A stretch of 47,889 nucleotides of DNA from Candidatus Limosilactobacillus intestinigallinarum (GTDB lineage: Bacteria > Bacillota > Bacilli > Lactobacillales > Lactobacillaceae): the NCBI GenBank assembly GCA_019117285.1, contig DXAA01000009.1:1-47889 (forward strand), written 5' to 3'. Below are positions 1-47,889 of the stretch, piece by piece. Positions within the stretch are counted from its first letter, which is position 1, and each line of letters begins with the position of its first letter. Position numbers and translations under genes: made by a program. The notes under the pieces were generated by a model, which worked only from the letters and a program-made list of their open reading frames with translations, made no database searches and was not told the origin of the DNA.

Positions 1-133
1 GATTCTTGTTTCGTTGAAGACCGCTAATCTCATGATTCGTGAATTATCAAAAAAGAGAACTAGACCAAAAGCCAAAGTAGCTTAGTCTAATTCTCAAAGT
101 TCTCTTTATCCTTACCGATTGACAAAGAGCCCT

Positions 134-178
134 AAAAAGTCGCCAGTGACGTCGGTTGTGACGCACTGACGGCTTTTT
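134..178 (-). terminator. Intrinsic terminator of the TVP38-type gene
   Basis: An inverted repeat (aaaaagtcgccagtg paired with cactgacggcttttt, one mismatch) gives a hairpin flanked by A and T runs on both sides. It sits directly after the stop codon of the minus-strand gene and could also stop transcription arriving from the left. Bases 1-130 hold no ORF I can support, only an AT-rich stretch with a weak inverted repeat (agagaact at 54-61, agttctct at 99-106). Confidence 0.75.
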
Positions 179-846
179 CAATTAGGCAGCTTATCCTGCA
201 GTCGCTTTAGTCCCCAGTAGAAGAGGCAGAGGAGGACGAAGAGGACAACAACGGCGATAACTTTCTTGAAACTCATCGTAAAGAGGGCGTTGCCACCCAG
301 GGCGTAGAGGAAGGCGATCGGTAACGTCCCCAGGCTGACGGCCAGGAGGTACTGATGCTTAGCGACCGCCAACCCGCTGGCCGCGCAGTTGACCAGGAGG
401 TTGGGGATGACCGGGACAATGAAGCCGATGATCAGGCCGACCACCGGAAAGCGCTGCCGGGTGAGGTAGTCAAAGGCCGGCTTACGGCGGATCTGATCAG
501 AGATCCCGCTGCGCTTGATCATGATGGCGACAAAGCCGTTGCCGATGATGTTGCCACACCAGTTGATCAGAAAACCGATGAAGGGTCCAAAGCAGACCCC
601 GGTGAAGATGCAGACCACCGAGTTGGGGGCGAAGGGGATGCTGCAGAGGATCGCAATGGTGGCGACCAGCAGGAGGGTGTCACCCAGCCCGTGCTGGTGG
701 ACCAGGGTGACCAGTTCTCGCTGGTGGGCTGGACTGGGATGGGTGAGCAGGGCAAGTTCTGGTTGGTAAGCCCGGATGAGGATGATGGCGAGGACCACTA
801 CTACGCCAAGCTTGATGATGGTTCGCTGAATTTTGGTCAGGTGCAT
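178..846 (-). CDS. TVP38/TMEM64 (DedA-like, SNARE-associated) membrane protein
   Basis: This is a 222-residue polytopic membrane protein of the TVP38/TMEM64 (VTT domain) family, whose members are thought to act in lipid scrambling or membrane homeostasis. The core shows the family pattern: a hydrophobic segment with IPFAPNSVVCIFTG followed by GPFIGFLINWCGNIIGNG, and a later segment with PVIPNLLVNCAAS. I placed the start at 846 because an AAGGAGG ribosome site lies just upstream in the minus sense; the open frame extends further but without such a site. It is divergent from msrA. The substrate is unknown. Confidence 0.8.
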   Translation of the reverse strand: MHLTKIQRTIIKLGVVVVLAIILIRAYQPELALLTHPSPAHQRELVTLVHQHGLGDTLLLVATIAILCSIPFAPNSVVCIFTGVCFGPFIGFLINWCGNIIGNGFVAIMIKRSGISDQIRRKPAFDYLTRQRFPVVGLIIGFIVPVIPNLLVNCAASGLAVAKHQYLLAVSLGTLPIAFLYALGGNALFTMSFKKVIAVVVLFVLLCLFYWGLKRLQDKLPN

Positions 847-965
847 GCGGATCGCCTCCTTGCTGGTAGCCAGGCAATAAAGTTGAGCGGCCAATGTTAT
901 AGCTATATTATAGTAGCAATCAGGTGGGAAAGCACCATTACACATGGCAAGAAAGGATGATCGGG

Positions 966-1487
966 ATGAGTTTAGACACGGCAATCTTCGCGGGCGGCTG
1001 CTTCTGGTGCATGGTCAAGTCTTTTGATACCTACCCGGGGATCGAGAAGGTGGAGTCGGGATACACCGGCGGCCACGTGGCCAACCCCACCTATGAGCAG
1101 GTTTGTTCCGGAACAACCGGGCACACCGAGGCGGTCCGGATCACCTTCGATCCCGATGTCGTCTCCTACGCGGACCTGGTTGAAATCTACTGGCACCAGA
1201 CCGACCCAACCGATGCGATGGGGCAGTTCCAGGATCGCGGTGACAATTACCGACCGGTGATCTTCGTCAAGGATGCGGTGCAACGGCGGATCGCCGAGCA
1301 CTCCAAGCAACAGCTGGCGGCCAGCGGGAAATTCAACCGGCCAATCGTCACCCAAATTGAGGACGCCCAACCATTCTATCTGGCCGAGGACTACCACCAG
1401 GCCTTCTATAAGAAGGACCCGATACGTTATGCAATGGAGGAGGCGGGTGGTCGTGAGCAGTTCAAGCGCGACCACTGGCAGCAGTAA
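966..1487 (+). CDS. msrA: Peptide-methionine (S)-S-oxide reductase MsrA
   Basis: The 173-residue protein reduces methionine-S-sulfoxide in proteins, a cytosolic oxidative-damage repair function. The N-terminal GGCFWCM motif carries the catalytic cysteine. The segments [21 protein letters not shown] and [18 protein letters not shown] are typical of the family, and the length matches it. The start at 966 follows AAGAAAGG by about nine bases; an in-frame ATG at 957 sits on the ribosome site and is less likely. It stands alone, divergent from the TVP38-type gene, and ends in a strong hairpin shared with the convergent neighbour. Confidence 0.95.
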
Positions 1488-1491
1488 CTAA

Positions 1492-1527
1492 AAATCCCTG
1501 GATCATTTCGACGTGATCCAGGGATTT
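1492..1527. terminator. Bidirectional terminator between msrA and the PEPCK-like gene
   Basis: A perfect 14-base inverted repeat (aaatccctggatca / tgatccagggattt) around an 8-base loop lies between two convergent stop codons. The A and T runs on the two sides make it usable in both directions. Confidence 0.85.
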
Positions 1528-1541
1528 CATGGTTTAAATGA

Positions 1542-3239
1542 CTAGTTGTTCATCAAAACGTCCAGCAGTTCTTGGGCAGATTCCTTCAGGGCGTCCTTGG
1601 ACTTATCGTTGCCCAGGTGGGTGAAGATTTCACCAACGTAGACACCGTTCTTGAAGAGGTTGTTGAAGACCTTGTCGATGATCGGCTTGGTCTTCTCTTG
1701 CTCTTGAACCGGGCCAAATGGGTTGGCGAAGAAGGTGGAACTCATGCCGACTTCATCGGTCGTCCCCAGGGCCTTCCGCTTACCAGCGATGAAGACCTTC
1801 TTGGCCTCGTCTTCGGTGTCGAAGCGGTGGATCCCGACCTCATCACTGTAGTTGTTGGCATAGAGCCACATGTCAACGGGGTGGTGTTCGATGACGTGCT
1901 CGTAGGTGTCAGCAGGGATGATGACCCGGGCGTTCTTCCGTTCAGGGTTGAGGTAGACACCACGGTCCATGTTGTTGAAGGCCACGGCACTGGACAGGTC
2001 GTCGAGACGGACAAAGGCCCCGGTTTCGGTCCCTTGAGCGTAGAGCTTACCGTCATCACCGATGGTAAAGCTGCCCATGTCGTCGAAGATGGTCTCCATA
2101 TCGACGATCTTGTCGTCGGCGATTTCCTGGAGGGCCTCGATGGATTCGGACTTCCCGGCACCGGAGTCACCAAAGAAGACAACGTTCTTTTCCTTACCGT
2201 TAGTGAAGCGAATCTTCAACATTGAGCCGTGGATTGGCAGACGGCCGTTGTTGATCTGGTGCAGGTTGTGCAGGGTCAGGCACATCTTCTTCATGTAGCC
2301 GAAGTAGGTGGTCTTGTCCGTGTATGGCACTTCACCGACCCAGATCTTGTTCTTCTTGTCGAGGTAGTAATGGGAAACCATGCCTTCCGTCTTCTCCAGA
2401 CCAAAGAGGAGGATCATGTCAGGCTTTTGCCCCTCGACCTCTTCTGGGGATGCCAATTCAAACAGGTTGGAGAGGGCGATCCCGTTGACCAGGTAGTCGA
2501 CATTGAAGTAGATGTAGGCCAGGCTCTCACCGATCTTAGCTGGGTAGCAGTACCACTGGCCGCGTTGACCGTGGAAACGCTTGATTGGGTTTTCTTCAAC
2601 CGCGGAGAAGACCCCTTCACGCTTGTTGCTCTTGGTGTGCATCAGCATTGGTGGCCGCAGCATCACCGTGTTGATGAAGTCGATGTCACGGAGTTCCTCG
2701 TAGCCTTCTGGGATTGGCCAATCGTGTGGTTGAACCAACATCGAGGCGTTCGTGGCCGCGTTAACCTGCCGGTAGGTCCGGTTGGTGAAGCCTTGCAGCT
2801 TTTCTTCGATGACCCGGTAGAGCTTCCGGACGAGCTCGTTTAAGTGGGTATCGATCATCTTGAATTCGTTGCCGGCGATCTTACTGTTGTTGTAGTTCAC
2901 CACGGAGACCCGCAGCAGGGAACGGTAGAATGAGTAGAGGGCTTCGAGACTGTTCAGGATTTCCTCTGGATCGTAATTATCGTAGGCACTGCCATCGTTG
3001 ATCAAAATCTTCTTGAGAACTTCAACGTATTCTTCTGGCGTGGCGTTGTCGAAGGCGTCATCGTCGTAGTCTGGATTGCGTGAGCCCAGGTAAAGCTTAA
3101 CGATATCGAGCAGCTCGTCGCTGTTGATCAGGGAGTAGATATCGTTATAGTAGGCTTCACTGAGGTTAATTGTCGCAACGCCCCGGTCGAGGTTGACATA
3201 GAGGGCTCTGCTTTGAATCTTTTGACTGTTTTCCGTCAT
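1542..3239 (-). CDS. PEP carboxykinase-like P-loop protein of uncertain function
   Basis: A protein of about 565 residues. From residue ~345 it carries GSMLKIRFTNGKEKNVVFFG followed by a clear Walker A (GDSGAGKSES), then an acidic DDMGSF segment and GTETGAFVRLDD, consistent with the nucleotide-binding half of the PEPCK/HPr-kinase fold. Lactobacilli carry a similar protein that is usually labelled phosphoenolpyruvate carboxykinase. The canonical PEPCK kinase-1a sequence (GxSGTGKTT) is altered, and the N-terminal ~250 residues look unlike classical PEPCK, so the reaction is not certain. Starts at 3260, 3248 and 3239 are all in frame; AAAGGA overlaps the first and is best spaced for 3239. It is monocistronic and convergent with msrA. 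Confidence 0.65.
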   Translation of the reverse strand: MTENSQKIQSRALYVNLDRGVATINLSEAYYNDIYSLINSDELLDIVKLYLGSRNPDYDDDAFDNATPEEYVEVLKKILINDGSAYDNYDPEEILNSLEALYSFYRSLLRVSVVNYNNSKIAGNEFKMIDTHLNELVRKLYRVIEEKLQGFTNRTYRQVNAATNASMLVQPHDWPIPEGYEELRDIDFINTVMLRPPMLMHTKSNKREGVFSAVEENPIKRFHGQRGQWYCYPAKIGESLAYIYFNVDYLVNGIALSNLFELASPEEVEGQKPDMILLFGLEKTEGMVSHYYLDKKNKIWVGEVPYTDKTTYFGYMKKMCLTLHNLHQINNGRLPIHGSMLKIRFTNGKEKNVVFFGDSGAGKSESIEALQEIADDKIVDMETIFDDMGSFTIGDDGKLYAQGTETGAFVRLDDLSSAVAFNNMDRGVYLNPERKNARVIIPADTYEHVIEHHPVDMWLYANNYSDEVGIHRFDTEDEAKKVFIAGKRKALGTTDEVGMSSTFFANPFGPVQEQEKTKPIIDKVFNNLFKNGVYVGEIFTHLGNDKSKDALKESAQELLDVLMNN

Positions 3240-3409
3240 CTGTACCATCAATCCTTTCATCTATACCTTGCCACCTATTATAGTTTATTTTTAGAGTAAA
3301 ATGAAAATAAAATTAAAAAATATTAGAATAATTTGCCGTAAATGCCGAATAATTGTCCGGTGAAAGTGTGCTAAAATATTAGTATTATCACAATGTAAGG
3401 GGTTAAATT

Positions 3410-3913
3410 ATGGACATTAAATGTAACGACACCCTGGCGGTTTCACTCCACCGGGTTTTTAATGCAGACCTGAACGAACATGGCACGGTCTTCGGCGGCC
3501 AGATCCTGAAGCTGGTTGACGGTGAGGCCTCGGTGGCCGCCATGCGGGTGACCCGGTCGGTGGTAGTCACGGCCGCAATGGATCACGTCCAGTTCCTGCG
3601 GCCATTCAAGCTCCAGGACTCAATGTGCATGGAGGCCTATGTTACCGGGGTCGGGCGACGGTCCCTGGAGGTCTTTGTCAAGGTCATCGGGGAGCACTTG
3701 ATGACCGGGGAACGCTTCCTCGGCTTCACCTGCTTCATGACCTACGTGATCCAGGACCCTGACAAGCGGATCAAGTATGACCGGGTCCTGCCCGTGACTC
3801 CAGAGCAAGAGGCAATGGTGGCCGGCTACCAGGGGCGTCGCCTTCACCGGAAGGAGAACCGTCAGCGCCAGAAGGTCATCCTCAATTCGATCAACATCAA
3901 CAAACCATGGTAA
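3410..3913 (+). CDS. Hotdog-fold acyl-CoA thioesterase (YkhA/YciA type)
   Basis: The 167-residue cytosolic protein should hydrolyse acyl-CoA thioesters. The N-terminal segment NEHGTVFGGQILKLVDGEAS matches the hotdog active-site helix of YciA/YkhA enzymes (N..G..FGG....D), followed by the strand VVVTAAMDHVQFLRPF. The C-terminal ~25 residues are basic (RRLHRKENRQRQK). The ATG at 3410 is seven bases after AAGGGG. It is a single-gene unit; the physiological substrate cannot be read from the sequence. Confidence 0.85.
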   Translation: MDIKCNDTLAVSLHRVFNADLNEHGTVFGGQILKLVDGEASVAAMRVTRSVVVTAAMDHVQFLRPFKLQDSMCMEAYVTGVGRRSLEVFVKVIGEHLMTGERFLGFTCFMTYVIQDPDKRIKYDRVLPVTPEQEAMVAGYQGRRLHRKENRQRQKVILNSININKPW

Positions 3914-4060
3914 AACGTTATATTACAGGTGCTTTACAGATGTGACGGAAAATGATAACTCCCGGTAACCCGGCCGTAACGACAATCCGGTATAGTATTA
4001 ACCGTCAAAGCGATCAGCATTGCTGGTCAATACTAAGTACAAAGGATGGATTGATTTTTA

Positions 4061-4699
4061 ATGAAGTTATCTAAGAAAGCCGCCAAGATTACAGCAGCCA
4101 TTGCCGGTGCCGTTGCACTGGGAACCGTTGCTACTGCAACCTCTGCCAACGCCGACTCGATTTACACGGTGCAGGCAGGTGACACCCTTTCTGGAATTTC
4201 TTACAAATTAGGCCATGATTTAACGTTCGTTGATACATTGGCTGCCAACAATCAAATTGCTGACAAGAATGTCATCTATGTTGGCCAGAAGCTAGTGATC
4301 AAGGATGATGGTGAGGTTGCTCCGGCAACTGCTCACCAAGTAGCGACCTTGCCAGCCGCTACCAGCCAGAATACCACGAGTCAATCAACGGCTAGCCAAA
4401 CTGCTGCAAGTCAGGCACCAGCTCAACAGCAGGCAAGCACGGCATCCAGCGCCAGCTACAACTCTGGGGTATCTGGTAACGATGCCGCTGCCAAGGCCTG
4501 GATCGCCGGTCGGGAATCCGGTGGTAACTATGGAGCCCGCAACGGTCAATATGTTGGTAAGTACCAATTATCCGCAGCCTACCTGAATGGCGACTACTCC
4601 GCCGCTAACCAGGAACGGGTAGCTGATCGGTACGTAGCTAGCCGCTACGGCTCATGGTCCGCTGCCCAATCATTCTGGCAGTCACACGGTTGGTACTAA
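4061..4699 (+). CDS. Secreted LysM protein with aggregation-promoting-factor (Apf) C-terminal domain
   Basis: The 212-residue exported cell-wall protein has a basic N-terminus and hydrophobic signal peptide (residues ~1-32, cut near ANADS). One LysM repeat follows (IYTVQAGDTLSGISYKLGHD to QKLVIKDDG, ~34-78), then a Q/T/A/S-rich linker. The C-terminal domain (~145-212) contains AWIAGRESGGNYGARNGQY and ends SAAQSFWQSHGWY, the hallmark of the lactobacillar Apf proteins, which resemble soluble transglycosylases and affect aggregation and cell shape. The Ala/Thr-rich, well-biased codons and own terminator suggest high, independent expression. Confidence 0.9.
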   Translation: MKLSKKAAKITAAIAGAVALGTVATATSANADSIYTVQAGDTLSGISYKLGHDLTFVDTLAANNQIADKNVIYVGQKLVIKDDGEVAPATAHQVATLPAATSQNTTSQSTASQTAASQAPAQQQASTASSASYNSGVSGNDAAAKAWIAGRESGGNYGARNGQYVGKYQLSAAYLNGDYSAANQERVADRYVASRYGSWSAAQSFWQSHGWY

Positions 4700-4719
4700 A
4701 AATAGTCAAGCTGAATCAT

Positions 4720-4750
4720 ACCGCTCTGGTCTATCCAGGGCGGTTTTTTA
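4720..4750 (+). terminator. Terminator of the Apf-like gene
   Basis: The hairpin accgctctgg / ccagggcggt (one G-T wobble) with a 5-base loop is followed by a run of six T. It lies 20 bases after the stop codon. Confidence 0.85.
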
Positions 4751-4863
4751 TGATTATATATGATTAAATTTTCATATGAAATAAAAAAGTTGAAATTCTT
4801 TTGATGCGAGCCTACTAAAATCCCACCATGCTTAACGCCTGGGAGAGTAAGGCTGACAAGGTT

Positions 4864-4880
4864 GGTCAATTTTGGTCAAA
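4864..4880 (+). promoter_or_regulatory. CtsR operator (tandem heptad)
   Basis: The sequence GGTCAAT-TTT-GGTCAAA matches the CtsR consensus (A/G)GTCAAA-N3-(A/G)GTCAAA with a single heptad mismatch. It lies six bases before a CIRCE element and about 115 bases before the hsp20 start, so CtsR probably represses this promoter at normal temperature. Confidence 0.75.
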
Positions 4881-4886
4881 CAAAAA

Positions 4887-4913
4887 TTAGCACTCTAAAC
4901 GATTAAGTGCTAA
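4887..4913 (+). promoter_or_regulatory. CIRCE element (HrcA operator)
   Basis: TTAGCACTC-N9-AAGTGCTAA matches the CIRCE inverted repeat TTAGCACTC-N9-GAGTGCTAA at 17 of 18 arm positions. CIRCE is bound by HrcA. Its place upstream of a small heat-shock gene and next to a CtsR box indicates dual heat-shock control. Confidence 0.9.
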
Positions 4914-4994
4914 TTAACTGTTGTATTTTCAGCGGGCGGGATTAAGATAGTAAGTGTAATCAAGATCAAGGTAATAAGAAAGGAAGAATCAATT

Positions 4995-5426
4995 ATGGCT
5001 AATGAAATTCAACGTCGTGGTAATTTGTTCGATAACTTGATGAATATGCGTGATTGGATGAATGATGATTTCTTCTCTGACTTAACTCCAGTTGCCGACC
5101 ACATGAAGACCGATGTCGCCGAAACCGACCAGGCCTACCAGGTTAAGATTGACATGCCGGGCTTTGATAAGAAGGACATTCACATCAACTACGCTAACAA
5201 CATCTTGTCCGTTACCGGTCACCGTGACACCTTTGCTGATGAGAGTGATAAGAAGGGTAACATCCTGCACAGCGAACGGCGGTATGGTCAGATGAGTCGT
5301 CAATACCGGCTGCCAGATGTTGACCGGGCTAAGGTTGCTGCTCACTATGAGAACGGGGTATTGACCCTCGAATTGCCAAAGATTCAGGCCAGTGAGGACA
5401 ACGATAGCCGGATTGATATTGACTAA
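4995..5426 (+). CDS. Small heat-shock protein, Hsp20/alpha-crystallin family
   Basis: The 143-residue ATP-independent holdase chaperone binds unfolding proteins in the cytosol. The alpha-crystallin domain runs from about residue 35 (MKTDVAETDQAYQVKIDMPG) to the GVLTLELPK motif near residue 121. The C-terminus lacks an obvious IxI motif but ends SRIDID, which may serve that role. AAAGGAAG precedes the ATG. Control by both CtsR and HrcA is inferred from the operators at 4864 and 4887. Lactobacilli usually carry one or a few such genes. Confidence 0.95.
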   Translation: MANEIQRRGNLFDNLMNMRDWMNDDFFSDLTPVADHMKTDVAETDQAYQVKIDMPGFDKKDIHINYANNILSVTGHRDTFADESDKKGNILHSERRYGQMSRQYRLPDVDRAKVAAHYENGVLTLELPKIQASEDNDSRIDID

Positions 5427-5454
5427 TTTCCAAAATCCAAATCCATCAAATAAG

Positions 5455-5487
5455 AAGTGGGTTGACCAGTGAATGGCCAACCCACTT
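5455..5487 (+). terminator. Terminator of hsp20
   Basis: A perfect ten-base repeat (aagtgggttg / caacccactt) closes a 13-base loop 28 bases after the stop. The T run that follows is short, so it may act together with the next hairpin. Confidence 0.65.
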
Positions 5488-5497
5488 TGTTAATAAA

Positions 5498-5533
5498 AAA
5501 TCGGCACGATCCAATGGTGGATGGTGCCGATTT
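5498..5533 (-). terminator. Terminator of the DUF308 gene
   Basis: A ten-base repeat (aaatcggcac / gtgccgattt) is followed on the minus strand by a run of T (the AAAAAA at 5495-5500 read in reverse). It lies just beyond the stop codon of the minus-strand gene at 5540. Confidence 0.8.
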
Positions 5534-5539
5534 ACTATT

Positions 5540-6064
5540 TTAAAATGCTTGGACAACGTGCATGATTCCGAAGACCATCAACATGACCGATACCAACCAG
5601 ACAATCGTCATGGCCGAAAGCAGCGGACTGAAGAGGAGGACAACCCCCATGATGATGCTGATCACGCCCAGGACAACCAGCCAGATGGAATAACCACGGT
5701 GGTATTCCTTGAAGAGCTTGGCTGCCTTAATTTCCATGATGGAATCAACGATGAACCAGATGGCGAACAGGATGGCGATGTAGAGGACCCCCCAGCCAGG
5801 GTAGACCAGGACGATGATCCCCAGAATAATATCTAAAATTGCTGCAAACATGATCCAACCTGAGCCCTGGTTGAGGGTCCGGTTAACAAACTGCCGGAAC
5901 CATAACTCGTAGACTCCCCGCAGGATAAAGGCAATCCCCGTTAAGATGGTCAAGAAATGCAAAGTCTTGTCGGGGTGCATGAACGAAGCCAGCCCGGCCA
6001 GGATGAACAAGATCCCGACGATCAGACTGAACCAGTCAAAGCCCTTCTTTTGTTCAGTAAACAT
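5540..6064 (-). CDS. DUF308/HdeD-like membrane protein
   Basis: The 174-residue integral membrane protein has six evenly spaced hydrophobic helices, the pattern of the HdeD/DUF308 family (HdeD is linked to acid resistance in enterobacteria). GWGVLYIAILFAIWFIVDSI and GIAFILRGVYELW are typical. GGAAG precedes the start. The gene is monocistronic, convergent with hsp20. The biochemical role in lactobacilli is not known. Confidence 0.8.
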   Translation of the reverse strand: MFTEQKKGFDWFSLIVGILFILAGLASFMHPDKTLHFLTILTGIAFILRGVYELWFRQFVNRTLNQGSGWIMFAAILDIILGIIVLVYPGWGVLYIAILFAIWFIVDSIMEIKAAKLFKEYHRGYSIWLVVLGVISIIMGVVLLFSPLLSAMTIVWLVSVMLMVFGIMHVVQAF

Positions 6065-6140
6065 CTAAAACACTTCCTTAATAAAAACTACGTCCCTAAT
6101 CATAGTGCACTTGGCCGGTTGAGGCAATAATTTTAGTAAT

Positions 6141-6173
6141 AAAAAACTAGTAACGATGAATTGTCTCGTTACT
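6141..6173 (-). terminator. Terminator of the VanZ/small-protein operon
   Basis: The hairpin agtaacga / tcgttact with a nine-base loop is followed in the minus sense by six T (AAAAAA at 6141-6146). It lies 11 bases past the stop of the 55-aa gene. Confidence 0.75.
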
Positions 6174-6183
6174 GGTCATCTGC

Positions 6184-6351
6184 CTAGGGATTTTCCTTAA
6201 TGCCGTGGGGGAAGTCCTTGTTGATCTCCCGCAGGATCGGCAGGAGGTAGTTGACGTATTGGTGGTAGGCGTCGATCGGCTTCAGGTTGCCGTCGTTAGC
6301 CTTCATCAGGGCAATCGCGATGTCGTGAGCCCGTTGCTCATTTGAAATCAT
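6184..6351 (-). CDS. Conserved-looking 55-aa hypothetical protein
   Basis: A 55-residue soluble protein beginning MISNEQRAHDIAIALMKAND and ending NKDFPHGIKENP. It starts at an ATG (6351, minus strand) preceded by GAGGTGAG, a good ribosome site, and is followed by a terminator. It begins 33 bases after the VanZ stop codon, so the two form an operon. Its composition is that of a small helical protein with no membrane segment. I do not recognise its function; it resembles short hypothetical proteins common in lactobacilli. Confidence 0.75.
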   Translation of the reverse strand: MISNEQRAHDIAIALMKANDGNLKPIDAYHQYVNYLLPILREINKDFPHGIKENP

Positions 6352-6383
6352 TTTTCTCACCTCAAGTACCTAGTTTAACAAAT

Positions 6384-6920
6384 CTAAGGGTGGGTGAGCA
6401 TAAATCGTTGCAAAAACTTTCGCCAGCCGTTCTGGTAGAGGATGATCATCAGCGAAAAACCAATCACCGCGCCAAGGGTGTTGGTGATCAGGTCGTCGAT
6501 GTCGGCCAGCCGCTGGAGGTTAAGAAAGTAGTCCCAGAGGAACTGGTTGCACTCAATAAAGAGACTGAAGAGCAAACCGTACAGGGTGGCGTGCTCAAAG
6601 GGGGTCCACCGGTTAAAGAGGAAGATGTAGACGCCGAGGGGGAAGGTCATGATGATGTTGAGGAAGAATTCCACGCTGAAACCCTGGAAGGGGATGGCAT
6701 TGAAGGGGACCCCGTGAAAGTGGAAGAGTACCTTATGGGCTGAGGGGACACTGACTTGGGCGGGGGTTAGACACAACCACAGCACCGCGGTGAGATAGAT
6801 CAGGAAGGTGATAATGGTGACCCGGGCGCCCCAGCTGGGGTGACGGTGCCAGATACCGCTCTTGAAGAAGATCAGCAGTTCAAGTCCAAAGTAGACAATA
6901 AAGGGAAGCCAAGCTCGCAA
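6384..6920 (-). CDS. VanZ family membrane protein
   Basis: A 178-residue protein with four or five hydrophobic helices and the VanZ pattern: YLTAVLWLCLTPAQVSVP, NAIPF, an FFLNIIMTFPLGVY segment, IECNQFLWD and DIDDLITNTLGAVIGF. VanZ proteins are linked to teicoplanin resistance and wall changes; most chromosomal homologues have no proven role. The start codon is TTG, chosen because TTAGGAG lies nine bases upstream and no in-frame ATG fits better. It leads a two-gene operon with the 55-aa gene and is divergent from the permease gene. Confidence 0.85.
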   Translation of the reverse strand: MRAWLPFIVYFGLELLIFFKSGIWHRHPSWGARVTIITFLIYLTAVLWLCLTPAQVSVPSAHKVLFHFHGVPFNAIPFQGFSVEFFLNIIMTFPLGVYIFLFNRWTPFEHATLYGLLFSLFIECNQFLWDYFLNLQRLADIDDLITNTLGAVIGFSLMIILYQNGWRKFLQRFMLTHP

Positions 6921-7043
6921 AGAAAATTACTCCTAACTGAAAAAAGTGTTATACAATGTAGTTTCAATAGTTCGTTATTATATCTCAAGGTGGGCCAAAT
7001 TGATAGTTGCCGGCCCATCTTCGTGGTGAGGAGTGAAATAAAT

Positions 7044-8399
7044 ATGGAAAAGAAGCAGCAGATGAATCGGCGCCTCAAGAGCCGTCACATCGAGCTGATG
7101 GCCCTCGGGGGGACGATTGGGACCGGGCTCTTCCTGGGTTCCGGGAAGGCCATTCGAGAGGCCGGCCCGGCGATCCTGCTGGCCTACCTGATCACCGGGA
7201 TTATCTGTTTTGGCATCATGCGAGCCCTTGGGGAGCTCTTGTTATCAAACCTGCACTACCGGTCATTCATGGAGGCCATCCGGGACTACCTTGGTCCGCG
7301 GGTGAGTTTCGTTGCCGGCTGGGCCTACTGGGCCTGCTGGTTGGCCCTGGCGATGGCAGAAATCACGGCGGTCGGGTTATATATCCAGATCTGGCTGCCC
7401 AACGTGCCCCAGTGGATCCCCGGGGTGATCACGTTGGTCATCTTCTTATGCCTGAACCTGATCACCGTGGACGTCTTCGGGGAGATTGAATTTTGGTTTG
7501 CCCTGATCAAGATCCTGGCGATCGTCGTCCTGGTAGCGGTGGGGATTCTGATGATGGTCCTGCAGTTCAAGACCGGTGACGGCTACGTGGCATCGCCGCT
7601 GAACCTGGTTCGCTATCACGGCTTCTTTGCGACGGGCCTGGGTGGGTTTGCCCGATCCTTTCAGATGGTGGTTTTCGCCTTCGTCGGTATCGAGATGGTC
7701 GGGGTCACTGCAGCGGAGGCCGAGAACCCGCGGAAGGTGATTCCCAAGGCGATCAACGGCATCCCCGTCCGAATTCTGCTCTTCTACATTGGGGCCCTAG
7801 CGGTGATTATGTGTATCTATCCTTGGAACCAGCTGTCACCGGACAACAGTCCCTTTGTCCTGGTCTTCAAGGATGTCGGTTTCCGCGGGGCGGCCAGCAT
7901 CGTCAACTTCGTGGTGATCACCGCGGCGGCTTCGGCCTGCAACAGCTCGATCTACACGACCGGCCGGATGCTGGCGGAGTTGACCTCTAACGCCCACCGG
8001 CCGGCCATTCGCCGGATCAGCCGTCTGTCCAAGCGGGCGGTTCCGGCCCGGGCGGTCGTGATCTCGTCATTGGTGATCGGCCTGGCCGCGATTCTGAACC
8101 TGGTGATGCCCGGGGAGGTCTTCACCTTCATCTCCAGCATCGCCACCACCAGCTTCCTCTTCATCTGGGCTGCCATCATCCTGGCCCACCTTCGCTACAT
8201 CCGCTTACATCCGGATGAGCGGACCTTCAAGATGCCTGGTGCTCCGGTCACTGATTACCTGGTTCTGGCCTTCTTGGCCTTTGTCATGGTGGTCCTGTGC
8301 CTGGAGCGGCAGACCCTGGAGGCCTTGATCCTGACCCTGGTCTGGTTTGCGATCCTCGGTGTCGCCTCCTTGAGCCAACCCAAACATGAACATCAGTAA
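7044..8399 (+). CDS. Amino-acid permease, APC superfamily (AAT family)
   Basis: The 451-residue cytoplasmic-membrane transporter probably takes up an amino acid with protons. The N-terminal RRLKSRHIELMALGGTIGTG contains the AAT-family TM1 signature (GGTIGTGLFLGSG), and about 12 helices follow. FVGIEMVGVTAAEAENPRK is the conserved TM6/loop motif. It resembles the GABA/D-serine/D-alanine permeases, but specificity cannot be assigned. I chose ATG 7044 because GAGGAG lies ten bases before it; the open frame starts earlier without support. A strong terminator follows. Confidence 0.9.
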   Translation: MEKKQQMNRRLKSRHIELMALGGTIGTGLFLGSGKAIREAGPAILLAYLITGIICFGIMRALGELLLSNLHYRSFMEAIRDYLGPRVSFVAGWAYWACWLALAMAEITAVGLYIQIWLPNVPQWIPGVITLVIFLCLNLITVDVFGEIEFWFALIKILAIVVLVAVGILMMVLQFKTGDGYVASPLNLVRYHGFFATGLGGFARSFQMVVFAFVGIEMVGVTAAEAENPRKVIPKAINGIPVRILLFYIGALAVIMCIYPWNQLSPDNSPFVLVFKDVGFRGAASIVNFVVITAAASACNSSIYTTGRMLAELTSNAHRPAIRRISRLSKRAVPARAVVISSLVIGLAAILNLVMPGEVFTFISSIATTSFLFIWAAIILAHLRYIRLHPDERTFKMPGAPVTDYLVLAFLAFVMVVLCLERQTLEALILTLVWFAILGVASLSQPKHEHQ

Positions 8400-8406
8400 A
8401 CTAAAT

Positions 8407-8444
8407 GGCCCGGCATTCCGTGATTGGAGTGCCGGGCCGTTGTT
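8407..8444. terminator. Terminator between permease and perR
   Basis: A GC-rich hairpin (ggcccggcattcc / ggagtgccgggcc, one wobble) is followed on the plus strand by a T-rich tail (8439-8450). It separates two convergent genes. Confidence 0.8.
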
Positions 8445-8448
8445 TGTT

Positions 8449-8904
8449 TTAGCGGTTTAAGTGGAGTTTGCGTTGACAGTCAGGACAGAGCCCGTGAACC
8501 TCGATGTGGCAGCCGGTCACCAGGTAACCGGTCTTTTCGCGGGTCATCGCCTGCAGATCTTTATTAATCGCCGAAAAATGTTCATCAAAGACATCGGTAA
8601 TTTTGCCACAGTTATCACAGACGACGTGATAGTGGGGATGCCCAAAGTAATCGAAGTGGGTACTGCCATCACCGTTCTTCAGTTCGATGACGAGATTATA
8701 ATCAACAAACAGCTTCAGGGTGTTGTAGACGGTCGCCATGCTGATGTTGTCGACATTGTCCTTCAGGTCGTTGTAGATCATCTCCACACTCGGGTGGGTA
8801 TGGTGGTTGATCAGGTATTCCAGGATTAGCTTACGCTGGGGGGTAAGGCGGACCTTATTGGAGCGCAGCACCGAAATGGCGTGGTCAAATTCGGCCTCTG
8901 CCAT
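8449..8904 (-). CDS. perR: Fur-family regulator, PerR type
   Basis: The 151-residue metal-dependent repressor has an N-terminal winged helix (VRLTPQRKLILEYLINHH, residues ~20-40), then HPSVEMIYNDL and ISMATVYNTLKLF, the recognition region. The C-terminal dimer domain has GHPHYHVVCDNCGKITDV and CPDCQ, giving the two CxxC structural zinc pairs. The overall pattern fits PerR peroxide sensors better than Fur, but the residues that distinguish PerR, Fur and Zur were not checked structurally. The start at 8904 has AAAGGAG at good spacing; the ATG at 8910 is too close. It is divergent from the MFS exporter. Confidence 0.8.
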   Translation of the reverse strand: MAEAEFDHAISVLRSNKVRLTPQRKLILEYLINHHTHPSVEMIYNDLKDNVDNISMATVYNTLKLFVDYNLVIELKNGDGSTHFDYFGHPHYHVVCDNCGKITDVFDEHFSAINKDLQAMTREKTGYLVTGCHIEVHGLCPDCQRKLHLNR

Positions 8905-8996
8905 GAACATCTCTCCTTTCTTACAATAGTTATAAACTACCAGTATTATATCATTTACAATCCTGAAAGCAAAATATATAATGATAACCGATTAGA

Positions 8997-9011
8997 TAAT
9001 AATAATTCTAA
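8997..9011 (+). promoter_or_regulatory. Candidate PerR box upstream of the MFS gene
   Basis: TAATAATAATTCTAA agrees with the PerR consensus TTATAATNATTATAA at 12 of 14 defined positions. It lies between perR and the MFS gene, just after a TATAAT (8977-8982) that could be the -10 of the MFS promoter. The region is AT-rich, so chance similarity is possible. Confidence 0.4.
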
Positions 9012-9027
9012 AGAAGGGTGATAGAGA

Positions 9028-10464
9028 ATGGATAAGAGTATTGACCAGAATGGCCGTGCATACAGCCGCTTCTGGTTTATTTTTACCTTGTTGGTGGGGA
9101 CCTTCACGATGTCGATCAGTCAATCGTCACTATCGACGGCCTACCCAACCTTGATGCGGGCGTTTGGTATCTCGGCCTCAACCGTCCAATGGTTGACGAC
9201 CGGGTTCATGCTTGTTATGTGTGTCAGCATGCCGATCAGCCCCTGGATGCTGAACAACCTCAACTTCAAGACGATGTTTATGGGGGCCTTGGCCCTGTTC
9301 GATATTGGTTCCCTGATGATCATCCTGACCCCGGCCAGCTGGGGCACCGGTGGCTTCTGGTTTATGATGATCGGCCGGGCAATGGAGGCCTTTGCGGTCG
9401 GCGTCCTGTTCCCGTCCTACCAGTCGGTCCTGCTGGAGATCACCCCTAAGGAGAAGCGGGGGACCGTCATGGGGGTTGCCGGCCTGGTCATGGGCTCGGC
9501 CCTGGCCTGTGGACCGATTGTCTCCGGGATCGTGTTGAAGTTCTTTGACTGGAAGAGCCTATTTGTCCTCTTCATGCTGGTGATCACGGTGATCATCGTG
9601 ATGGCCGGGACGGGACTGATTCGCGACGTCATGGCCCGTCACGCCAGCAGCCTGGACTGGCTGTCGGTCTTCCTGTCGATCGGTTTGATCGGGATCATGT
9701 ACGTGGTCAACCTGGCCGGCAAGCAAGACGTCAACTGGCTGGTCAACGGGATCATCCTGTTGGTCAGCATCGCCGCCATCGTGGCCTTCTGTTACCGGCA
9801 ATTGCACCTGGATACACCCCTGTTGGAGCTCCGGGTCATGAAGACCTTCAACTACGACCTGGCAATCCTGCTGACCTCGATCTCATATATTGCTCTGATC
9901 GTTACCACGATCATCTTCCCCCTGTACTACCAGGGGGTCCTGCACGTCAGTCCCTTCGTCTCGGGGATGTCTCTGGTCCCTGGCGCGGCCTTCCTGAGTA
10001 TCCTCAACCCGTTGACCGGTAAGCTGGCGGATAAGATCGGCTTCAAGCCGACGATGATCGTTGGGATGCTGATGATTATCGGGGGCTGGCTGGTTGCCTT
10101 CTTCCTGCTCAACCGGCTCAGTCTGCTCGCAATGATCCTGTGTGCGATGGTGATCGAGGGGGGCAACGCCTTCGTCATGATGCCGGCGGTTACCCTGGGG
10201 GCCAACGCCCTGCCTAACGAGCTGGTACCCCACGGCACGGCGGTAATCACCACCGTCCGGCAGGTCCTCGGTTCGGCCGGGGTCGCGGTTTCAACCATCA
10301 TCCTAACGGTGGCAACTACCAACGCCCTGCACCGGGGCAGTGCTCGTTTGGCGGCATCCCTGCACGGCTACCACCTCGTTTTCGCCCTGATGGTGGTCAT
10401 TGAGATCATCGGTCTGATCCTGGCGTTGCTGCTCAGGGACGTCAAGAAGCAAGACGTCGCTTAG
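9028..10464 (+). CDS. MFS drug exporter, DHA2 (EmrB/QacA-like, 14 helices)
   Basis: The 478-residue polytopic transporter of the proton-coupled DHA2 group exports drugs or other amphipathic compounds in characterised members. The N-terminal segment SLSTAYPTLMRAFGISASTVQWLTTGFML is the typical TM1-TM2 region. The motif GRAMEAFAVGVLFPSYQSVL corresponds to TM4, and GLVMGSALACGPIVSG to motif C of antiporters in TM5. AAGGGTGA precedes the ATG. A possible PerR operator in front of it suggests a stress-linked promoter. The substrate is unknown. Confidence 0.88.
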   Translation: MDKSIDQNGRAYSRFWFIFTLLVGTFTMSISQSSLSTAYPTLMRAFGISASTVQWLTTGFMLVMCVSMPISPWMLNNLNFKTMFMGALALFDIGSLMIILTPASWGTGGFWFMMIGRAMEAFAVGVLFPSYQSVLLEITPKEKRGTVMGVAGLVMGSALACGPIVSGIVLKFFDWKSLFVLFMLVITVIIVMAGTGLIRDVMARHASSLDWLSVFLSIGLIGIMYVVNLAGKQDVNWLVNGIILLVSIAAIVAFCYRQLHLDTPLLELRVMKTFNYDLAILLTSISYIALIVTTIIFPLYYQGVLHVSPFVSGMSLVPGAAFLSILNPLTGKLADKIGFKPTMIVGMLMIIGGWLVAFFLLNRLSLLAMILCAMVIEGGNAFVMMPAVTLGANALPNELVPHGTAVITTVRQVLGSAGVAVSTIILTVATTNALHRGSARLAASLHGYHLVFALMVVIEIIGLILALLLRDVKKQDVA

Positions 10465-10494
10465 TCTATTTTCCGTATTAATATAATAGGAGCG

Positions 10495-10536
10495 GGTGAT
10501 TCAGCATGGCCGACGGAGCCGCTGGGTCACCTTTTT
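10495..10536 (+). terminator. Terminator of the MFS gene / leader hairpin of tag
   Basis: A three-part hairpin (GGTGA, CAGC and GGC arms pairing with GCC, GCTG and TCACC) is followed directly by five T. It ends five bases before the tag ribosome site (aaaggagg). A TATAAT at 10482-10487 lies just in front, so a transcript starting there would open with this hairpin; it could act as an attenuator for tag as well as a terminator for the exporter gene. Confidence 0.75.
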
Positions 10537-10555
10537 GCTAAAGGAGGAATTGCTT

Positions 10556-11095
10556 ATGAGTAATGTGAAACGTCCAGCCTGGGCCGAACAGTCGCCGGCG
10601 ATGCAGGACTACTACGACCACTACTGGGGGTTGCCGGAACACGACGACCGTCAGCTGTTTGAGATGCTAAGCCTGGAGCTCTTCCAGGCGGGGCTGACCT
10701 GGCGAACAATCTGGGAGCGGCGGGAGGCCTTTGAGCGGGCCTTCGCCAGCTTTGATGTCGACCGGGTGGCCGCCTTCACCGCCGCCAACATCGACCGGCT
10801 CTGCCAGGACCGGACGATCATCCGCAACCGCCGCAAGATCAGCGCGGTGGTGACCAACGCCCGGGTGGTCCAGGGCCTGCACCAGGCCGGCCAGACCTTC
10901 GATGGCTATGTCTGGCAGTTTGTCGACCACCAGCCCCAGCAACTGATCTTGGCCGCCAATGAACCGCTGCCCGCCCAGACGGCCCAATCGCAGGCGATGG
11001 CCAAGCGGTTCAAGGCCGATGGGTTCAAGTTTGTTGGGCCGACGATCATGTATTCGTTCATGACGGCAGTCGGCCTGGTCAACGCCCGCATCTGA
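10556..11095 (+). CDS. tag: DNA-3-methyladenine glycosylase I (Tag), zinc ligands absent
   Basis: The 179-residue protein should excise 3-methyladenine from alkylated DNA. Alignment by eye to E. coli Tag is clear: YYDHYWGLPEHDDRQLFEML, then LELFQAGLTW (the catalytic-pocket Glu of LExxQAGLSW is kept) and the C-terminal GFKFVGPTIMYSFMTAVGLVN. The four residues of the known zinc snap (Cys4, His17, His175, Cys179 in E. coli) are all missing: Pro and Tyr replace the first two, and the protein ends before the last two. AAAGGAGG precedes the ATG. It lies between the exporter and metK. Confidence 0.88.
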   Translation: MSNVKRPAWAEQSPAMQDYYDHYWGLPEHDDRQLFEMLSLELFQAGLTWRTIWERREAFERAFASFDVDRVAAFTAANIDRLCQDRTIIRNRRKISAVVTNARVVQGLHQAGQTFDGYVWQFVDHQPQQLILAANEPLPAQTAQSQAMAKRFKADGFKFVGPTIMYSFMTAVGLVNARI

Positions 11096-11145
11096 AACTT
11101 GATCATTGATTATTGCGGGGCTCTTATGCTAAGATGGGTCTCGTT

Positions 11146-11248
11146 ATAAAGCAAATTCCCGATAGGATTCACGCTTGCCGTGAAGATGCCTTGTAACCGC
11201 AACTACCGAACTGTTGAAAAGTTTCACTAGAATATGGGGGAATTAGAT
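11146..11248 (+). ncRNA. S-MK (SAM-III) riboswitch of metK
   Basis: The leader carries the S-MK core: AATTCCCGATAGGAT (anti-SD arm), a small CACG/CGTG hairpin and GATGCCTTGTAACCG, then a ~35-base variable linker and GGGGGAATT, which contains the ribosome site and pairs with AATTCCC. In this class SAM binding stabilises the SD/anti-SD pairing and blocks translation of SAM synthetase. The metK ATG follows the GGGGG by 12 bases. This class is found in Lactobacillales, supporting the taxonomic reading. Confidence 0.93.
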
Positions 11249-11252
11249 TAAA

Positions 11253-12440
11253 ATGGCAGAAAAACACTTATTTACATCAGAATCAGTCTCTGAGGGGCAC
11301 CCGGACAAGATTGCTGACCAGATCAGCGACGCCATCCTGGATGCCATGCTCGAACAAGACCCGGATGCCCGGGTGGCGGTCGAGACGTCCGTAACGACCG
11401 GGCTGGTGCTGGTCTTCGGTGAGGTTTCCACCAAGGCCTACGTCAACATCCAGAAGATCGTGCGGGACACCATTCGCCAGATCGGCTACACCGACGGTAA
11501 GTACGGCTTCGACGCCGATAACTGTGCCGTCATCACCGCGATCGACGAACAGTCACCGGACATTGCCCAGGGGGTTGACGACTCCCTGGAGACCCGTGAA
11601 GGGGACGGTGACCCGCTCGACAAGATCGGGGCCGGTGACCAGGGACTGATGTTTGGCTACGCAACTGACGAGACGCCGGAATACATGCCACTGTCCCTGA
11701 TGCTGAGCCACAAGCTGATGCAAAAGATCGCCCGCCTGCGTAAGGACGGAACGATCCCATACCTGCGGCCAGATGCCAAGGCCGAGGTGACGGTCGAATA
11801 CGATGAAAACGACAAGCCGTTCCGGGTCGACACCGTCGTCTTAAGTACCCAACATGATCCGGAGGTTTCCCTGGATCAGATCAAGAAGGATGTCAAGGAA
11901 CAGGTCATCAAGGCGGTCATCCCGGCCGAATACCTGGACGATGACACCAAGTACTTCATCAACCCAACCGGCCGCTTCGTCATCGGTGGCCCCCAGGGGG
12001 ATGCCGGTTTGACCGGCCGGAAGATTATCGTCGACACCTATGGTGGGGCCGCTCACCACGGTGGTGGGGCCTTCTCCGGGAAGGATGCCACCAAGGTGGA
12101 CCGGTCTGCCAGTTACGCCGCCCGTTACATCGCCAAGAACCTGGTAGCGGCTGGCTATGCCAAGAAGCTGGAGATCCAGGTGGCCTACGCCATCGGGGTG
12201 GCCGAACCGGTCTCCATCTCCATCAACACCTACGGCACCGGGACCAAGAGCGACGACGAACTGATTGCCGCCGTCCGGAAGGCCTTTGACCTGCGGCCGG
12301 CCGGGATCATCAAGATGCTCGACCTCAAGCGGCCAATCTACAAGCAGACGGCGGCCTATGGTCACTTCGGTCGGACCGACATCGACCTGCCATGGGAACA
12401 CCTGGACAAGGTTGATGAACTGAAGCAGATTCTGGGCTAA
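11253..12440 (+). CDS. metK: S-adenosylmethionine synthetase
   Basis: The 395-residue cytosolic enzyme makes SAM from methionine and ATP. Visible family motifs are [17 protein letters not shown] near the N-terminus, [12 protein letters not shown] (~residue 126), the P-loop-like [16 protein letters not shown] (~residue 270), and an intact C-terminus. Length is normal for MetK. Translation is expected to be feedback-controlled by the S-MK riboswitch just upstream. It is followed by the leuS T-box leader with no clear terminator between. Confidence 0.97.
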
Positions 12441-12499
12441 TTGCCCGGGGCCCACCTTGCAATTGTGCGGTGAGCTTGTTAGAATGATTGATAAATATT

Positions 12500-12728
12500 T
12501 TGATCGTGATAGAAATAGTAGTCGGGATGCCGATCTTCAGAGATCCTGCGGGGCTGTGAGCAGGAGGCCGACACCGACGAACTCCTCTAGGTGATTGCCG
12601 CTGAAAGCCAGTAGGCGGTGACGTCTTCCGCGTTAAGGAACCAAGTGCTGTGGCTTCGGCCATAGAAAACGGGTGGTACCGCGGATTAAATTTCGTCTCG
12701 TAGAAGGAATTCTACGGGACTTTTTTAT
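12500..12728 (+). ncRNA. T-box leader of leuS
   Basis: The conserved T-box GGGTGGTACCGCGG lies at 12671-12684, and a terminator hairpin (gtctcgtagaa / ttctacgggac plus seven T) at 12695-12727. Upstream is the Stem I region with AGTA on the 5' side and GAA-CTC on the 3' side, closed below by TAGA/TCTA; CTC (12582-12584) is the Leu specifier. The TGGT bulge pairs with an ACCA tRNA end, which fits the A discriminator of the tRNA-Leu in this window. Uncharged tRNA-Leu should promote readthrough into leuS. The 5' limit is approximate. Confidence 0.93.
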
Positions 12729-12778
12729 TACGACCAAAATAATGTTGATACGCGATTTTTAGACAAAGGAGCAATAAA

Positions 12779-15199
12779 ATGGCTTACGATCATACTGCGA
12801 TTGAAAATAAGTGGCAGAAGTTCTGGAAGAAGAACAAGACCTTCAAGGCCGAACTGAAGCCGGATCAGAAGAAGTACTACGCACTGGACATGTTCCCATA
12901 CCCGTCTGGCCAGGGCCTGCACGTTGGTCACCCCGAGGGTTACACGGCGACCGATGTGATGTCCCGGATGAAGCGGATGCAGGGTTACAACGTCCTGCAC
13001 CCGATGGGCTGGGACGCCTTTGGTCTGCCGGCCGAACAGTACGCCCTGAAGACCGGCCACAACCCCAAGGGCTTCACCAACCAGAACATCAACCACTTCC
13101 GGAACCAGATCCAATCCCTTGGTTTCTCCTACGACTGGGACCGGGAAGTCAACACGACTGACCCTGAGTACTACAAGTGGACTCAATGGATCTTTGAACA
13201 GCTCTACAAGAAGGGTCTGGCCTACGAGAGTGAGATCATGGTTAACTGGGCACCCGACTTCATGGGTGGGACCGTGGTTGCCAACGAAGAGGTCGAAGAC
13301 GGTAAGACCAAGCGGGGTGGCTACCCGGTTTATCGGAAGCCGATGAAGCAGTGGGTCTTAAAGATCACCGCCTACGCTGACCGCCTGATCGACGACCTCG
13401 ACCTGGTCGACTGGCCAGAGAGCGTCAAGGAAATGCAGCGGAACTGGATCGGCCGTTCCGAAGGGGCTGCCGTCTTCTTCCCGGTTGCCGGTGACGAGGA
13501 CACCAAGATCGAAGTCTTCACGACCCGGGCCGACACCCTCTTCGGTGCTGCCTACGTGGTCCTGGCCCCAGAAAACGACCTGGTCGACCAGCTGACGACG
13601 CCGGAGCACGCTGATGCCGTTAAGGCCTACAAGGAAGAGACCTCCCGGCGGTCTGACCTGGAGCGGACCGACCTGAACAAGGACAAGACGGGGGTATTCA
13701 CCGGCTCCTACGTCATCAACCCGGTTAACGGCGAAAAGCTGCCGATCTGGATCAGTGATTACGTCCTGGCATCCTACGGGACTGGTGCCGTGATGGCCGT
13801 TCCTGCCGGTGACCAACGGGACTACGACTTTGCCAAGAAGTTTGACCTGCCGATCAAGCCAATCATCGAGGGGGCCGACCTCTCTGAAGGGGCCTTCGAC
13901 GGTGATGGCAAGCACATCAACTCTGGTTTCCTGGACGGCCTCAACAATGCCGATGCCAAGGCCAAGATGATCGACTGGCTGGAAGAACACGATGCCGGTC
14001 ACAAGAAGGTCAACTACCGGCTGCGGGACTGGATCTTCAGTCGGCAGCGTTACTGGGGTGAACCAATCCCAGTTATCCACTGGGACGATGGTCGGACGAC
14101 CCTGGTACCAGAGGATGAACTGCCACTGAAGCTGCCGGACACCGATAACATCGAACCATCCGGAACTGGTGAGAGTCCACTGGCCAACGTCAAGGACTGG
14201 GTCAACGTCTATGATGACCAAGGCCGGCACGGTCTGCGGGAGACCAATACGATGCCACAGTGGGCCGGTTCATCATGGTACTGGCTTCGCTACACCGACC
14301 CACACAACAGCAAGGAATTTGCCTCCAAGCAGGCCCTCGACTACTGGTCACCAGTTGACCTCTACGTCGGTGGGGCGGAACACGCCGTTCTGCACCTGCT
14401 CTATGCTCGGTTCTGGCACAAGGTTCTCTACGACCTGGGTCTGGTCCCAACTAAGGAACCATTCATGAAGCTGGTCAACCAGGGAATGATCCTGGGTGCC
14501 AACCACGAGAAGATGTCCAAGTCCAAGGGGAACGTGGTCAACCCTGATGACATCGTTGCCAAGTACGGTGCCGACACCCTGCGGCTTTACGAGATGTTCA
14601 TGGGTCCGCTGACTGAATCCGTACCGTGGGATGAAGAAGGTCTCCACGGTTCCTACAAGTGGATTCAGCGGGTATGGCGCCTGTTGATGGATGACAACAA
14701 CCACCTGCGGGACCGGGTCTCCAACTTCAACGATGGTAAGCTGGATAAGGTCTACAACCAGACGGTCAAGAAGGTCACGGAAGACTACGAGCGGATGCAC
14801 TTCAACACCGCTATCTCCCAGCTGATGGTCTTCGTCAACGAGGCTTACAAGGCCGATGACTTGCCGGTTGAATACATGGAAGGCTTCGTCAAGATGATCT
14901 CCCCAGTGATGCCACACGTGGCCGAAGAGCTGTGGAGCCAGTTTGGTATCAGTGATACGATTGCCTACCAGCCATGGCCGAAGTACGATCCAAAGGCCCT
15001 GGTTGAAAACGAGGTTGAAATGATCGTCCAGGTCAACGGTAAGGTTCGGGCCAAGATCAAGATGGCCAAGGACACCGACCGTGAAGAAGCGCAAAAGCTG
15101 GCTCTGGCCAACGAACACGTTCAGAAGTTCACGGAAGGCAAGGACATCAAGAAGGTCATCGTTGTGCCAAACAAGATCGTAAACATCGTTGCTAAGTAA
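12779..15199 (+). CDS. leuS: Leucyl-tRNA synthetase
   Basis: The 806-residue class I synthetase charges tRNA-Leu. The HIGH-type motif is in [15 protein letters not shown] (~residues 40-55), the editing (CP1) domain includes [17 protein letters not shown], and [14 protein letters not shown] (~residue 579) is the KMSKS loop. The C-terminal domain includes [15 protein letters not shown]. Length is as expected for bacterial LeuRS. AAAGGAGCAATAAA precedes the ATG. Expression is governed by the T-box leader, and a strong terminator follows. Several long antisense frames inside it are shadows of its GC-rich codons. Confidence 0.98.
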
Positions 15200-15212
15200 A
15201 AGTTAAATATCG

Positions 15213-15249
15213 AAACCGGACCGGGGCCCAACCGCCCCGCTCCGGTTTT
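15213..15249 (+). terminator. Terminator of leuS
   Basis: The hairpin aaaccggaccggggc / gccccgctccggttt (one mismatch) with a 6-base loop is followed by a T run. It lies 13 bases after the stop codon. Confidence 0.9.
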
Positions 15250-15271
15250 TGCGTAGATGGAGGAAAAATAA

Positions 15272-15535
15272 ATGGAAATGGTAAGCTATCCAGCCTTTTT
15301 TACCCCGAAGGACGACGAGATCCAGGTTGATTTTCCCGACCTCCCCGAGGCCTTCACCCAGGGGAAGACGATGGAATCGGCAATGGACTTTGCCAAGCTC
15401 GGCCTGGCGATCACGATCAATGACAAGCTTGGGCACTTTGAAGCGGCCCCGGTCGCCAGTGACCTGGCGACGCTGCGGGCCAAGTACCCGGACCGCGATG
15501 TGCGGCTGGTGACCGTCGACCTGGACCAATATTAA
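15272..15535 (+). CDS. HicB-like antitoxin-fold protein, no HicA partner visible
   Basis: The 87-residue protein has the partial RNase H-like fold of HicB antitoxins: YPAFFTPKDDEIQVDFPDLP, then AFTQGKTMESAMDFAKLGLA, the usual strand-helix signature. It lacks a C-terminal DNA-binding domain, and neither neighbour resembles the ~60-residue double-stranded-RNA-binding HicA toxin. It is thus an orphan HicB, which may act alone as a regulatory or housekeeping protein. GGAGG lies eight bases before the ATG. It sits between leuS and the flippase gene as its own small unit. Confidence 0.8.
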   Translation: MEMVSYPAFFTPKDDEIQVDFPDLPEAFTQGKTMESAMDFAKLGLAITINDKLGHFEAAPVASDLATLRAKYPDRDVRLVTVDLDQY

Positions 15536-15645
15536 ATAAAAATTAAAAAAGCCAAAACAATTTGCACCCGTTTCCGCTTCACGATAAAATAATTAAGATT
15601 GCGTTATTTTACATATTAGAATGAAAGACAGGATGTTAATTTCTT

Positions 15646-17295
15646 ATGAAAGAAGAGGAAACAAGCAAGTCTAGGGGCACCACGTCCAAGACCGACTCCC
15701 AGTCGAAAATGCTGAGCGGGTCGGCCTGGATGACCGCCGGGAGTATCACCTCGCGGCTGTTGGGGGCCCTGTACGTTATCCCATGGGTTACCTGGTTTGG
15801 CTCTTACAGTAACGTGGCCAACGCCCTCTTTGCCCAGGGGTATAACATTTACAACATATTCATCATTATCTCAACCGCCGGGATTCCCTCGGCGATCTCC
15901 AAGTTGGTTGCCCACTATAATGGGATCGACCAGTACGTCGTCAGTCAACGACTATACCGGACGGGGATGTACGTCGCCGCGGTCATGGGGATCGTCGGGG
16001 CAACGGTGATGATGTTTGGGGCCGCGCTGATGGACAACGGTGACCCCAACGTCATCCCGGTCATCCAGTCCTTGGCCTGGGCGATCCTGATCATCCCAGG
16101 TATCTCAATTACCCGGGGCTACCTGCAGGGCTATAACTGGATGGCGCCATCCGCCATGTCGCAGTTCGTCGAGCAGCTCTGCCGGATCATCTACATGCTG
16201 GCGGCGACTTACCTGATCATGAAGATCGGGAGCGGTAACTGGGTCAGTGCGGTTACCCAATCGACCTTTGCCGCCTTCATCGGGGCGGTCGGAGCGGCCG
16301 CGGTCCTGATGTTCAGTCGTCTCCGTCATGCCGGCGAGATGCGGGAGATGGCTCAGCGCAGTGTCAAGACTGCCGATGTCTCAGTCATGGACATGGTTAT
16401 CAAGATCATCTACCAATCGATTCCGTTTGTAATCATCGAGTCGGGGATTGCGGTTTACCAGCTGATTGATCAGTACTCGTTCCCGCGGATGATGTCGATG
16501 GTCGGCCATTTCTCCCATTATCAGATTCAGGTGGTCTATGCCTTGTTTGCTTTCAACGCCAACAAGCTCTACATGATCATCATTTCCCTGGCGGCGGCAA
16601 TGGCGGTAACGGTAATTCCACTGCTGGCCACGGCCCGGGTCCAAAACGATCAGGCTGAGATGAAGAAGCAGATCGAAAACGTCCTGATGCTGTTTTACTT
16701 CGTCATGATCCCGGCGGCCCTCGGGCTGTCGGCCGTCGCCCAGCAGATCTACACGGTCTTCTACCGTTATGATGCGGCCGGGGTAGTGGTCCTCGAATTT
16801 GCCGCCTTCATCGCTATTCCGATGGGGTTGTACACGGTCGGTGCGGCGATGATGCAAGGGATCTCCGAGAACCGGCGGATGATGAAGTTCCTGGCCATCG
16901 GTTTGGTCATCAAGCTGCTCATCCAGTACCCATGCATTTGGTTGCTCCAGGGCCTGGGACCATTGATGGCCACGGGAATCTCGATGATGATCGTTAATTA
17001 CCTGATCCTGCATTCCTTCAACATGGAATTTCGCCTGCGCTTCGATGAGATGGCCCGGCCAACCAATCAGATTCTTTGCTTCTCCTTGATCATGTTTATC
17101 CTGACCAAGCTGGTGATGCTGCTGATTAATCACTTCGTCAGTCCATACGGTCGTTACACCGCCTTCTTCTCCCTGATTCCGGGAGTGGTTGTCGGCTTGG
17201 CCGTCTATGTTTACCTGGCGTTGAAATTCCGGCTGGCCGATCAAGTCATCGGTGCCCGCTCCGAATTCCTGCGGCGTAAACTACATATTCGTTAG
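15646..17295 (+). CDS. Lipid II/polysaccharide flippase, MurJ (YtgP)-like
   Basis: The 549-residue MOP-superfamily transporter has about 14 hydrophobic helices after a hydrophilic, Ser/Thr/Lys-rich N-terminus of ~22 residues. SAWMTAGSITSRLLGALYVIPW and GYNIYNIFIIISTAGIPSAISKLV fit the YtgP/SpoVB group; the streptococcal and Bacillus YtgP proteins act as MurJ-type lipid II flippases. Exporters of other polyprenyl-linked sugars share this fold, so lipid II as substrate is an inference. It is monocistronic and ends in a terminator. Confidence 0.85.
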   Translation: MKEEETSKSRGTTSKTDSQSKMLSGSAWMTAGSITSRLLGALYVIPWVTWFGSYSNVANALFAQGYNIYNIFIIISTAGIPSAISKLVAHYNGIDQYVVSQRLYRTGMYVAAVMGIVGATVMMFGAALMDNGDPNVIPVIQSLAWAILIIPGISITRGYLQGYNWMAPSAMSQFVEQLCRIIYMLAATYLIMKIGSGNWVSAVTQSTFAAFIGAVGAAAVLMFSRLRHAGEMREMAQRSVKTADVSVMDMVIKIIYQSIPFVIIESGIAVYQLIDQYSFPRMMSMVGHFSHYQIQVVYALFAFNANKLYMIIISLAAAMAVTVIPLLATARVQNDQAEMKKQIENVLMLFYFVMIPAALGLSAVAQQIYTVFYRYDAAGVVVLEFAAFIAIPMGLYTVGAAMMQGISENRRMMKFLAIGLVIKLLIQYPCIWLLQGLGPLMATGISMMIVNYLILHSFNMEFRLRFDEMARPTNQILCFSLIMFILTKLVMLLINHFVSPYGRYTAFFSLIPGVVVGLAVYVYLALKFRLADQVIGARSEFLRRKLHIR

Positions 17296-17304
17296 CAAAC
17301 AAGT

Positions 17305-17343
17305 AAGCGACTCAACGTCAGTAAGACGCTGGGCCGCTTTTTT
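17305..17343 (+). terminator. Terminator of the flippase gene
   Basis: An imperfect hairpin pairs aagcgactcaacgtc with gacgctgggccgctt and is followed by a run of T (17338-17343). Confidence 0.7.
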
Positions 17344-17346
17344 AAT

Positions 17347-17380
17347 AAGCAGACCGCCACGGGAAGGTGACGGTCTGCTT
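17347..17380 (-). terminator. Terminator of nnrD
   Basis: A ten-base perfect repeat (aagcagaccg / cggtctgctt) lies just past the nnrD stop. Its minus-strand tail is TTATTAAAA rather than a solid T run, so strength is uncertain. Confidence 0.6.
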
Positions 17381-17390
17381 TCGTTAGAAT

Positions 17391-18251
17391 CTAGTCCAAG
17401 AAGCCAATGTGGTGCTCGTCAGGGGCGCCCGCCATCTTCTTCATGAAGGTTGGCAATGCCCGGCTGATTTGGTGAGGCAGGACGATGTACTGGTCCTTAG
17501 CGAGTTGCTCGGCAATGGCACTGTGCGCATAGACCGCAGCTAGGACCGCCTTCAATGGGAATTGGTGGAATTCGGCCACAAAACCGCCGACCATGCCGGC
17601 CAGAGTATCGCCCATGCCACCGACGGCCTGGGCAGGGGTGCCGATGGTCAGCTGGTAGGTCTGGTCTGCCGTGTAAATCTCGGTGTGGTGCTTTTTGAGG
17701 ACCACCGTGGCGTCGAGCTTGTCACGGGCCGCCCGATTGCGTTCGGGAGTCTGATCGGCAATCTTGATCCCGGAGAGCCGCTGCCACTCCATTTCGTGAG
17801 GGGTGTAAATGATGTTGCCCTGGGGAGCCGCCAGCTTTTCCCGGGCCATCAGGGTGATGGCGGAACCATCAATAACGACATTTTGCTGGTTACTGGTGTG
17901 GGCGAAGACGTTCTTGAGGATGCGCAGTCCCTGTTCATCGTCACCGAGACCGGGACCGACCACGACCGTTGTGGCCGCGGCCACCAGGCTGGCTACCTGG
18001 TCATCGTTGGTGAAGTCGGCAAACATCGCCTCGGGGAGCTGGGAATGCAGGGCGCCAGAGTTACTCTGGTCGGTGCAGACGGTTACCAGACCGGCACCGG
18101 CGCAGACACTGGCGGTAGCGGCCATGATAATGGCACCACCAAAGTTACGGTTGCCACCGACCAGGGTCACCTTACCGAAGGTTCCCTTGAAGCTATGTTC
18201 GGGCCGTGGCTTGATGACATCATGCAGGATTTGGTCAGTTAATTTTTCCAT
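17391..18251 (-). CDS. nnrD: ADP-dependent NAD(P)H-hydrate dehydratase
   Basis: The 286-residue enzyme of the ribokinase-like fold repairs hydrated NAD(P)H, a metabolite-damage function. The family signatures are KVTLVGGNRNFGGAIIMAA, GPGLGDDEQGL, the IIYTPHEMEWQRL segment and GGMGDTLAGMVGGF with the catalytic Asp. The epimerase (NnrE) domain is absent, so it is the stand-alone dehydratase. I chose ATG 18251 because AGGAAG lies about eight bases upstream; the frame extends 18 codons further. It is divergent from pepV. Confidence 0.92.
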   Translation of the reverse strand: MEKLTDQILHDVIKPRPEHSFKGTFGKVTLVGGNRNFGGAIIMAATASVCAGAGLVTVCTDQSNSGALHSQLPEAMFADFTNDDQVASLVAAATTVVVGPGLGDDEQGLRILKNVFAHTSNQQNVVIDGSAITLMAREKLAAPQGNIIYTPHEMEWQRLSGIKIADQTPERNRAARDKLDATVVLKKHHTEIYTADQTYQLTIGTPAQAVGGMGDTLAGMVGGFVAEFHQFPLKAVLAAVYAHSAIAEQLAKDQYIVLPHQISRALPTFMKKMAGAPDEHHIGFLD

Positions 18252-18341
18252 AAAAACACTTCCTAAATGATTTCGATTTTGTAATCTACACTTTAATGGT
18301 ATCATTATTTTAGCAAATTAAATAATTGGAGGAACTAGAAA

Positions 18342-19742
18342 ATGACAGACTGGTTAAAAGCGGCACAGAGTCAGGAGAAAGATTACCTGAATGATTTAAC
18401 GGCCTTAATGAAGATCCCGAGTGTCCGGGACGATTCGGCGGCCACCGATGAATACCCCCTCGGCCCCCGGCCGGCGCAGGCCCTGGCTGCCTTTTTGGAG
18501 ATGGCAGAGCAGGACGGTTTCCGGACTAAAAACATCGACAACGTGGTCGGCTATGCTGAATGGGGTGAGGGCGACGAAACCCTGGCTATCTTGGCCCACC
18601 TGGATGTCATGCCGGCTGGTAAGGGGTGGGACACTGATCCGTTCGACCCGGTAATCAAGGATGGCAACCTCTATGGTCGTGGTGCCTCCGATGATAAGGG
18701 CCCTGGGATGGCGGCCTACTACGCCCTGAAGTACCTCAAGGACCAGGGAGTAACCTTCAACAAGCGGGTACGGTTCATTGTCGGGACCGACGAGGAGAGT
18801 AATTGGACCGGGATGCACCGTTACTTCGAGGTCGAACCAGCACCAACGCTGGGCTTCTCACCCGATGCTGAGTTCCCGGTTATCAACGGTGAGAAGGGGC
18901 AGGTTTCACTGAAGATCGGGGCACCCGCCACTAATGGTGACCAGTATGTCCTGGAGAGCTTCCACTCCGGCCTGCGCTTCAATATGGTGCCGCGCGAGGC
19001 CGTTGCCCTGATCACGGTTCCGGACCGCAATGAGATGACGGCAGCCTTCGCCCAGTTCGTCGACGATAACCCGATCACCGGGACGGCCGAAGAAACTGCC
19101 GATGGGCTACGGCTGACGGTGATTGGTAAGGCGGCCCACGGGATGGAACCAGAACAGGGGATCAATGCCGGGACCTACCTAGCCAAGTTCCTCGATCAGT
19201 ATGACTTTGCGGGTGGTGCCAAGAGCTTCATTCACTTCCTGGCCAAATACCTCCACCTCGATACCCGGATGGCCGGCTTTGATGGGGCCTTCACTGATCC
19301 GGTGATGGGTGAACTGACGATGAACGCCGGTATCCTGAACTTTGATCAGGAAAAGGGTGCTGACATCGACATGAACTTCCGTTTTCCTAAGGGGATCACA
19401 CCTGACGAGCTGGAAGTCAACGTCAAGCAGGTCACTGACCAGTTGGGGATGACGGTGGCGCAGGGGCCTTCCCAGAAGCCGCACTATGTTGACCCAGATG
19501 ACCCAATCGTTAAGACCCTGATGCAGGCCTACATCGACCTGACCGGTGACACCGAAGCAAAGCCCGAGGTGGTCGGTGGGGGAACCTATGGCCGGCTGAT
19601 GGAGCGAGGGGTTGCCTTTGGGGCCCTGATGCCGCAGACACCAAACACCATGCACCAGGCCAATGAATTCCAGCCGGTGGATGACCTGATCAAGTCGATG
19701 GCCATCTACATGGAGGCCATCAATAATTTAGTGACCGATTAG
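18342..19742 (+). CDS. pepV: Dipeptidase PepV (M20 family)
   Basis: The 466-residue cytosolic zinc dipeptidase completes breakdown of imported peptides to amino acids. Metal and catalytic motifs are visible: AHLDVMPAGKGW (His and Asp), GRGASDDKGP (bridging Asp), FIVGTDEESNWTG (Glu pair), SPDAEFPV, and TPNTMHQANEF (C-terminal His). Length matches lactobacillar PepV. TGGAGG precedes the ATG. It is divergent from nnrD and about 60 bases upstream of the universal stress gene with no clear terminator between. Confidence 0.95.
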   Translation: MTDWLKAAQSQEKDYLNDLTALMKIPSVRDDSAATDEYPLGPRPAQALAAFLEMAEQDGFRTKNIDNVVGYAEWGEGDETLAILAHLDVMPAGKGWDTDPFDPVIKDGNLYGRGASDDKGPGMAAYYALKYLKDQGVTFNKRVRFIVGTDEESNWTGMHRYFEVEPAPTLGFSPDAEFPVINGEKGQVSLKIGAPATNGDQYVLESFHSGLRFNMVPREAVALITVPDRNEMTAAFAQFVDDNPITGTAEETADGLRLTVIGKAAHGMEPEQGINAGTYLAKFLDQYDFAGGAKSFIHFLAKYLHLDTRMAGFDGAFTDPVMGELTMNAGILNFDQEKGADIDMNFRFPKGITPDELEVNVKQVTDQLGMTVAQGPSQKPHYVDPDDPIVKTLMQAYIDLTGDTEAKPEVVGGGTYGRLMERGVAFGALMPQTPNTMHQANEFQPVDDLIKSMAIYMEAINNLVTD

Positions 19743-19805
19743 TGCACATCTGTGCAAGAGTGGTAAAATAGGGATGTAGCGATAGTAGTTTTTGGAGGTG
19801 TTTTT

Positions 19806-20303
19806 ATGAGTTATCAAAAGATCCTAGTCGGAATTGATGGTTCGAAGCAATCAGACATGGCCTTTAACAAGGCGGTCGAGGTTGCCCTGCAAAACAATGC
19901 CCAGCTCAACCTGTTGAGTGTCATCAATGGTGAGCGGTACCCAAGCACGGGCCCGAGTGGCTACGGCTTTGTTGACCACAGCATCTATGAGTCCGCCGTA
20001 GAAGAGATGAAGAAGCGGCTCGGTGCTTACCAGACGAAGGCAGAACACGCCGGTGTCAAGGACGTTAAGACCGACGTCGTCATCGGTAACGCCAAGCTGG
20101 AACTGGCTGAGCACTACCCAAGTGAACACGACATCGACCTGATTGTTATCGGGGCCACCGGTTTGAACGTGGTTGGTCGGTTGATTGTCGGGTCAACCGC
20201 CGCCTACACGATTCGTGAAGCACCTTGTGACGTCACGGTGGTTAAGACCGATATGAAGAACAAGAAGCTGGACATTAAGAAGGACAGTTATCCAGAAATT
20301 TAA
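19806..20303 (+). CDS. Universal stress protein UspA family
   Basis: The 165-residue single-domain UspA protein has an N-terminal KILVGIDGSKQSDMAFNKAV and the C-terminal nucleotide-binding signature GATGLNVVGRLIVGSTAAYT (G-2x-G-9x-G-S/T), so it is of the ATP-binding type. Such proteins support survival under stress or starvation, but their specific targets are rarely known. TTGGAGGTG precedes the ATG, and a terminator follows ten bases after the stop. Confidence 0.9.
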   Translation: MSYQKILVGIDGSKQSDMAFNKAVEVALQNNAQLNLLSVINGERYPSTGPSGYGFVDHSIYESAVEEMKKRLGAYQTKAEHAGVKDVKTDVVIGNAKLELAEHYPSEHDIDLIVIGATGLNVVGRLIVGSTAAYTIREAPCDVTVVKTDMKNKKLDIKKDSYPEI

Positions 20304-20312
20304 TCAGGTGAT

Positions 20313-20348
20313 AAATCCGAGAGGCCATTAGCCTCCCGGATTTTTGTT
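20313..20348 (+). terminator. Terminator of uspA-type gene
   Basis: The hairpin aaatccgagaggc / gcctcccggattt (one mismatch) with a 5-base loop is followed by TTTTTG TTTT. Confidence 0.85.
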
Positions 20349-20445
20349 TTCAAAGGAAACCATGGCAAAATAAATAAAAGCTAGTATAATCATGGGTGTC
20401 AGGTAACAAAATACCATTACTATGACGATGGGAGTAAATAAATAG

Positions 20446-21852
20446 ATGCAATTACGACTCAAGTATTTAATCAGTGGAGTGGTGGTCCTCCTGCTCATCC
20501 TCTTGGGCGGGATCTGTGTTCACCAGCACACCCACTTTAATCGAAACACTAGCATCAATGGCGTGCCAGTAGGGGGACTGACCGCCCAGCAGGCTTATAC
20601 GAAGGTCAAGAACACCAAGCGGGCCAATAAGGTCTATTTGAATGGTCGGTTGATAAGCCAGGGGAATGCAACCCCATCTGGGATCACCAGTAAGGATCGG
20701 GGGAAGTTCGACCGGGCGCTCAAGAAGCAGGCAACCTTCTTCCCGTCCAGCAAGCGCCAGAACATTGCCATCTGGACCCCGGAGTCGAAGGGTGATCCCC
20801 AGCTTTTAGCAAGCAAGATGGTTGCTGTCAACCGTCTCCAGCAGATGAACCGGGGACGTCGGGCACCAGTTGATGCCTATGCCGTTTTGGAACATGGCAA
20901 GGTCAAACTGGTCGCCGCCAAGGCCGGAACCCAGTATGACCAGGATGCCCTGATGAAGCAGTTTGATAACCAGGCAGCCAACGGGACCATCCGGTTGACG
21001 ACCCAGCGTAAGCAGCCGTTGTCGACGCAAAGCAGTACGGTCCAAAACGAGAAGAAACAGCTCCAGAAGCTGGTTGGCCGGAGCGTCCAATACAAGGTAG
21101 AAAACAAGACCTACCACTTTACCACGGCGGATGTGATCAGCAAGGCAACCTACCGGGATGGTAAGTATCACTTTGACACTAGTAAGGTCAGTGCGAAGAT
21201 CAACCAGATCAACAAGTCCCAGGCAACCCTGGGCCGGGCCTTCAAGTTCAAGACCCATGATGGCAAGGTGATTACCACCAATCGCAAGGGGACCTATGGT
21301 TGGAAGATTAGTGACCAACGTGCTGGTCAGACCCTGGCCCAGGCTCTGGCGGATGGCAAAAAGGAGGTCCGTGCCGACCACGACATCTACGGGATCGGTT
21401 ACACGACCCGGGGAACCGGCTACGGGGTTACCAGTAATGATGGGATCGGTGGCACCTACGCCGAGCTATCCATTGCCGACCAGCATGCCTGGTTCTACCG
21501 TGATGGCAAGTGTGTCTTTGACGCCGATGTCGTAACGGGAGCCAACACGCCGGAAGAGGAAACGCCAAAGGGTGTCTGGTACATTATGTACCAACAGTCA
21601 CCATCAATCCTGCGTGGGAAGAACAGTGATGGTTCCGACTACGCCAGCAAGGTTCAGTACTGGTCACAGTTTACCAACAGTGGTTGTGGTTTCCACGACG
21701 CTAGCTGGCGGAAGAACTGGTCAAAGACCGCCTACCTGAACGGTAATAACGTGGCCACCGGTGGTTCACATGGTTGTGCCAACATGCATCCGAGTGACGC
21801 CGGAACGGCCTATCACGCCCTCCAGGTTGGTGAACCAGTAATCGTATACTAA
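20446..21852 (+). CDS. Membrane-anchored L,D-transpeptidase (YkuD domain)
   Basis: The 468-residue extracytoplasmic enzyme has an N-terminal anchor (residues ~8-28, GVVVLLLILLGGICV). A region of ~300 residues, similar to the peptidoglycan-binding-4 type found in Gram-positive Ldt proteins, is followed by a YkuD catalytic domain from ~340. The active-site motif GGSHGCANMHPSDA carries the catalytic Cys and its upstream His. It should form 3-3 crosslinks or attach wall components. The charge is strongly basic (many Lys/Gln). GGGAG lies 13 bases before the ATG, a somewhat long gap. Confidence 0.9.
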   Translation: MQLRLKYLISGVVVLLLILLGGICVHQHTHFNRNTSINGVPVGGLTAQQAYTKVKNTKRANKVYLNGRLISQGNATPSGITSKDRGKFDRALKKQATFFPSSKRQNIAIWTPESKGDPQLLASKMVAVNRLQQMNRGRRAPVDAYAVLEHGKVKLVAAKAGTQYDQDALMKQFDNQAANGTIRLTTQRKQPLSTQSSTVQNEKKQLQKLVGRSVQYKVENKTYHFTTADVISKATYRDGKYHFDTSKVSAKINQINKSQATLGRAFKFKTHDGKVITTNRKGTYGWKISDQRAGQTLAQALADGKKEVRADHDIYGIGYTTRGTGYGVTSNDGIGGTYAELSIADQHAWFYRDGKCVFDADVVTGANTPEEETPKGVWYIMYQQSPSILRGKNSDGSDYASKVQYWSQFTNSGCGFHDASWRKNWSKTAYLNGNNVATGGSHGCANMHPSDAGTAYHALQVGEPVIVY

Positions 21853-21871
21853 AATTAGTCGAAGATAAAAC

Positions 21872-21903
21872 AAGCCTCAGACGTTGGTCTGGGGCTTTTC
21901 TTT
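21872..21903 (+). terminator. Terminator of the L,D-transpeptidase gene
   Basis: The hairpin aagcctcagac / gtctggggctt (one wobble) with a GTTG loop is followed by TTCTTTT. The TnpB element begins eight bases further on, so the terminator tail doubles as the guide region of that element. Confidence 0.85.
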
Positions 21904-22080
21904 TGGGGCAGTGAACTACTCGGCCATCAATGACCGAGCTTCTGGGAACATGGCGTAGTATTTGGGATGTTACACCTGTATTCAGGAGACCCAACTTACG
22001 GAACGCCACTCTTTTACCATGGCTAGTTCCTAGCCCATGGCGTTTAATCCTTGATGCAAGATATTAATTGCCGCATTAAC
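21891..22080 (-). ncRNA. Candidate omega RNA (reRNA) of TnpB copy 1, with guide
   Basis: On the minus strand the 3' end of tnpB runs into a folded segment. It has an outer stem GGCGT (21952-21956) with ACGCC (22003-22007), a stem TTGGG (21962-21966) with CCCAA (21990-21994), and an inner CCTG/CAGG hairpin (21975-21986). The right-end hairpin CTCGG/CCGAG comes next, and the element ends in GTTCAC. By analogy with ISDra2 TnpB, the ~16-20 bases past the element end (21891-21910) would be the guide. The compensatory change in copy 2 supports the fold. Ends are approximate. Confidence 0.75.
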
Positions 22081-23357
22081 ATCCCGGTCGTGGTGGGTGC
22101 CGCAGTTTGGGCATGTCCATTCACGAATATTAAGTGGCTTAGGGCCACTATGGTAACCACAGTGGCTACAAATTTGACTAGTATAGTTTGGCTTAACCAC
22201 CACTAAGCGTTTACCATACCAGGCACACTTATATGCCAACATGATCCGAAACTGATACCAACTAGCGTTCGCAATGGCCCTAGCTAGACAATGGTTCTTC
22301 TGAAGATTTTTGGCTTTCAAATCTTCAATAACGATTACGTCATACTGCTTAACCAAGGCCGTCGTTAATTTATGCAAATAATCTTTTCTTTGGTTCGCTA
22401 TCTTGGTTTGATAGCGAGCCTTTTGTTGTCGCGCTCGTTGCCAGTTTTTATAATCATCTAATTCCGTCTTCACTGTTTTGTGGTTATGGTTCCATTGACG
22501 GACGGCAACCGTCGCTTGATGTTTCCGTTTGGCATACTTACTTTGCCAGGTAACTACCTGTTTCTCATACCACTTAGCGTTATAAGTTTCATACTTAATA
22601 CCATCAGAACTAACGGCTAGATCGGTGATCCCAACATCAATCCCGACCGTTTTCCCTGTTTTATTTAATTGCTTAGGAGGCTCAACCGCCACTTGTAATG
22701 ATAGATAGTAGCGCCCAGTTGGCGTAAAGCTAACTGTATAGCACTTAATTTTGCTATTAGCTAGTACTGCTGTTTTACTGGTCCGGATACTACCAAGCTT
22801 GGGCAATCTTACCCGCCGCTTAGCAAGTACCCGACAAACTGACCGCCCTGTATAAGCCTGCCGAATAGCATGACGCGATTTGAAGTGTGGATAGCCGCCC
22901 TGGTGCCTAAAGAGCATCTTAAAGGCCTGGGCGAGGTTATGATTAACCACGAGAAAACTAGTTGAATCACTAGTCTTAAGAAATGGATATTCCTGCTTGA
23001 GTCTTTTCAGGAGATAATTCATGCCATATTCATTGACAAAGTGACTGCTGGGATTGTTTTGATAACGTTCCTTCGCCATCGCTAGCATTTGGTTCCAAAC
23101 AAAGCGATCGTTACCAAACATCTGCCATAATTGTTCCCTCTGCTGAGCATTGGGATATAGACGGAGCTTAACGCCCTTGATAATCTGCACCATCTTCACC
23201 ACGATTCCTTTATCAGCGGTCGGTTAACATAGCTAATTAGTATTTGCGCACTAATCTTTCTGTTAAGCATATTATATCATATTGCAAAACATACGTTCGA
23301 GCAAAAGCCAAAAAATAGGCAATTCATCATGTCCTTAAAAGAACGTGTTTCCTTGCC
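21911..23357 (-). mobile_element. IS200/IS605-type element with tnpB only (copy 1)
   Basis: Limits come from comparison with the second copy at 32449-33896: shared sequence runs from gtgaactactcgg (right end) to ccttgcc (left end), about 1447 bases, with unrelated flanks. The left end folds into an imperfect palindrome (GGCAA outer stem, GTTCTT/AAGGAC inner stem, 23318-23357), and the right end has CTCGG/CCGAG (21919-21938), as in Y1-transposed elements. No tnpA is present, so it is an IS1341-like, tnpB-only element that would need a transposase in trans. Element polarity is minus: the left end is at high coordinates. Confidence 0.88.
22030..23202 (-). CDS. tnpB: TnpB RNA-guided endonuclease (intact copy)
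   Basis: A nuclease of up to 390 residues from the IS605 OrfB/TnpB family, ancestor of Cas12. The N-terminal domain begins VQIIKGVKLRLYPN. The split RuvC domain is complete: GIDVGITDLAVS (Asp189), [12 protein letters not shown] (Glu293) and HDRDVNAAINIL (Asp near 372-374). The zinc finger is [14 protein letters not shown] followed by CPNCG. All catalytic residues are present, so it is probably active. Start choices are GTG 23202, GTG 23199 and ATG 23193; AAAGGA upstream suits the latter two. Codon use is more AT-rich than its neighbours. Confidence 0.92.
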   Translation of the reverse strand: MVKMVQIIKGVKLRLYPNAQQREQLWQMFGNDRFVWNQMLAMAKERYQNNPSSHFVNEYGMNYLLKRLKQEYPFLKTSDSTSFLVVNHNLAQAFKMLFRHQGGYPHFKSRHAIRQAYTGRSVCRVLAKRRVRLPKLGSIRTSKTAVLANSKIKCYTVSFTPTGRYYLSLQVAVEPPKQLNKTGKTVGIDVGITDLAVSSDGIKYETYNAKWYEKQVVTWQSKYAKRKHQATVAVRQWNHNHKTVKTELDDYKNWQRARQQKARYQTKIANQRKDYLHKLTTALVKQYDVIVIEDLKAKNLQKNHCLARAIANASWYQFRIMLAYKCAWYGKRLVVVKPNYTSQICSHCGYHSGPKPLNIREWTCPNCGTHHDRDVNAAINILHQGLNAMG

Positions 23358-23379
23358 TGTTTTCAAAAATGCCATTCTC

Positions 23380-23422
23380 CCGTTTTCTCGTACTTAATTA
23401 TTAGGGACACGAAAACGGAGGG
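23380..23422 (+). promoter_or_regulatory. 5' hairpin touching the ribosome site of the GH73 gene
   Basis: A perfect eight-base repeat (CCGTTTTC at 23380-23387, GAAAACGG at 23411-23418) closes a 23-base loop, and its right arm includes the first two G of the GGAGGG ribosome site (23417-23422). If formed in the mRNA it would reduce access to the start. No ligand or regulator can be inferred. Confidence 0.45.
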
Positions 23423-23428
23423 ATGATA

Positions 23429-24544
23429 ATGAAGAAACCAATCTTAATCAGTGTGGTGGCTATCTTGGCGATAGCCAATCCGGGAGTGACCGTGACGGCT
23501 AGTTCGCTGGGCAGTCCGGTTCAGGAGGCCACCCACGCGATCATCAGCCAGCAGCCAGTCGACGAGCAGGCCGTCCAGGAGGAAGGTGCCGAATATGCGG
23601 CGGCGTTTTTAACCGCTTTCCGCCAGCTCAGTGTCGATTATCAGCAGGCCTTCGCACAGGGTGTGGCTGATGGACAACAGGGCCATCAACAGTCGATTAC
23701 GGGGGTCGTGGCCCAGACGGCCTACCAACGCGGGTGGGCACGTGGTCAGCAGTTGCGCAAGGTAGGTGGAGCAGATACCTCCCCGGCAGAGCCGCCGGTG
23801 TCCACCGATGATTCAGGAACGACGCCCCCTGATGAGGGGGTGGTCGATAGCCCGGCCCCGGACCAAGAAGAGTATGGGGCGGTGGCGCCGACGAACGCGC
23901 AGCGGGCCTTCATCAACCGTCTGGCGCCGGCCGCCCGGCAGGTGGGGGCCGCGTATGACCTGTACCCGTCGGTGATCATCGCGCAAGCCGCCCTGGAGAG
24001 CAATTGGGGGACCAGCCGGCTCGGCCGGGCGCCCTTTCATAATTTATTTGGGGTGAAGGGTTACTTTGCCGGGCAGACCACCAGGCAGTCGACCAGTGAA
24101 TACCATGGGGGCCGTCAGCTCATGGTAGTCGACAACTTCCGCCGCTACCAGAGTGACTACGCAGCCCTACGTGACTATGCCGAGACTCTCCAGGCACCGC
24201 TCTACCGTGGCGTCCATCGACAGGCGGCAGCCACCTATCGCCAGGCTACCCATGCCCTGCAGGGACGGTATGCGACTGATCCGCAATATGAGCAGAAACT
24301 CAACCGCCTGATTGACGGTTACCGGTTGACGCGCTATGATCGCCGACCGCATCACGCGGAGACAGGCCACCAGGCACCGGTCAGGGTAAAGCTGGCCACC
24401 GTGCAGCCATCCCGGCGGCCACACCCGGTGAAATCAGGGCACCAGCACCAGGACCACCACCGCTTGGCGCCGGTCATCTCGGTCATCAGTGGCCTGGGAT
24501 CGGCGGGATTGGTGGAGCTTGGGCGGCGCTTGTTTTTAAAATGA
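23429..24544 (+). CDS. Exported GH73 N-acetylglucosaminidase (autolysin-type)
   Basis: The protein has about 371 residues. A signal peptide spans residues ~1-24 (ending VTVTAS). A ~100-residue Ala/Gln-rich helical region with ADGQQGHQQ is followed by a Pro/Asp/Thr-rich linker. The GH73 domain (~150-300) has FINRLAPAARQVGAAYDLYP, the catalytic ALESNWGTSRLG and NLFGVKGYF. The tail is His-rich (HQHQDHH) and ends in a hydrophobic stretch plus RRLFLK, which could be a C-terminal membrane anchor; no LPxTG is seen. The second ATG (23429) is better spaced from GGAGGG than 23423. Confidence 0.87.
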   Translation: MKKPILISVVAILAIANPGVTVTASSLGSPVQEATHAIISQQPVDEQAVQEEGAEYAAAFLTAFRQLSVDYQQAFAQGVADGQQGHQQSITGVVAQTAYQRGWARGQQLRKVGGADTSPAEPPVSTDDSGTTPPDEGVVDSPAPDQEEYGAVAPTNAQRAFINRLAPAARQVGAAYDLYPSVIIAQAALESNWGTSRLGRAPFHNLFGVKGYFAGQTTRQSTSEYHGGRQLMVVDNFRRYQSDYAALRDYAETLQAPLYRGVHRQAAATYRQATHALQGRYATDPQYEQKLNRLIDGYRLTRYDRRPHHAETGHQAPVRVKLATVQPSRRPHPVKSGHQHQDHHRLAPVISVISGLGSAGLVELGRRLFLK

Positions 24545-24573
24545 AAAAAGACCGAGAAGTTAATCTCAGTCCT
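24544..24573 (-). terminator. Terminator of the deoxynucleoside kinase gene
   Basis: On the minus strand, GACTGAGA pairs with TCTCGGTC through one U-G wobble and is followed by six T. On the plus strand that pair is an A-C mismatch, so the hairpin favours the minus-strand gene. Confidence 0.75.
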
Positions 24574-24576
24574 TGC

Positions 24577-25209
24577 TTAGCGGATGGAAGCCAACCGGTC
24601 ATCGATCATGCCGAGGACGGTTTCCACGTTCTTTGGATCTTCCAGGTCGTAGGTTTCCAGGTCAATCTTCATCTTGGGACTAGCATCGTAGTCCTTGTAC
24701 CATTGCTTGTAGGCACTCCACATCTTGTAGTAGTAGTCCTTGAGTTCGGGATTATCGTCGATCTGTTCGTAGTCGCGACCCCGCTTCTTGATCCGGTAGA
24801 GGATCGTTTCAAAATCGGTTTCGGAATAAACCATGAGATCTGGTGCCTTCTTTGGCAGCTGCTGGAGGTCCTTCATCATGTTATCGAGCAGGTTGAGGTA
24901 GACCTCGAGCTCGGTATCCGTGATGTTCCCCTCAGCGTTGTTCTCACGGGTGAACAGGGCGTCCTCGTAGATGGAGCGGTCGAGGACGTTGTTGTCATCG
25001 GACAGCGCCTGCTTGATCATTGAGAACCGCTTGTTCAAGAAGTAAATCTGAAGCAGGAAACCGTACTGCTTCGGATTCTTATAGTACAGTGGCAAGACAG
25101 GATTGTCGCCGACTGGTTCAAAAAATGCTTTAGTGTTGAGGTGTTCGGCGATCTTGCCCGTCAGGGTGGTTTTGCCGACACCAATCATTCCTGCTGTAAT
25201 TATCACCAT
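24577..25209 (-). CDS. Deoxynucleoside kinase (dAK/dGK type)
   Basis: The 210-residue salvage enzyme phosphorylates deoxynucleosides. The P-loop GMIGVGKTTLTGKIA is at the N-terminus; FEPVGDNPVLPLYYKNP and the DRSIYEDALF (DRS) motif identify the deoxyribonucleoside kinase family found in lactobacilli as deoxyadenosine/deoxyguanosine kinases. RIKKRGRDYEQ is the lid region. One gene is seen where some lactobacilli have a tandem heteromer pair. AGAGGGG precedes the start. Base specificity cannot be told from sequence alone. Confidence 0.92.
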   Translation of the reverse strand: MVIITAGMIGVGKTTLTGKIAEHLNTKAFFEPVGDNPVLPLYYKNPKQYGFLLQIYFLNKRFSMIKQALSDDNNVLDRSIYEDALFTRENNAEGNITDTELEVYLNLLDNMMKDLQQLPKKAPDLMVYSETDFETILYRIKKRGRDYEQIDDNPELKDYYYKMWSAYKQWYKDYDASPKMKIDLETYDLEDPKNVETVLGMIDDRLASIR

Positions 25210-25239
25210 GATGGCCCCTCTTTACTTTTAATAACACAA

Positions 25240-25309
25240 AAACCATCTTACTACAAAATGTTGTGGATTCCTATGGTAAATTTTGCTAGATTTAGTAGGA
25301 AGATGGTTT
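25240..25309. repeat. Inverted repeat between the kinase gene and the 203-aa gene
   Basis: The arms AAACCATCTT (25240-25249) and AAGATGGTTT (25300-25309) are perfect, and a further ACTA/TAGT pairs after a three-base bulge. The 50-base interior is AT-rich. It lies in a divergent intergenic region, where it could be an operator, a leader hairpin or the remnant of a small mobile repeat. Confidence 0.5.
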
Positions 25310-25336
25310 ATCGAATCGTTTAAAATTAATTAAAAT

Positions 25337-25365
25337 CCGGTCGGACCGGCTTCGCAAGCGGTCAC
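25337..25365. promoter_or_regulatory. Overlapping GC palindromes before the 203-aa gene
   Basis: CCGGTCGGACCGG (25337-25349) is a perfect 13-base palindrome and overlaps a second hairpin (GACCGGCTT / AAGCGGTC around CGC). The two folds are mutually exclusive because they share GACCGG. No T run follows, so this is not a terminator. A role in controlling the gene at 25394 is only a guess. Confidence 0.4.
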
Positions 25366-25393
25366 GAGGGAAAGATAAAAATGAGGGGAAGAT

Positions 25394-26005
25394 ATGATGG
25401 AACAGATGACAGCGCGCATGGTTCGCGAACAATTAGCTTTAGCCAAACAGGACGGTTACCTGATCGAGGTCCATAACCTACCGGACGATGACTATTTTAA
25501 CGTTGGCTTCGTGGTGGGAATCGATCCGACCTTTTGCCTGTTGATTAGCATCGACTGGGACGGGAAGATCAACGGCCTGATCGTTATCCGAATCAGCAGC
25601 ATTCAGGCGGTGGTCAAGGGAACCGACTACCTGACGACGGTCTCTGAAAAAACCAAGGTGGCGCATCGCTACCACTACTTTGACGTCTGGCAGGTGCAGA
25701 AGTTCCTCGACGACCATCCGGCCATGACCAGTGGCAACCTGTTGGGGAACGCCCTTAAGGACTCCTACGCGCATCACCTGCCAGTCGTGGTGGGGACGCA
25801 AAAATACAAGGGTAATGACGACTTTGTCGGGAAAATCGTCCAGCTTGACCACATCCAGCTGGTCCTTCACTACTTTAATGAGCACGACCTGTCGTCACTG
25901 TGGGAGTACCGGGTCCTCCTCGCCCAAGTGGACTATCTGCGTTTTCGGGGAACCCAGATGGCTACCAGCCAGCAGATCTTTCAGGATATTTTCCCGGAAG
26001 AATAA
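25394..26005 (+). CDS. Hypothetical protein, 203 aa
   Basis: I do not recognise this family. The soluble acidic protein begins MMEQMTARMVREQLALAKQD. Two similar-looking halves are visible: residues ~20-75 (beta-rich, VGFVVGIDPTFCLLISIDWDG, then RISSIQAVVKG) and ~125-190 (KYKGNDDFVGKIVQLDHIQL to REYR-type VLLAQVDYLRFRG), each reading like a small Sm/SH3-type barrel with a glycine turn. GGGGAAG lies close to tandem ATG codons at 25394/25397. It is 60 bases upstream of rbsR, with no terminator seen between, so co-transcription is possible. Confidence 0.7.
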   Translation: MMEQMTARMVREQLALAKQDGYLIEVHNLPDDDYFNVGFVVGIDPTFCLLISIDWDGKINGLIVIRISSIQAVVKGTDYLTTVSEKTKVAHRYHYFDVWQVQKFLDDHPAMTSGNLLGNALKDSYAHHLPVVVGTQKYKGNDDFVGKIVQLDHIQLVLHYFNEHDLSSLWEYRVLLAQVDYLRFRGTQMATSQQIFQDIFPEE

Positions 26006-26065
26006 TTGCAACGCCTCCCGAATTAATATAAAGTTAAAGTAGTAAACAAAGATGGTGGGGTCAAC

Positions 26066-27088
26066 ATGAGTAAAAAAGTAACAATTCGCGACATTGCCCG
26101 GCTCGCTGGCGTCTCGGTAACGACGGTGTCACAGATTCTGAACGGCAAAGGGGAGCGCTTTAGTAAGAGGACGCAGGATAAGATCTACAAGCTGCGGGAC
26201 GAATATGGCTACGTGCCCGACTTCAATGCTCGCAGCCTGATCCTGCGTCGGTCATCGAGCATGATTGGGGTCCTGGTACCCAATATTTCCAGCCCTTTCT
26301 TTGGGACCTTTGTTGAGGGGGTCCAGCAGGTTGCCCAGCACGAGCGGATGATCCCACTGATCTTCAGTGCCAACCGGGATGCCGAGTTGGAACGGAACTA
26401 CCTCTCCCAGATGCTGGAGCGATCGATTGACGGGTTGATCATCGCTAGTGCGACCATGACCACTGAGACGATCGATAAGCTCATTGGGGCCCGGGACGTT
26501 CCCTACATCCTCTTTGACCAGAACTACGCCCAAGAGGGAACCCGGGTGCTGACCGATGACTACCACGGTGGGGAACTAGCGGCCCAACATTTAGCCGATC
26601 TTGGTCACCGTAAGATTGCGATTCTGGAGCCTAACGAGCTGAGTGAAAACTTCACCCAGCGGCTGACCGGCTTTCTGGATCGGTTGAATAAGAATGGCAT
26701 CCCCCTCGACGTGGATCATTATGTGTTCAAGGCCCCGTTGAGCCGCCAGGGTGGTTATAATATTGCTGAGGCGGTTAGCCAAAGTGACGCTACCGCGGCC
26801 TTTGCCGGCAACGATGACATGGCAATTGGCCTGATGCGGGGACTGAGCGAGCGGGGCGTCAAGGTGCCAGACCAAATTTCTGTGATCGGATATGATAACA
26901 TCTACCTCGATGAGTATGTTTCCCCACAGCTGACGACGATTAGCCAGCCGATCACGGATCTAGGGATTGGGGCCGCCAAGATGTTGTTGAATAAGATTCA
27001 CTCTGACCAGGAGCAAGAACAGATTCAGCGCTTCCCGGTTAAACTGATTCAACGGGAGAGTACGACGAAGGTCCACCAGTCACGATAA
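26066..27088 (+). CDS. rbsR: LacI-family regulator, probable ribose repressor RbsR
   Basis: The 340-residue repressor has an N-terminal LacI helix-turn-helix (VTIRDIARLAGVSVTTVSQILNG, residues 5-27) and hinge (NARSLILRRSSSMIGVLVPN). The periplasmic-binding-protein-like sensor domain contains FDQNYAQEGTRVLTDDYHGG and GYDNIYLDEYVSPQLTTISQP. Assignment to ribose rests on the ribokinase gene 15 bases downstream. GGTGGGG precedes the ATG. No ribose transporter or rbsD is in the window, so uptake must be encoded elsewhere. Confidence 0.88.
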   Translation: MSKKVTIRDIARLAGVSVTTVSQILNGKGERFSKRTQDKIYKLRDEYGYVPDFNARSLILRRSSSMIGVLVPNISSPFFGTFVEGVQQVAQHERMIPLIFSANRDAELERNYLSQMLERSIDGLIIASATMTTETIDKLIGARDVPYILFDQNYAQEGTRVLTDDYHGGELAAQHLADLGHRKIAILEPNELSENFTQRLTGFLDRLNKNGIPLDVDHYVFKAPLSRQGGYNIAEAVSQSDATAAFAGNDDMAIGLMRGLSERGVKVPDQISVIGYDNIYLDEYVSPQLTTISQPITDLGIGAAKMLLNKIHSDQEQEQIQRFPVKLIQRESTTKVHQSR

Positions 27089-27103
27089 AAGGAGCTGTTA
27101 AGA

Positions 27104-28024
27104 ATGAGTAACAAGGTAACGGTTGTTGGAAGTTTGAATGTTGACACAACGCTGCGGATCAAGCGGATGCCGCTGCCGGGCGAGACCCTGGCGGCTGCCG
27201 ACAAGACCAGTGCTGCCGGCGGCAAGGGTGCCAACCAGGCGGTCGCCGCAGCCCGGTCTGGAGCTCAAACGGCCTTTGTTGGCCAGGTCGGGACGGATAA
27301 CGGCGGTGAGATGATGATCAAGGACCTGCAGGACAATGGTATCGATACGACCGGTATTCGGGAAAACGACCAGGTCGGAACCGGCTCAGCGGCCATCCTG
27401 CTGGACGAGGACGGTCAGAACAGCATCCTGGTCTACGGGGGTGCCAACCAGCAGCTGAGTGTTGATGACGTTGCCGCTGCCAAACAGCAGATCGCAGCGG
27501 CGGACTTCGTGATTGCTCAGTTTGAGACGCCTCAGGAAGCGACCCTAAAGGCCTTCCAGATCGCCAAGGAGAATGGGGTCAAGACGATCCTGAACCCAGC
27601 GCCGGCCCACCAGATCGATCCGGCCCTCCTAAAGCTGACTGACCTGATCATTCCAAACGAGACGGAGAGTGCCTCCCTGACCGGAATCATTGTCACCGAT
27701 GAGACCTCGATGTTGATGTCAGCAGCCAAATATGCCCAGATGGGGGTTCGCAACCTGATCATCACGGTCGGGGCCAAGGGGGCCTTCTACTGCACCCAGG
27801 ACGGTTACAACTTCGTGCCGGCCTTCAAGGTCAACGCCGTGGATACCACCGCAGCCGGGGACACCTTTATTGGTTCCCTGTCTTCACAGCTGAAGCCAGA
27901 TATGAGCAATATCGAAAAGGCCTTGGTTTACGCACAGCGGGCTAGCTCCCTGGCGGTTCAAAAGATGGGGGCTCTGCCATCCATCCCGACGCATGATGAG
28001 ATCATCGCCGCCAGTCAGCAGTAA
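27104..28024 (+). CDS. rbsK: Ribokinase
   Basis: The 306-residue PfkB-family kinase phosphorylates D-ribose to ribose-5-phosphate for the pentose phosphate/phosphoketolase route. It has the N-terminal VVGSLNVDTTLRIKRMPLPGE, the first PfkB signature AGGKGANQAVAAARSG, the GAKGAFYC segment, and the catalytic VDTTAAGDTFIGSL with its Asp. AAAGGAG precedes the ATG. It forms an operon with rbsR and ends at a terminator; the usual rbsD and permease genes do not follow. Confidence 0.95.
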   Translation: MSNKVTVVGSLNVDTTLRIKRMPLPGETLAAADKTSAAGGKGANQAVAAARSGAQTAFVGQVGTDNGGEMMIKDLQDNGIDTTGIRENDQVGTGSAAILLDEDGQNSILVYGGANQQLSVDDVAAAKQQIAAADFVIAQFETPQEATLKAFQIAKENGVKTILNPAPAHQIDPALLKLTDLIIPNETESASLTGIIVTDETSMLMSAAKYAQMGVRNLIITVGAKGAFYCTQDGYNFVPAFKVNAVDTTAAGDTFIGSLSSQLKPDMSNIEKALVYAQRASSLAVQKMGALPSIPTHDEIIAASQQ

Positions 28025-28049
28025 TTAAGCGAATTATCTGAATGAATTC

Positions 28050-28083
28050 GGGATCACAGCCGTTTGAGTTGTGATCCCTTTTC
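28050..28083 (+). terminator. Terminator of rbsRK
   Basis: The perfect repeat gggatcaca / tgtgatccc around an 11-base loop is followed by TTTT. It lies 25 bases after the rbsK stop. Confidence 0.85.
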
Positions 28084-28122
28084 AAGTCTAGTAAACTAAA
28101 TGGAAAAAACGAGGTAAGGCAA

Positions 28123-28350
28123 TTGAAAGCAGAATACCTGATTAAAATAGTTCTTCCCACCTTTATCATCTTCGCGGTCCTGGTCTGGTTGACGACTGCC
28201 CACATCATTTCGGGCTGGCTGATGTACCTCCTCTGGGTCCTGGGCTTTGTCTGCGCCAACCTGTGGGTAACCCGGGTGACAGCCAAACGGAGCTACCACC
28301 GGCTGAAGAAGCAGCGGGAGGAGGAAGCCAAGCAGCGTAAAAATGAGTAA
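28123..28350 (+). CDS. Small two-helix membrane protein, 75 aa
   Basis: Two hydrophobic helices (VLPTFIIFAVLVWLTTAHII and WLMYLLWVLGFVCANLWV) are followed by a highly charged tail (KRSYHRLKKQREEEAKQRKNE). The start codon is TTG, chosen because GAGGTAAGG lies just upstream. The last eight bases overlap the start of the CPBP gene (ATGAGTAA), so the two are translationally coupled. I do not recognise the family; the coupling suggests it works with the protease-like neighbour. Confidence 0.75.
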   Translation: MKAEYLIKIVLPTFIIFAVLVWLTTAHIISGWLMYLLWVLGFVCANLWVTRVTAKRSYHRLKKQREEEAKQRKNE

Positions 28351-29014
28351 ACTTACCAATCTTTTCAACCTTTTTTACCGGGCCGGCATCATGCTGATTC
28401 TCTTCTTCTTGATTCAGCTGCCGCCGGTGGCGATCAACATCGCCAATCGTTATCCCAACAACCTCGGCTTAACGCTCCTGTTGTTGGCCATCTTCTTGAT
28501 GATCTTTGCCTTCATCATTGGCTGGGCCCGGCGCCTTTATCGGCAGTATGACCAGTTGGGACAGGGGCACCTGCGGCCGGGATTAGTGGTGGGGGGATAT
28601 CTCACCCTGCTGATCGGGACGATGTTTTTCGGTCAGTTGAACGTGCTGCTCTTTCACCAGACCCAGACCGCCAATAACGCTGCCGTTGCGCAGATGCTCA
28701 ATCATAACCAGCTGGCCACCATTGCCTTTGTCATCTCGGCCTGCACATTGACGCCGGTGGCTGAGGAGCTGATCTTTCGGGGGGTGCTGACCAACCTCTT
28801 TTTTAAGCCGGATTCGTTCTGGCCCAAGGTGGTCTTGTCGGGGGTAGTCTTCTCCTGCGCCCACCTCAGCACCAACGTGGTTAGCTTCTGTACCTACGGC
28901 TTCATGGGGATGGTCCTGGCCTATGTTTACCGTCGCTCCGGTTCCCTGAAGAACTCAATCGCCCTCCACGCCCTTAACAATATCGTGGCGATGGCGATGC
29001 TCCTGAAAATTTAA
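28343..29014 (+). CDS. CPBP-family intramembrane metalloprotease
   Basis: The 223-residue protein of the CAAX protease/bacteriocin-processing (Abi) family has about seven membrane helices. The three family motifs are present: EELIFRG (EExxxR), FSCAHL (FxxxH) and HALNNIV (HxxxN), so it is likely an active membrane glutamic/metal protease. In lactobacilli such proteins often accompany bacteriocin loci as immunity or maturation factors, but no bacteriocin gene is visible here. It is coupled to the small membrane protein upstream. Confidence 0.88.
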   Translation: MSKLTNLFNLFYRAGIMLILFFLIQLPPVAINIANRYPNNLGLTLLLLAIFLMIFAFIIGWARRLYRQYDQLGQGHLRPGLVVGGYLTLLIGTMFFGQLNVLLFHQTQTANNAAVAQMLNHNQLATIAFVISACTLTPVAEELIFRGVLTNLFFKPDSFWPKVVLSGVVFSCAHLSTNVVSFCTYGFMGMVLAYVYRRSGSLKNSIALHALNNIVAMAMLLKI

Positions 29015-29022
29015 AATAGGCC

Positions 29023-29051
29023 TTGTAATCGCTTCCATGAGATGGTATATT
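29023..29051 (+). promoter_or_regulatory. Strong extended -10 promoter for the candidate RNA
   Basis: The -35 box TTGTAA (29023-29028) is 17 bases from the -10 box TATATT (29046-29051), and TG stands at the extended -10 position (29043-29044). The predicted start is near 29058. It lies just after the CPBP stop codon and reads into a region without a convincing gene. Confidence 0.65.
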
Positions 29052-29057
29052 AAAGAC

Positions 29058-29364
29058 GTGGAAGGAAAGAAGAAAAAGAGGACATGATTCGTCATGGCAC
29101 CTCCCACTAGTTCAAAGCGCCGAAGGAAGTTATGGAGTAGGCTAGAAGCAACGTAAGTGTGACCAGAAGCATCGGTTAAAGTTTTGAGTTCGTTTAAGTT
29201 CTGTAATAAGGTCACCAGGGTGCACTTTGGCAGTGGTTATATAAATGCGACTTTGCGGAAGTTTAGAATCAAAGAAAATGGTAATGTAATTAGTTCCAGT
29301 GCAAAGTGGCAAGATTCCTTCCGTGAGTTATTGAAGGACACAGGCAATGCGCCTGTGTCCTTTT
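29058..29364 (+). ncRNA. Candidate structured non-coding RNA, about 305 nt, unassigned
   Basis: Between a strong promoter and an intrinsic terminator lies a segment with nested long-range pairing. GGAAGGAA (29060-29067) can pair with TTCCTTCC (29315-29322), GTGACC (29159-29164) with GGTCAC (29210-29215), and CACTTTG (29223-29229) with CAAAGTG (29302-29308). CATGA-TTCG-TCATG (29083-29096) forms a UUCG-loop hairpin near the 5' end. I find no match in memory to RNase P (no GAGGAAAGTCC), tmRNA or SRP RNA; 6S RNA is usually shorter but not excluded. It may be free or the leader of the downstream YbjQ gene. Confidence 0.5.
29336..29364 (+). terminator. Terminator of the candidate RNA
   Basis: The perfect ten-base repeat ggacacaggc / gcctgtgtcc around a 5-base loop is followed by TTTTCTGTT. 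The YbjQ gene starts 28 bases later behind its own TATAAT (29369-29374, with TG at the extended position). Confidence 0.85.
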
Positions 29365-29391
29365 CTGTTATAATGTTCCTGAGGTGATTAA

Positions 29392-29679
29392 ATGTTTCTA
29401 TCAACGGAAGCCTTTCCCCAGGCCCACCGGATTCTGGGGATCGTCAACGCGACGAGCCACCTAATGTTGCCGAGCGAAGAAATCGACGCCTTTGAATCGA
29501 TGGATCAGCTGTTCAGCGATGTGGAGGCCAAGCTCAAGTCGCGGGCGGAGAGTAAGGGTGCCGATGGGGTGGTGAATGTCCGCTTTACTACGAACGTCGC
29601 CAACGTCCAGGTGGCACCAAAGTTCCTGGTGGTAACTGGTTATGGAACCATGATCCAATTGATCAATAAAAAAAGATGA
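29392..29679 (+). CDS. YbjQ-family (DUF74) protein
   Basis: The 95-residue protein is of the YbjQ/UPF0145 family, which forms pentamers and is described as heavy-metal-binding-like, though no clear function is established. The family core is visible: ILGIVNATSHLM, a helix with LFSDVEAKLKSRAESKGADG, then VVNVRF and the C-terminal VVTGYGTMIQL. GAGGTG precedes the ATG. It is a single gene between the candidate RNA and a terminator shared with the K+ channel gene. Confidence 0.8.
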   Translation: MFLSTEAFPQAHRILGIVNATSHLMLPSEEIDAFESMDQLFSDVEAKLKSRAESKGADGVVNVRFTTNVANVQVAPKFLVVTGYGTMIQLINKKR

Positions 29680-29712
29680 AGTGACGCTGCTGAAAGCATC
29701 ACTTCATCTTTT
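29671..29712. terminator. Shared terminator whose right arm encodes the channel C-terminus
   Basis: A perfect 14-base repeat (aaaagatgaagtga at 29671-29684, tcacttcatctttt at 29699-29712) closes a 14-base loop. It ends ybjQ on the plus strand. On the minus strand its first arm contains the last four codons and stop of the K+ channel gene, so coding and terminator functions overlap. Confidence 0.85.
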
Positions 29713-30427
29713 CTTTTTGGTTGGCCTTGAGTTCCCGGATTTCAGCGGCGAGTTCCCGGTTGGTCTTCTCGACCTGGTCGAGTTTGTCGAGAATCTTTTG
29801 CATTCGGTCATCCGCGTGGTCGTGAATGAAGAGGTTAGTGAGGGAACTGGTCAACATCCCGACAATCCCAATCCCAACGATCATCAGGAAGATTGCGGCA
29901 AGTTTACCGATGAAGGTGTGTGGGGAGATGTCCCCGTAACCGATCGTGGTTGCCGTGGCGATGGCCCACCACAGTGACCGGCCGTAGGGAACGTGTTCAC
30001 TTACCGAATACATCGAGGCGGCAATGACTAGAATGCAGATACTGGTGTAGATGATGTAGATCAAACCGTTGGTGTGGAGGAGGCGATTCAGTTTCCCGGT
30101 TAGTCCGATCAGCCGCAGCAGACGGAAAATTTGGAAGAACCGCGCCAGCCGACCTAGCCGGAAGATGTTGAATGCTGGCGAGACGGGGATGATCGAGAGC
30201 AGGTCAAAAATGTTGTCTTTGAAGAATTTCTTTTTATCCTTGGCGAGTGCCAGCCGACCAAAGTAGTCAATCGTAAAGACGACCAGGAGGACGTTGTTGA
30301 GTAACTCCGGGTAGCCGGTGTTCAGGTTGATGACGCCACCGAAGTCCAAGATAATCAGGAAGATCGAGACAAGGGCGAGGACGGCCATCACAATGTCATA
30401 TAGCTTGGTTTTGTTCAAATTATTCAC
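29699..30427 (-). CDS. Voltage-gated-type potassium channel, six helices
   Basis: The 242-residue channel has S1-S4 in residues ~10-110, including an S4-like helix with regularly spaced Arg (FRLGRLARFFQIFRLLRLIG). The pore loop carries the selectivity filter TATTIGYGD, followed by S6 with GIGIVGMLTSSL. The C-terminus (ILDKLDQVEKTNRELAAEIRELK) should form a tetrameric coiled coil, as in KvLm/NaChBac-type channels. The start codon is GTG and the ribosome site is weak (AAAAG), so expression may be low. It is monocistronic. Confidence 0.9.
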   Translation of the reverse strand: MNNLNKTKLYDIVMAVLALVSIFLIILDFGGVINLNTGYPELLNNVLLVVFTIDYFGRLALAKDKKKFFKDNIFDLLSIIPVSPAFNIFRLGRLARFFQIFRLLRLIGLTGKLNRLLHTNGLIYIIYTSICILVIAASMYSVSEHVPYGRSLWWAIATATTIGYGDISPHTFIGKLAAIFLMIVGIGIVGMLTSSLTNLFIHDHADDRMQKILDKLDQVEKTNRELAAEIRELKANQKEKMK

Positions 30428-30673
30428 GATCTTTTCATTGTTTTTATATCAATTATATCAGATCCGGGTGGGGAACTCGGGGGAAGTTAGTTAAAACAAA
30501 AGGCGTCAGGGTTAGGCGTTTGATTTGCAGAGCATCCCTATACCGTTACGCCTTAAGTTAGTAGTTAATTTATCCGTTGAGAGTTACTAGTTTGGCGAGG
30601 CAACGCTTATAGATCATATGTATTTCAGCACATATTAGCATTCTAAACGTTTAAATATTGATCAATGCTTCAG
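30428..30673. other. AT-rich intergenic region, no gene seen
   Basis: This stretch marks the left edge of the AT-rich accessory region. I see no ORF, tRNA or convincing terminator. A piece at 30638-30652 (ttagcattctaaacg) resembles the left half of CIRCE but has no matching right half. Confidence 0.5.
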
Positions 30674-31045
30674 TTATGCCAAAAATTCAATAGGCTGCAC
30701 CCCTTGCTCTTTACGCTTCGCATTGACGATTTCACGCAATTGAATGGCTACCTGTGGGGCATTCTTGATGTAGGGGAGGGTAACACTTTCCCCAGTGTCA
30801 TAGGTCACGAAGATCCGCCCACCGCTAATCAAATTGACTGTGGATGAGATATTACGCACTCGGTACAGATCAATCATCGTGTGTTGCTGGTTGATCACCC
30901 CATGCTGGTACTCTAACGTGCTGTCATGGAGGTGATATTGAACCATCGCAATCGTGATGGCCACCCAGATGCTTGGAAACCACCCAAGGACCCAACTCCA
31001 CAGCAGTGATGGAACCAGGCCACGCCAGTCCTTCTCAAATGTCAT
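30674..31045 (-). CDS. Membrane protein with PH-like (YdbS/bPH2) domain
   Basis: The 123-residue protein has one hydrophobic N-terminal segment (LLWSWVLGWFPSIWVAITIAMV), then a beta-rich domain: STLEYQHGVINQQHTMIDLYRVRNI. This is the pattern of bacterial PH-like YdbS proteins, where a sequence such as GxxxxxxxxIPLxRIxxV follows the membrane segment. The function is unknown. GGAGG precedes the ATG. It lies 16 bases downstream of the lipoprotein gene on the same strand, so the two form an operon. Confidence 0.7.
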   Translation of the reverse strand: MTFEKDWRGLVPSLLWSWVLGWFPSIWVAITIAMVQYHLHDSTLEYQHGVINQQHTMIDLYRVRNISSTVNLISGGRIFVTYDTGESVTLPYIKNAPQVAIQLREIVNAKRKEQGVQPIEFLA

Positions 31046-31061
31046 AATGGTTGCCTCCGCG

Positions 31062-31574
31062 TTATTGCTGATTAGGATTGGTTACGTTTACTTTGAATTT
31101 AGCGGGCTGCTGAGTTGATACTAATGGTGCAAAATGCAGTTCAACTTCGCCAAGTTTATCAATTCCAAATCCGGTTACTACGTCTGCCTCTTTACCAGCG
31201 GCCACCGAGTCAAGAGTGGTGCCGTTAATAGGGTAGCTTTTTAGCTTAGTGTTGTCCGGACCATAAACCGCTAAATCAGTTCCAATTGGTAAGGCTTGAT
31301 TGGAATTATTCTTAACGTGGTAAGTAACCTTAATAACGTGTTGCGGGTTATCATCAGCGAATTCGTTCCGTTCATCAGTTACTTCTACCGAATTTAGTGT
31401 GTAGGTAATCTGACCAGCCTTTACTGTGTCACCAACTTTATGAAATTCGGCATGCTTTTTAGCACTACTTGAGTGGTTAGTAGAAGTACTCTTATTTGAA
31501 GTCGTTCCACAAGCAGATAGTGACAAAGCAAGTAAGACGGCTGTGCTAGTAATAATGATCTTTGAAGCCTTCAT
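31062..31574 (-). CDS. DUF4352 lipoprotein
   Basis: The 170-residue exported lipoprotein has a signal peptide with lipobox LSLSACG (Cys ~22), a Ser/Thr/Lys-rich spacer, and an Ig-like DUF4352 domain (HKVGDTVKAGQITYTLNSVE to the C-terminus). Such proteins sit on the outer membrane face; their role is not established. The ATG at 31574 has GGAAGGAAAATAATT in front; the longer frame to 31613 has no ribosome site. It leads the two-gene minus-strand operon with the PH-like protein. Confidence 0.85.
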   Translation of the reverse strand: MKASKIIITSTAVLLALSLSACGTTSNKSTSTNHSSSAKKHAEFHKVGDTVKAGQITYTLNSVEVTDERNEFADDNPQHVIKVTYHVKNNSNQALPIGTDLAVYGPDNTKLKSYPINGTTLDSVAAGKEADVVTGFGIDKLGEVELHFAPLVSTQQPAKFKVNVTNPNQQ

Positions 31575-31867
31575 AATTATTTTCCTTCCTGTATATTCGC
31601 CTTCCTTATTCATTGTTAGTAACTTAATTTTACCGTGTCGATCTGTTGCTGGATAGCTTGACTAGACTGAATTAGTAATTGTTTATTCATCTTTAGAATT
31701 ATCTAAAAATAGCTAAGCTAAAATATTCAGGCGGGAGCTAACCGTTAATCATTAGAAACTAGTATTTCGGCAAGGTGTCAGAACAAGATTTAGGAAGTTA
31801 TTGCTGATTAGTACCCGAATAGGTGCATAATAGAACTGTAAGTGTTTAATATTGGGGGGATTTCGGA

Positions 31868-32398
31868 ATGAAAAGGATAGGTCTATTTTGTGTCACCGTC
31901 CTAGCAGGGCTTAGTCTTGCCGGGTGTAGTAATCTGGCGTCATAATCGCACAAGACGACTAGTAGTAGCTCATCTACTAAGGTAGTTAAACACCATAGGA
32001 ACCATAAGAAAGCAGCCCAAGAGAGCAATAAGGCCACCCAGTCCTCGTCTGATAGTAGCAGTCAGGCACCGGCCAATAGTAATGCTACTAGTCAACAGGG
32101 CAATGGCAATCAGCAAGCTACCGCTCAATCTAACGACGGTGGTCAGCAACAAGGTCAGGATAATCAGCAAGGCAGTATTAATAATGCAGATCAAGCACTA
32201 GCTGCTGCTCGTGCTAAGTATGGCGATGGTAACGGCAATTACCACTGGACAATAATGTATGATGCAGACACCGGTCAGCCAGCCCGTAACGCTGATGGTT
32301 CTTATTTCGTTAAAGCTATTGACCCGACTCAAGGGACAATGACGGGTACCGCTCAAAGCGTCAACGTTTACCCAGATGGTTCAATGACTAATAACTAA
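31868..32398 (+). pseudogene. Lipoprotein gene broken by an in-frame TAA
   Basis: Reading from ATG 31868 gives a signal peptide and lipobox (FCVTVLAGLSLAGCSNLAS), then TAA at 31943-31945 (codon 26). The same frame then stays open for 150 codons to TAA 32396-32398, through a Ser/Gln/Asn-rich linker and a C-terminal segment (YGDGNGNYHWTIMYDADTGQ). The coherent lipoprotein architecture across the stop shows a single recent nonsense change, probably CAA to TAA. A GGGGG site precedes the ATG. Readthrough or a sequence error are alternatives. The family of the C-terminal part is not recognised. Confidence 0.75.
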
Positions 32399-32428
32399 AC
32401 ATCAATCGAGGGGATGGGCCTAATAATG

Positions 32429-32620
32429 GTTCGTCCTTTTGCGTTCAAGTGAACTACTCGGCCATCAATGACCGAGCTTCTGGGAACATGGCGTAGTATT
32501 TAGGATATTACACCTGTATTCAGGATACCTAACTTACAGAACGCCACTATCTTACCATGGCTAGTCCCTAGCCAACGGCCTTTAATCCTTGATGCAGAAT
32601 ATTAACTGCCGCATTAATAT
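32429..32620 (-). ncRNA. Candidate omega RNA of copy 2, with a different guide
   Basis: The fold of copy 1 is preserved: outer GGCGT/ACGCC, inner CCTG/CAGG, and the middle stem TTAGG (32500-32504) with CCTAA (32528-32532). In copy 1 that stem is TTGGG/CCCAA, so a G-C pair has become A-U with both sides changed. The putative guide is the 20 bases at 32429-32448 read on the minus strand, unrelated to the guide of copy 1. Ends are approximate. Confidence 0.7.
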
Positions 32621-33896
32621 CCCGGTCGTGATGGGTACCACAACATGGACATGTCCGTTCACGAATGTTGAGTGGTTTAGGACCACTATGGTAACCACAG
32701 TGACTACAAATCTGACTAGTGTAATTTGGTTTAACTACCACCAAACGTTTACCATACCAAGCACACTTATATGTCAACATGGTCCGAAACTGGTACCAGC
32801 TGGCATTCGCAATGGCCTTAGCTAGACAATGATTTTTCTGAAGATTCTTGGCTTTCAAATCTTCAATGACAATTACGTCGTACTGCCTAACCAAGGTCGT
32901 TGTCAATTTATGCAAATAATCTTTTCTTTAGTTTACTATCTTGGCTTGGTAGCGGGCCTTCTGTTGTCGCGCTCGTTGCCAGTTCTGGTACTCACTTAGT
33001 TCTTTCTTTACGGTCTTATGATTATGATTCCATTGACGGACGGCAACCATCGCTTGACGTTTCCGTTTGGCATACTTACTTTGCCACTTTGTTGCTTGTT
33101 TCTCAGCCCATCTAGCGTTAAAGGTGCCGTACTTAATCCCATCAGAACTAACGGCTAGATTGGTGAGCCCCACATCAATCCCGACCGCTTTGCCTGTCTT
33201 GTTTAAGTGTTCAGGAGCCTCAACTGCAACTTGTAGTGATAAATAGTAGCGTCCAGTTGGCGTAAGGCAAACCGTATAGCACTTGATTTTGCCATTAGCT
33301 AATCGGGTTGTTTTGCTGGTTCGAATGCTGCCCAGCTTCGGTAACTTAACTCGTCGCTTTGCAAGCACTCGACAAACTGACCGCCCCGTGTAAGCCTGCC
33401 GAATAGTACGACGCGATTTGAAGCGTGGATAGTCGCCCTGATGCCTAAATAACATCTTAAAGGCTTGGGCGAGGTTATGATTAACCACGAGAAAACTGGT
33501 TGAATCACTAGTTCTAAGGAATGGATATTCCTGCTTAAGTCTCTTCAGGAGATAATTCATACCGTATTCATTGACAAAGTGACTACTAGGATTGTTTTGA
33601 TAACGTTCCTTCGCCATTGCCAACATCTGATTCCAAATAAAGCGATCGTTGCCAAACATTTGTCGCAATTGTTCTCTCTGCTGAGCATTGGGATATAGAC
33701 GGAGCTTAACGCCCTTGATAATCTGCACCATCTTCACCACGATTCCCTTATTAGCGGACGGTTAACATAGCTAATTAGTATTTGCGCACTAATCTTTCTG
33801 TTAAGCATATTATATCATATTGTAAAACGTACGTTCGGGTAAAAATTCAAAAAGTAGGCAATTCATCACGTCCTTAAAAGAACGTGTTTCCTTGCC
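32449..33896 (-). mobile_element. IS200/IS605-type element with tnpB only (copy 2, defective)
   Basis: About 1448 bases collinear with the element at 21911-23357, roughly nine-tenths identical by eye, with the same ends (gtgaactactcgg to ccttgcc). Flanks differ, so this is an independent insertion rather than a segmental duplication. Its tnpB is interrupted by one stop codon, while both subterminal palindromes remain. It lies in the AT-rich stretch between a broken lipoprotein gene and tRNA-Leu. Confidence 0.88.
32568..33740 (-). pseudogene. tnpB: tnpB with a single nonsense mutation (copy 2)
   Basis: The frame is the same length as intact copy 1 (391 codons) but has TAA at 32928-32930 where copy 1 has CAA (codon 271, in the segment KIVN[12 protein letters not shown]). 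The truncated product would retain the first RuvC Asp (GIDVGLTNLAVS) but lose the Glu motif, the last Asp and the zinc finger, so it cannot cut. Downstream of the stop all motifs are still intact, which means the change is recent. The two open pieces should not be annotated as separate genes. Confidence 0.9.
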
Positions 33897-33909
33897 CAAT
33901 TTCAAAAAG

Positions 33910-33935
33910 CCCGCTATCCTAAATCGGATAGCGGG
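33910..33935 (-). terminator. Terminator-like hairpin beside the left end of copy 2
   Basis: A perfect ten-base repeat (cccgctatcc / ggatagcggg) with a 6-base loop is followed on the minus strand by CTTTTTG. No gene is evident on the minus strand between it and the tRNA-Leu terminator (33936-34100 looks empty), so it may be a leftover from a gene lost here. The TnpB element starts 13 bases away. Confidence 0.65.
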
Positions 33936-34100
33936 GTGAAAAGTTCAACGAGTAATGGTGAGTTAGTTCTGACAAAGTTTATCATATAATTGTTTCAAAT
34001 TTAAGCACATTATGCTGCCATCAAGAGAACGGCTTTAGCTTAACAGGATGGTCCGCGCTAGGAAAAAGGCTCAACCGTTTGTCATAGTTTTTTAGATAAA

Positions 34101-34133
34101 ATAAAAAGCCCAGTAGAAACATCTACCGGACTT
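34101..34133 (-). terminator. Terminator of tRNA-Leu
   Basis: The hairpin aagcccagtaga / tctaccggactt (one wobble) is followed on the minus strand by a run of T. It begins seven bases after the tRNA 3' end. Confidence 0.85.
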
Positions 34134-34139
34134 ATGTTA

Positions 34140-34223
34140 TGCCCCAAACAGGATTCGAACCTGTACATGGAAACCCATACAACGACCTGAACGTTGCGCG
34201 TCTGCCAATTCCGCCACTGGGGC
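34140..34223 (-). tRNA. tRNA-Leu (anticodon CAG)
   Basis: The 84-base gene folds as a class II tRNA: acceptor GCCCCAG with TTTGGGGC, D-arm with GGCGGAATTGGCAGAC, anticodon stem CAACG / CGTTG around TTCAGGT (anticodon CAG), long variable arm, and T-loop GGTTCGAATCC. The discriminator is A and the CCA end is not encoded. It has its own promoter and terminator. The accessory stretch 30.4-34.0 kb lies on its 3' side, a common place for insertions. Confidence 0.95.
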
Positions 34224-34278
34224 ATCTCTGTTGTTAAGTTAAGTTGTTTTGTTATCTCTCAACCAGACAACATAAATT

Positions 34279-34306
34279 ATTATATCCAATTTCCGGAGAA
34301 ATGCAA
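34279..34306 (-). promoter_or_regulatory. Promoter of tRNA-Leu
   Basis: On the minus strand TTGCAT (34306-34301) is 16 bases from TATAAT (34284-34279), about 55 bases before the mature 5' end of the tRNA. Confidence 0.65.
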
Positions 34307-34335
34307 CCCTTTTTCGAAAATTAATTCAAAAAAAT

Positions 34336-34671
34336 TTAAAACCACAGTGTGACGGCGATTAGGGCGATTACCAGGGCAAAGATAACCATGTAGGAACGGT
34401 TTGGATTACCAAAGGTTTCTCGCTTTAACCGGAAGTTGGTCTCCATAAATGCGTACACCAGAATTAGATAGAGGATCACCCCGAGCCCGATCCAGAACTC
34501 GTGGGGGAAGGTCAGGATGAGCTTAATGATGGAAACGGTCAGCAGGACAAAGAAACAGAGACGGCCAAAGATCAGCCAGTCGGTCACGTGTTTTTCCTTC
34601 TTGGCCTTATCGCCGGCGAGGTTGACGATAATCAGAAATGTGGTAGTGAAGATCGCAATTGCTTGTAACAT
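34336..34671 (-). CDS. Small membrane protein, 111 aa
   Basis: Four hydrophobic helices are visible: IAIFTTTFLIIVNLAGD, LIFGRLCFFVLLTVSIIKLIL, WIGLGVILYLILVYAFM and YMVIFALVIALIAVTLWF. The connecting loops are short and charged. It is a conserved-looking lactobacillar membrane protein with no function I can name. The ATG at 34671 is preceded by AAAGGAGG at good spacing; the longer frame is not supported. It is divergent from the DUF2187 gene. Confidence 0.75.
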   Translation of the reverse strand: MLQAIAIFTTTFLIIVNLAGDKAKKEKHVTDWLIFGRLCFFVLLTVSIIKLILTFPHEFWIGLGVILYLILVYAFMETNFRLKRETFGNPNRSYMVIFALVIALIAVTLWF

Positions 34672-34805
34672 TGGCGAGCCCTCCTTTCTTCCTAATTTTA
34701 GCATTCCCTTTTGCCTGACACCAGCAGACTTTTGACTTGAAAAAGATTCTTAAAAAGTGTAAAGTAGCATGTATTGCAAACGAACATATAATGAGGTGAA
34801 TTTTA

Positions 34806-35171
34806 GTGGCTGATTTCGAAATTGGTGACGTTGTAAAGGGCAAGAAGTTCGGCCCAATGGAGCACGACTTCTCCGGTGTTGTTGAAAAAGTCTACACTAA
34901 TTCAATTATGATTTCGATCCAGGACTTTGATCCCGCTGATAAGAGTGGGGTTAACGAACTGAACGGCCGGGCCGTGATTCGCCAGAAGGACGCGAAGATG
35001 ATCAAGGCCGTTCCTCGTGAGGACAAGGATGACGACGAGGCCGCCGATGATAAGGAAAAGAAGACGGCTAAGAAGTCAAGCAAGTCAACTAAATCAACTA
35101 AGTCAACCAAGGCCAAGACGACGGCTAAGAAAAAAACTCAGAAAAAATCTTCAAAAAAGGCTGACAAATAG
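34806..35171 (+). CDS. DUF2187 (KOW-like) protein with Lys-rich tail
   Basis: The 121-residue protein has an N-terminal SH3-like DUF2187 domain (residues ~1-68: FEIGDVVKGKKFGPMEHDFSG, VVEKVYTNSIMISI, ELNGRAVIRQKDAKMIKA). An acidic linker (REDKDDDEAADDKEKK) leads into a ~45-residue tail built of Lys, Ser and Thr with KSTKST and AKKS repeats, like histone-like bacterial tails. The usual DUF2187 protein is about 60 residues, so the tail is an extension. The start is GTG with GAGGTG upstream. Nucleic-acid binding is inferred from the tail charge only. Confidence 0.78.
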   Translation: MADFEIGDVVKGKKFGPMEHDFSGVVEKVYTNSIMISIQDFDPADKSGVNELNGRAVIRQKDAKMIKAVPREDKDDDEAADDKEKKTAKKSSKSTKSTKSTKAKTTAKKKTQKKSSKKADK

Positions 35172-35218
35172 TTAAGAAAGTTATATACTAGCTTAGTAAG
35201 TTAATTGAGCTAGTTTAT

Positions 35219-35289
35219 GCGGGTATAGTTTAGTGGTAAAACACAACCTTCCCAAGGTTGCGTCGCGAGTTCGATTCTCGTTACCCGCT
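35219..35289 (+). tRNA. tRNA-Gly (anticodon CCC)
   Basis: The 71-base gene has acceptor GCGGGTA paired with TACCCGC, D-arm with AGTTTAGTGGTAAAAC, anticodon stem CAACC/GGTTG around TTCCCAA (anticodon CCC), and T-loop GTTCGATTC. The discriminator is T and CCA is not encoded. It lies 48 bases after the DUF2187 gene and is followed by a terminator. Confidence 0.95.
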
Positions 35290-35296
35290 TCGGTCA

Positions 35297-35324
35297 GGCA
35301 GGAGTTATTGCTCCTGCCTTTTTT
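35297..35324 (+). terminator. Terminator of tRNA-Gly
   Basis: The perfect repeat ggcaggag / ctcctgcc around a 6-base loop is followed by six T. Confidence 0.88.
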
Positions 35325-35332
35325 GTATTCAA

Positions 35333-35365
35333 AAAAGCGTCCAGCAATCAGCTAGACGCTTTTCA
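35333..35365 (-). terminator. Terminator of the pdxK-ldh operon
   Basis: The hairpin aaaagcgtc / gacgctttt with an inner CAGC/GCT pairing is followed on the minus strand by a T run. It ends eight bases from the ldh stop. Confidence 0.8.
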
Positions 35366-35372
35366 ACTATTA

Positions 35373-36311
35373 TTAAAGCTCGATACTGTCGAGCACCTTC
35401 TTCATGGCGGTCGCCGAATGCTTCATCTTGGCGAGTTCGTCAGCGGTGAGCGGGTATTCGATGACCTGGCCGATTCCCTGGCTGTTGATAACCGCGGGTG
35501 AACCCAGGTAAATATCGTTGATCCCGTACTGACCATCTAACGGTGCGGAGATTGGCAGGACCACGTTTCGGTTTTCGATGATGGCGCTGGTGATGTAGGC
35601 GAGGCACTTAGCAACCCCGTAGAAGGTCGCACCCTTGTTACCGATGATCCGGCCCCCAGCCTTATGGACATCGTCTTCGATCTGCTCCTTGTCTTGGGGA
35701 CTAAGCTGGACCCGTTCGACGAGGGGCTTACCATTGATGGTGATCTCATTGAAAGCGGCAAAGGAGGTGTCGCCATGCTCACCCAGGATCTGGGCGTCGA
35801 CGGCATTGACGGAGAGGTGGAGCCGGTGGCTGAGCAAGATCCGCAGTCGCATCGAATCCAACGAGGTTCCAGTACCAATGACCCGTTCTTTCGGGAAACC
35901 GCTGAATCGCTGGGTGAGGGTAGTCAGGATGTCGACGGGGTTGCTGGAGATGACGAAGACTCCCTGAAAACCGGCGGCGACGATCGGGTCGACGATCGAC
36001 TTCAGGATAGCAGCGTTCTTGTTGACCAGGTCCAAGCGGGATTCACCGGGCTTCCGGGCAACCCCGGCCGTGATTACCACCACGTCGGCGTTATTTGCGT
36101 CCGCATAGCTACCAGCGACCACCCGAACGGGGCTGGTCAGTGGGGTGATGTCAGCGAGGTCGATGGCGTCCCCGGTGGCCTTCTGCTGGTTCCGGTCAAC
36201 GATGACCAGCTCGTCGATCTCGTGGGTTGATTGGAGCAGTGAGAAGGCAAAGGCCGAGCCGACCGCCCCGTCCCCGACGAGGACAACCTTATGTGTGTAT
36301 TCATCAAGCAT
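35373..36311 (-). CDS. L-lactate/malate dehydrogenase-family 2-hydroxyacid dehydrogenase
   Basis: The 312-residue NAD-dependent enzyme has an N-terminal Rossmann GDGAVGSAFAFSLL and the catalytic GEHGDTSF (His), with TSLDSMRLR and GATFYGVA as in L-LDH. In the specificity loop it reads AGVARKPGESR, with Arg at the position (LDH residue 102) that is Gln in most lactate dehydrogenases and Arg in malate dehydrogenases. The rest is LDH-like, so substrate preference is uncertain: lactate, malate or a larger 2-hydroxyacid. Its first eight bases overlap the end of the kinase gene upstream, so translation is coupled. Confidence 0.85.
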   Translation of the reverse strand: MLDEYTHKVVLVGDGAVGSAFAFSLLQSTHEIDELVIVDRNQQKATGDAIDLADITPLTSPVRVVAGSYADANNADVVVITAGVARKPGESRLDLVNKNAAILKSIVDPIVAAGFQGVFVISSNPVDILTTLTQRFSGFPKERVIGTGTSLDSMRLRILLSHRLHLSVNAVDAQILGEHGDTSFAAFNEITINGKPLVERVQLSPQDKEQIEDDVHKAGGRIIGNKGATFYGVAKCLAYITSAIIENRNVVLPISAPLDGQYGINDIYLGSPAVINSQGIGQVIEYPLTADELAKMKHSATAMKKVLDSIEL

Positions 36312-37140
36312 TGTGATTAGCTTCCTTTCCTAATTCAACTTGGGCGGCCCAGTGGTTGATCGGGCCAAACCGATGCCCAACCGTTAGTGGGTGGGCAATG
36401 GCGGTATAGACCGCGTCCTTGGCCCGCCGCACCGCACTGGCGACATCCTGGCCCTTGGCGAGCTCAGCGGCGATGACCGCTGAGAAGGTGTCCCCAGTAC
36501 CGTTGAGTCGGCTGGTTTTGATGTATGGCTTGGACATCCAGAAATGATCCCCGTCTTCTAAGAGGACCAGGTCGTCGACGGTATGCTGGGCCGTATCGCT
36601 ATGGGCACCCTTGACGACAACGTTCTTGGCCCCCATTTCCTGGAGGCGACGGGCAGCCGTGAGCTGGTCCTGGCGGTTGCTGATGGTCAATTCAGCCAGC
36701 TTCTGGGCCTCATAGAAGTTCGGGGTGATCACCGTGGCCAGGGGGATGATCCGTTCGCGGAAGCGCTCGTAGGCTGACCGGGCTAACAGCATTGCCCCAT
36801 GCTTGGTGATGATGACCGGGTCAACCACCAGGGGGCCAAAGCTTTGGTCATCGTAGTTATCCACCACGACGTCGATCACGTCGTCGTTGGCTAACATTCC
36901 CGTCTTGGCGGCCCCAATCGTGAAGTCGCGTGCCAATTGGTGAAACTGCTCGGCAATGAATTCCTTGGGCATTACCTGCTGAGCGGTGATATCATACGAG
37001 TTACCGGCAACGGCGGCCGTCAAAATGCCATGGCCGTAAACCCCATCGGCGAAGAAGGCGTGGAGGTCGGCTGGCATCCCGGCGCTGCCGTCGGAATCGT
37101 GCCCGGCAATGGTCAGGGCTTGGATATTTTGTTGTGTCAT
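36304..37140 (-). CDS. Pyridoxal/hydroxymethylpyrimidine kinase-like (PdxK/ThiD family)
   Basis: The 278-residue ribokinase-fold enzyme has the N-terminal ALTIAGHDSDGSAGMPADLHAF, AAKTGMLAND, VVDPVIITKHG, VITPNFYEAQKL and the C-terminal catalytic LNGTGDTFSAV. ThiD enzymes usually read GSDSGGGAGIQAD; the GHDSDGSAGMPAD variant is the one I associate with pyridoxal kinases of Gram-positives, so vitamin B6 salvage is more likely than thiamine synthesis. AAAGGATG precedes the ATG. It heads a two-gene operon with the LDH-like gene. Confidence 0.82.
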   Translation of the reverse strand: MTQQNIQALTIAGHDSDGSAGMPADLHAFFADGVYGHGILTAAVAGNSYDITAQQVMPKEFIAEQFHQLARDFTIGAAKTGMLANDDVIDVVVDNYDDQSFGPLVVDPVIITKHGAMLLARSAYERFRERIIPLATVITPNFYEAQKLAELTISNRQDQLTAARRLQEMGAKNVVVKGAHSDTAQHTVDDLVLLEDGDHFWMSKPYIKTSRLNGTGDTFSAVIAAELAKGQDVASAVRRAKDAVYTAIAHPLTVGHRFGPINHWAAQVELGKEANHNA

Positions 37141-37219
37141 TCACATCATCCTTTCACCATTTCTTAATACTTCGATTTTAGCATATAATTGTACCAGCGA
37201 GGTCGGCCAACGATTTTCC

Positions 37220-37247
37220 TTGTAATTGGATTAGATTTTGTTATAAT
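37220..37247 (+). promoter_or_regulatory. Promoter of the argS T-box transcript
   Basis: The -35 box TTGTAA (37220-37225) lies 16 bases from TATAAT (37242-37247), with TG at the extended -10 position (37239-37240). The predicted start near 37254 matches the beginning of the T-box leader. Confidence 0.7.
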
Positions 37248-37253
37248 AAAACA

Positions 37254-37460
37254 GTGTTGAAGCCAATAATCGAGGAGTAGTAGTTACCGCGTGCTTTACA
37301 GCGATCCTATGATGGTGTGAGTTAGGAATGTACCGGTTATGAAGGCGTGCCTCGTAGGCATAGTTTAATAATAAAGAGTGGAATTCTAATTCAATTAGAG
37401 TGGTACCGCGGGAAATTAACTCGTCTCTAGTAAGCTGACTGGCTTATTGGGGACGTTTTT
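37254..37460 (+). ncRNA. T-box leader of argS
   Basis: The conserved GAGTGGTACCGCGG lies at 37398-37411, and a terminator pairs gtctctagtaagc (37423-37435) with ggcttattggggac, followed by seven T. Stem I closes with CGAGG/CCTCG and carries AGTA and GAA loop elements. The 3' loop reads GAAGGCGTG; CGT is the Arg specifier I favour. The TGGT bulge needs an A discriminator and so argues against Gly, whose tRNA here ends in T. Uncharged tRNA-Arg should allow transcription into argS. Confidence 0.9.
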
Positions 37461-37480
37461 TAGTAATAAGGAGGAATATT

Positions 37481-39181
37481 ATGGACGAAAAGCAAAAAGT
37501 TGCAACCGCGCTTGCACAGGCACTTCCAGAGATGGACATTGCCGACATCGCAGACAAGATTGAACGGCCAAAGGATGCCAAGAATGGGGACTACGCCTTC
37601 CCAACGTTCTTCCTGGCCAAGACCCTGCATAAGGCTCCCCAGATGATTGCCAGTGAACTGGTGGAGAAGGTTGACCAACAGGGCTTCGACAAGGTTGTTG
37701 TGGCCGGCCCGTACATCAACTTCTTCCTCGACAAGGCCGGCGTTGGTTCCGACGTCTTGAAGGAAATCTTGAACGATCCTGAACACTACGGTGACCTGGA
37801 CCTTGGTCACCAGGCCAACGTCACGATCGACTACTCATCACCAAACATTGCCAAGCCAATGGGGATGGGGCACCTGCGTTCAACCATGATTGGTGAAGCT
37901 GTTGCCCGGATCATGGAGAAGGTTAACTACAACCTGATCCGGATCGACTATCTTGGTGACTGGGGTACCCAGTTCGGGAAGATGATGGCGGCCTACAAGA
38001 TGTGGGGTGACGAGCCAGACGTCCAGAAGGGCCTGAAGGAAGACCCGATCGACACCCTGGTTAAGCTCTACGTCCGGATCAACACCGAGGCCGATGAACA
38101 CCCTGAGTACACTGAGGCCGGTCGGGCATGGTTTGCCAAGCTAGAACACGGTGACGAAGAAGCCTGGAAGCTGTGGCACTGGTTCCGGGAGATGTCCCTG
38201 CAGCGGTTCCAACGGGTTTACAACATGCTGAACGTCCACTTCGACTCCTTCAATGGTGAGGCCTTCAGTGCTCAGAAGATGGACGAACCAATTCAACTGC
38301 TCAAGGACAAGGGCCTGCTCAAAGAAAGCCGGGGCGCCCAGATTGTGGACCTCGACAAGTACAAGCTGCCACCATTGCTGATCATCAAGTCCAACGGGAC
38401 GACGACCTACATCACCCGTGACCTGGCCACGGCCCTCTTCCGGAAGCGGATGTACGGTCACGCCAAGTCTCTCTACGTCGTGGGGGCGGACCAGGAGACC
38501 TACTTCCGTCAATTACGGATGGCCCTGAAGGAAATGGGCTTCAACTGGTGGGACCAAATCACCCACATCTCATTCGGGCTGATGAACCTGAACGGGAAGA
38601 AGATGTCCACGCGGAAGGGTAACGTGGTTTCACTGGAAGACGTCCTGAACGACTCCATTGACCTGGCCCGGAAGCAGATTGCCGAGAAGAACCCTGACCT
38701 GAAGAACGCCGATGAGGTTGCTAAGCAGGTTGGTGTCGGCGCCGTAATCTTCCATGACTTGAAGAACTACCGGCGGAATGCGGTTAACTTCAAGCTGGAA
38801 GACGTTGTTAAGTTCGAAGGGGAAACCGGTCCATACGTTCAATACGCTCGTGCCCGGGCCGAGAGTATCCTGCGGAAGGGCGGTATCCGTGACTTCAGCA
38901 ACGTTGACCTGACCAAGGTTGGCGATTCTGCATGGGACCTGATCAGCTTCCTGGGTCAATACAGCGAAGCCATCAAGCGGGCCGCCCTGAATTACGACCC
39001 ATCCGTGGTTGCCAAGTACGCCCTGGAACTGGCCAAGAAGTTCAACCAGTACTATGCCCACACCCGGATCCTGGATGAGGACGAGGGTCAGCAGGCCCGG
39101 TTGGCCCTGACCCAGGCCGTCAGCAACGTCCTGAAGTCCGCATTGAACCTGCTGGACGTCCAGGCACCAGATGAAATGTAA
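37481..39181 (+). CDS. argS: Arginyl-tRNA synthetase
   Basis: The 566-residue class I synthetase charges tRNA-Arg. It has an N-terminal Add-1 domain, then [20 protein letters not shown] with the HIGH-type motif (~residues 120-138) and [20 protein letters not shown] with the KMSKS-type loop (~residues 365-385). The C-terminal anticodon-binding region includes [20 protein letters not shown] precedes the ATG. Control by the T-box leader is expected, and a strong terminator follows. Length is normal. Confidence 0.97.
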
Positions 39182-39203
39182 TAATTTGTCAGCCTAAATA
39201 AAC

Positions 39204-39246
39204 AAGCGGGGCTAGTGAGAACGTATCTCACTAGCCCCGCTTTTAA
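39204..39246. terminator. Bidirectional terminator between argS and hpt
   Basis: A perfect 17-base repeat (aagcggggctagtgaga / tctcactagccccgctt) around a 5-base loop lies between convergent genes, with T runs on the plus strand side. Confidence 0.9.
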
Positions 39247-39254
39247 GCTTTAAA

Positions 39255-39791
39255 TTAGTTGGCGTAGACAGCTCGCTTCAGGACGCCGACGTAGGGGAGG
39301 TTACGGTAGAGGTTATCATAGTCCAATCCGTAGCCGACCAGGAACTCGTTGGGTGTGGTGAAGCCAATGTAATCCCCCTCGATCTCGACCTCGCGCCGGG
39401 CCGGCTTGTCGAGGAGGGCACAGATGGCAACACTCTTCGCCCCCCGGTCCTTGAGTAGTTGGACCAGGTACTTGAGGGTGCGGCCGGTGTCAATGATGTC
39501 TTCCATGATGATAACATCGCGGCCAGCAACGTCGGACTTGAGGTCCTGAACGAGCTTGACCTGGCCGGTGGAATTGGCCCCGTCATAGCTGGAGACGTCC
39601 ACCAGGTCGACGTTGAGCTTGAAGTTTAGCCGCTTCAGCATGTCACTGGTGAAGATCATCGCCCCGGTCAAAACCGAGACCACCAGTGGATCCCGGTCCT
39701 GGTATTTATGGGTAAGGTCCGTGGCCAGTTCGTCCAACCGGTGGTCGATCTGTTCCTGACTGTAGAGTACCGCTTCGATATCGTTGTTCAT
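39255..39791 (-). CDS. hpt: Hypoxanthine phosphoribosyltransferase
   Basis: The 178-residue purine-salvage enzyme converts hypoxanthine/guanine and PRPP to IMP/GMP. The PRPP-binding motif VIIMEDIIDTGRTL is clear, preceded by LVVSVLTGAMIFTSDML and followed by FLVGYGLDYDNLYRNLPYVG. ATG 39791 follows GAGGAGAA at normal spacing; the open frame runs 17 codons further without a ribosome site. In many Firmicutes hpt sits in a tilS-ftsH operon; here it stands alone, convergent with argS. Confidence 0.95.
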   Translation of the reverse strand: MNNDIEAVLYSQEQIDHRLDELATDLTHKYQDRDPLVVSVLTGAMIFTSDMLKRLNFKLNVDLVDVSSYDGANSTGQVKLVQDLKSDVAGRDVIIMEDIIDTGRTLKYLVQLLKDRGAKSVAICALLDKPARREVEIEGDYIGFTTPNEFLVGYGLDYDNLYRNLPYVGVLKRAVYAN

Positions 39792-40048
39792 GTAAATTCT
39801 CCTCTTCCCCTTTAATTTCTCAAAAGGCAATTTGGTAATCAATAGTCAGATTTTAACACATTCACGGCCCAAAATTAAGCCATAAATTGATTCTTTTTGA
39901 ATTTCACGTTAATAATGTTCGGATTTAGGCGTAGGATGGACTGGCCGGTGGAAAGGTAAACTTTAGTTAAAGCCCACTGAAATCCATGGCGTGGTCCGGG
40001 TTATATGCTAAAATGACAGACAGTCAATTAATGAACGGGAGAATGAAA

Positions 40049-42211
40049 ATGAAGCGAGAACCACAGAAGAGACCCTTTAAAGAACAGGTGGTGGCGTGGT
40101 TGAAGACGACTGGGGCCCGGATTTGGGCCGCGGTCAAGCGCGCTGGGCGACGGCTCAAGGCCTGGGTGAAGCAATTCTGGTATCGTTACCAGCTGACCCG
40201 GTGGATCATTGTTATCTGCCTCAGCCTTTTCCTGATCATGAGTATCCACCTGACCTTTGTCGCTAAGACGGCCGACGTGAAGAACCTGAAGAACCGGTTG
40301 GAGCGGACGACGGTGATCTATGACCGCAATAAGCAGTCGGCCGGCAGTCTGTACGCGCAGAAGGGGACCTATGTTGACCTGGACCAGATCTCGAAGAACG
40401 TTCCCAACGCGGTCCTATCGACCGAGGACCGGAATTTCTACAAGGAACACGGTTTCTCGATCAAGGGGCTGGGTCGGGCAGGCTTCCTGCTGGTGAAGAA
40501 CAAGCTCCTTCACCGGAACTACATCTCCGGTGGGGGGAGTACCATCACCCAGCAGCTGGTCAAGAATGCCTTCCTGACCCAGCAACAGACCTTCTCACGA
40601 AAGGCCCGGGAGATCTTCATCGCTGTCGAGGTTGAGAACCAGTACAGTAAGAACGAGATCCTGACAATGTACCTCAACAATGCCTACTTCGGTCACGGGG
40701 TCTGGGGGGTCCAGGATGCTGCCAAACGCTACTTTAATGAGAACGCCAGCGAGCTGACGGTCCCCCAGGCTGCAACCCTGGCCGGGATGCTGACCTCGCC
40801 GGGGATCTATGATCCAATCGACCATCCGGACGCCACCAAGCAGCGGCGGAACCTGGTTCTCCAGCTGATGGTTGAGAATCATAAGCTTACCCAGGCCCAA
40901 GCCAACCAGTATAAGCAGGCCCCTCTGGCCACGAGCAATGGCTATGCGCCGAACGATACCTATAAGTATCCATACTTCTTCGACGCGGTGATTGCTGAGG
41001 CCGAGAGTAAGTACGGGATCTCCGAGAAAGACATCATGAATAATGGCTACAAGATCTATACGACCCTTGACCAGGACCAGCAACGATCAATGCAGCAGAC
41101 CTATGACGATGATGACAACTTCCCGGCCAATACCGCGGATGGCACCAAGGTTCAGTCAGCCTCACTGGCAATGGATCCGAAGACTGGTGGGGTAACCGCG
41201 GTTGTCGGCGGCCGGGGGAAGCACGTCTTCCGGGGCTTCAACCGGGCTACCCAGATGCGGCGGCAACCAGGATCAACGATCAAGCCGATCGTTGTCTACA
41301 CGCCAGCCCTGGAGCATGGCTACTTCTATGATTCAACCCTGCAGGACAAGAAACAATCTTACGGAACAAACCACTATACGCCGAAGAACTACGACGACAC
41401 CTATAGTGGGACGGTCCCGATGTACAAGGCCCTGTATGAAAGCCTGAACGCCCCGGCGGTCTGGTTGCTCAATAAGATTGGCGTCAATCAGGGTTATGCA
41501 ATGGCCGAGAAGTTTGACCTGCCGGTGGAGAAGAGCGACAAGAACCTGGCCTTGGCCCTCGGGGGGATGACCAAGGGGGTCTCCGTCCAACAGATGGCCC
41601 GGGCCTACGCCACCTTCGACAATGAAGGGCAGATGCCGAGTGCCCACTACATCACCAAGATCGAAGATGCCTCCGGGCGGGTGATCGCCCAGAATAAGGG
41701 GAACAAGACCAAGCACGTCATCTCGGCCAAGACGGCTCGGGAGATGACCAGCATGATGATCGGGGTCTACGCCCACGGAACCGGGGCCAGTGCCAAGCCG
41801 GCAGGGTACACCCTAGCCGGTAAAACCGGGACGACCAACTCTGGTATCAAGGGGGCCGAGGACGGTGACCGCGATAAATGGATGATCGGTTACACCCCGG
41901 ACGTGGTGGTGGCCACCTGGGAAGGCTATGATGATACCAACGCTGACCACGCCCTGGCCGACATCACCGACCGGAACATCAATGTCTTGTTCAAGAACGA
42001 GATGACCGGGATCCTGGAAAACACGCCCGGGACCAAGTTTACGGTCAAGGACGCCCAGGAACGGGCCCAGAGCAACACCAGCAAGTCCGGCGGTGGTTGG
42101 AAGGCCCTCTTCGATAATGACGGGGACCTGCTCAACCAGTTCAACCAGTCGGTCGACAACTTTGGCAACAAGGCTAGTCAGTGGTGGAATGGCGTGAAAT
42201 CGCTGTTTTGA
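40049..42211 (+). CDS. Class A penicillin-binding protein (PBP1A/2A type)
   Basis: The 720-residue bifunctional murein synthase has a cytoplasmic basic region (~1-50) and one membrane helix (IIVICLSLFLIMSIHL). The GT51 glycosyltransferase domain has STEDRNFYKEHGFSIKG and GGGSTITQQLVKNAF. The transpeptidase domain has QPGSTIKPI (SxxK Ser), SLN and LAGKTGTTNS (KTG). There is no PASTA domain. Of the clustered start codons, ATG 40049 is best spaced from GGGAG; 40043 is possible. The YlbF gene follows 58 bases downstream behind a possible TACAAT. Confidence 0.95.
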   Translation: MKREPQKRPFKEQVVAWLKTTGARIWAAVKRAGRRLKAWVKQFWYRYQLTRWIIVICLSLFLIMSIHLTFVAKTADVKNLKNRLERTTVIYDRNKQSAGSLYAQKGTYVDLDQISKNVPNAVLSTEDRNFYKEHGFSIKGLGRAGFLLVKNKLLHRNYISGGGSTITQQLVKNAFLTQQQTFSRKAREIFIAVEVENQYSKNEILTMYLNNAYFGHGVWGVQDAAKRYFNENASELTVPQAATLAGMLTSPGIYDPIDHPDATKQRRNLVLQLMVENHKLTQAQANQYKQAPLATSNGYAPNDTYKYPYFFDAVIAEAESKYGISEKDIMNNGYKIYTTLDQDQQRSMQQTYDDDDNFPANTADGTKVQSASLAMDPKTGGVTAVVGGRGKHVFRGFNRATQMRRQPGSTIKPIVVYTPALEHGYFYDSTLQDKKQSYGTNHYTPKNYDDTYSGTVPMYKALYESLNAPAVWLLNKIGVNQGYAMAEKFDLPVEKSDKNLALALGGMTKGVSVQQMARAYATFDNEGQMPSAHYITKIEDASGRVIAQNKGNKTKHVISAKTAREMTSMMIGVYAHGTGASAKPAGYTLAGKTGTTNSGIKGAEDGDRDKWMIGYTPDVVVATWEGYDDTNADHALADITDRNINVLFKNEMTGILENTPGTKFTVKDAQERAQSNTSKSGGGWKALFDNDGDLLNQFNQSVDNFGNKASQWWNGVKSLF

Positions 42212-42269
42212 TTACCGGCCTAAACATGATACAATTTAGAGAGATTCAATAAAAAGGGGATTATCATTT

Positions 42270-42641
42270 ATGGTTGTAAATATCTACGACACGGCTAACG
42301 AAATGAGTCGGCAATTAGTTGAAACGCAGGAATATCAAAACCTGAAGAAGGCCTTCGATGCCCTGAAGGCGGACGAAGATGCCTTTACTTCCTTCAAGAA
42401 GTTCCAACAGATGCAGGTTGAGGCCCAAAAGAAGCAGATGCAGGGCCAAAAGCCAAGCGATGACGAGATCAAGGCCATCCAAACCATTGCCCAAGAGATC
42501 AGTGGCAAGAAGGCGGTTCAGGACCTGATGAACCAGGAACGTCAGGTTGACCAAATGCTGCAACAAGTCAACAAGACGATCACGGCACCACTGCAGAGCC
42601 TCTACAGTGAGATCATGCCAGACGACGCCGCAAACAAGTAA
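42270..42641 (+). CDS. YlbF/YmcA (DUF964) family protein
   Basis: The 123-residue, almost wholly helical cytosolic protein is rich in Gln and Lys: MVVNIYDTANEMSRQLVETQ, then EYQNLKKAFDALKADEDAF and FKKFQQMQVEAQKKQMQ, the typical YlbF/YheA layout. In Bacillus, YlbF and YmcA form the Y-complex with YaaT affecting RNase Y and sporulation/biofilm; the lactobacillar single member is less studied. It follows the PBP gene and ends at a strong hairpin. Confidence 0.88.
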   Translation: MVVNIYDTANEMSRQLVETQEYQNLKKAFDALKADEDAFTSFKKFQQMQVEAQKKQMQGQKPSDDEIKAIQTIAQEISGKKAVQDLMNQERQVDQMLQQVNKTITAPLQSLYSEIMPDDAANK

Positions 42642-42653
42642 TCTTAATAATTA

Positions 42654-42693
42654 GGGCCAGACAGGTGGTAGTTTGCCACTGCCTGGCCCTTTT
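42654..42693 (+). terminator. Terminator after the YlbF gene
   Basis: The hairpin gggccagacaggtgg / ccactgcctggccc (two mismatches) is followed by TTTT. It lies 12 bases past the stop. Confidence 0.85.
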
Positions 42694-42811
42694 AGAATAA
42701 AATGTGAAGAAGCGGTAAACATTTCCTTGTCGAGGCTGGACCGGACAGGGAAGTGTGGTATATTGGATGGGTGAAGTTTTCGAATAAATCTAATTTAAGG
42801 GATGTGTTTTT

Positions 42812-43759
42812 TTGAAATCCAAAAAATTATTAGCGATTGTTGCGGGGGTTGCCCTGATGATGCCCCTGGCCGCCTGTGGCAATAAGGCGGTGGCGACGAC
42901 CAGCGGTGGTAAGATCACCGAGAGTGAGTACTACAGCAGTATGAAGGCCACCAGCAACGGTAAGCAGGTCCTTCAGCAGATGATCCTGGACAAGGTTCTG
43001 CAGAAGGAATACGGTAAGCAGGTTTCCGACAAGCAGGTCAATGCCGAATACAACAGCTATAAGTCACAGTACGGTTCCCAATTCAGCGCGGTCCTTCAAC
43101 AGAATGGTCTGACGGAGAAGTCTTTAAAGCAGCAGATCCGGTCCAACCTCCTGCTGCAGGCGGCCGTTCGTGACTACTCCCACATCACCAACAAGCAGAT
43201 CAACAAGCAATGGAAGAAGTACCAGCCGAAGGTTCAGACGGCTGAGATTCTGGTCGGGAGTAAGTCCGAGGCCGAGGACATCATCAGTCAACTGAATGAT
43301 TCCAACAATGCCTACAAGACCTTCAAGAAGCTGGCCAAGTCCAAGTCGACCGACAGCTCTAACAAGGACGAAGGTGGGAAGGTCCCAGCCTTCGATAACA
43401 CCGATACCCAACTGGATTCCGCCTACAAGAAGGCCGCCTTTAACTTGAAGACTGGTGAGTACACCAAGACGCCGGTTAAGACGGATGACGGTTACCAGGT
43501 CATCTACATGATTGAACACCCGGCCAAGGGGAAGAAGAGTCAACACATCAACGACCTACGGAACCAGATTGTTCAGGAGAACATGAACAACAGTGCCTTC
43601 CTGCACAAGGTTGTGGCCAACGTCCTGAAGAAGGGGAACGTCTCCATCAAGGATAACGATGAAAAGAACATCCTGGACGACTACCTCAACTCCAACAGTA
43701 CGACCAACGGCAACCTGGGAAAGACCAACCCAACCACAGCGTCTAACTCCAGCAAGTAA
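42812..43759 (+). CDS. prsA: Foldase lipoprotein PrsA
   Basis: The 315-residue membrane-anchored peptidyl-prolyl isomerase helps exported proteins fold. The lipobox is MMPLAACG (Cys ~22). A SurA-like N-terminal region ([20 protein letters not shown]) precedes a parvulin (PpiC) domain with [20 protein letters not shown] and [17 protein letters not shown]. The C-terminus is Asn/Ser-rich. The start codon is TTG with AAGGGATG upstream. An extended -10 TATATT (42759-42764) precedes it. Confidence 0.95.
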
Positions 43760-43770
43760 CCTAAAAAGCA

Positions 43771-43814
43771 AAAATTGCCAAGCCCACGCGTAACGCGGTG
43801 CTTGGCAATTTTTT
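43771..43814. terminator. Bidirectional terminator after prsA
   Basis: The outer repeat aaaattgccaagc / gcttggcaatttt (43771-43783, 43800-43812) and an inner CACGCG/CGCGGTG pairing form a long hairpin with a TAA loop. It separates prsA from the convergent 72-aa gene. Confidence 0.9.
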
Positions 43815-43815
43815 G

Positions 43816-44034
43816 TTACTTGTGGTTGTCCAACCGATCCATGATCTTCTGGATCCGGGCCAGACGAGGGGCATTCTTGAACTGCCACTTGTCAACGCCC
43901 TTGTTGACGCCGTCGATGAATTCGTTCACCCCGGTCATGGTCCGTTGCAGCTGCTGGATGTTGCCCTGCAGTACGGTGACCTGGTCCCGAAGCTTGCGGA
44001 ACTGGGCGATCATTTCTCTGATGTCATTCAGCAT
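43816..44034 (-). CDS. Hypothetical helical protein, 72 aa, coupled to hit
   Basis: The 72-residue protein (MLNDIREMIAQFRKLRDQV to the C-terminal RIQKIMDRLDNHK) is predicted fully helical, with heptad-like Leu/Ile/Val spacing in the first 35 residues suggesting a coiled coil. It starts one base inside the stop of the HIT gene (TAATG), so it is translated by coupling. I do not recognise a function; the same small gene downstream of hit is common in lactobacilli. The shared hairpin at 43771 ends the unit. Confidence 0.75.
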   Translation of the reverse strand: MLNDIREMIAQFRKLRDQVTVLQGNIQQLQRTMTGVNEFIDGVNKGVDKWQFKNAPRLARIQKIMDRLDNHK

Positions 44035-44468
44035 TATTGATCATCTTCCATCTGGTCCTTGATGGCTTGCTGGATCTCCCGGTACTTTTCGTCATTGTAG
44101 TTGCCAGAGTTATCTTTGAAGATCATCTTGAAGTCATCATCGTCGCTGTAACGCGGGATGAGGTGAATATGGGAGTGGAAGACGGACTGGTAGGCGACCT
44201 TACCGTTGTTGTTGACCACGTTCATCCCCTTGATGGCCGGGTTAGACTTCTTGATGGCCCGGGCGATTTTTGGCAGCCGGGAAAAAACGGCGGCAGCGAG
44301 GTCCTCATCGTAGGCGAAGAGGTCGGGAACGTGCTTCTTCGGGACGACCAGGGTGTGGCCCGGGGTGCCCTGTGAGATGTCTAAAAAGGCCTTGACCACG
44401 TCGTCCTCGTAGACGGTGTAGCTCGGGATCTCACCAGCGATAATTTTACAAAAGATACAATCAGTCAT
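44034..44468 (-). CDS. hit: HIT family nucleotide hydrolase/transferase
   Basis: The 144-residue histidine-triad protein of the Hint branch has CIFCKIIAGEIPS (N-terminal zinc Cys pair), FLDISQGTPGHTLVVPKKH and the triad HSHIHLIPR. It should hydrolyse AMP-lysine-type or dinucleoside substrates; the physiological role is unclear. AAAGGAGGGGG precedes the ATG. It is divergent from ecsA, the same arrangement seen in Bacillus and many lactobacilli. Confidence 0.93.
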   Translation of the reverse strand: MTDCIFCKIIAGEIPSYTVYEDDVVKAFLDISQGTPGHTLVVPKKHVPDLFAYDEDLAAAVFSRLPKIARAIKKSNPAIKGMNVVNNNGKVAYQSVFHSHIHLIPRYSDDDDFKMIFKDNSGNYNDEKYREIQQAIKDQMEDDQ

Positions 44469-44606
44469 GATGTACCCCCTCCTTTGCTTTTATTACCCTC
44501 TAGTATAACTTAAAATGCGTCTTTCTTCACCGCGGAAAGGGGAATCTGGTATGTTATAATTAAATGCTGAAGAAAATTTGATTGAAAAGAAGGGATCGCG
44601 ACAACA

Positions 44607-45344
44607 ATGGCACTTGAGATTAAGAACCTGGTCGGGGGCTACTCCCAGCTCCCCGTGTTAAAGGACGTCAGTCTGGATGTCCAACCCGGTGAACTGGTCG
44701 GCCTGATCGGGCTGAACGGGGCCGGAAAGTCGACGACGCTTAACCACGTGATCGGTATCCTGCGGCCATTTTCCGGCGAGATCACGCTGAACGGCCTTAA
44801 TATTAAGGATGAGCCGGAGAAGTACAAGCAACAGATCGCCTACGTTCCCGAGACGCCGATCCTCTACGATGAGCTAACGTTGAAGGAACACCTGGAACTG
44901 ACAATGGACGCCTATGGCCTGGATCATGATCAGGCCTGGCAGCGGGCCCACCAGCTTCTCAAAACCTTCCGGCTCGACAACAAGCTGGACTGGTTCCCGG
45001 CTAACTTCTCCAAGGGGATGAAGCAGAAAGTGATGATCTGCTGTGCCTTCATGACCGATGCCAAGTTATTGATTGTCGACGAGCCTTTCTATGGCCTGGA
45101 CCCGTTGGCGGTCCACGACTTGTTGGATTTGATTGAACAGAAGAAGCAGGCTGGGGTGGCGGTCCTGATGTCGACCCACGTCCTCGACACCGCCCAGCGC
45201 TACTGTGACCGTTTCGTCTTGTTGGCCGATGGTAAGGTCCGGGCCCGCGGTACCCTGGACGAGTTGCGTAAGCTCGGTGACCGGCCGGACGAGTCGCTGG
45301 ACGAAATCTACCTCCACTTAGCAAGGGATGGTCAGCATGAATAA
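44607..45344 (+). CDS. ecsA: ABC transporter ATP-binding protein EcsA
   Basis: The 245-residue cytosolic ATPase has Walker A GLNGAGKSTT, a signature region NFSKGMKQKV (in place of LSGGQ) and Walker B LLIVDEPFYGLDP, then the switch His in STHVLDTAQ. Its partner EcsB overlaps it by eight bases. Ecs affects secretion, peptide processing and competence in Bacillus; the transported substrate is not settled. GAAGGGATCG precedes the ATG. Confidence 0.93.
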   Translation: MALEIKNLVGGYSQLPVLKDVSLDVQPGELVGLIGLNGAGKSTTLNHVIGILRPFSGEITLNGLNIKDEPEKYKQQIAYVPETPILYDELTLKEHLELTMDAYGLDHDQAWQRAHQLLKTFRLDNKLDWFPANFSKGMKQKVMICCAFMTDAKLLIVDEPFYGLDPLAVHDLLDLIEQKKQAGVAVLMSTHVLDTAQRYCDRFVLLADGKVRARGTLDELRKLGDRPDESLDEIYLHLARDGQHE

Positions 45345-46551
45345 TCTATTTAATAAACGCCGCCAGCGTCACTTCATGTTGTTGCTGAAGTACTGGCGAT
45401 TGGTATTCAACGACCACTTCGTCATCGCCCTCTTCTTCCTGTTCGGTGCCCTGGCATATGGCTATGCCCAGTGGTTACCCCAATTAGGACCGCACCTCTG
45501 GTGGAGCCGTTGGTTGCTGGTGGCCTGGTTCACGATCTTGGCCCAGGTCGGGCGCCTCGCTACCCTGGTGGAACGGCCGGATCCAGTCTTCCTCCTGCCC
45601 CAGGTCGGTCATATGCAGGGCTATCTGCGGCAGGCGGGGCGTTATAGCCTGACCCTGGCTGAGTTGATGACCTTGGCGGGGGCTTTCGTCGCCCTACCCT
45701 TTGCCCTGACCACCGAACACCTGACGACAGTGGCCATCGTGGCCGTCTTCCTAGCGGCGGTCCTGGCCAAGGCCAGTTGGCTGCAGTTGGCCCAGGGAAT
45801 GGTCAGCCAGCAGTGGGTCCGTCAGCGGCGGTGGCTGCGCTGGGCTCAGTGGGGGCTGCCCCTGGTTGTTGCCCTGGTTACCTGGCTGGCCAGTCCGCTG
45901 GCCGGGGCAATCCTCGGTGTTATCATCGTGGCGGTGACGACCTTCCTCTTCAGCCCAGTCAAGTTGACGATTGACTGGCGGACAGCGGTGAAGACGGAGG
46001 AGGACCGGATGTACAGCGTCTACCGCTTCTTCAACCTCTTCACCGACGTGCCGAAGGTCCAGGGCAACGTCAAACGGCGGAACTGGGCCAACGGGCTGAT
46101 CCGGATGCTGACGGTTCCGGGACATCCCTGGTCCTACCTTTATGCGCGCGGCCTGTTGCGCAACACCGACATCAGTGGGATCATCATCCGCCTGACCCTG
46201 TTGGCAATGGTGGTGGTCTTTTTGGTGCCGATCACCTGGCTTAACAGCGTCCTGGCGGTCCTATTCATCTACCTGATTGCGACCCAGCTGATGCCGCTGT
46301 TCGACCAGTTCGACGGTAACGTCTTTACCCACCTCTATCCGGTGCCCTTTACCCAGCGGCAGGCGGACTTTTCGCGCCTGTTGGTCCGGGTGACCATCCT
46401 GGTGGCCCTGTTGATCGTCGTGGCCAGCCTTGGCATGGCAATCAACTGGCGGCAGTTCGGACTCAACCTGGTCCTGGCCGTTATCGAAGTCATATTGTTG
46501 ACCCGGTTATACTTCCGGGCCCGAATCAAGAAATTAAGTGAGGAAAGTTAA
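45337..46551 (+). CDS. ecsB: ABC transporter permease EcsB
   Basis: The 404-residue membrane subunit has an N-terminal KRRQRHFMLLLKYWRLVFNDHFVIAL, then about eight hydrophobic helices in two groups split by a cytoplasmic loop (DWRTAVKTEEDRMYSVYRFF, containing FNLFTDVPKVQG as in EcsB). The ATG at 45337 overlaps the ecsA stop (ATGAATAA), and AAGGGATGG lies just before; a start at 45328 is possible but sits on the ribosome site. Four bases separate it from trmB. Confidence 0.92.
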   Translation: MNNLFNKRRQRHFMLLLKYWRLVFNDHFVIALFFLFGALAYGYAQWLPQLGPHLWWSRWLLVAWFTILAQVGRLATLVERPDPVFLLPQVGHMQGYLRQAGRYSLTLAELMTLAGAFVALPFALTTEHLTTVAIVAVFLAAVLAKASWLQLAQGMVSQQWVRQRRWLRWAQWGLPLVVALVTWLASPLAGAILGVIIVAVTTFLFSPVKLTIDWRTAVKTEEDRMYSVYRFFNLFTDVPKVQGNVKRRNWANGLIRMLTVPGHPWSYLYARGLLRNTDISGIIIRLTLLAMVVVFLVPITWLNSVLAVLFIYLIATQLMPLFDQFDGNVFTHLYPVPFTQRQADFSRLLVRVTILVALLIVVASLGMAINWRQFGLNLVLAVIEVILLTRLYFRARIKKLSEES

Positions 46552-46554
46552 ACT

Positions 46555-47199
46555 ATGCGTGTTAAACATAAAAAGTGGGCCGATCCACTGATTGCGGCCC
46601 ACCCAGAAATGATGGTTACCAATGCTGCCGACTGGAAGGGAAAGTGGCAGCAACGTTTTACTAAGCAGCAGCCAATCCACCTGGAAGTCGGCATGGGAAA
46701 GGGCCAGTTCATCATCGGGATGGCCAAGGCTCACCCAGAATTCAACTTCATTGGCCTGGAGATTCAGCGGACGGTGGCGGCGATCGCCCTGAAGAAGGCC
46801 CTGGCTGAGGAAAACCTGCCGAACCTGCAGTTGATCTGCGGGGACGGGGAGGACCTCGACACCTTCTTTGAACCCCACGAGATCGACCGGATGTACCTGA
46901 ACTTCTCTGACCCCTGGCCGAAGAAGCGTCACGCTAAGCGGCGGTTGACCTACAAGACCTTCCTGGCCAACTATCAGGAGATCCTGAAAGACCAGGGGGC
47001 CATCGAGCTCAAGACCGATAACATGGGCTTCTTCGAGTTCTCCCTGCAGAGCATGAATAACTTCGGGATGTACTTCGACGGGGTCTGGCTCGACCTCCAC
47101 AACAGTGCGGAAAACGAGCACAACGTTGAGACCGAGTACGAGCAGAAGTTCGCGGCCAAGGGCCAGCCAATCTACAAGCTGACGGCGCATTTCGCATAA
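46555..47199 (+). CDS. trmB: tRNA (guanine-N7)-methyltransferase
   Basis: The 214-residue SAM-dependent enzyme makes m7G46 in the tRNA variable loop. The SAM-binding motif is [12 protein letters not shown], and the family signature [19 protein letters not shown] is complete. [13 protein letters not shown] and the C-terminal [17 protein letters not shown] also fit. GAGGAAAG precedes the ATG. It is the third gene of the ecsA-ecsB-trmB operon; no clear terminator follows before the IS element. Confidence 0.96.
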
Positions 47200-47240
47200 T
47201 GAAAAAGTGGCTGACGAGGAATAGGGCTATAATGCCCTCT

Positions 47241-47278
47241 AAGTATACAGATGGAATAGAAAATTCATCTTAATACTT
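47241..47278 (+). promoter_or_regulatory. Leader hairpin before the IS3 orfA ribosome site
   Basis: AAGTAT and AGATG pair with CATCT and ATACTT (47241-47253, 47266-47278) to form a hairpin that ends directly before GGAGGG (47279-47284). A TATAAT at 47229-47234, itself inside an agggc/gccct repeat, could be a promoter. Hairpins placed like this in IS leaders often limit transposase expression from outside transcripts. Confidence 0.5.
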
Positions 47279-47293
47279 GGAGGGTATTTTTCT

Positions 47294-47889
47294 ATGACTA
47301 GGAAAGCAAAATATAGTGCAGAAGAAAAACTATCGATATTAAACGAATTAAGTCATTCTAGTGTGAAAGAAGTTACTAGAAAATACTCAATTGGTGAACG
47401 AACTATTTTGCATTGGCAACTGCTTTATAAGTACCAAGGAATTGACGGATTACGGTCTAGTCATCACAATTGTAGCTACTCAAAGGATTTCAAACAGGAT
47501 TTAGTTCAACGGTACCAGAAATCAGCAGATTCCCTTGAAATGTTCGCAATTAAAAATGGTTTGAAGTCAGAAACACAATTATCAAATTGGATTATCCAGT
47601 ATAATGGATCAAAACTAAAGGCTAATACGCCAAGAAAGCGAGATTCAATTATGCCAGGACGGAAAACTACTTTTGAAGAACGATTATCGATAATTGAGGA
47701 ACTGATTAAACATGATATTGACTACAACTGGGCAGTAGATAAGTACCATGTTAGTTACCAACAAGTCTATGGTTGGTATCAAAAATACCGTAAAAGTGGT
47801 AATGACCCGCAATCACTTCGTGATCGGCGGGGTAAAGCCAAGCCGAAGGAAGCATGGACGGAAGTTGATCGACTAAAAGCTGAAAATCG
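47294..47889 (+). CDS. IS3-family (IS150-like) transposase OrfA, cut by window end
   Basis: The frame is open from ATG 47294 to the window end (198 codons). Repeated helix-turn-helix units of the IS150/InsC type are visible: YSAEEKLSILNELSHSSVKE, then ERTILHWQLLYKYQGIDGL, and TTFEERLSIIEELI followed by SYQQVYGWYQKYRKSG. The segment WTEVDRLKAEN at the end is the leucine-zipper-like part that precedes OrfB. The AT-rich codons contrast with trmB. GGAGGG lies nine bases upstream. The integrase half lies outside the window. Confidence 0.88.
   Translation, partial: MTRKAKYSAEEKLSILNELSHSSVKEVTRKYSIGERTILHWQLLYKYQGIDGLRSSHHNCSYSKDFKQDLVQRYQKSADSLEMFAIKNGLKSETQLSNWIIQYNGSKLKANTPRKRDSIMPGRKTTFEERLSIIEELIKHDIDYNWAVDKYHVSYQQVYGWYQKYRKSGNDPQSLRDRRGKAKPKEAWTEVDRLKAEN

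Follow-up and report, generated by a model that had tools for sequence, protein, structure and literature searches.

The closest described relatives of the DNA considered here are TnpB of ISDra2 from Deinococcus radiodurans and its omega RNA, also called reRNA (PMC8612924, PMC10097598). In the second report, a pseudoknot replaced a pairing of UUC with GAA found in the minimum-energy fold, and an engineered omega RNA, Trim2, lacks stem 3b (PMC10097598). Our window, the whole stretch of 47,889 nucleotides from Candidatus Limosilactobacillus intestinigallinarum that was analysed, carries two tnpB elements on its minus strand (Table 1). We put at roughly 0.93 the probability that both right ends encode an omega RNA of the ISDra2 type, the guide scaffold of TnpB. 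On the sequence evidence, a real TnpB guide RNA at this place is a further example of that known type and not a new one.

The present elements are of the tnpB-only IS200/IS605 kind, known as the IS1341 type, with which they share a left and a right end without tnpA, several diverged copies per genome and a left target that is kept; they differ in favouring T-tracts behind terminator-like hairpins. TnpB of copy 1 has an intact RuvC D/E/D triad, as D189, E293 and D374 align with D191, E278 and D361 of ISDra2. It scored above the cut-offs of PF01385, PF07282 and PF12323 (OrfB_IS605 and Cas12f-like TNB domains) and reached 343.9 bits against NF040570 (guided_TnpB; cut-off, 100), while its 348.1 against the stricter "exception" model NF038281 lies under the cut-off of 425. 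A phmmer comparison with ISDra2 TnpB (8bf8) gave an E value of 4.9e-55 over nearly the whole length. In copy 2 a nonsense codon precedes the second and third catalytic residues, and the D/E/D set is incomplete. The right end of copy 1 is common to other copies, and the flanks diverge past this boundary except at orthologous sites; the start of the left end was deduced from empty sites of other copies, with an uncertainty of 1 to 2 bases.

Table 1. Coordinates of the two elements and their predicted RNA parts in the window
Feature	Position	Strand	Remark
Element copy 1, tnpB-only IS200/IS605 type	21911-23364	-	left end GAAAACAGGCAAGG to right end GTTCAC
TTTTT target, putative TAM, at left end of copy 1	23365-23369	-	
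tnpB copy 1	22030-23202	-	390 aa
Omega RNA scaffold, copy 1	21911-22041	-	131 nt modelled (-131 to -1); R1, 144.0 bits
Predicted 16-nt guide, copy 1 (flanking DNA)	21895-21910	-	from right-end boundary and ISDra2 guide length
Stem 1	22021-22035 (22035-22031 with 22025-22021)	-	loop GGAAC
Pseudoknot, 5' side	22026-22029	-	partner 21916-21913 (GUUC adjoining guide)
Stem 2, 5' side UGG	22017-22019	-	partner CCA 21945-21943
Stem 3a	21950-22009 (22009-22003 with 21956-21950)	-	outer GGCGT/ACGCC stem of the earlier note
3-bp helix (3a/3b)	21999-21997 with 21960-21958	-	
Stem 3b	21962-21994	-	middle, 21994-21990 with 21966-21962; apical, 21986-21983 with 21978-21975
Stem 4 (right-end hairpin)	21919-21938	-	tetraloop 21930-21927 (-20 to -17, as in ISDra2)
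Element copy 2	32449-33903	-	
tnpB copy 2, pseudogene	32568-33740	-	nonsense codon 32930-32928 (codon 271)
Omega RNA scaffold, copy 2, intact fold	32449-32579	-	R1, 147.7 bits; fold z-score, -4.57
Predicted 16-nt guide, copy 2	32433-32448	-	predicted as for copy 1
Terminator-like hairpin and TTTTT	33904-33935	-	directly before left end of copy 2

The earlier note had described a middle stem of TTGGG (21962-21966) with CCCAA (21990-21994) in copy 1 and of TTAGG (32500-32504) with CCTAA (32528-32532) in copy 2. Both were found exactly so, and the outer and the inner (CCTG/CAGG) stems are indeed kept in the two copies. The right ends show 10 differences in 131 bases; exactly one of the named pairs has both partners altered, from G-C to A-U, a pseudoknot pair has a single partner altered, from A-U to G-U, and there is no pair that only one of the copies breaks. 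When the differences were placed at random, the probability of at least one compensated pair was 0.098 and that of no broken pair was 0.007. Covariation between two copies alone is weak, because at least one compensated pair is expected by chance about once in ten; to call it direct evidence for an RNA fold was therefore an overstatement for the two copies, and it is through 53 right ends that the claim stands.

These 53 distinct right ends (alignment A1, 40 pairs) were obtained after leaving out 8 of 100 BLAST rows, with matches shorter than about 100 nt, and one truncated end (L162) out of 54. The earlier note had looked to many copies for further covariation, and it is there: 14 of the 40 pairs changed on both sides (113 cells). 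Besides the switched pair, such changes affect other pairs of the middle stem, the outer and apical stems, the short helix between stems 3a and 3b, and stems 1 and 4. The switched pair of the middle stem is A-U in 48 right ends, G-C in 3 and the intermediate G-U in 2. Overall, 93.9% of cells were paired, compared to 31.0 to 49.2% when the partners were slid. Shuffled alignments reached the observed values of four measures in 0 of 500 cases and that of further pair types in 25 of 500. All cells of stem 1 were paired (U-A replaced by C-G in 6 of 53 right ends), as were those of the middle stem of 3b, followed by the almost invariant pseudoknot (99.5%) and by stem 3a (98.1%, with both-side changes at 4 of its 7 pairs); pair 57-76 was unpaired in 40 of 51 rows, and in stem 4 the clades were offset relative to each other. 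In 1,000 simulations, a tree-based null never reached the value of the whole structure, that of stem 3a or that of stem 4; it reached that of the apical stem in 4 and that of the middle stem in 9, and the 3-bp helix (49) and stem 1 (75) are marginal. The pseudoknot (580) and stem 2 (1,000) did not beat this null in A1, because they hardly vary. A pairwise test of the R-scape kind was far less impressive, with 1 of 9,870 column pairs at E < 0.05 (38-98, a structural pair), and the structure includes 5 of the top 7 column pairs.

A second alignment of 22 rows (A2), itself fitted to the covariance model, showed both-side changes at 32 of 36 pairs, and shuffles reached none of the five measures in 500 trials. 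Stem 3 is often gapped there, with middle-stem letters in only 7 or 8 of the 22 rows, and the middle pair of stem 2, invariant in A1, is A-U in 12 rows and G-C in 10. Single loci add to this. At L061 the stop codon TAG in stem 1 has become CAG, which extends the open reading frame by 7 codons, and the pairing partner is altered too; L068 shows the same compensated loss. At L237 and L238, two sites with different flanks, the pseudoknot is altered on both sides to a G-C form, with the right end GTCCCC and the loop GGGAC, the variant of GGAAC in stem 1. Stem 3 thus shows strong selection on pairing and stem 1 a marginal signal; for stem 2 such selection is seen only in A2, and for stem 4 it is shared with a DNA role. 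Taken together, the alignments showed compensatory changes that preserve four predicted stems and a pseudoknot, in which the loop of stem 1 pairs with GUUC by the guide.

ISDra2 shares the RuvC triad and the four stems with a pseudoknot and GUUC adjoining the guide, and the positions of the pseudoknot, the tetraloop and stem 2 agree with those in ISDra2 (PMC10097598). The pseudoknot and two of the stems had escaped the earlier note. As in ISDra2, the minimum-energy fold mispairs UUC with GAA at -32 to -30. The predicted minus-strand direction and a guide starting just outside the element also fit the ISDra2 omega RNA. In contrast to ISDra2, the present elements have no tnpA, stem 1 encloses a far smaller loop (5 nt), stem 3 is longer, and the target is a T-run instead of TTGAT. 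The present TnpB ends where the C-terminal domain of ISDra2 TnpB starts, and therefore coding sequence and stem 1 overlap by only about 6 nt; the tnpB stop codon (TAG, 22032-22030) falls inside the stem. The modelled scaffold begins 12 nt within tnpB of copy 1, its 5' limit at -131 being a modelling choice and not a mapped RNA end. In two right ends (L015 and L158) a natural deletion has removed 20 nt of stem 3b, which resembles the engineered Trim2 (PMC10097598), and the remainder of L015 still folds. The omega RNA was unmatched in Rfam at gathering scores.

Inverted repeats might instead be conserved as single-stranded DNA hairpins for the Y1 transposase TnpA. Stem 4 is the right-end hairpin expected for TnpA and is therefore not specific to RNA, and an element with tnpA (G000:C12) matches copy 1 only at its termini, over the outermost 43 nt on the left (95%) and the outermost 33 nt on the right (91%). 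However, this shared end does not include stems 1, 2 and 3 or the 5' side of the pseudoknot, all of which are nevertheless kept or covarying, positions agree with those of the ISDra2 omega RNA, and paired changes are retained despite loss of the tnpB stop codon. We consider DNA hairpins a very improbable explanation of the whole fold.

A search for the RNA alone with a first covariance model (R1, in which stems 1, 2 and 4 were offset by one column) gave matches in 15 of 198 genomes of the order, including G000 and one genome of the same genus. The 19 loci in 11 other genera (L226 to L244) all match the corrected model (R2) too. Without two loci at contig edges (L239 and L244), 17 were testable, and at 16 of them a tnpB homologue (35 to 69% identity by segment) ends at the RNA, within about 40 nt of its start; only L228 has no tnpB homologue beside the RNA match. 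Another idea is that the fold acts in cis within tnpB mRNA, as an attenuator, terminator or stability element. Its place at the 3' end of tnpB, overlapping the stop codon, would suit such a role, but the fold extends exactly to the right end, its final bases agree with the pseudoknot of ISDra2, neither copy in the window has a T-run after it, and it occurs without tnpB in another genus, which leaves this idea with almost no probability. That the copies are domesticated RNA-guided repressors of a TldR-like type is hardly credible either, since the loss of TnpB integrity with retention of the RNA in some copies is set against an intact catalytic triad in copy 1 and many copies with differing flanks in one genome, which look mobile.

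Under the preferred reading, an omega RNA guide scaffold, the RNA would be made from the tnpB strand and bound by TnpB, with about 16 nt of host DNA immediately outside the right end as the guide. Copy 2 has no complete TnpB, and therefore its RNA could act only with TnpB of other copies. TnpB would cut donor sites emptied by single-stranded excision, where a T-run is followed by the guide sequence, and repair would then restore the element. For mobility the elements probably depend on a Y1 TnpA that would act in trans and whose own element has similar ends (G000:C12); the one complete TnpA (158 aa) lies in such an element, and two partial TnpA matches lie at contig ends. That elements insert 3' of a target that is kept and not duplicated is supported by diverged empty sites with the T-run and both flanks, in G061 for copy L166 and, for L005, in G010 and G002; these copies are other than the two in the window. 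For L006 no intact empty site was found, since apart from G000 itself the only match was a split one in G032.

TTTTT precedes 31 of 36 left ends, and a strong terminator-like hairpin precedes 21 of 36, compared to 123 of 800 intergenic T-runs; these stricter sets superseded an initial count (24 of 44 versus 32 of 150). When further genomes of the family were sampled, a hairpin of at most -12 kcal/mol stood at 9 of 28 left ends. Four of these nine were already in the first set, and 5 of 24 remained after their removal, so that the effect is weaker in this second sample. We tentatively suggest, at somewhat less than even odds, that the lineage homes to intrinsic terminators, with the T-tract by the hairpin serving as transposase target and TAM and the guide reading post-terminator sequence, and that relatives in another genus have shrunk to the guide RNA alone. 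Limited searches of open-licence literature found no report of a terminator preference of IS200/IS605 elements, nor of the present observations on covariation, lactobacilli or guide-only elements.

Comparison of natural sequences thus supports the fold of the ISDra2 omega RNA, its pseudoknot and stem 2 included, and the pairing of the RNA is retained even where the tnpB stop codon is lost. The covariance model finds TnpB guide RNAs without protein data. If homing to terminators is true, the element would insert behind the stop signal of a gene, where it would be harmless. Such a preference suggests how these elements may persist at low cost in many copies, and it makes a testable prediction on TAM and target choice.

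Between copy 1 and copy 2, the right ends differ at 10 of 131 bases. The earlier note had claimed that one middle-stem pair, switched between G-C and A-U with both partners changed, was direct evidence for selection on an omega RNA fold. Its coordinates for both copies were all borne out when the sequence was read again, and exactly one pair has both partners altered, with none broken in one copy only. Ten randomly placed changes yield at least one compensated pair with a probability of 0.098, so covariation between two copies is suggestive only; the same changes leave all pairs intact with a probability of 0.007. The claim of a structured omega RNA is right in substance, and it is the alignment of many copies that carries it.

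For this, 53 of 54 distinct right ends were aligned with MAFFT without structure, and 40 pairs were named from the stems of the earlier note, the alignment consensus fold, and the ISDra2 structure (PMC10097598). They cover stem 1, the pseudoknot, stem 2, stem 3a, a 3-bp helix, the middle and apical parts of stem 3b, and stem 4. Of 2108 cells, 93.9% are paired, compared with 31.0 to 49.2% when the partners are slid by 1 to 3 columns. The further covariation expected in many copies was found, as 14 of the 40 pairs (113 cells) are changed on both sides. Shuffles reached the observed values in 0/500 cases for four measures and in 25/500 for further pair types. The pair of the earlier note (columns 52-88) is A-U in 48 right ends, G-C in 3, and G-U in 2. 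When substitutions were redistributed on a tree in 1000 runs, the observed pairing was never reached for the whole structure, stem 3a, or stem 4; elsewhere, the numbers of runs that reached it were 4 (apical stem), 9 (middle stem), 49 (3-bp helix), 75 (stem 1), and 580 (pseudoknot), and for stem 2, which is invariant, every run did. In a pairwise covariation test, one pair out of 9870 came out at E<0.05, and this is a structure pair.

The fold resembles that of ISDra2 (positions count back from the guide; PMC10097598). There, -5U to -3C pair with -103A to -105G; here the partner of GUUC at -6 to -3 is GGAAC or GGGAC, in the loop of stem 1. Stem 2 of ISDra2 involves -35 to -32, and here CCA at -35 to -33 pairs with UGG. 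The ISDra2 tetraloop UUUA at -20 to -17 corresponds to a loop at the same positions that is UUGA in the window copies, and another clade has the same letters as ISDra2, shifted by one base. In the minimum-energy fold, UUC is joined to GAA at -32 to -30; the same pairing was predicted for ISDra2, where the pseudoknot was found in its place. Two elements from two species (L015:310-420 and L158:1560-1670) have lost 20 nt of stem 3b, which makes them a natural parallel to the engineered Trim2 RNA.

A first, partly mis-registered covariance model (R1), searched against 198 genomes of the order, matched 15, counting the genome of the window (G000) and one of the same genus. The corrected model (R2) gives scores of 36 to 106 bits to each of the 19 fetched loci, which come from 11 other genera. 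At 16 of the 19, a tnpB homologue (35 to 69% identity by segment; contig ends truncate two, and two are split into several pieces) ends no more than about 40 nt from the RNA start; L239 and L244 reach a contig edge and hence lie outside this test, and no tnpB was found at L228. Among 22 distinct further matches, including two weak ones (one in G000, one in another genome of its genus), both sides have changed in 32 of 36 pairs, and 0/500 shuffles match this set on any of the five measures; the alignment was fitted to the model and has frequent gaps in stem 3. Within stem 2, one pair is A-U in 12 and G-C in 10. In 6 of the 53 right ends, a stem 1 U-A pair is replaced by C-G; at L061 this changes the tnpB stop TAG to CAG, and the frame runs 7 more codons to TAA (L068 has the same replacement). 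Elements in two genomes (G121 and G034) end in GTCCCC and have right flanks that differ between sites; because this end meets a GGGAC loop, five standard pairs are possible in their pseudoknot. Lactobacillus phage LP65 carries a related tnpB gene with a transposase annotation (AY682195.1, 34806-36021; 66.5% DNA identity at 83% query coverage).

The right end reads GTTCAC or GTTCAT, apart from a few one-base variants, in a set of 56 distinct sequences of element plus flank. The DNA past it differs between copies except at orthologous sites, and for these reasons we take 21911 and 32449 as the right ends. Three genomes (G061, G010, and G002) have diverged empty sites that keep the T-run and both flanks without the element, which places the left start at the GAAAACG-like bases straight after the T-run, with an uncertainty of a base or two. 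Judged from sequence, a conserved structured RNA is shown to be encoded at the tnpB 3' end, reaching exactly to the element end.

Features of the window
Feature	Position	Strand
SAM-III riboswitch	11139-11255	
T-box leader	12491-12703	
Copy 1 element	21911-23364	-
Middle-stem pair, copy 1	21964/21992	
Near-identical stretch, copy 1	23203-23290	
Copy 2 element	32449-33903	-
Nonsense codon, copy 2 tnpB	32930-32928	
Near-identical stretch, copy 2	33741-33830	
Hairpin before left end, copy 2	33935-33910	

Both window copies are tnpB-only elements of the IS200/IS605 type. The 390-aa TnpB of copy 1 gives a guided_TnpB match of 343.9 bits (cut-off, 100) and also matches ISDra2 TnpB structures; its D189, E293, and D374 align with D191, E278, and D361, the catalytic residues named in PMC10097598. 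The tnpB of copy 2 carries a nonsense codon. G000, an assembly of 66.87% completeness, has 12 near full-length copies including copy 1, to which the other 11 are 84 to 88% identical, plus partial ones, and R1 gave 14 strong matches and 1 weak one in it. Among 11 script-parsed full-length copies (ORF starts are rough), all three catalytic motifs occur in an ORF of 390 aa or more in 7 and in a shorter one in 2; the remaining 2, one of them copy 2, lack at least one motif. The right-end region is present in 18 of 50 Limosilactobacillus genomes, counting G000. Upstream of tnpB, one stretch containing the motif TATGATATAAT is near-identical between the window copies despite about 12% element divergence, and may be a conserved promoter or leader.

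By homology, the omega RNA would be transcribed and bound by TnpB, the flanking DNA would serve as the guide, TnpB would cut the empty donor site, and TnpA would mobilise the elements in trans. A TnpA candidate of 158 aa is encoded in another G000 element, on contig C12, whose left end is similar over 43 nt (95%) and right end over 33 nt (91%). This locus (L183, G000:C12:66200-69400) holds tnpA and a distant, different tnpB (456 aa) between the similar ends and is a candidate autonomous partner; a strong terminator-like hairpin lies in front of it. In a genome of another genus of the order (G124), short elements of about 330 nt by eye (L228/L274, L278, and L279) have an omega-RNA-like right end, recognised by R2 in two of three (64 and 43 bits), and share an upstream part that contains a palindrome like CCTCAGTTTTAACTGAGG. 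A tblastn search with the TnpB of copy 1 found no tnpB in them, and from their sequences they look like guide-RNA-only mobile elements. One sits between ORFs read as pfkA and pyk.

The presumed left start is immediately preceded by TTTTT at 31 of 36 distinct sites, a set that also counts elements sharing this left end but differing in content. Of these 36, 21 have a hairpin of -12 kcal/mol or lower directly in front of the T-run, compared with 45/600 control T5 runs sampled from 2920 anywhere in the fetched DNA (p 1.6e-13) and 123/800 sampled from 1131 outside ORFs of at least 100 aa (p 1.3e-8); controls and test sites were taken from one set of fetched loci and are only partly independent. 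Copy 2 has such a hairpin, and none precedes the left-end T-run of copy 1. Of 28 sites in a second sample, which comes mostly from other genera, 9 have one (5 of 24 once overlap is removed). The preference may come from the choice of the transposase or from the survival of harmless insertions. The omega RNA finding belongs to a known kind, and its value is natural covariation for an ISDra2-type fold; the preference for terminators is more surprising than this.
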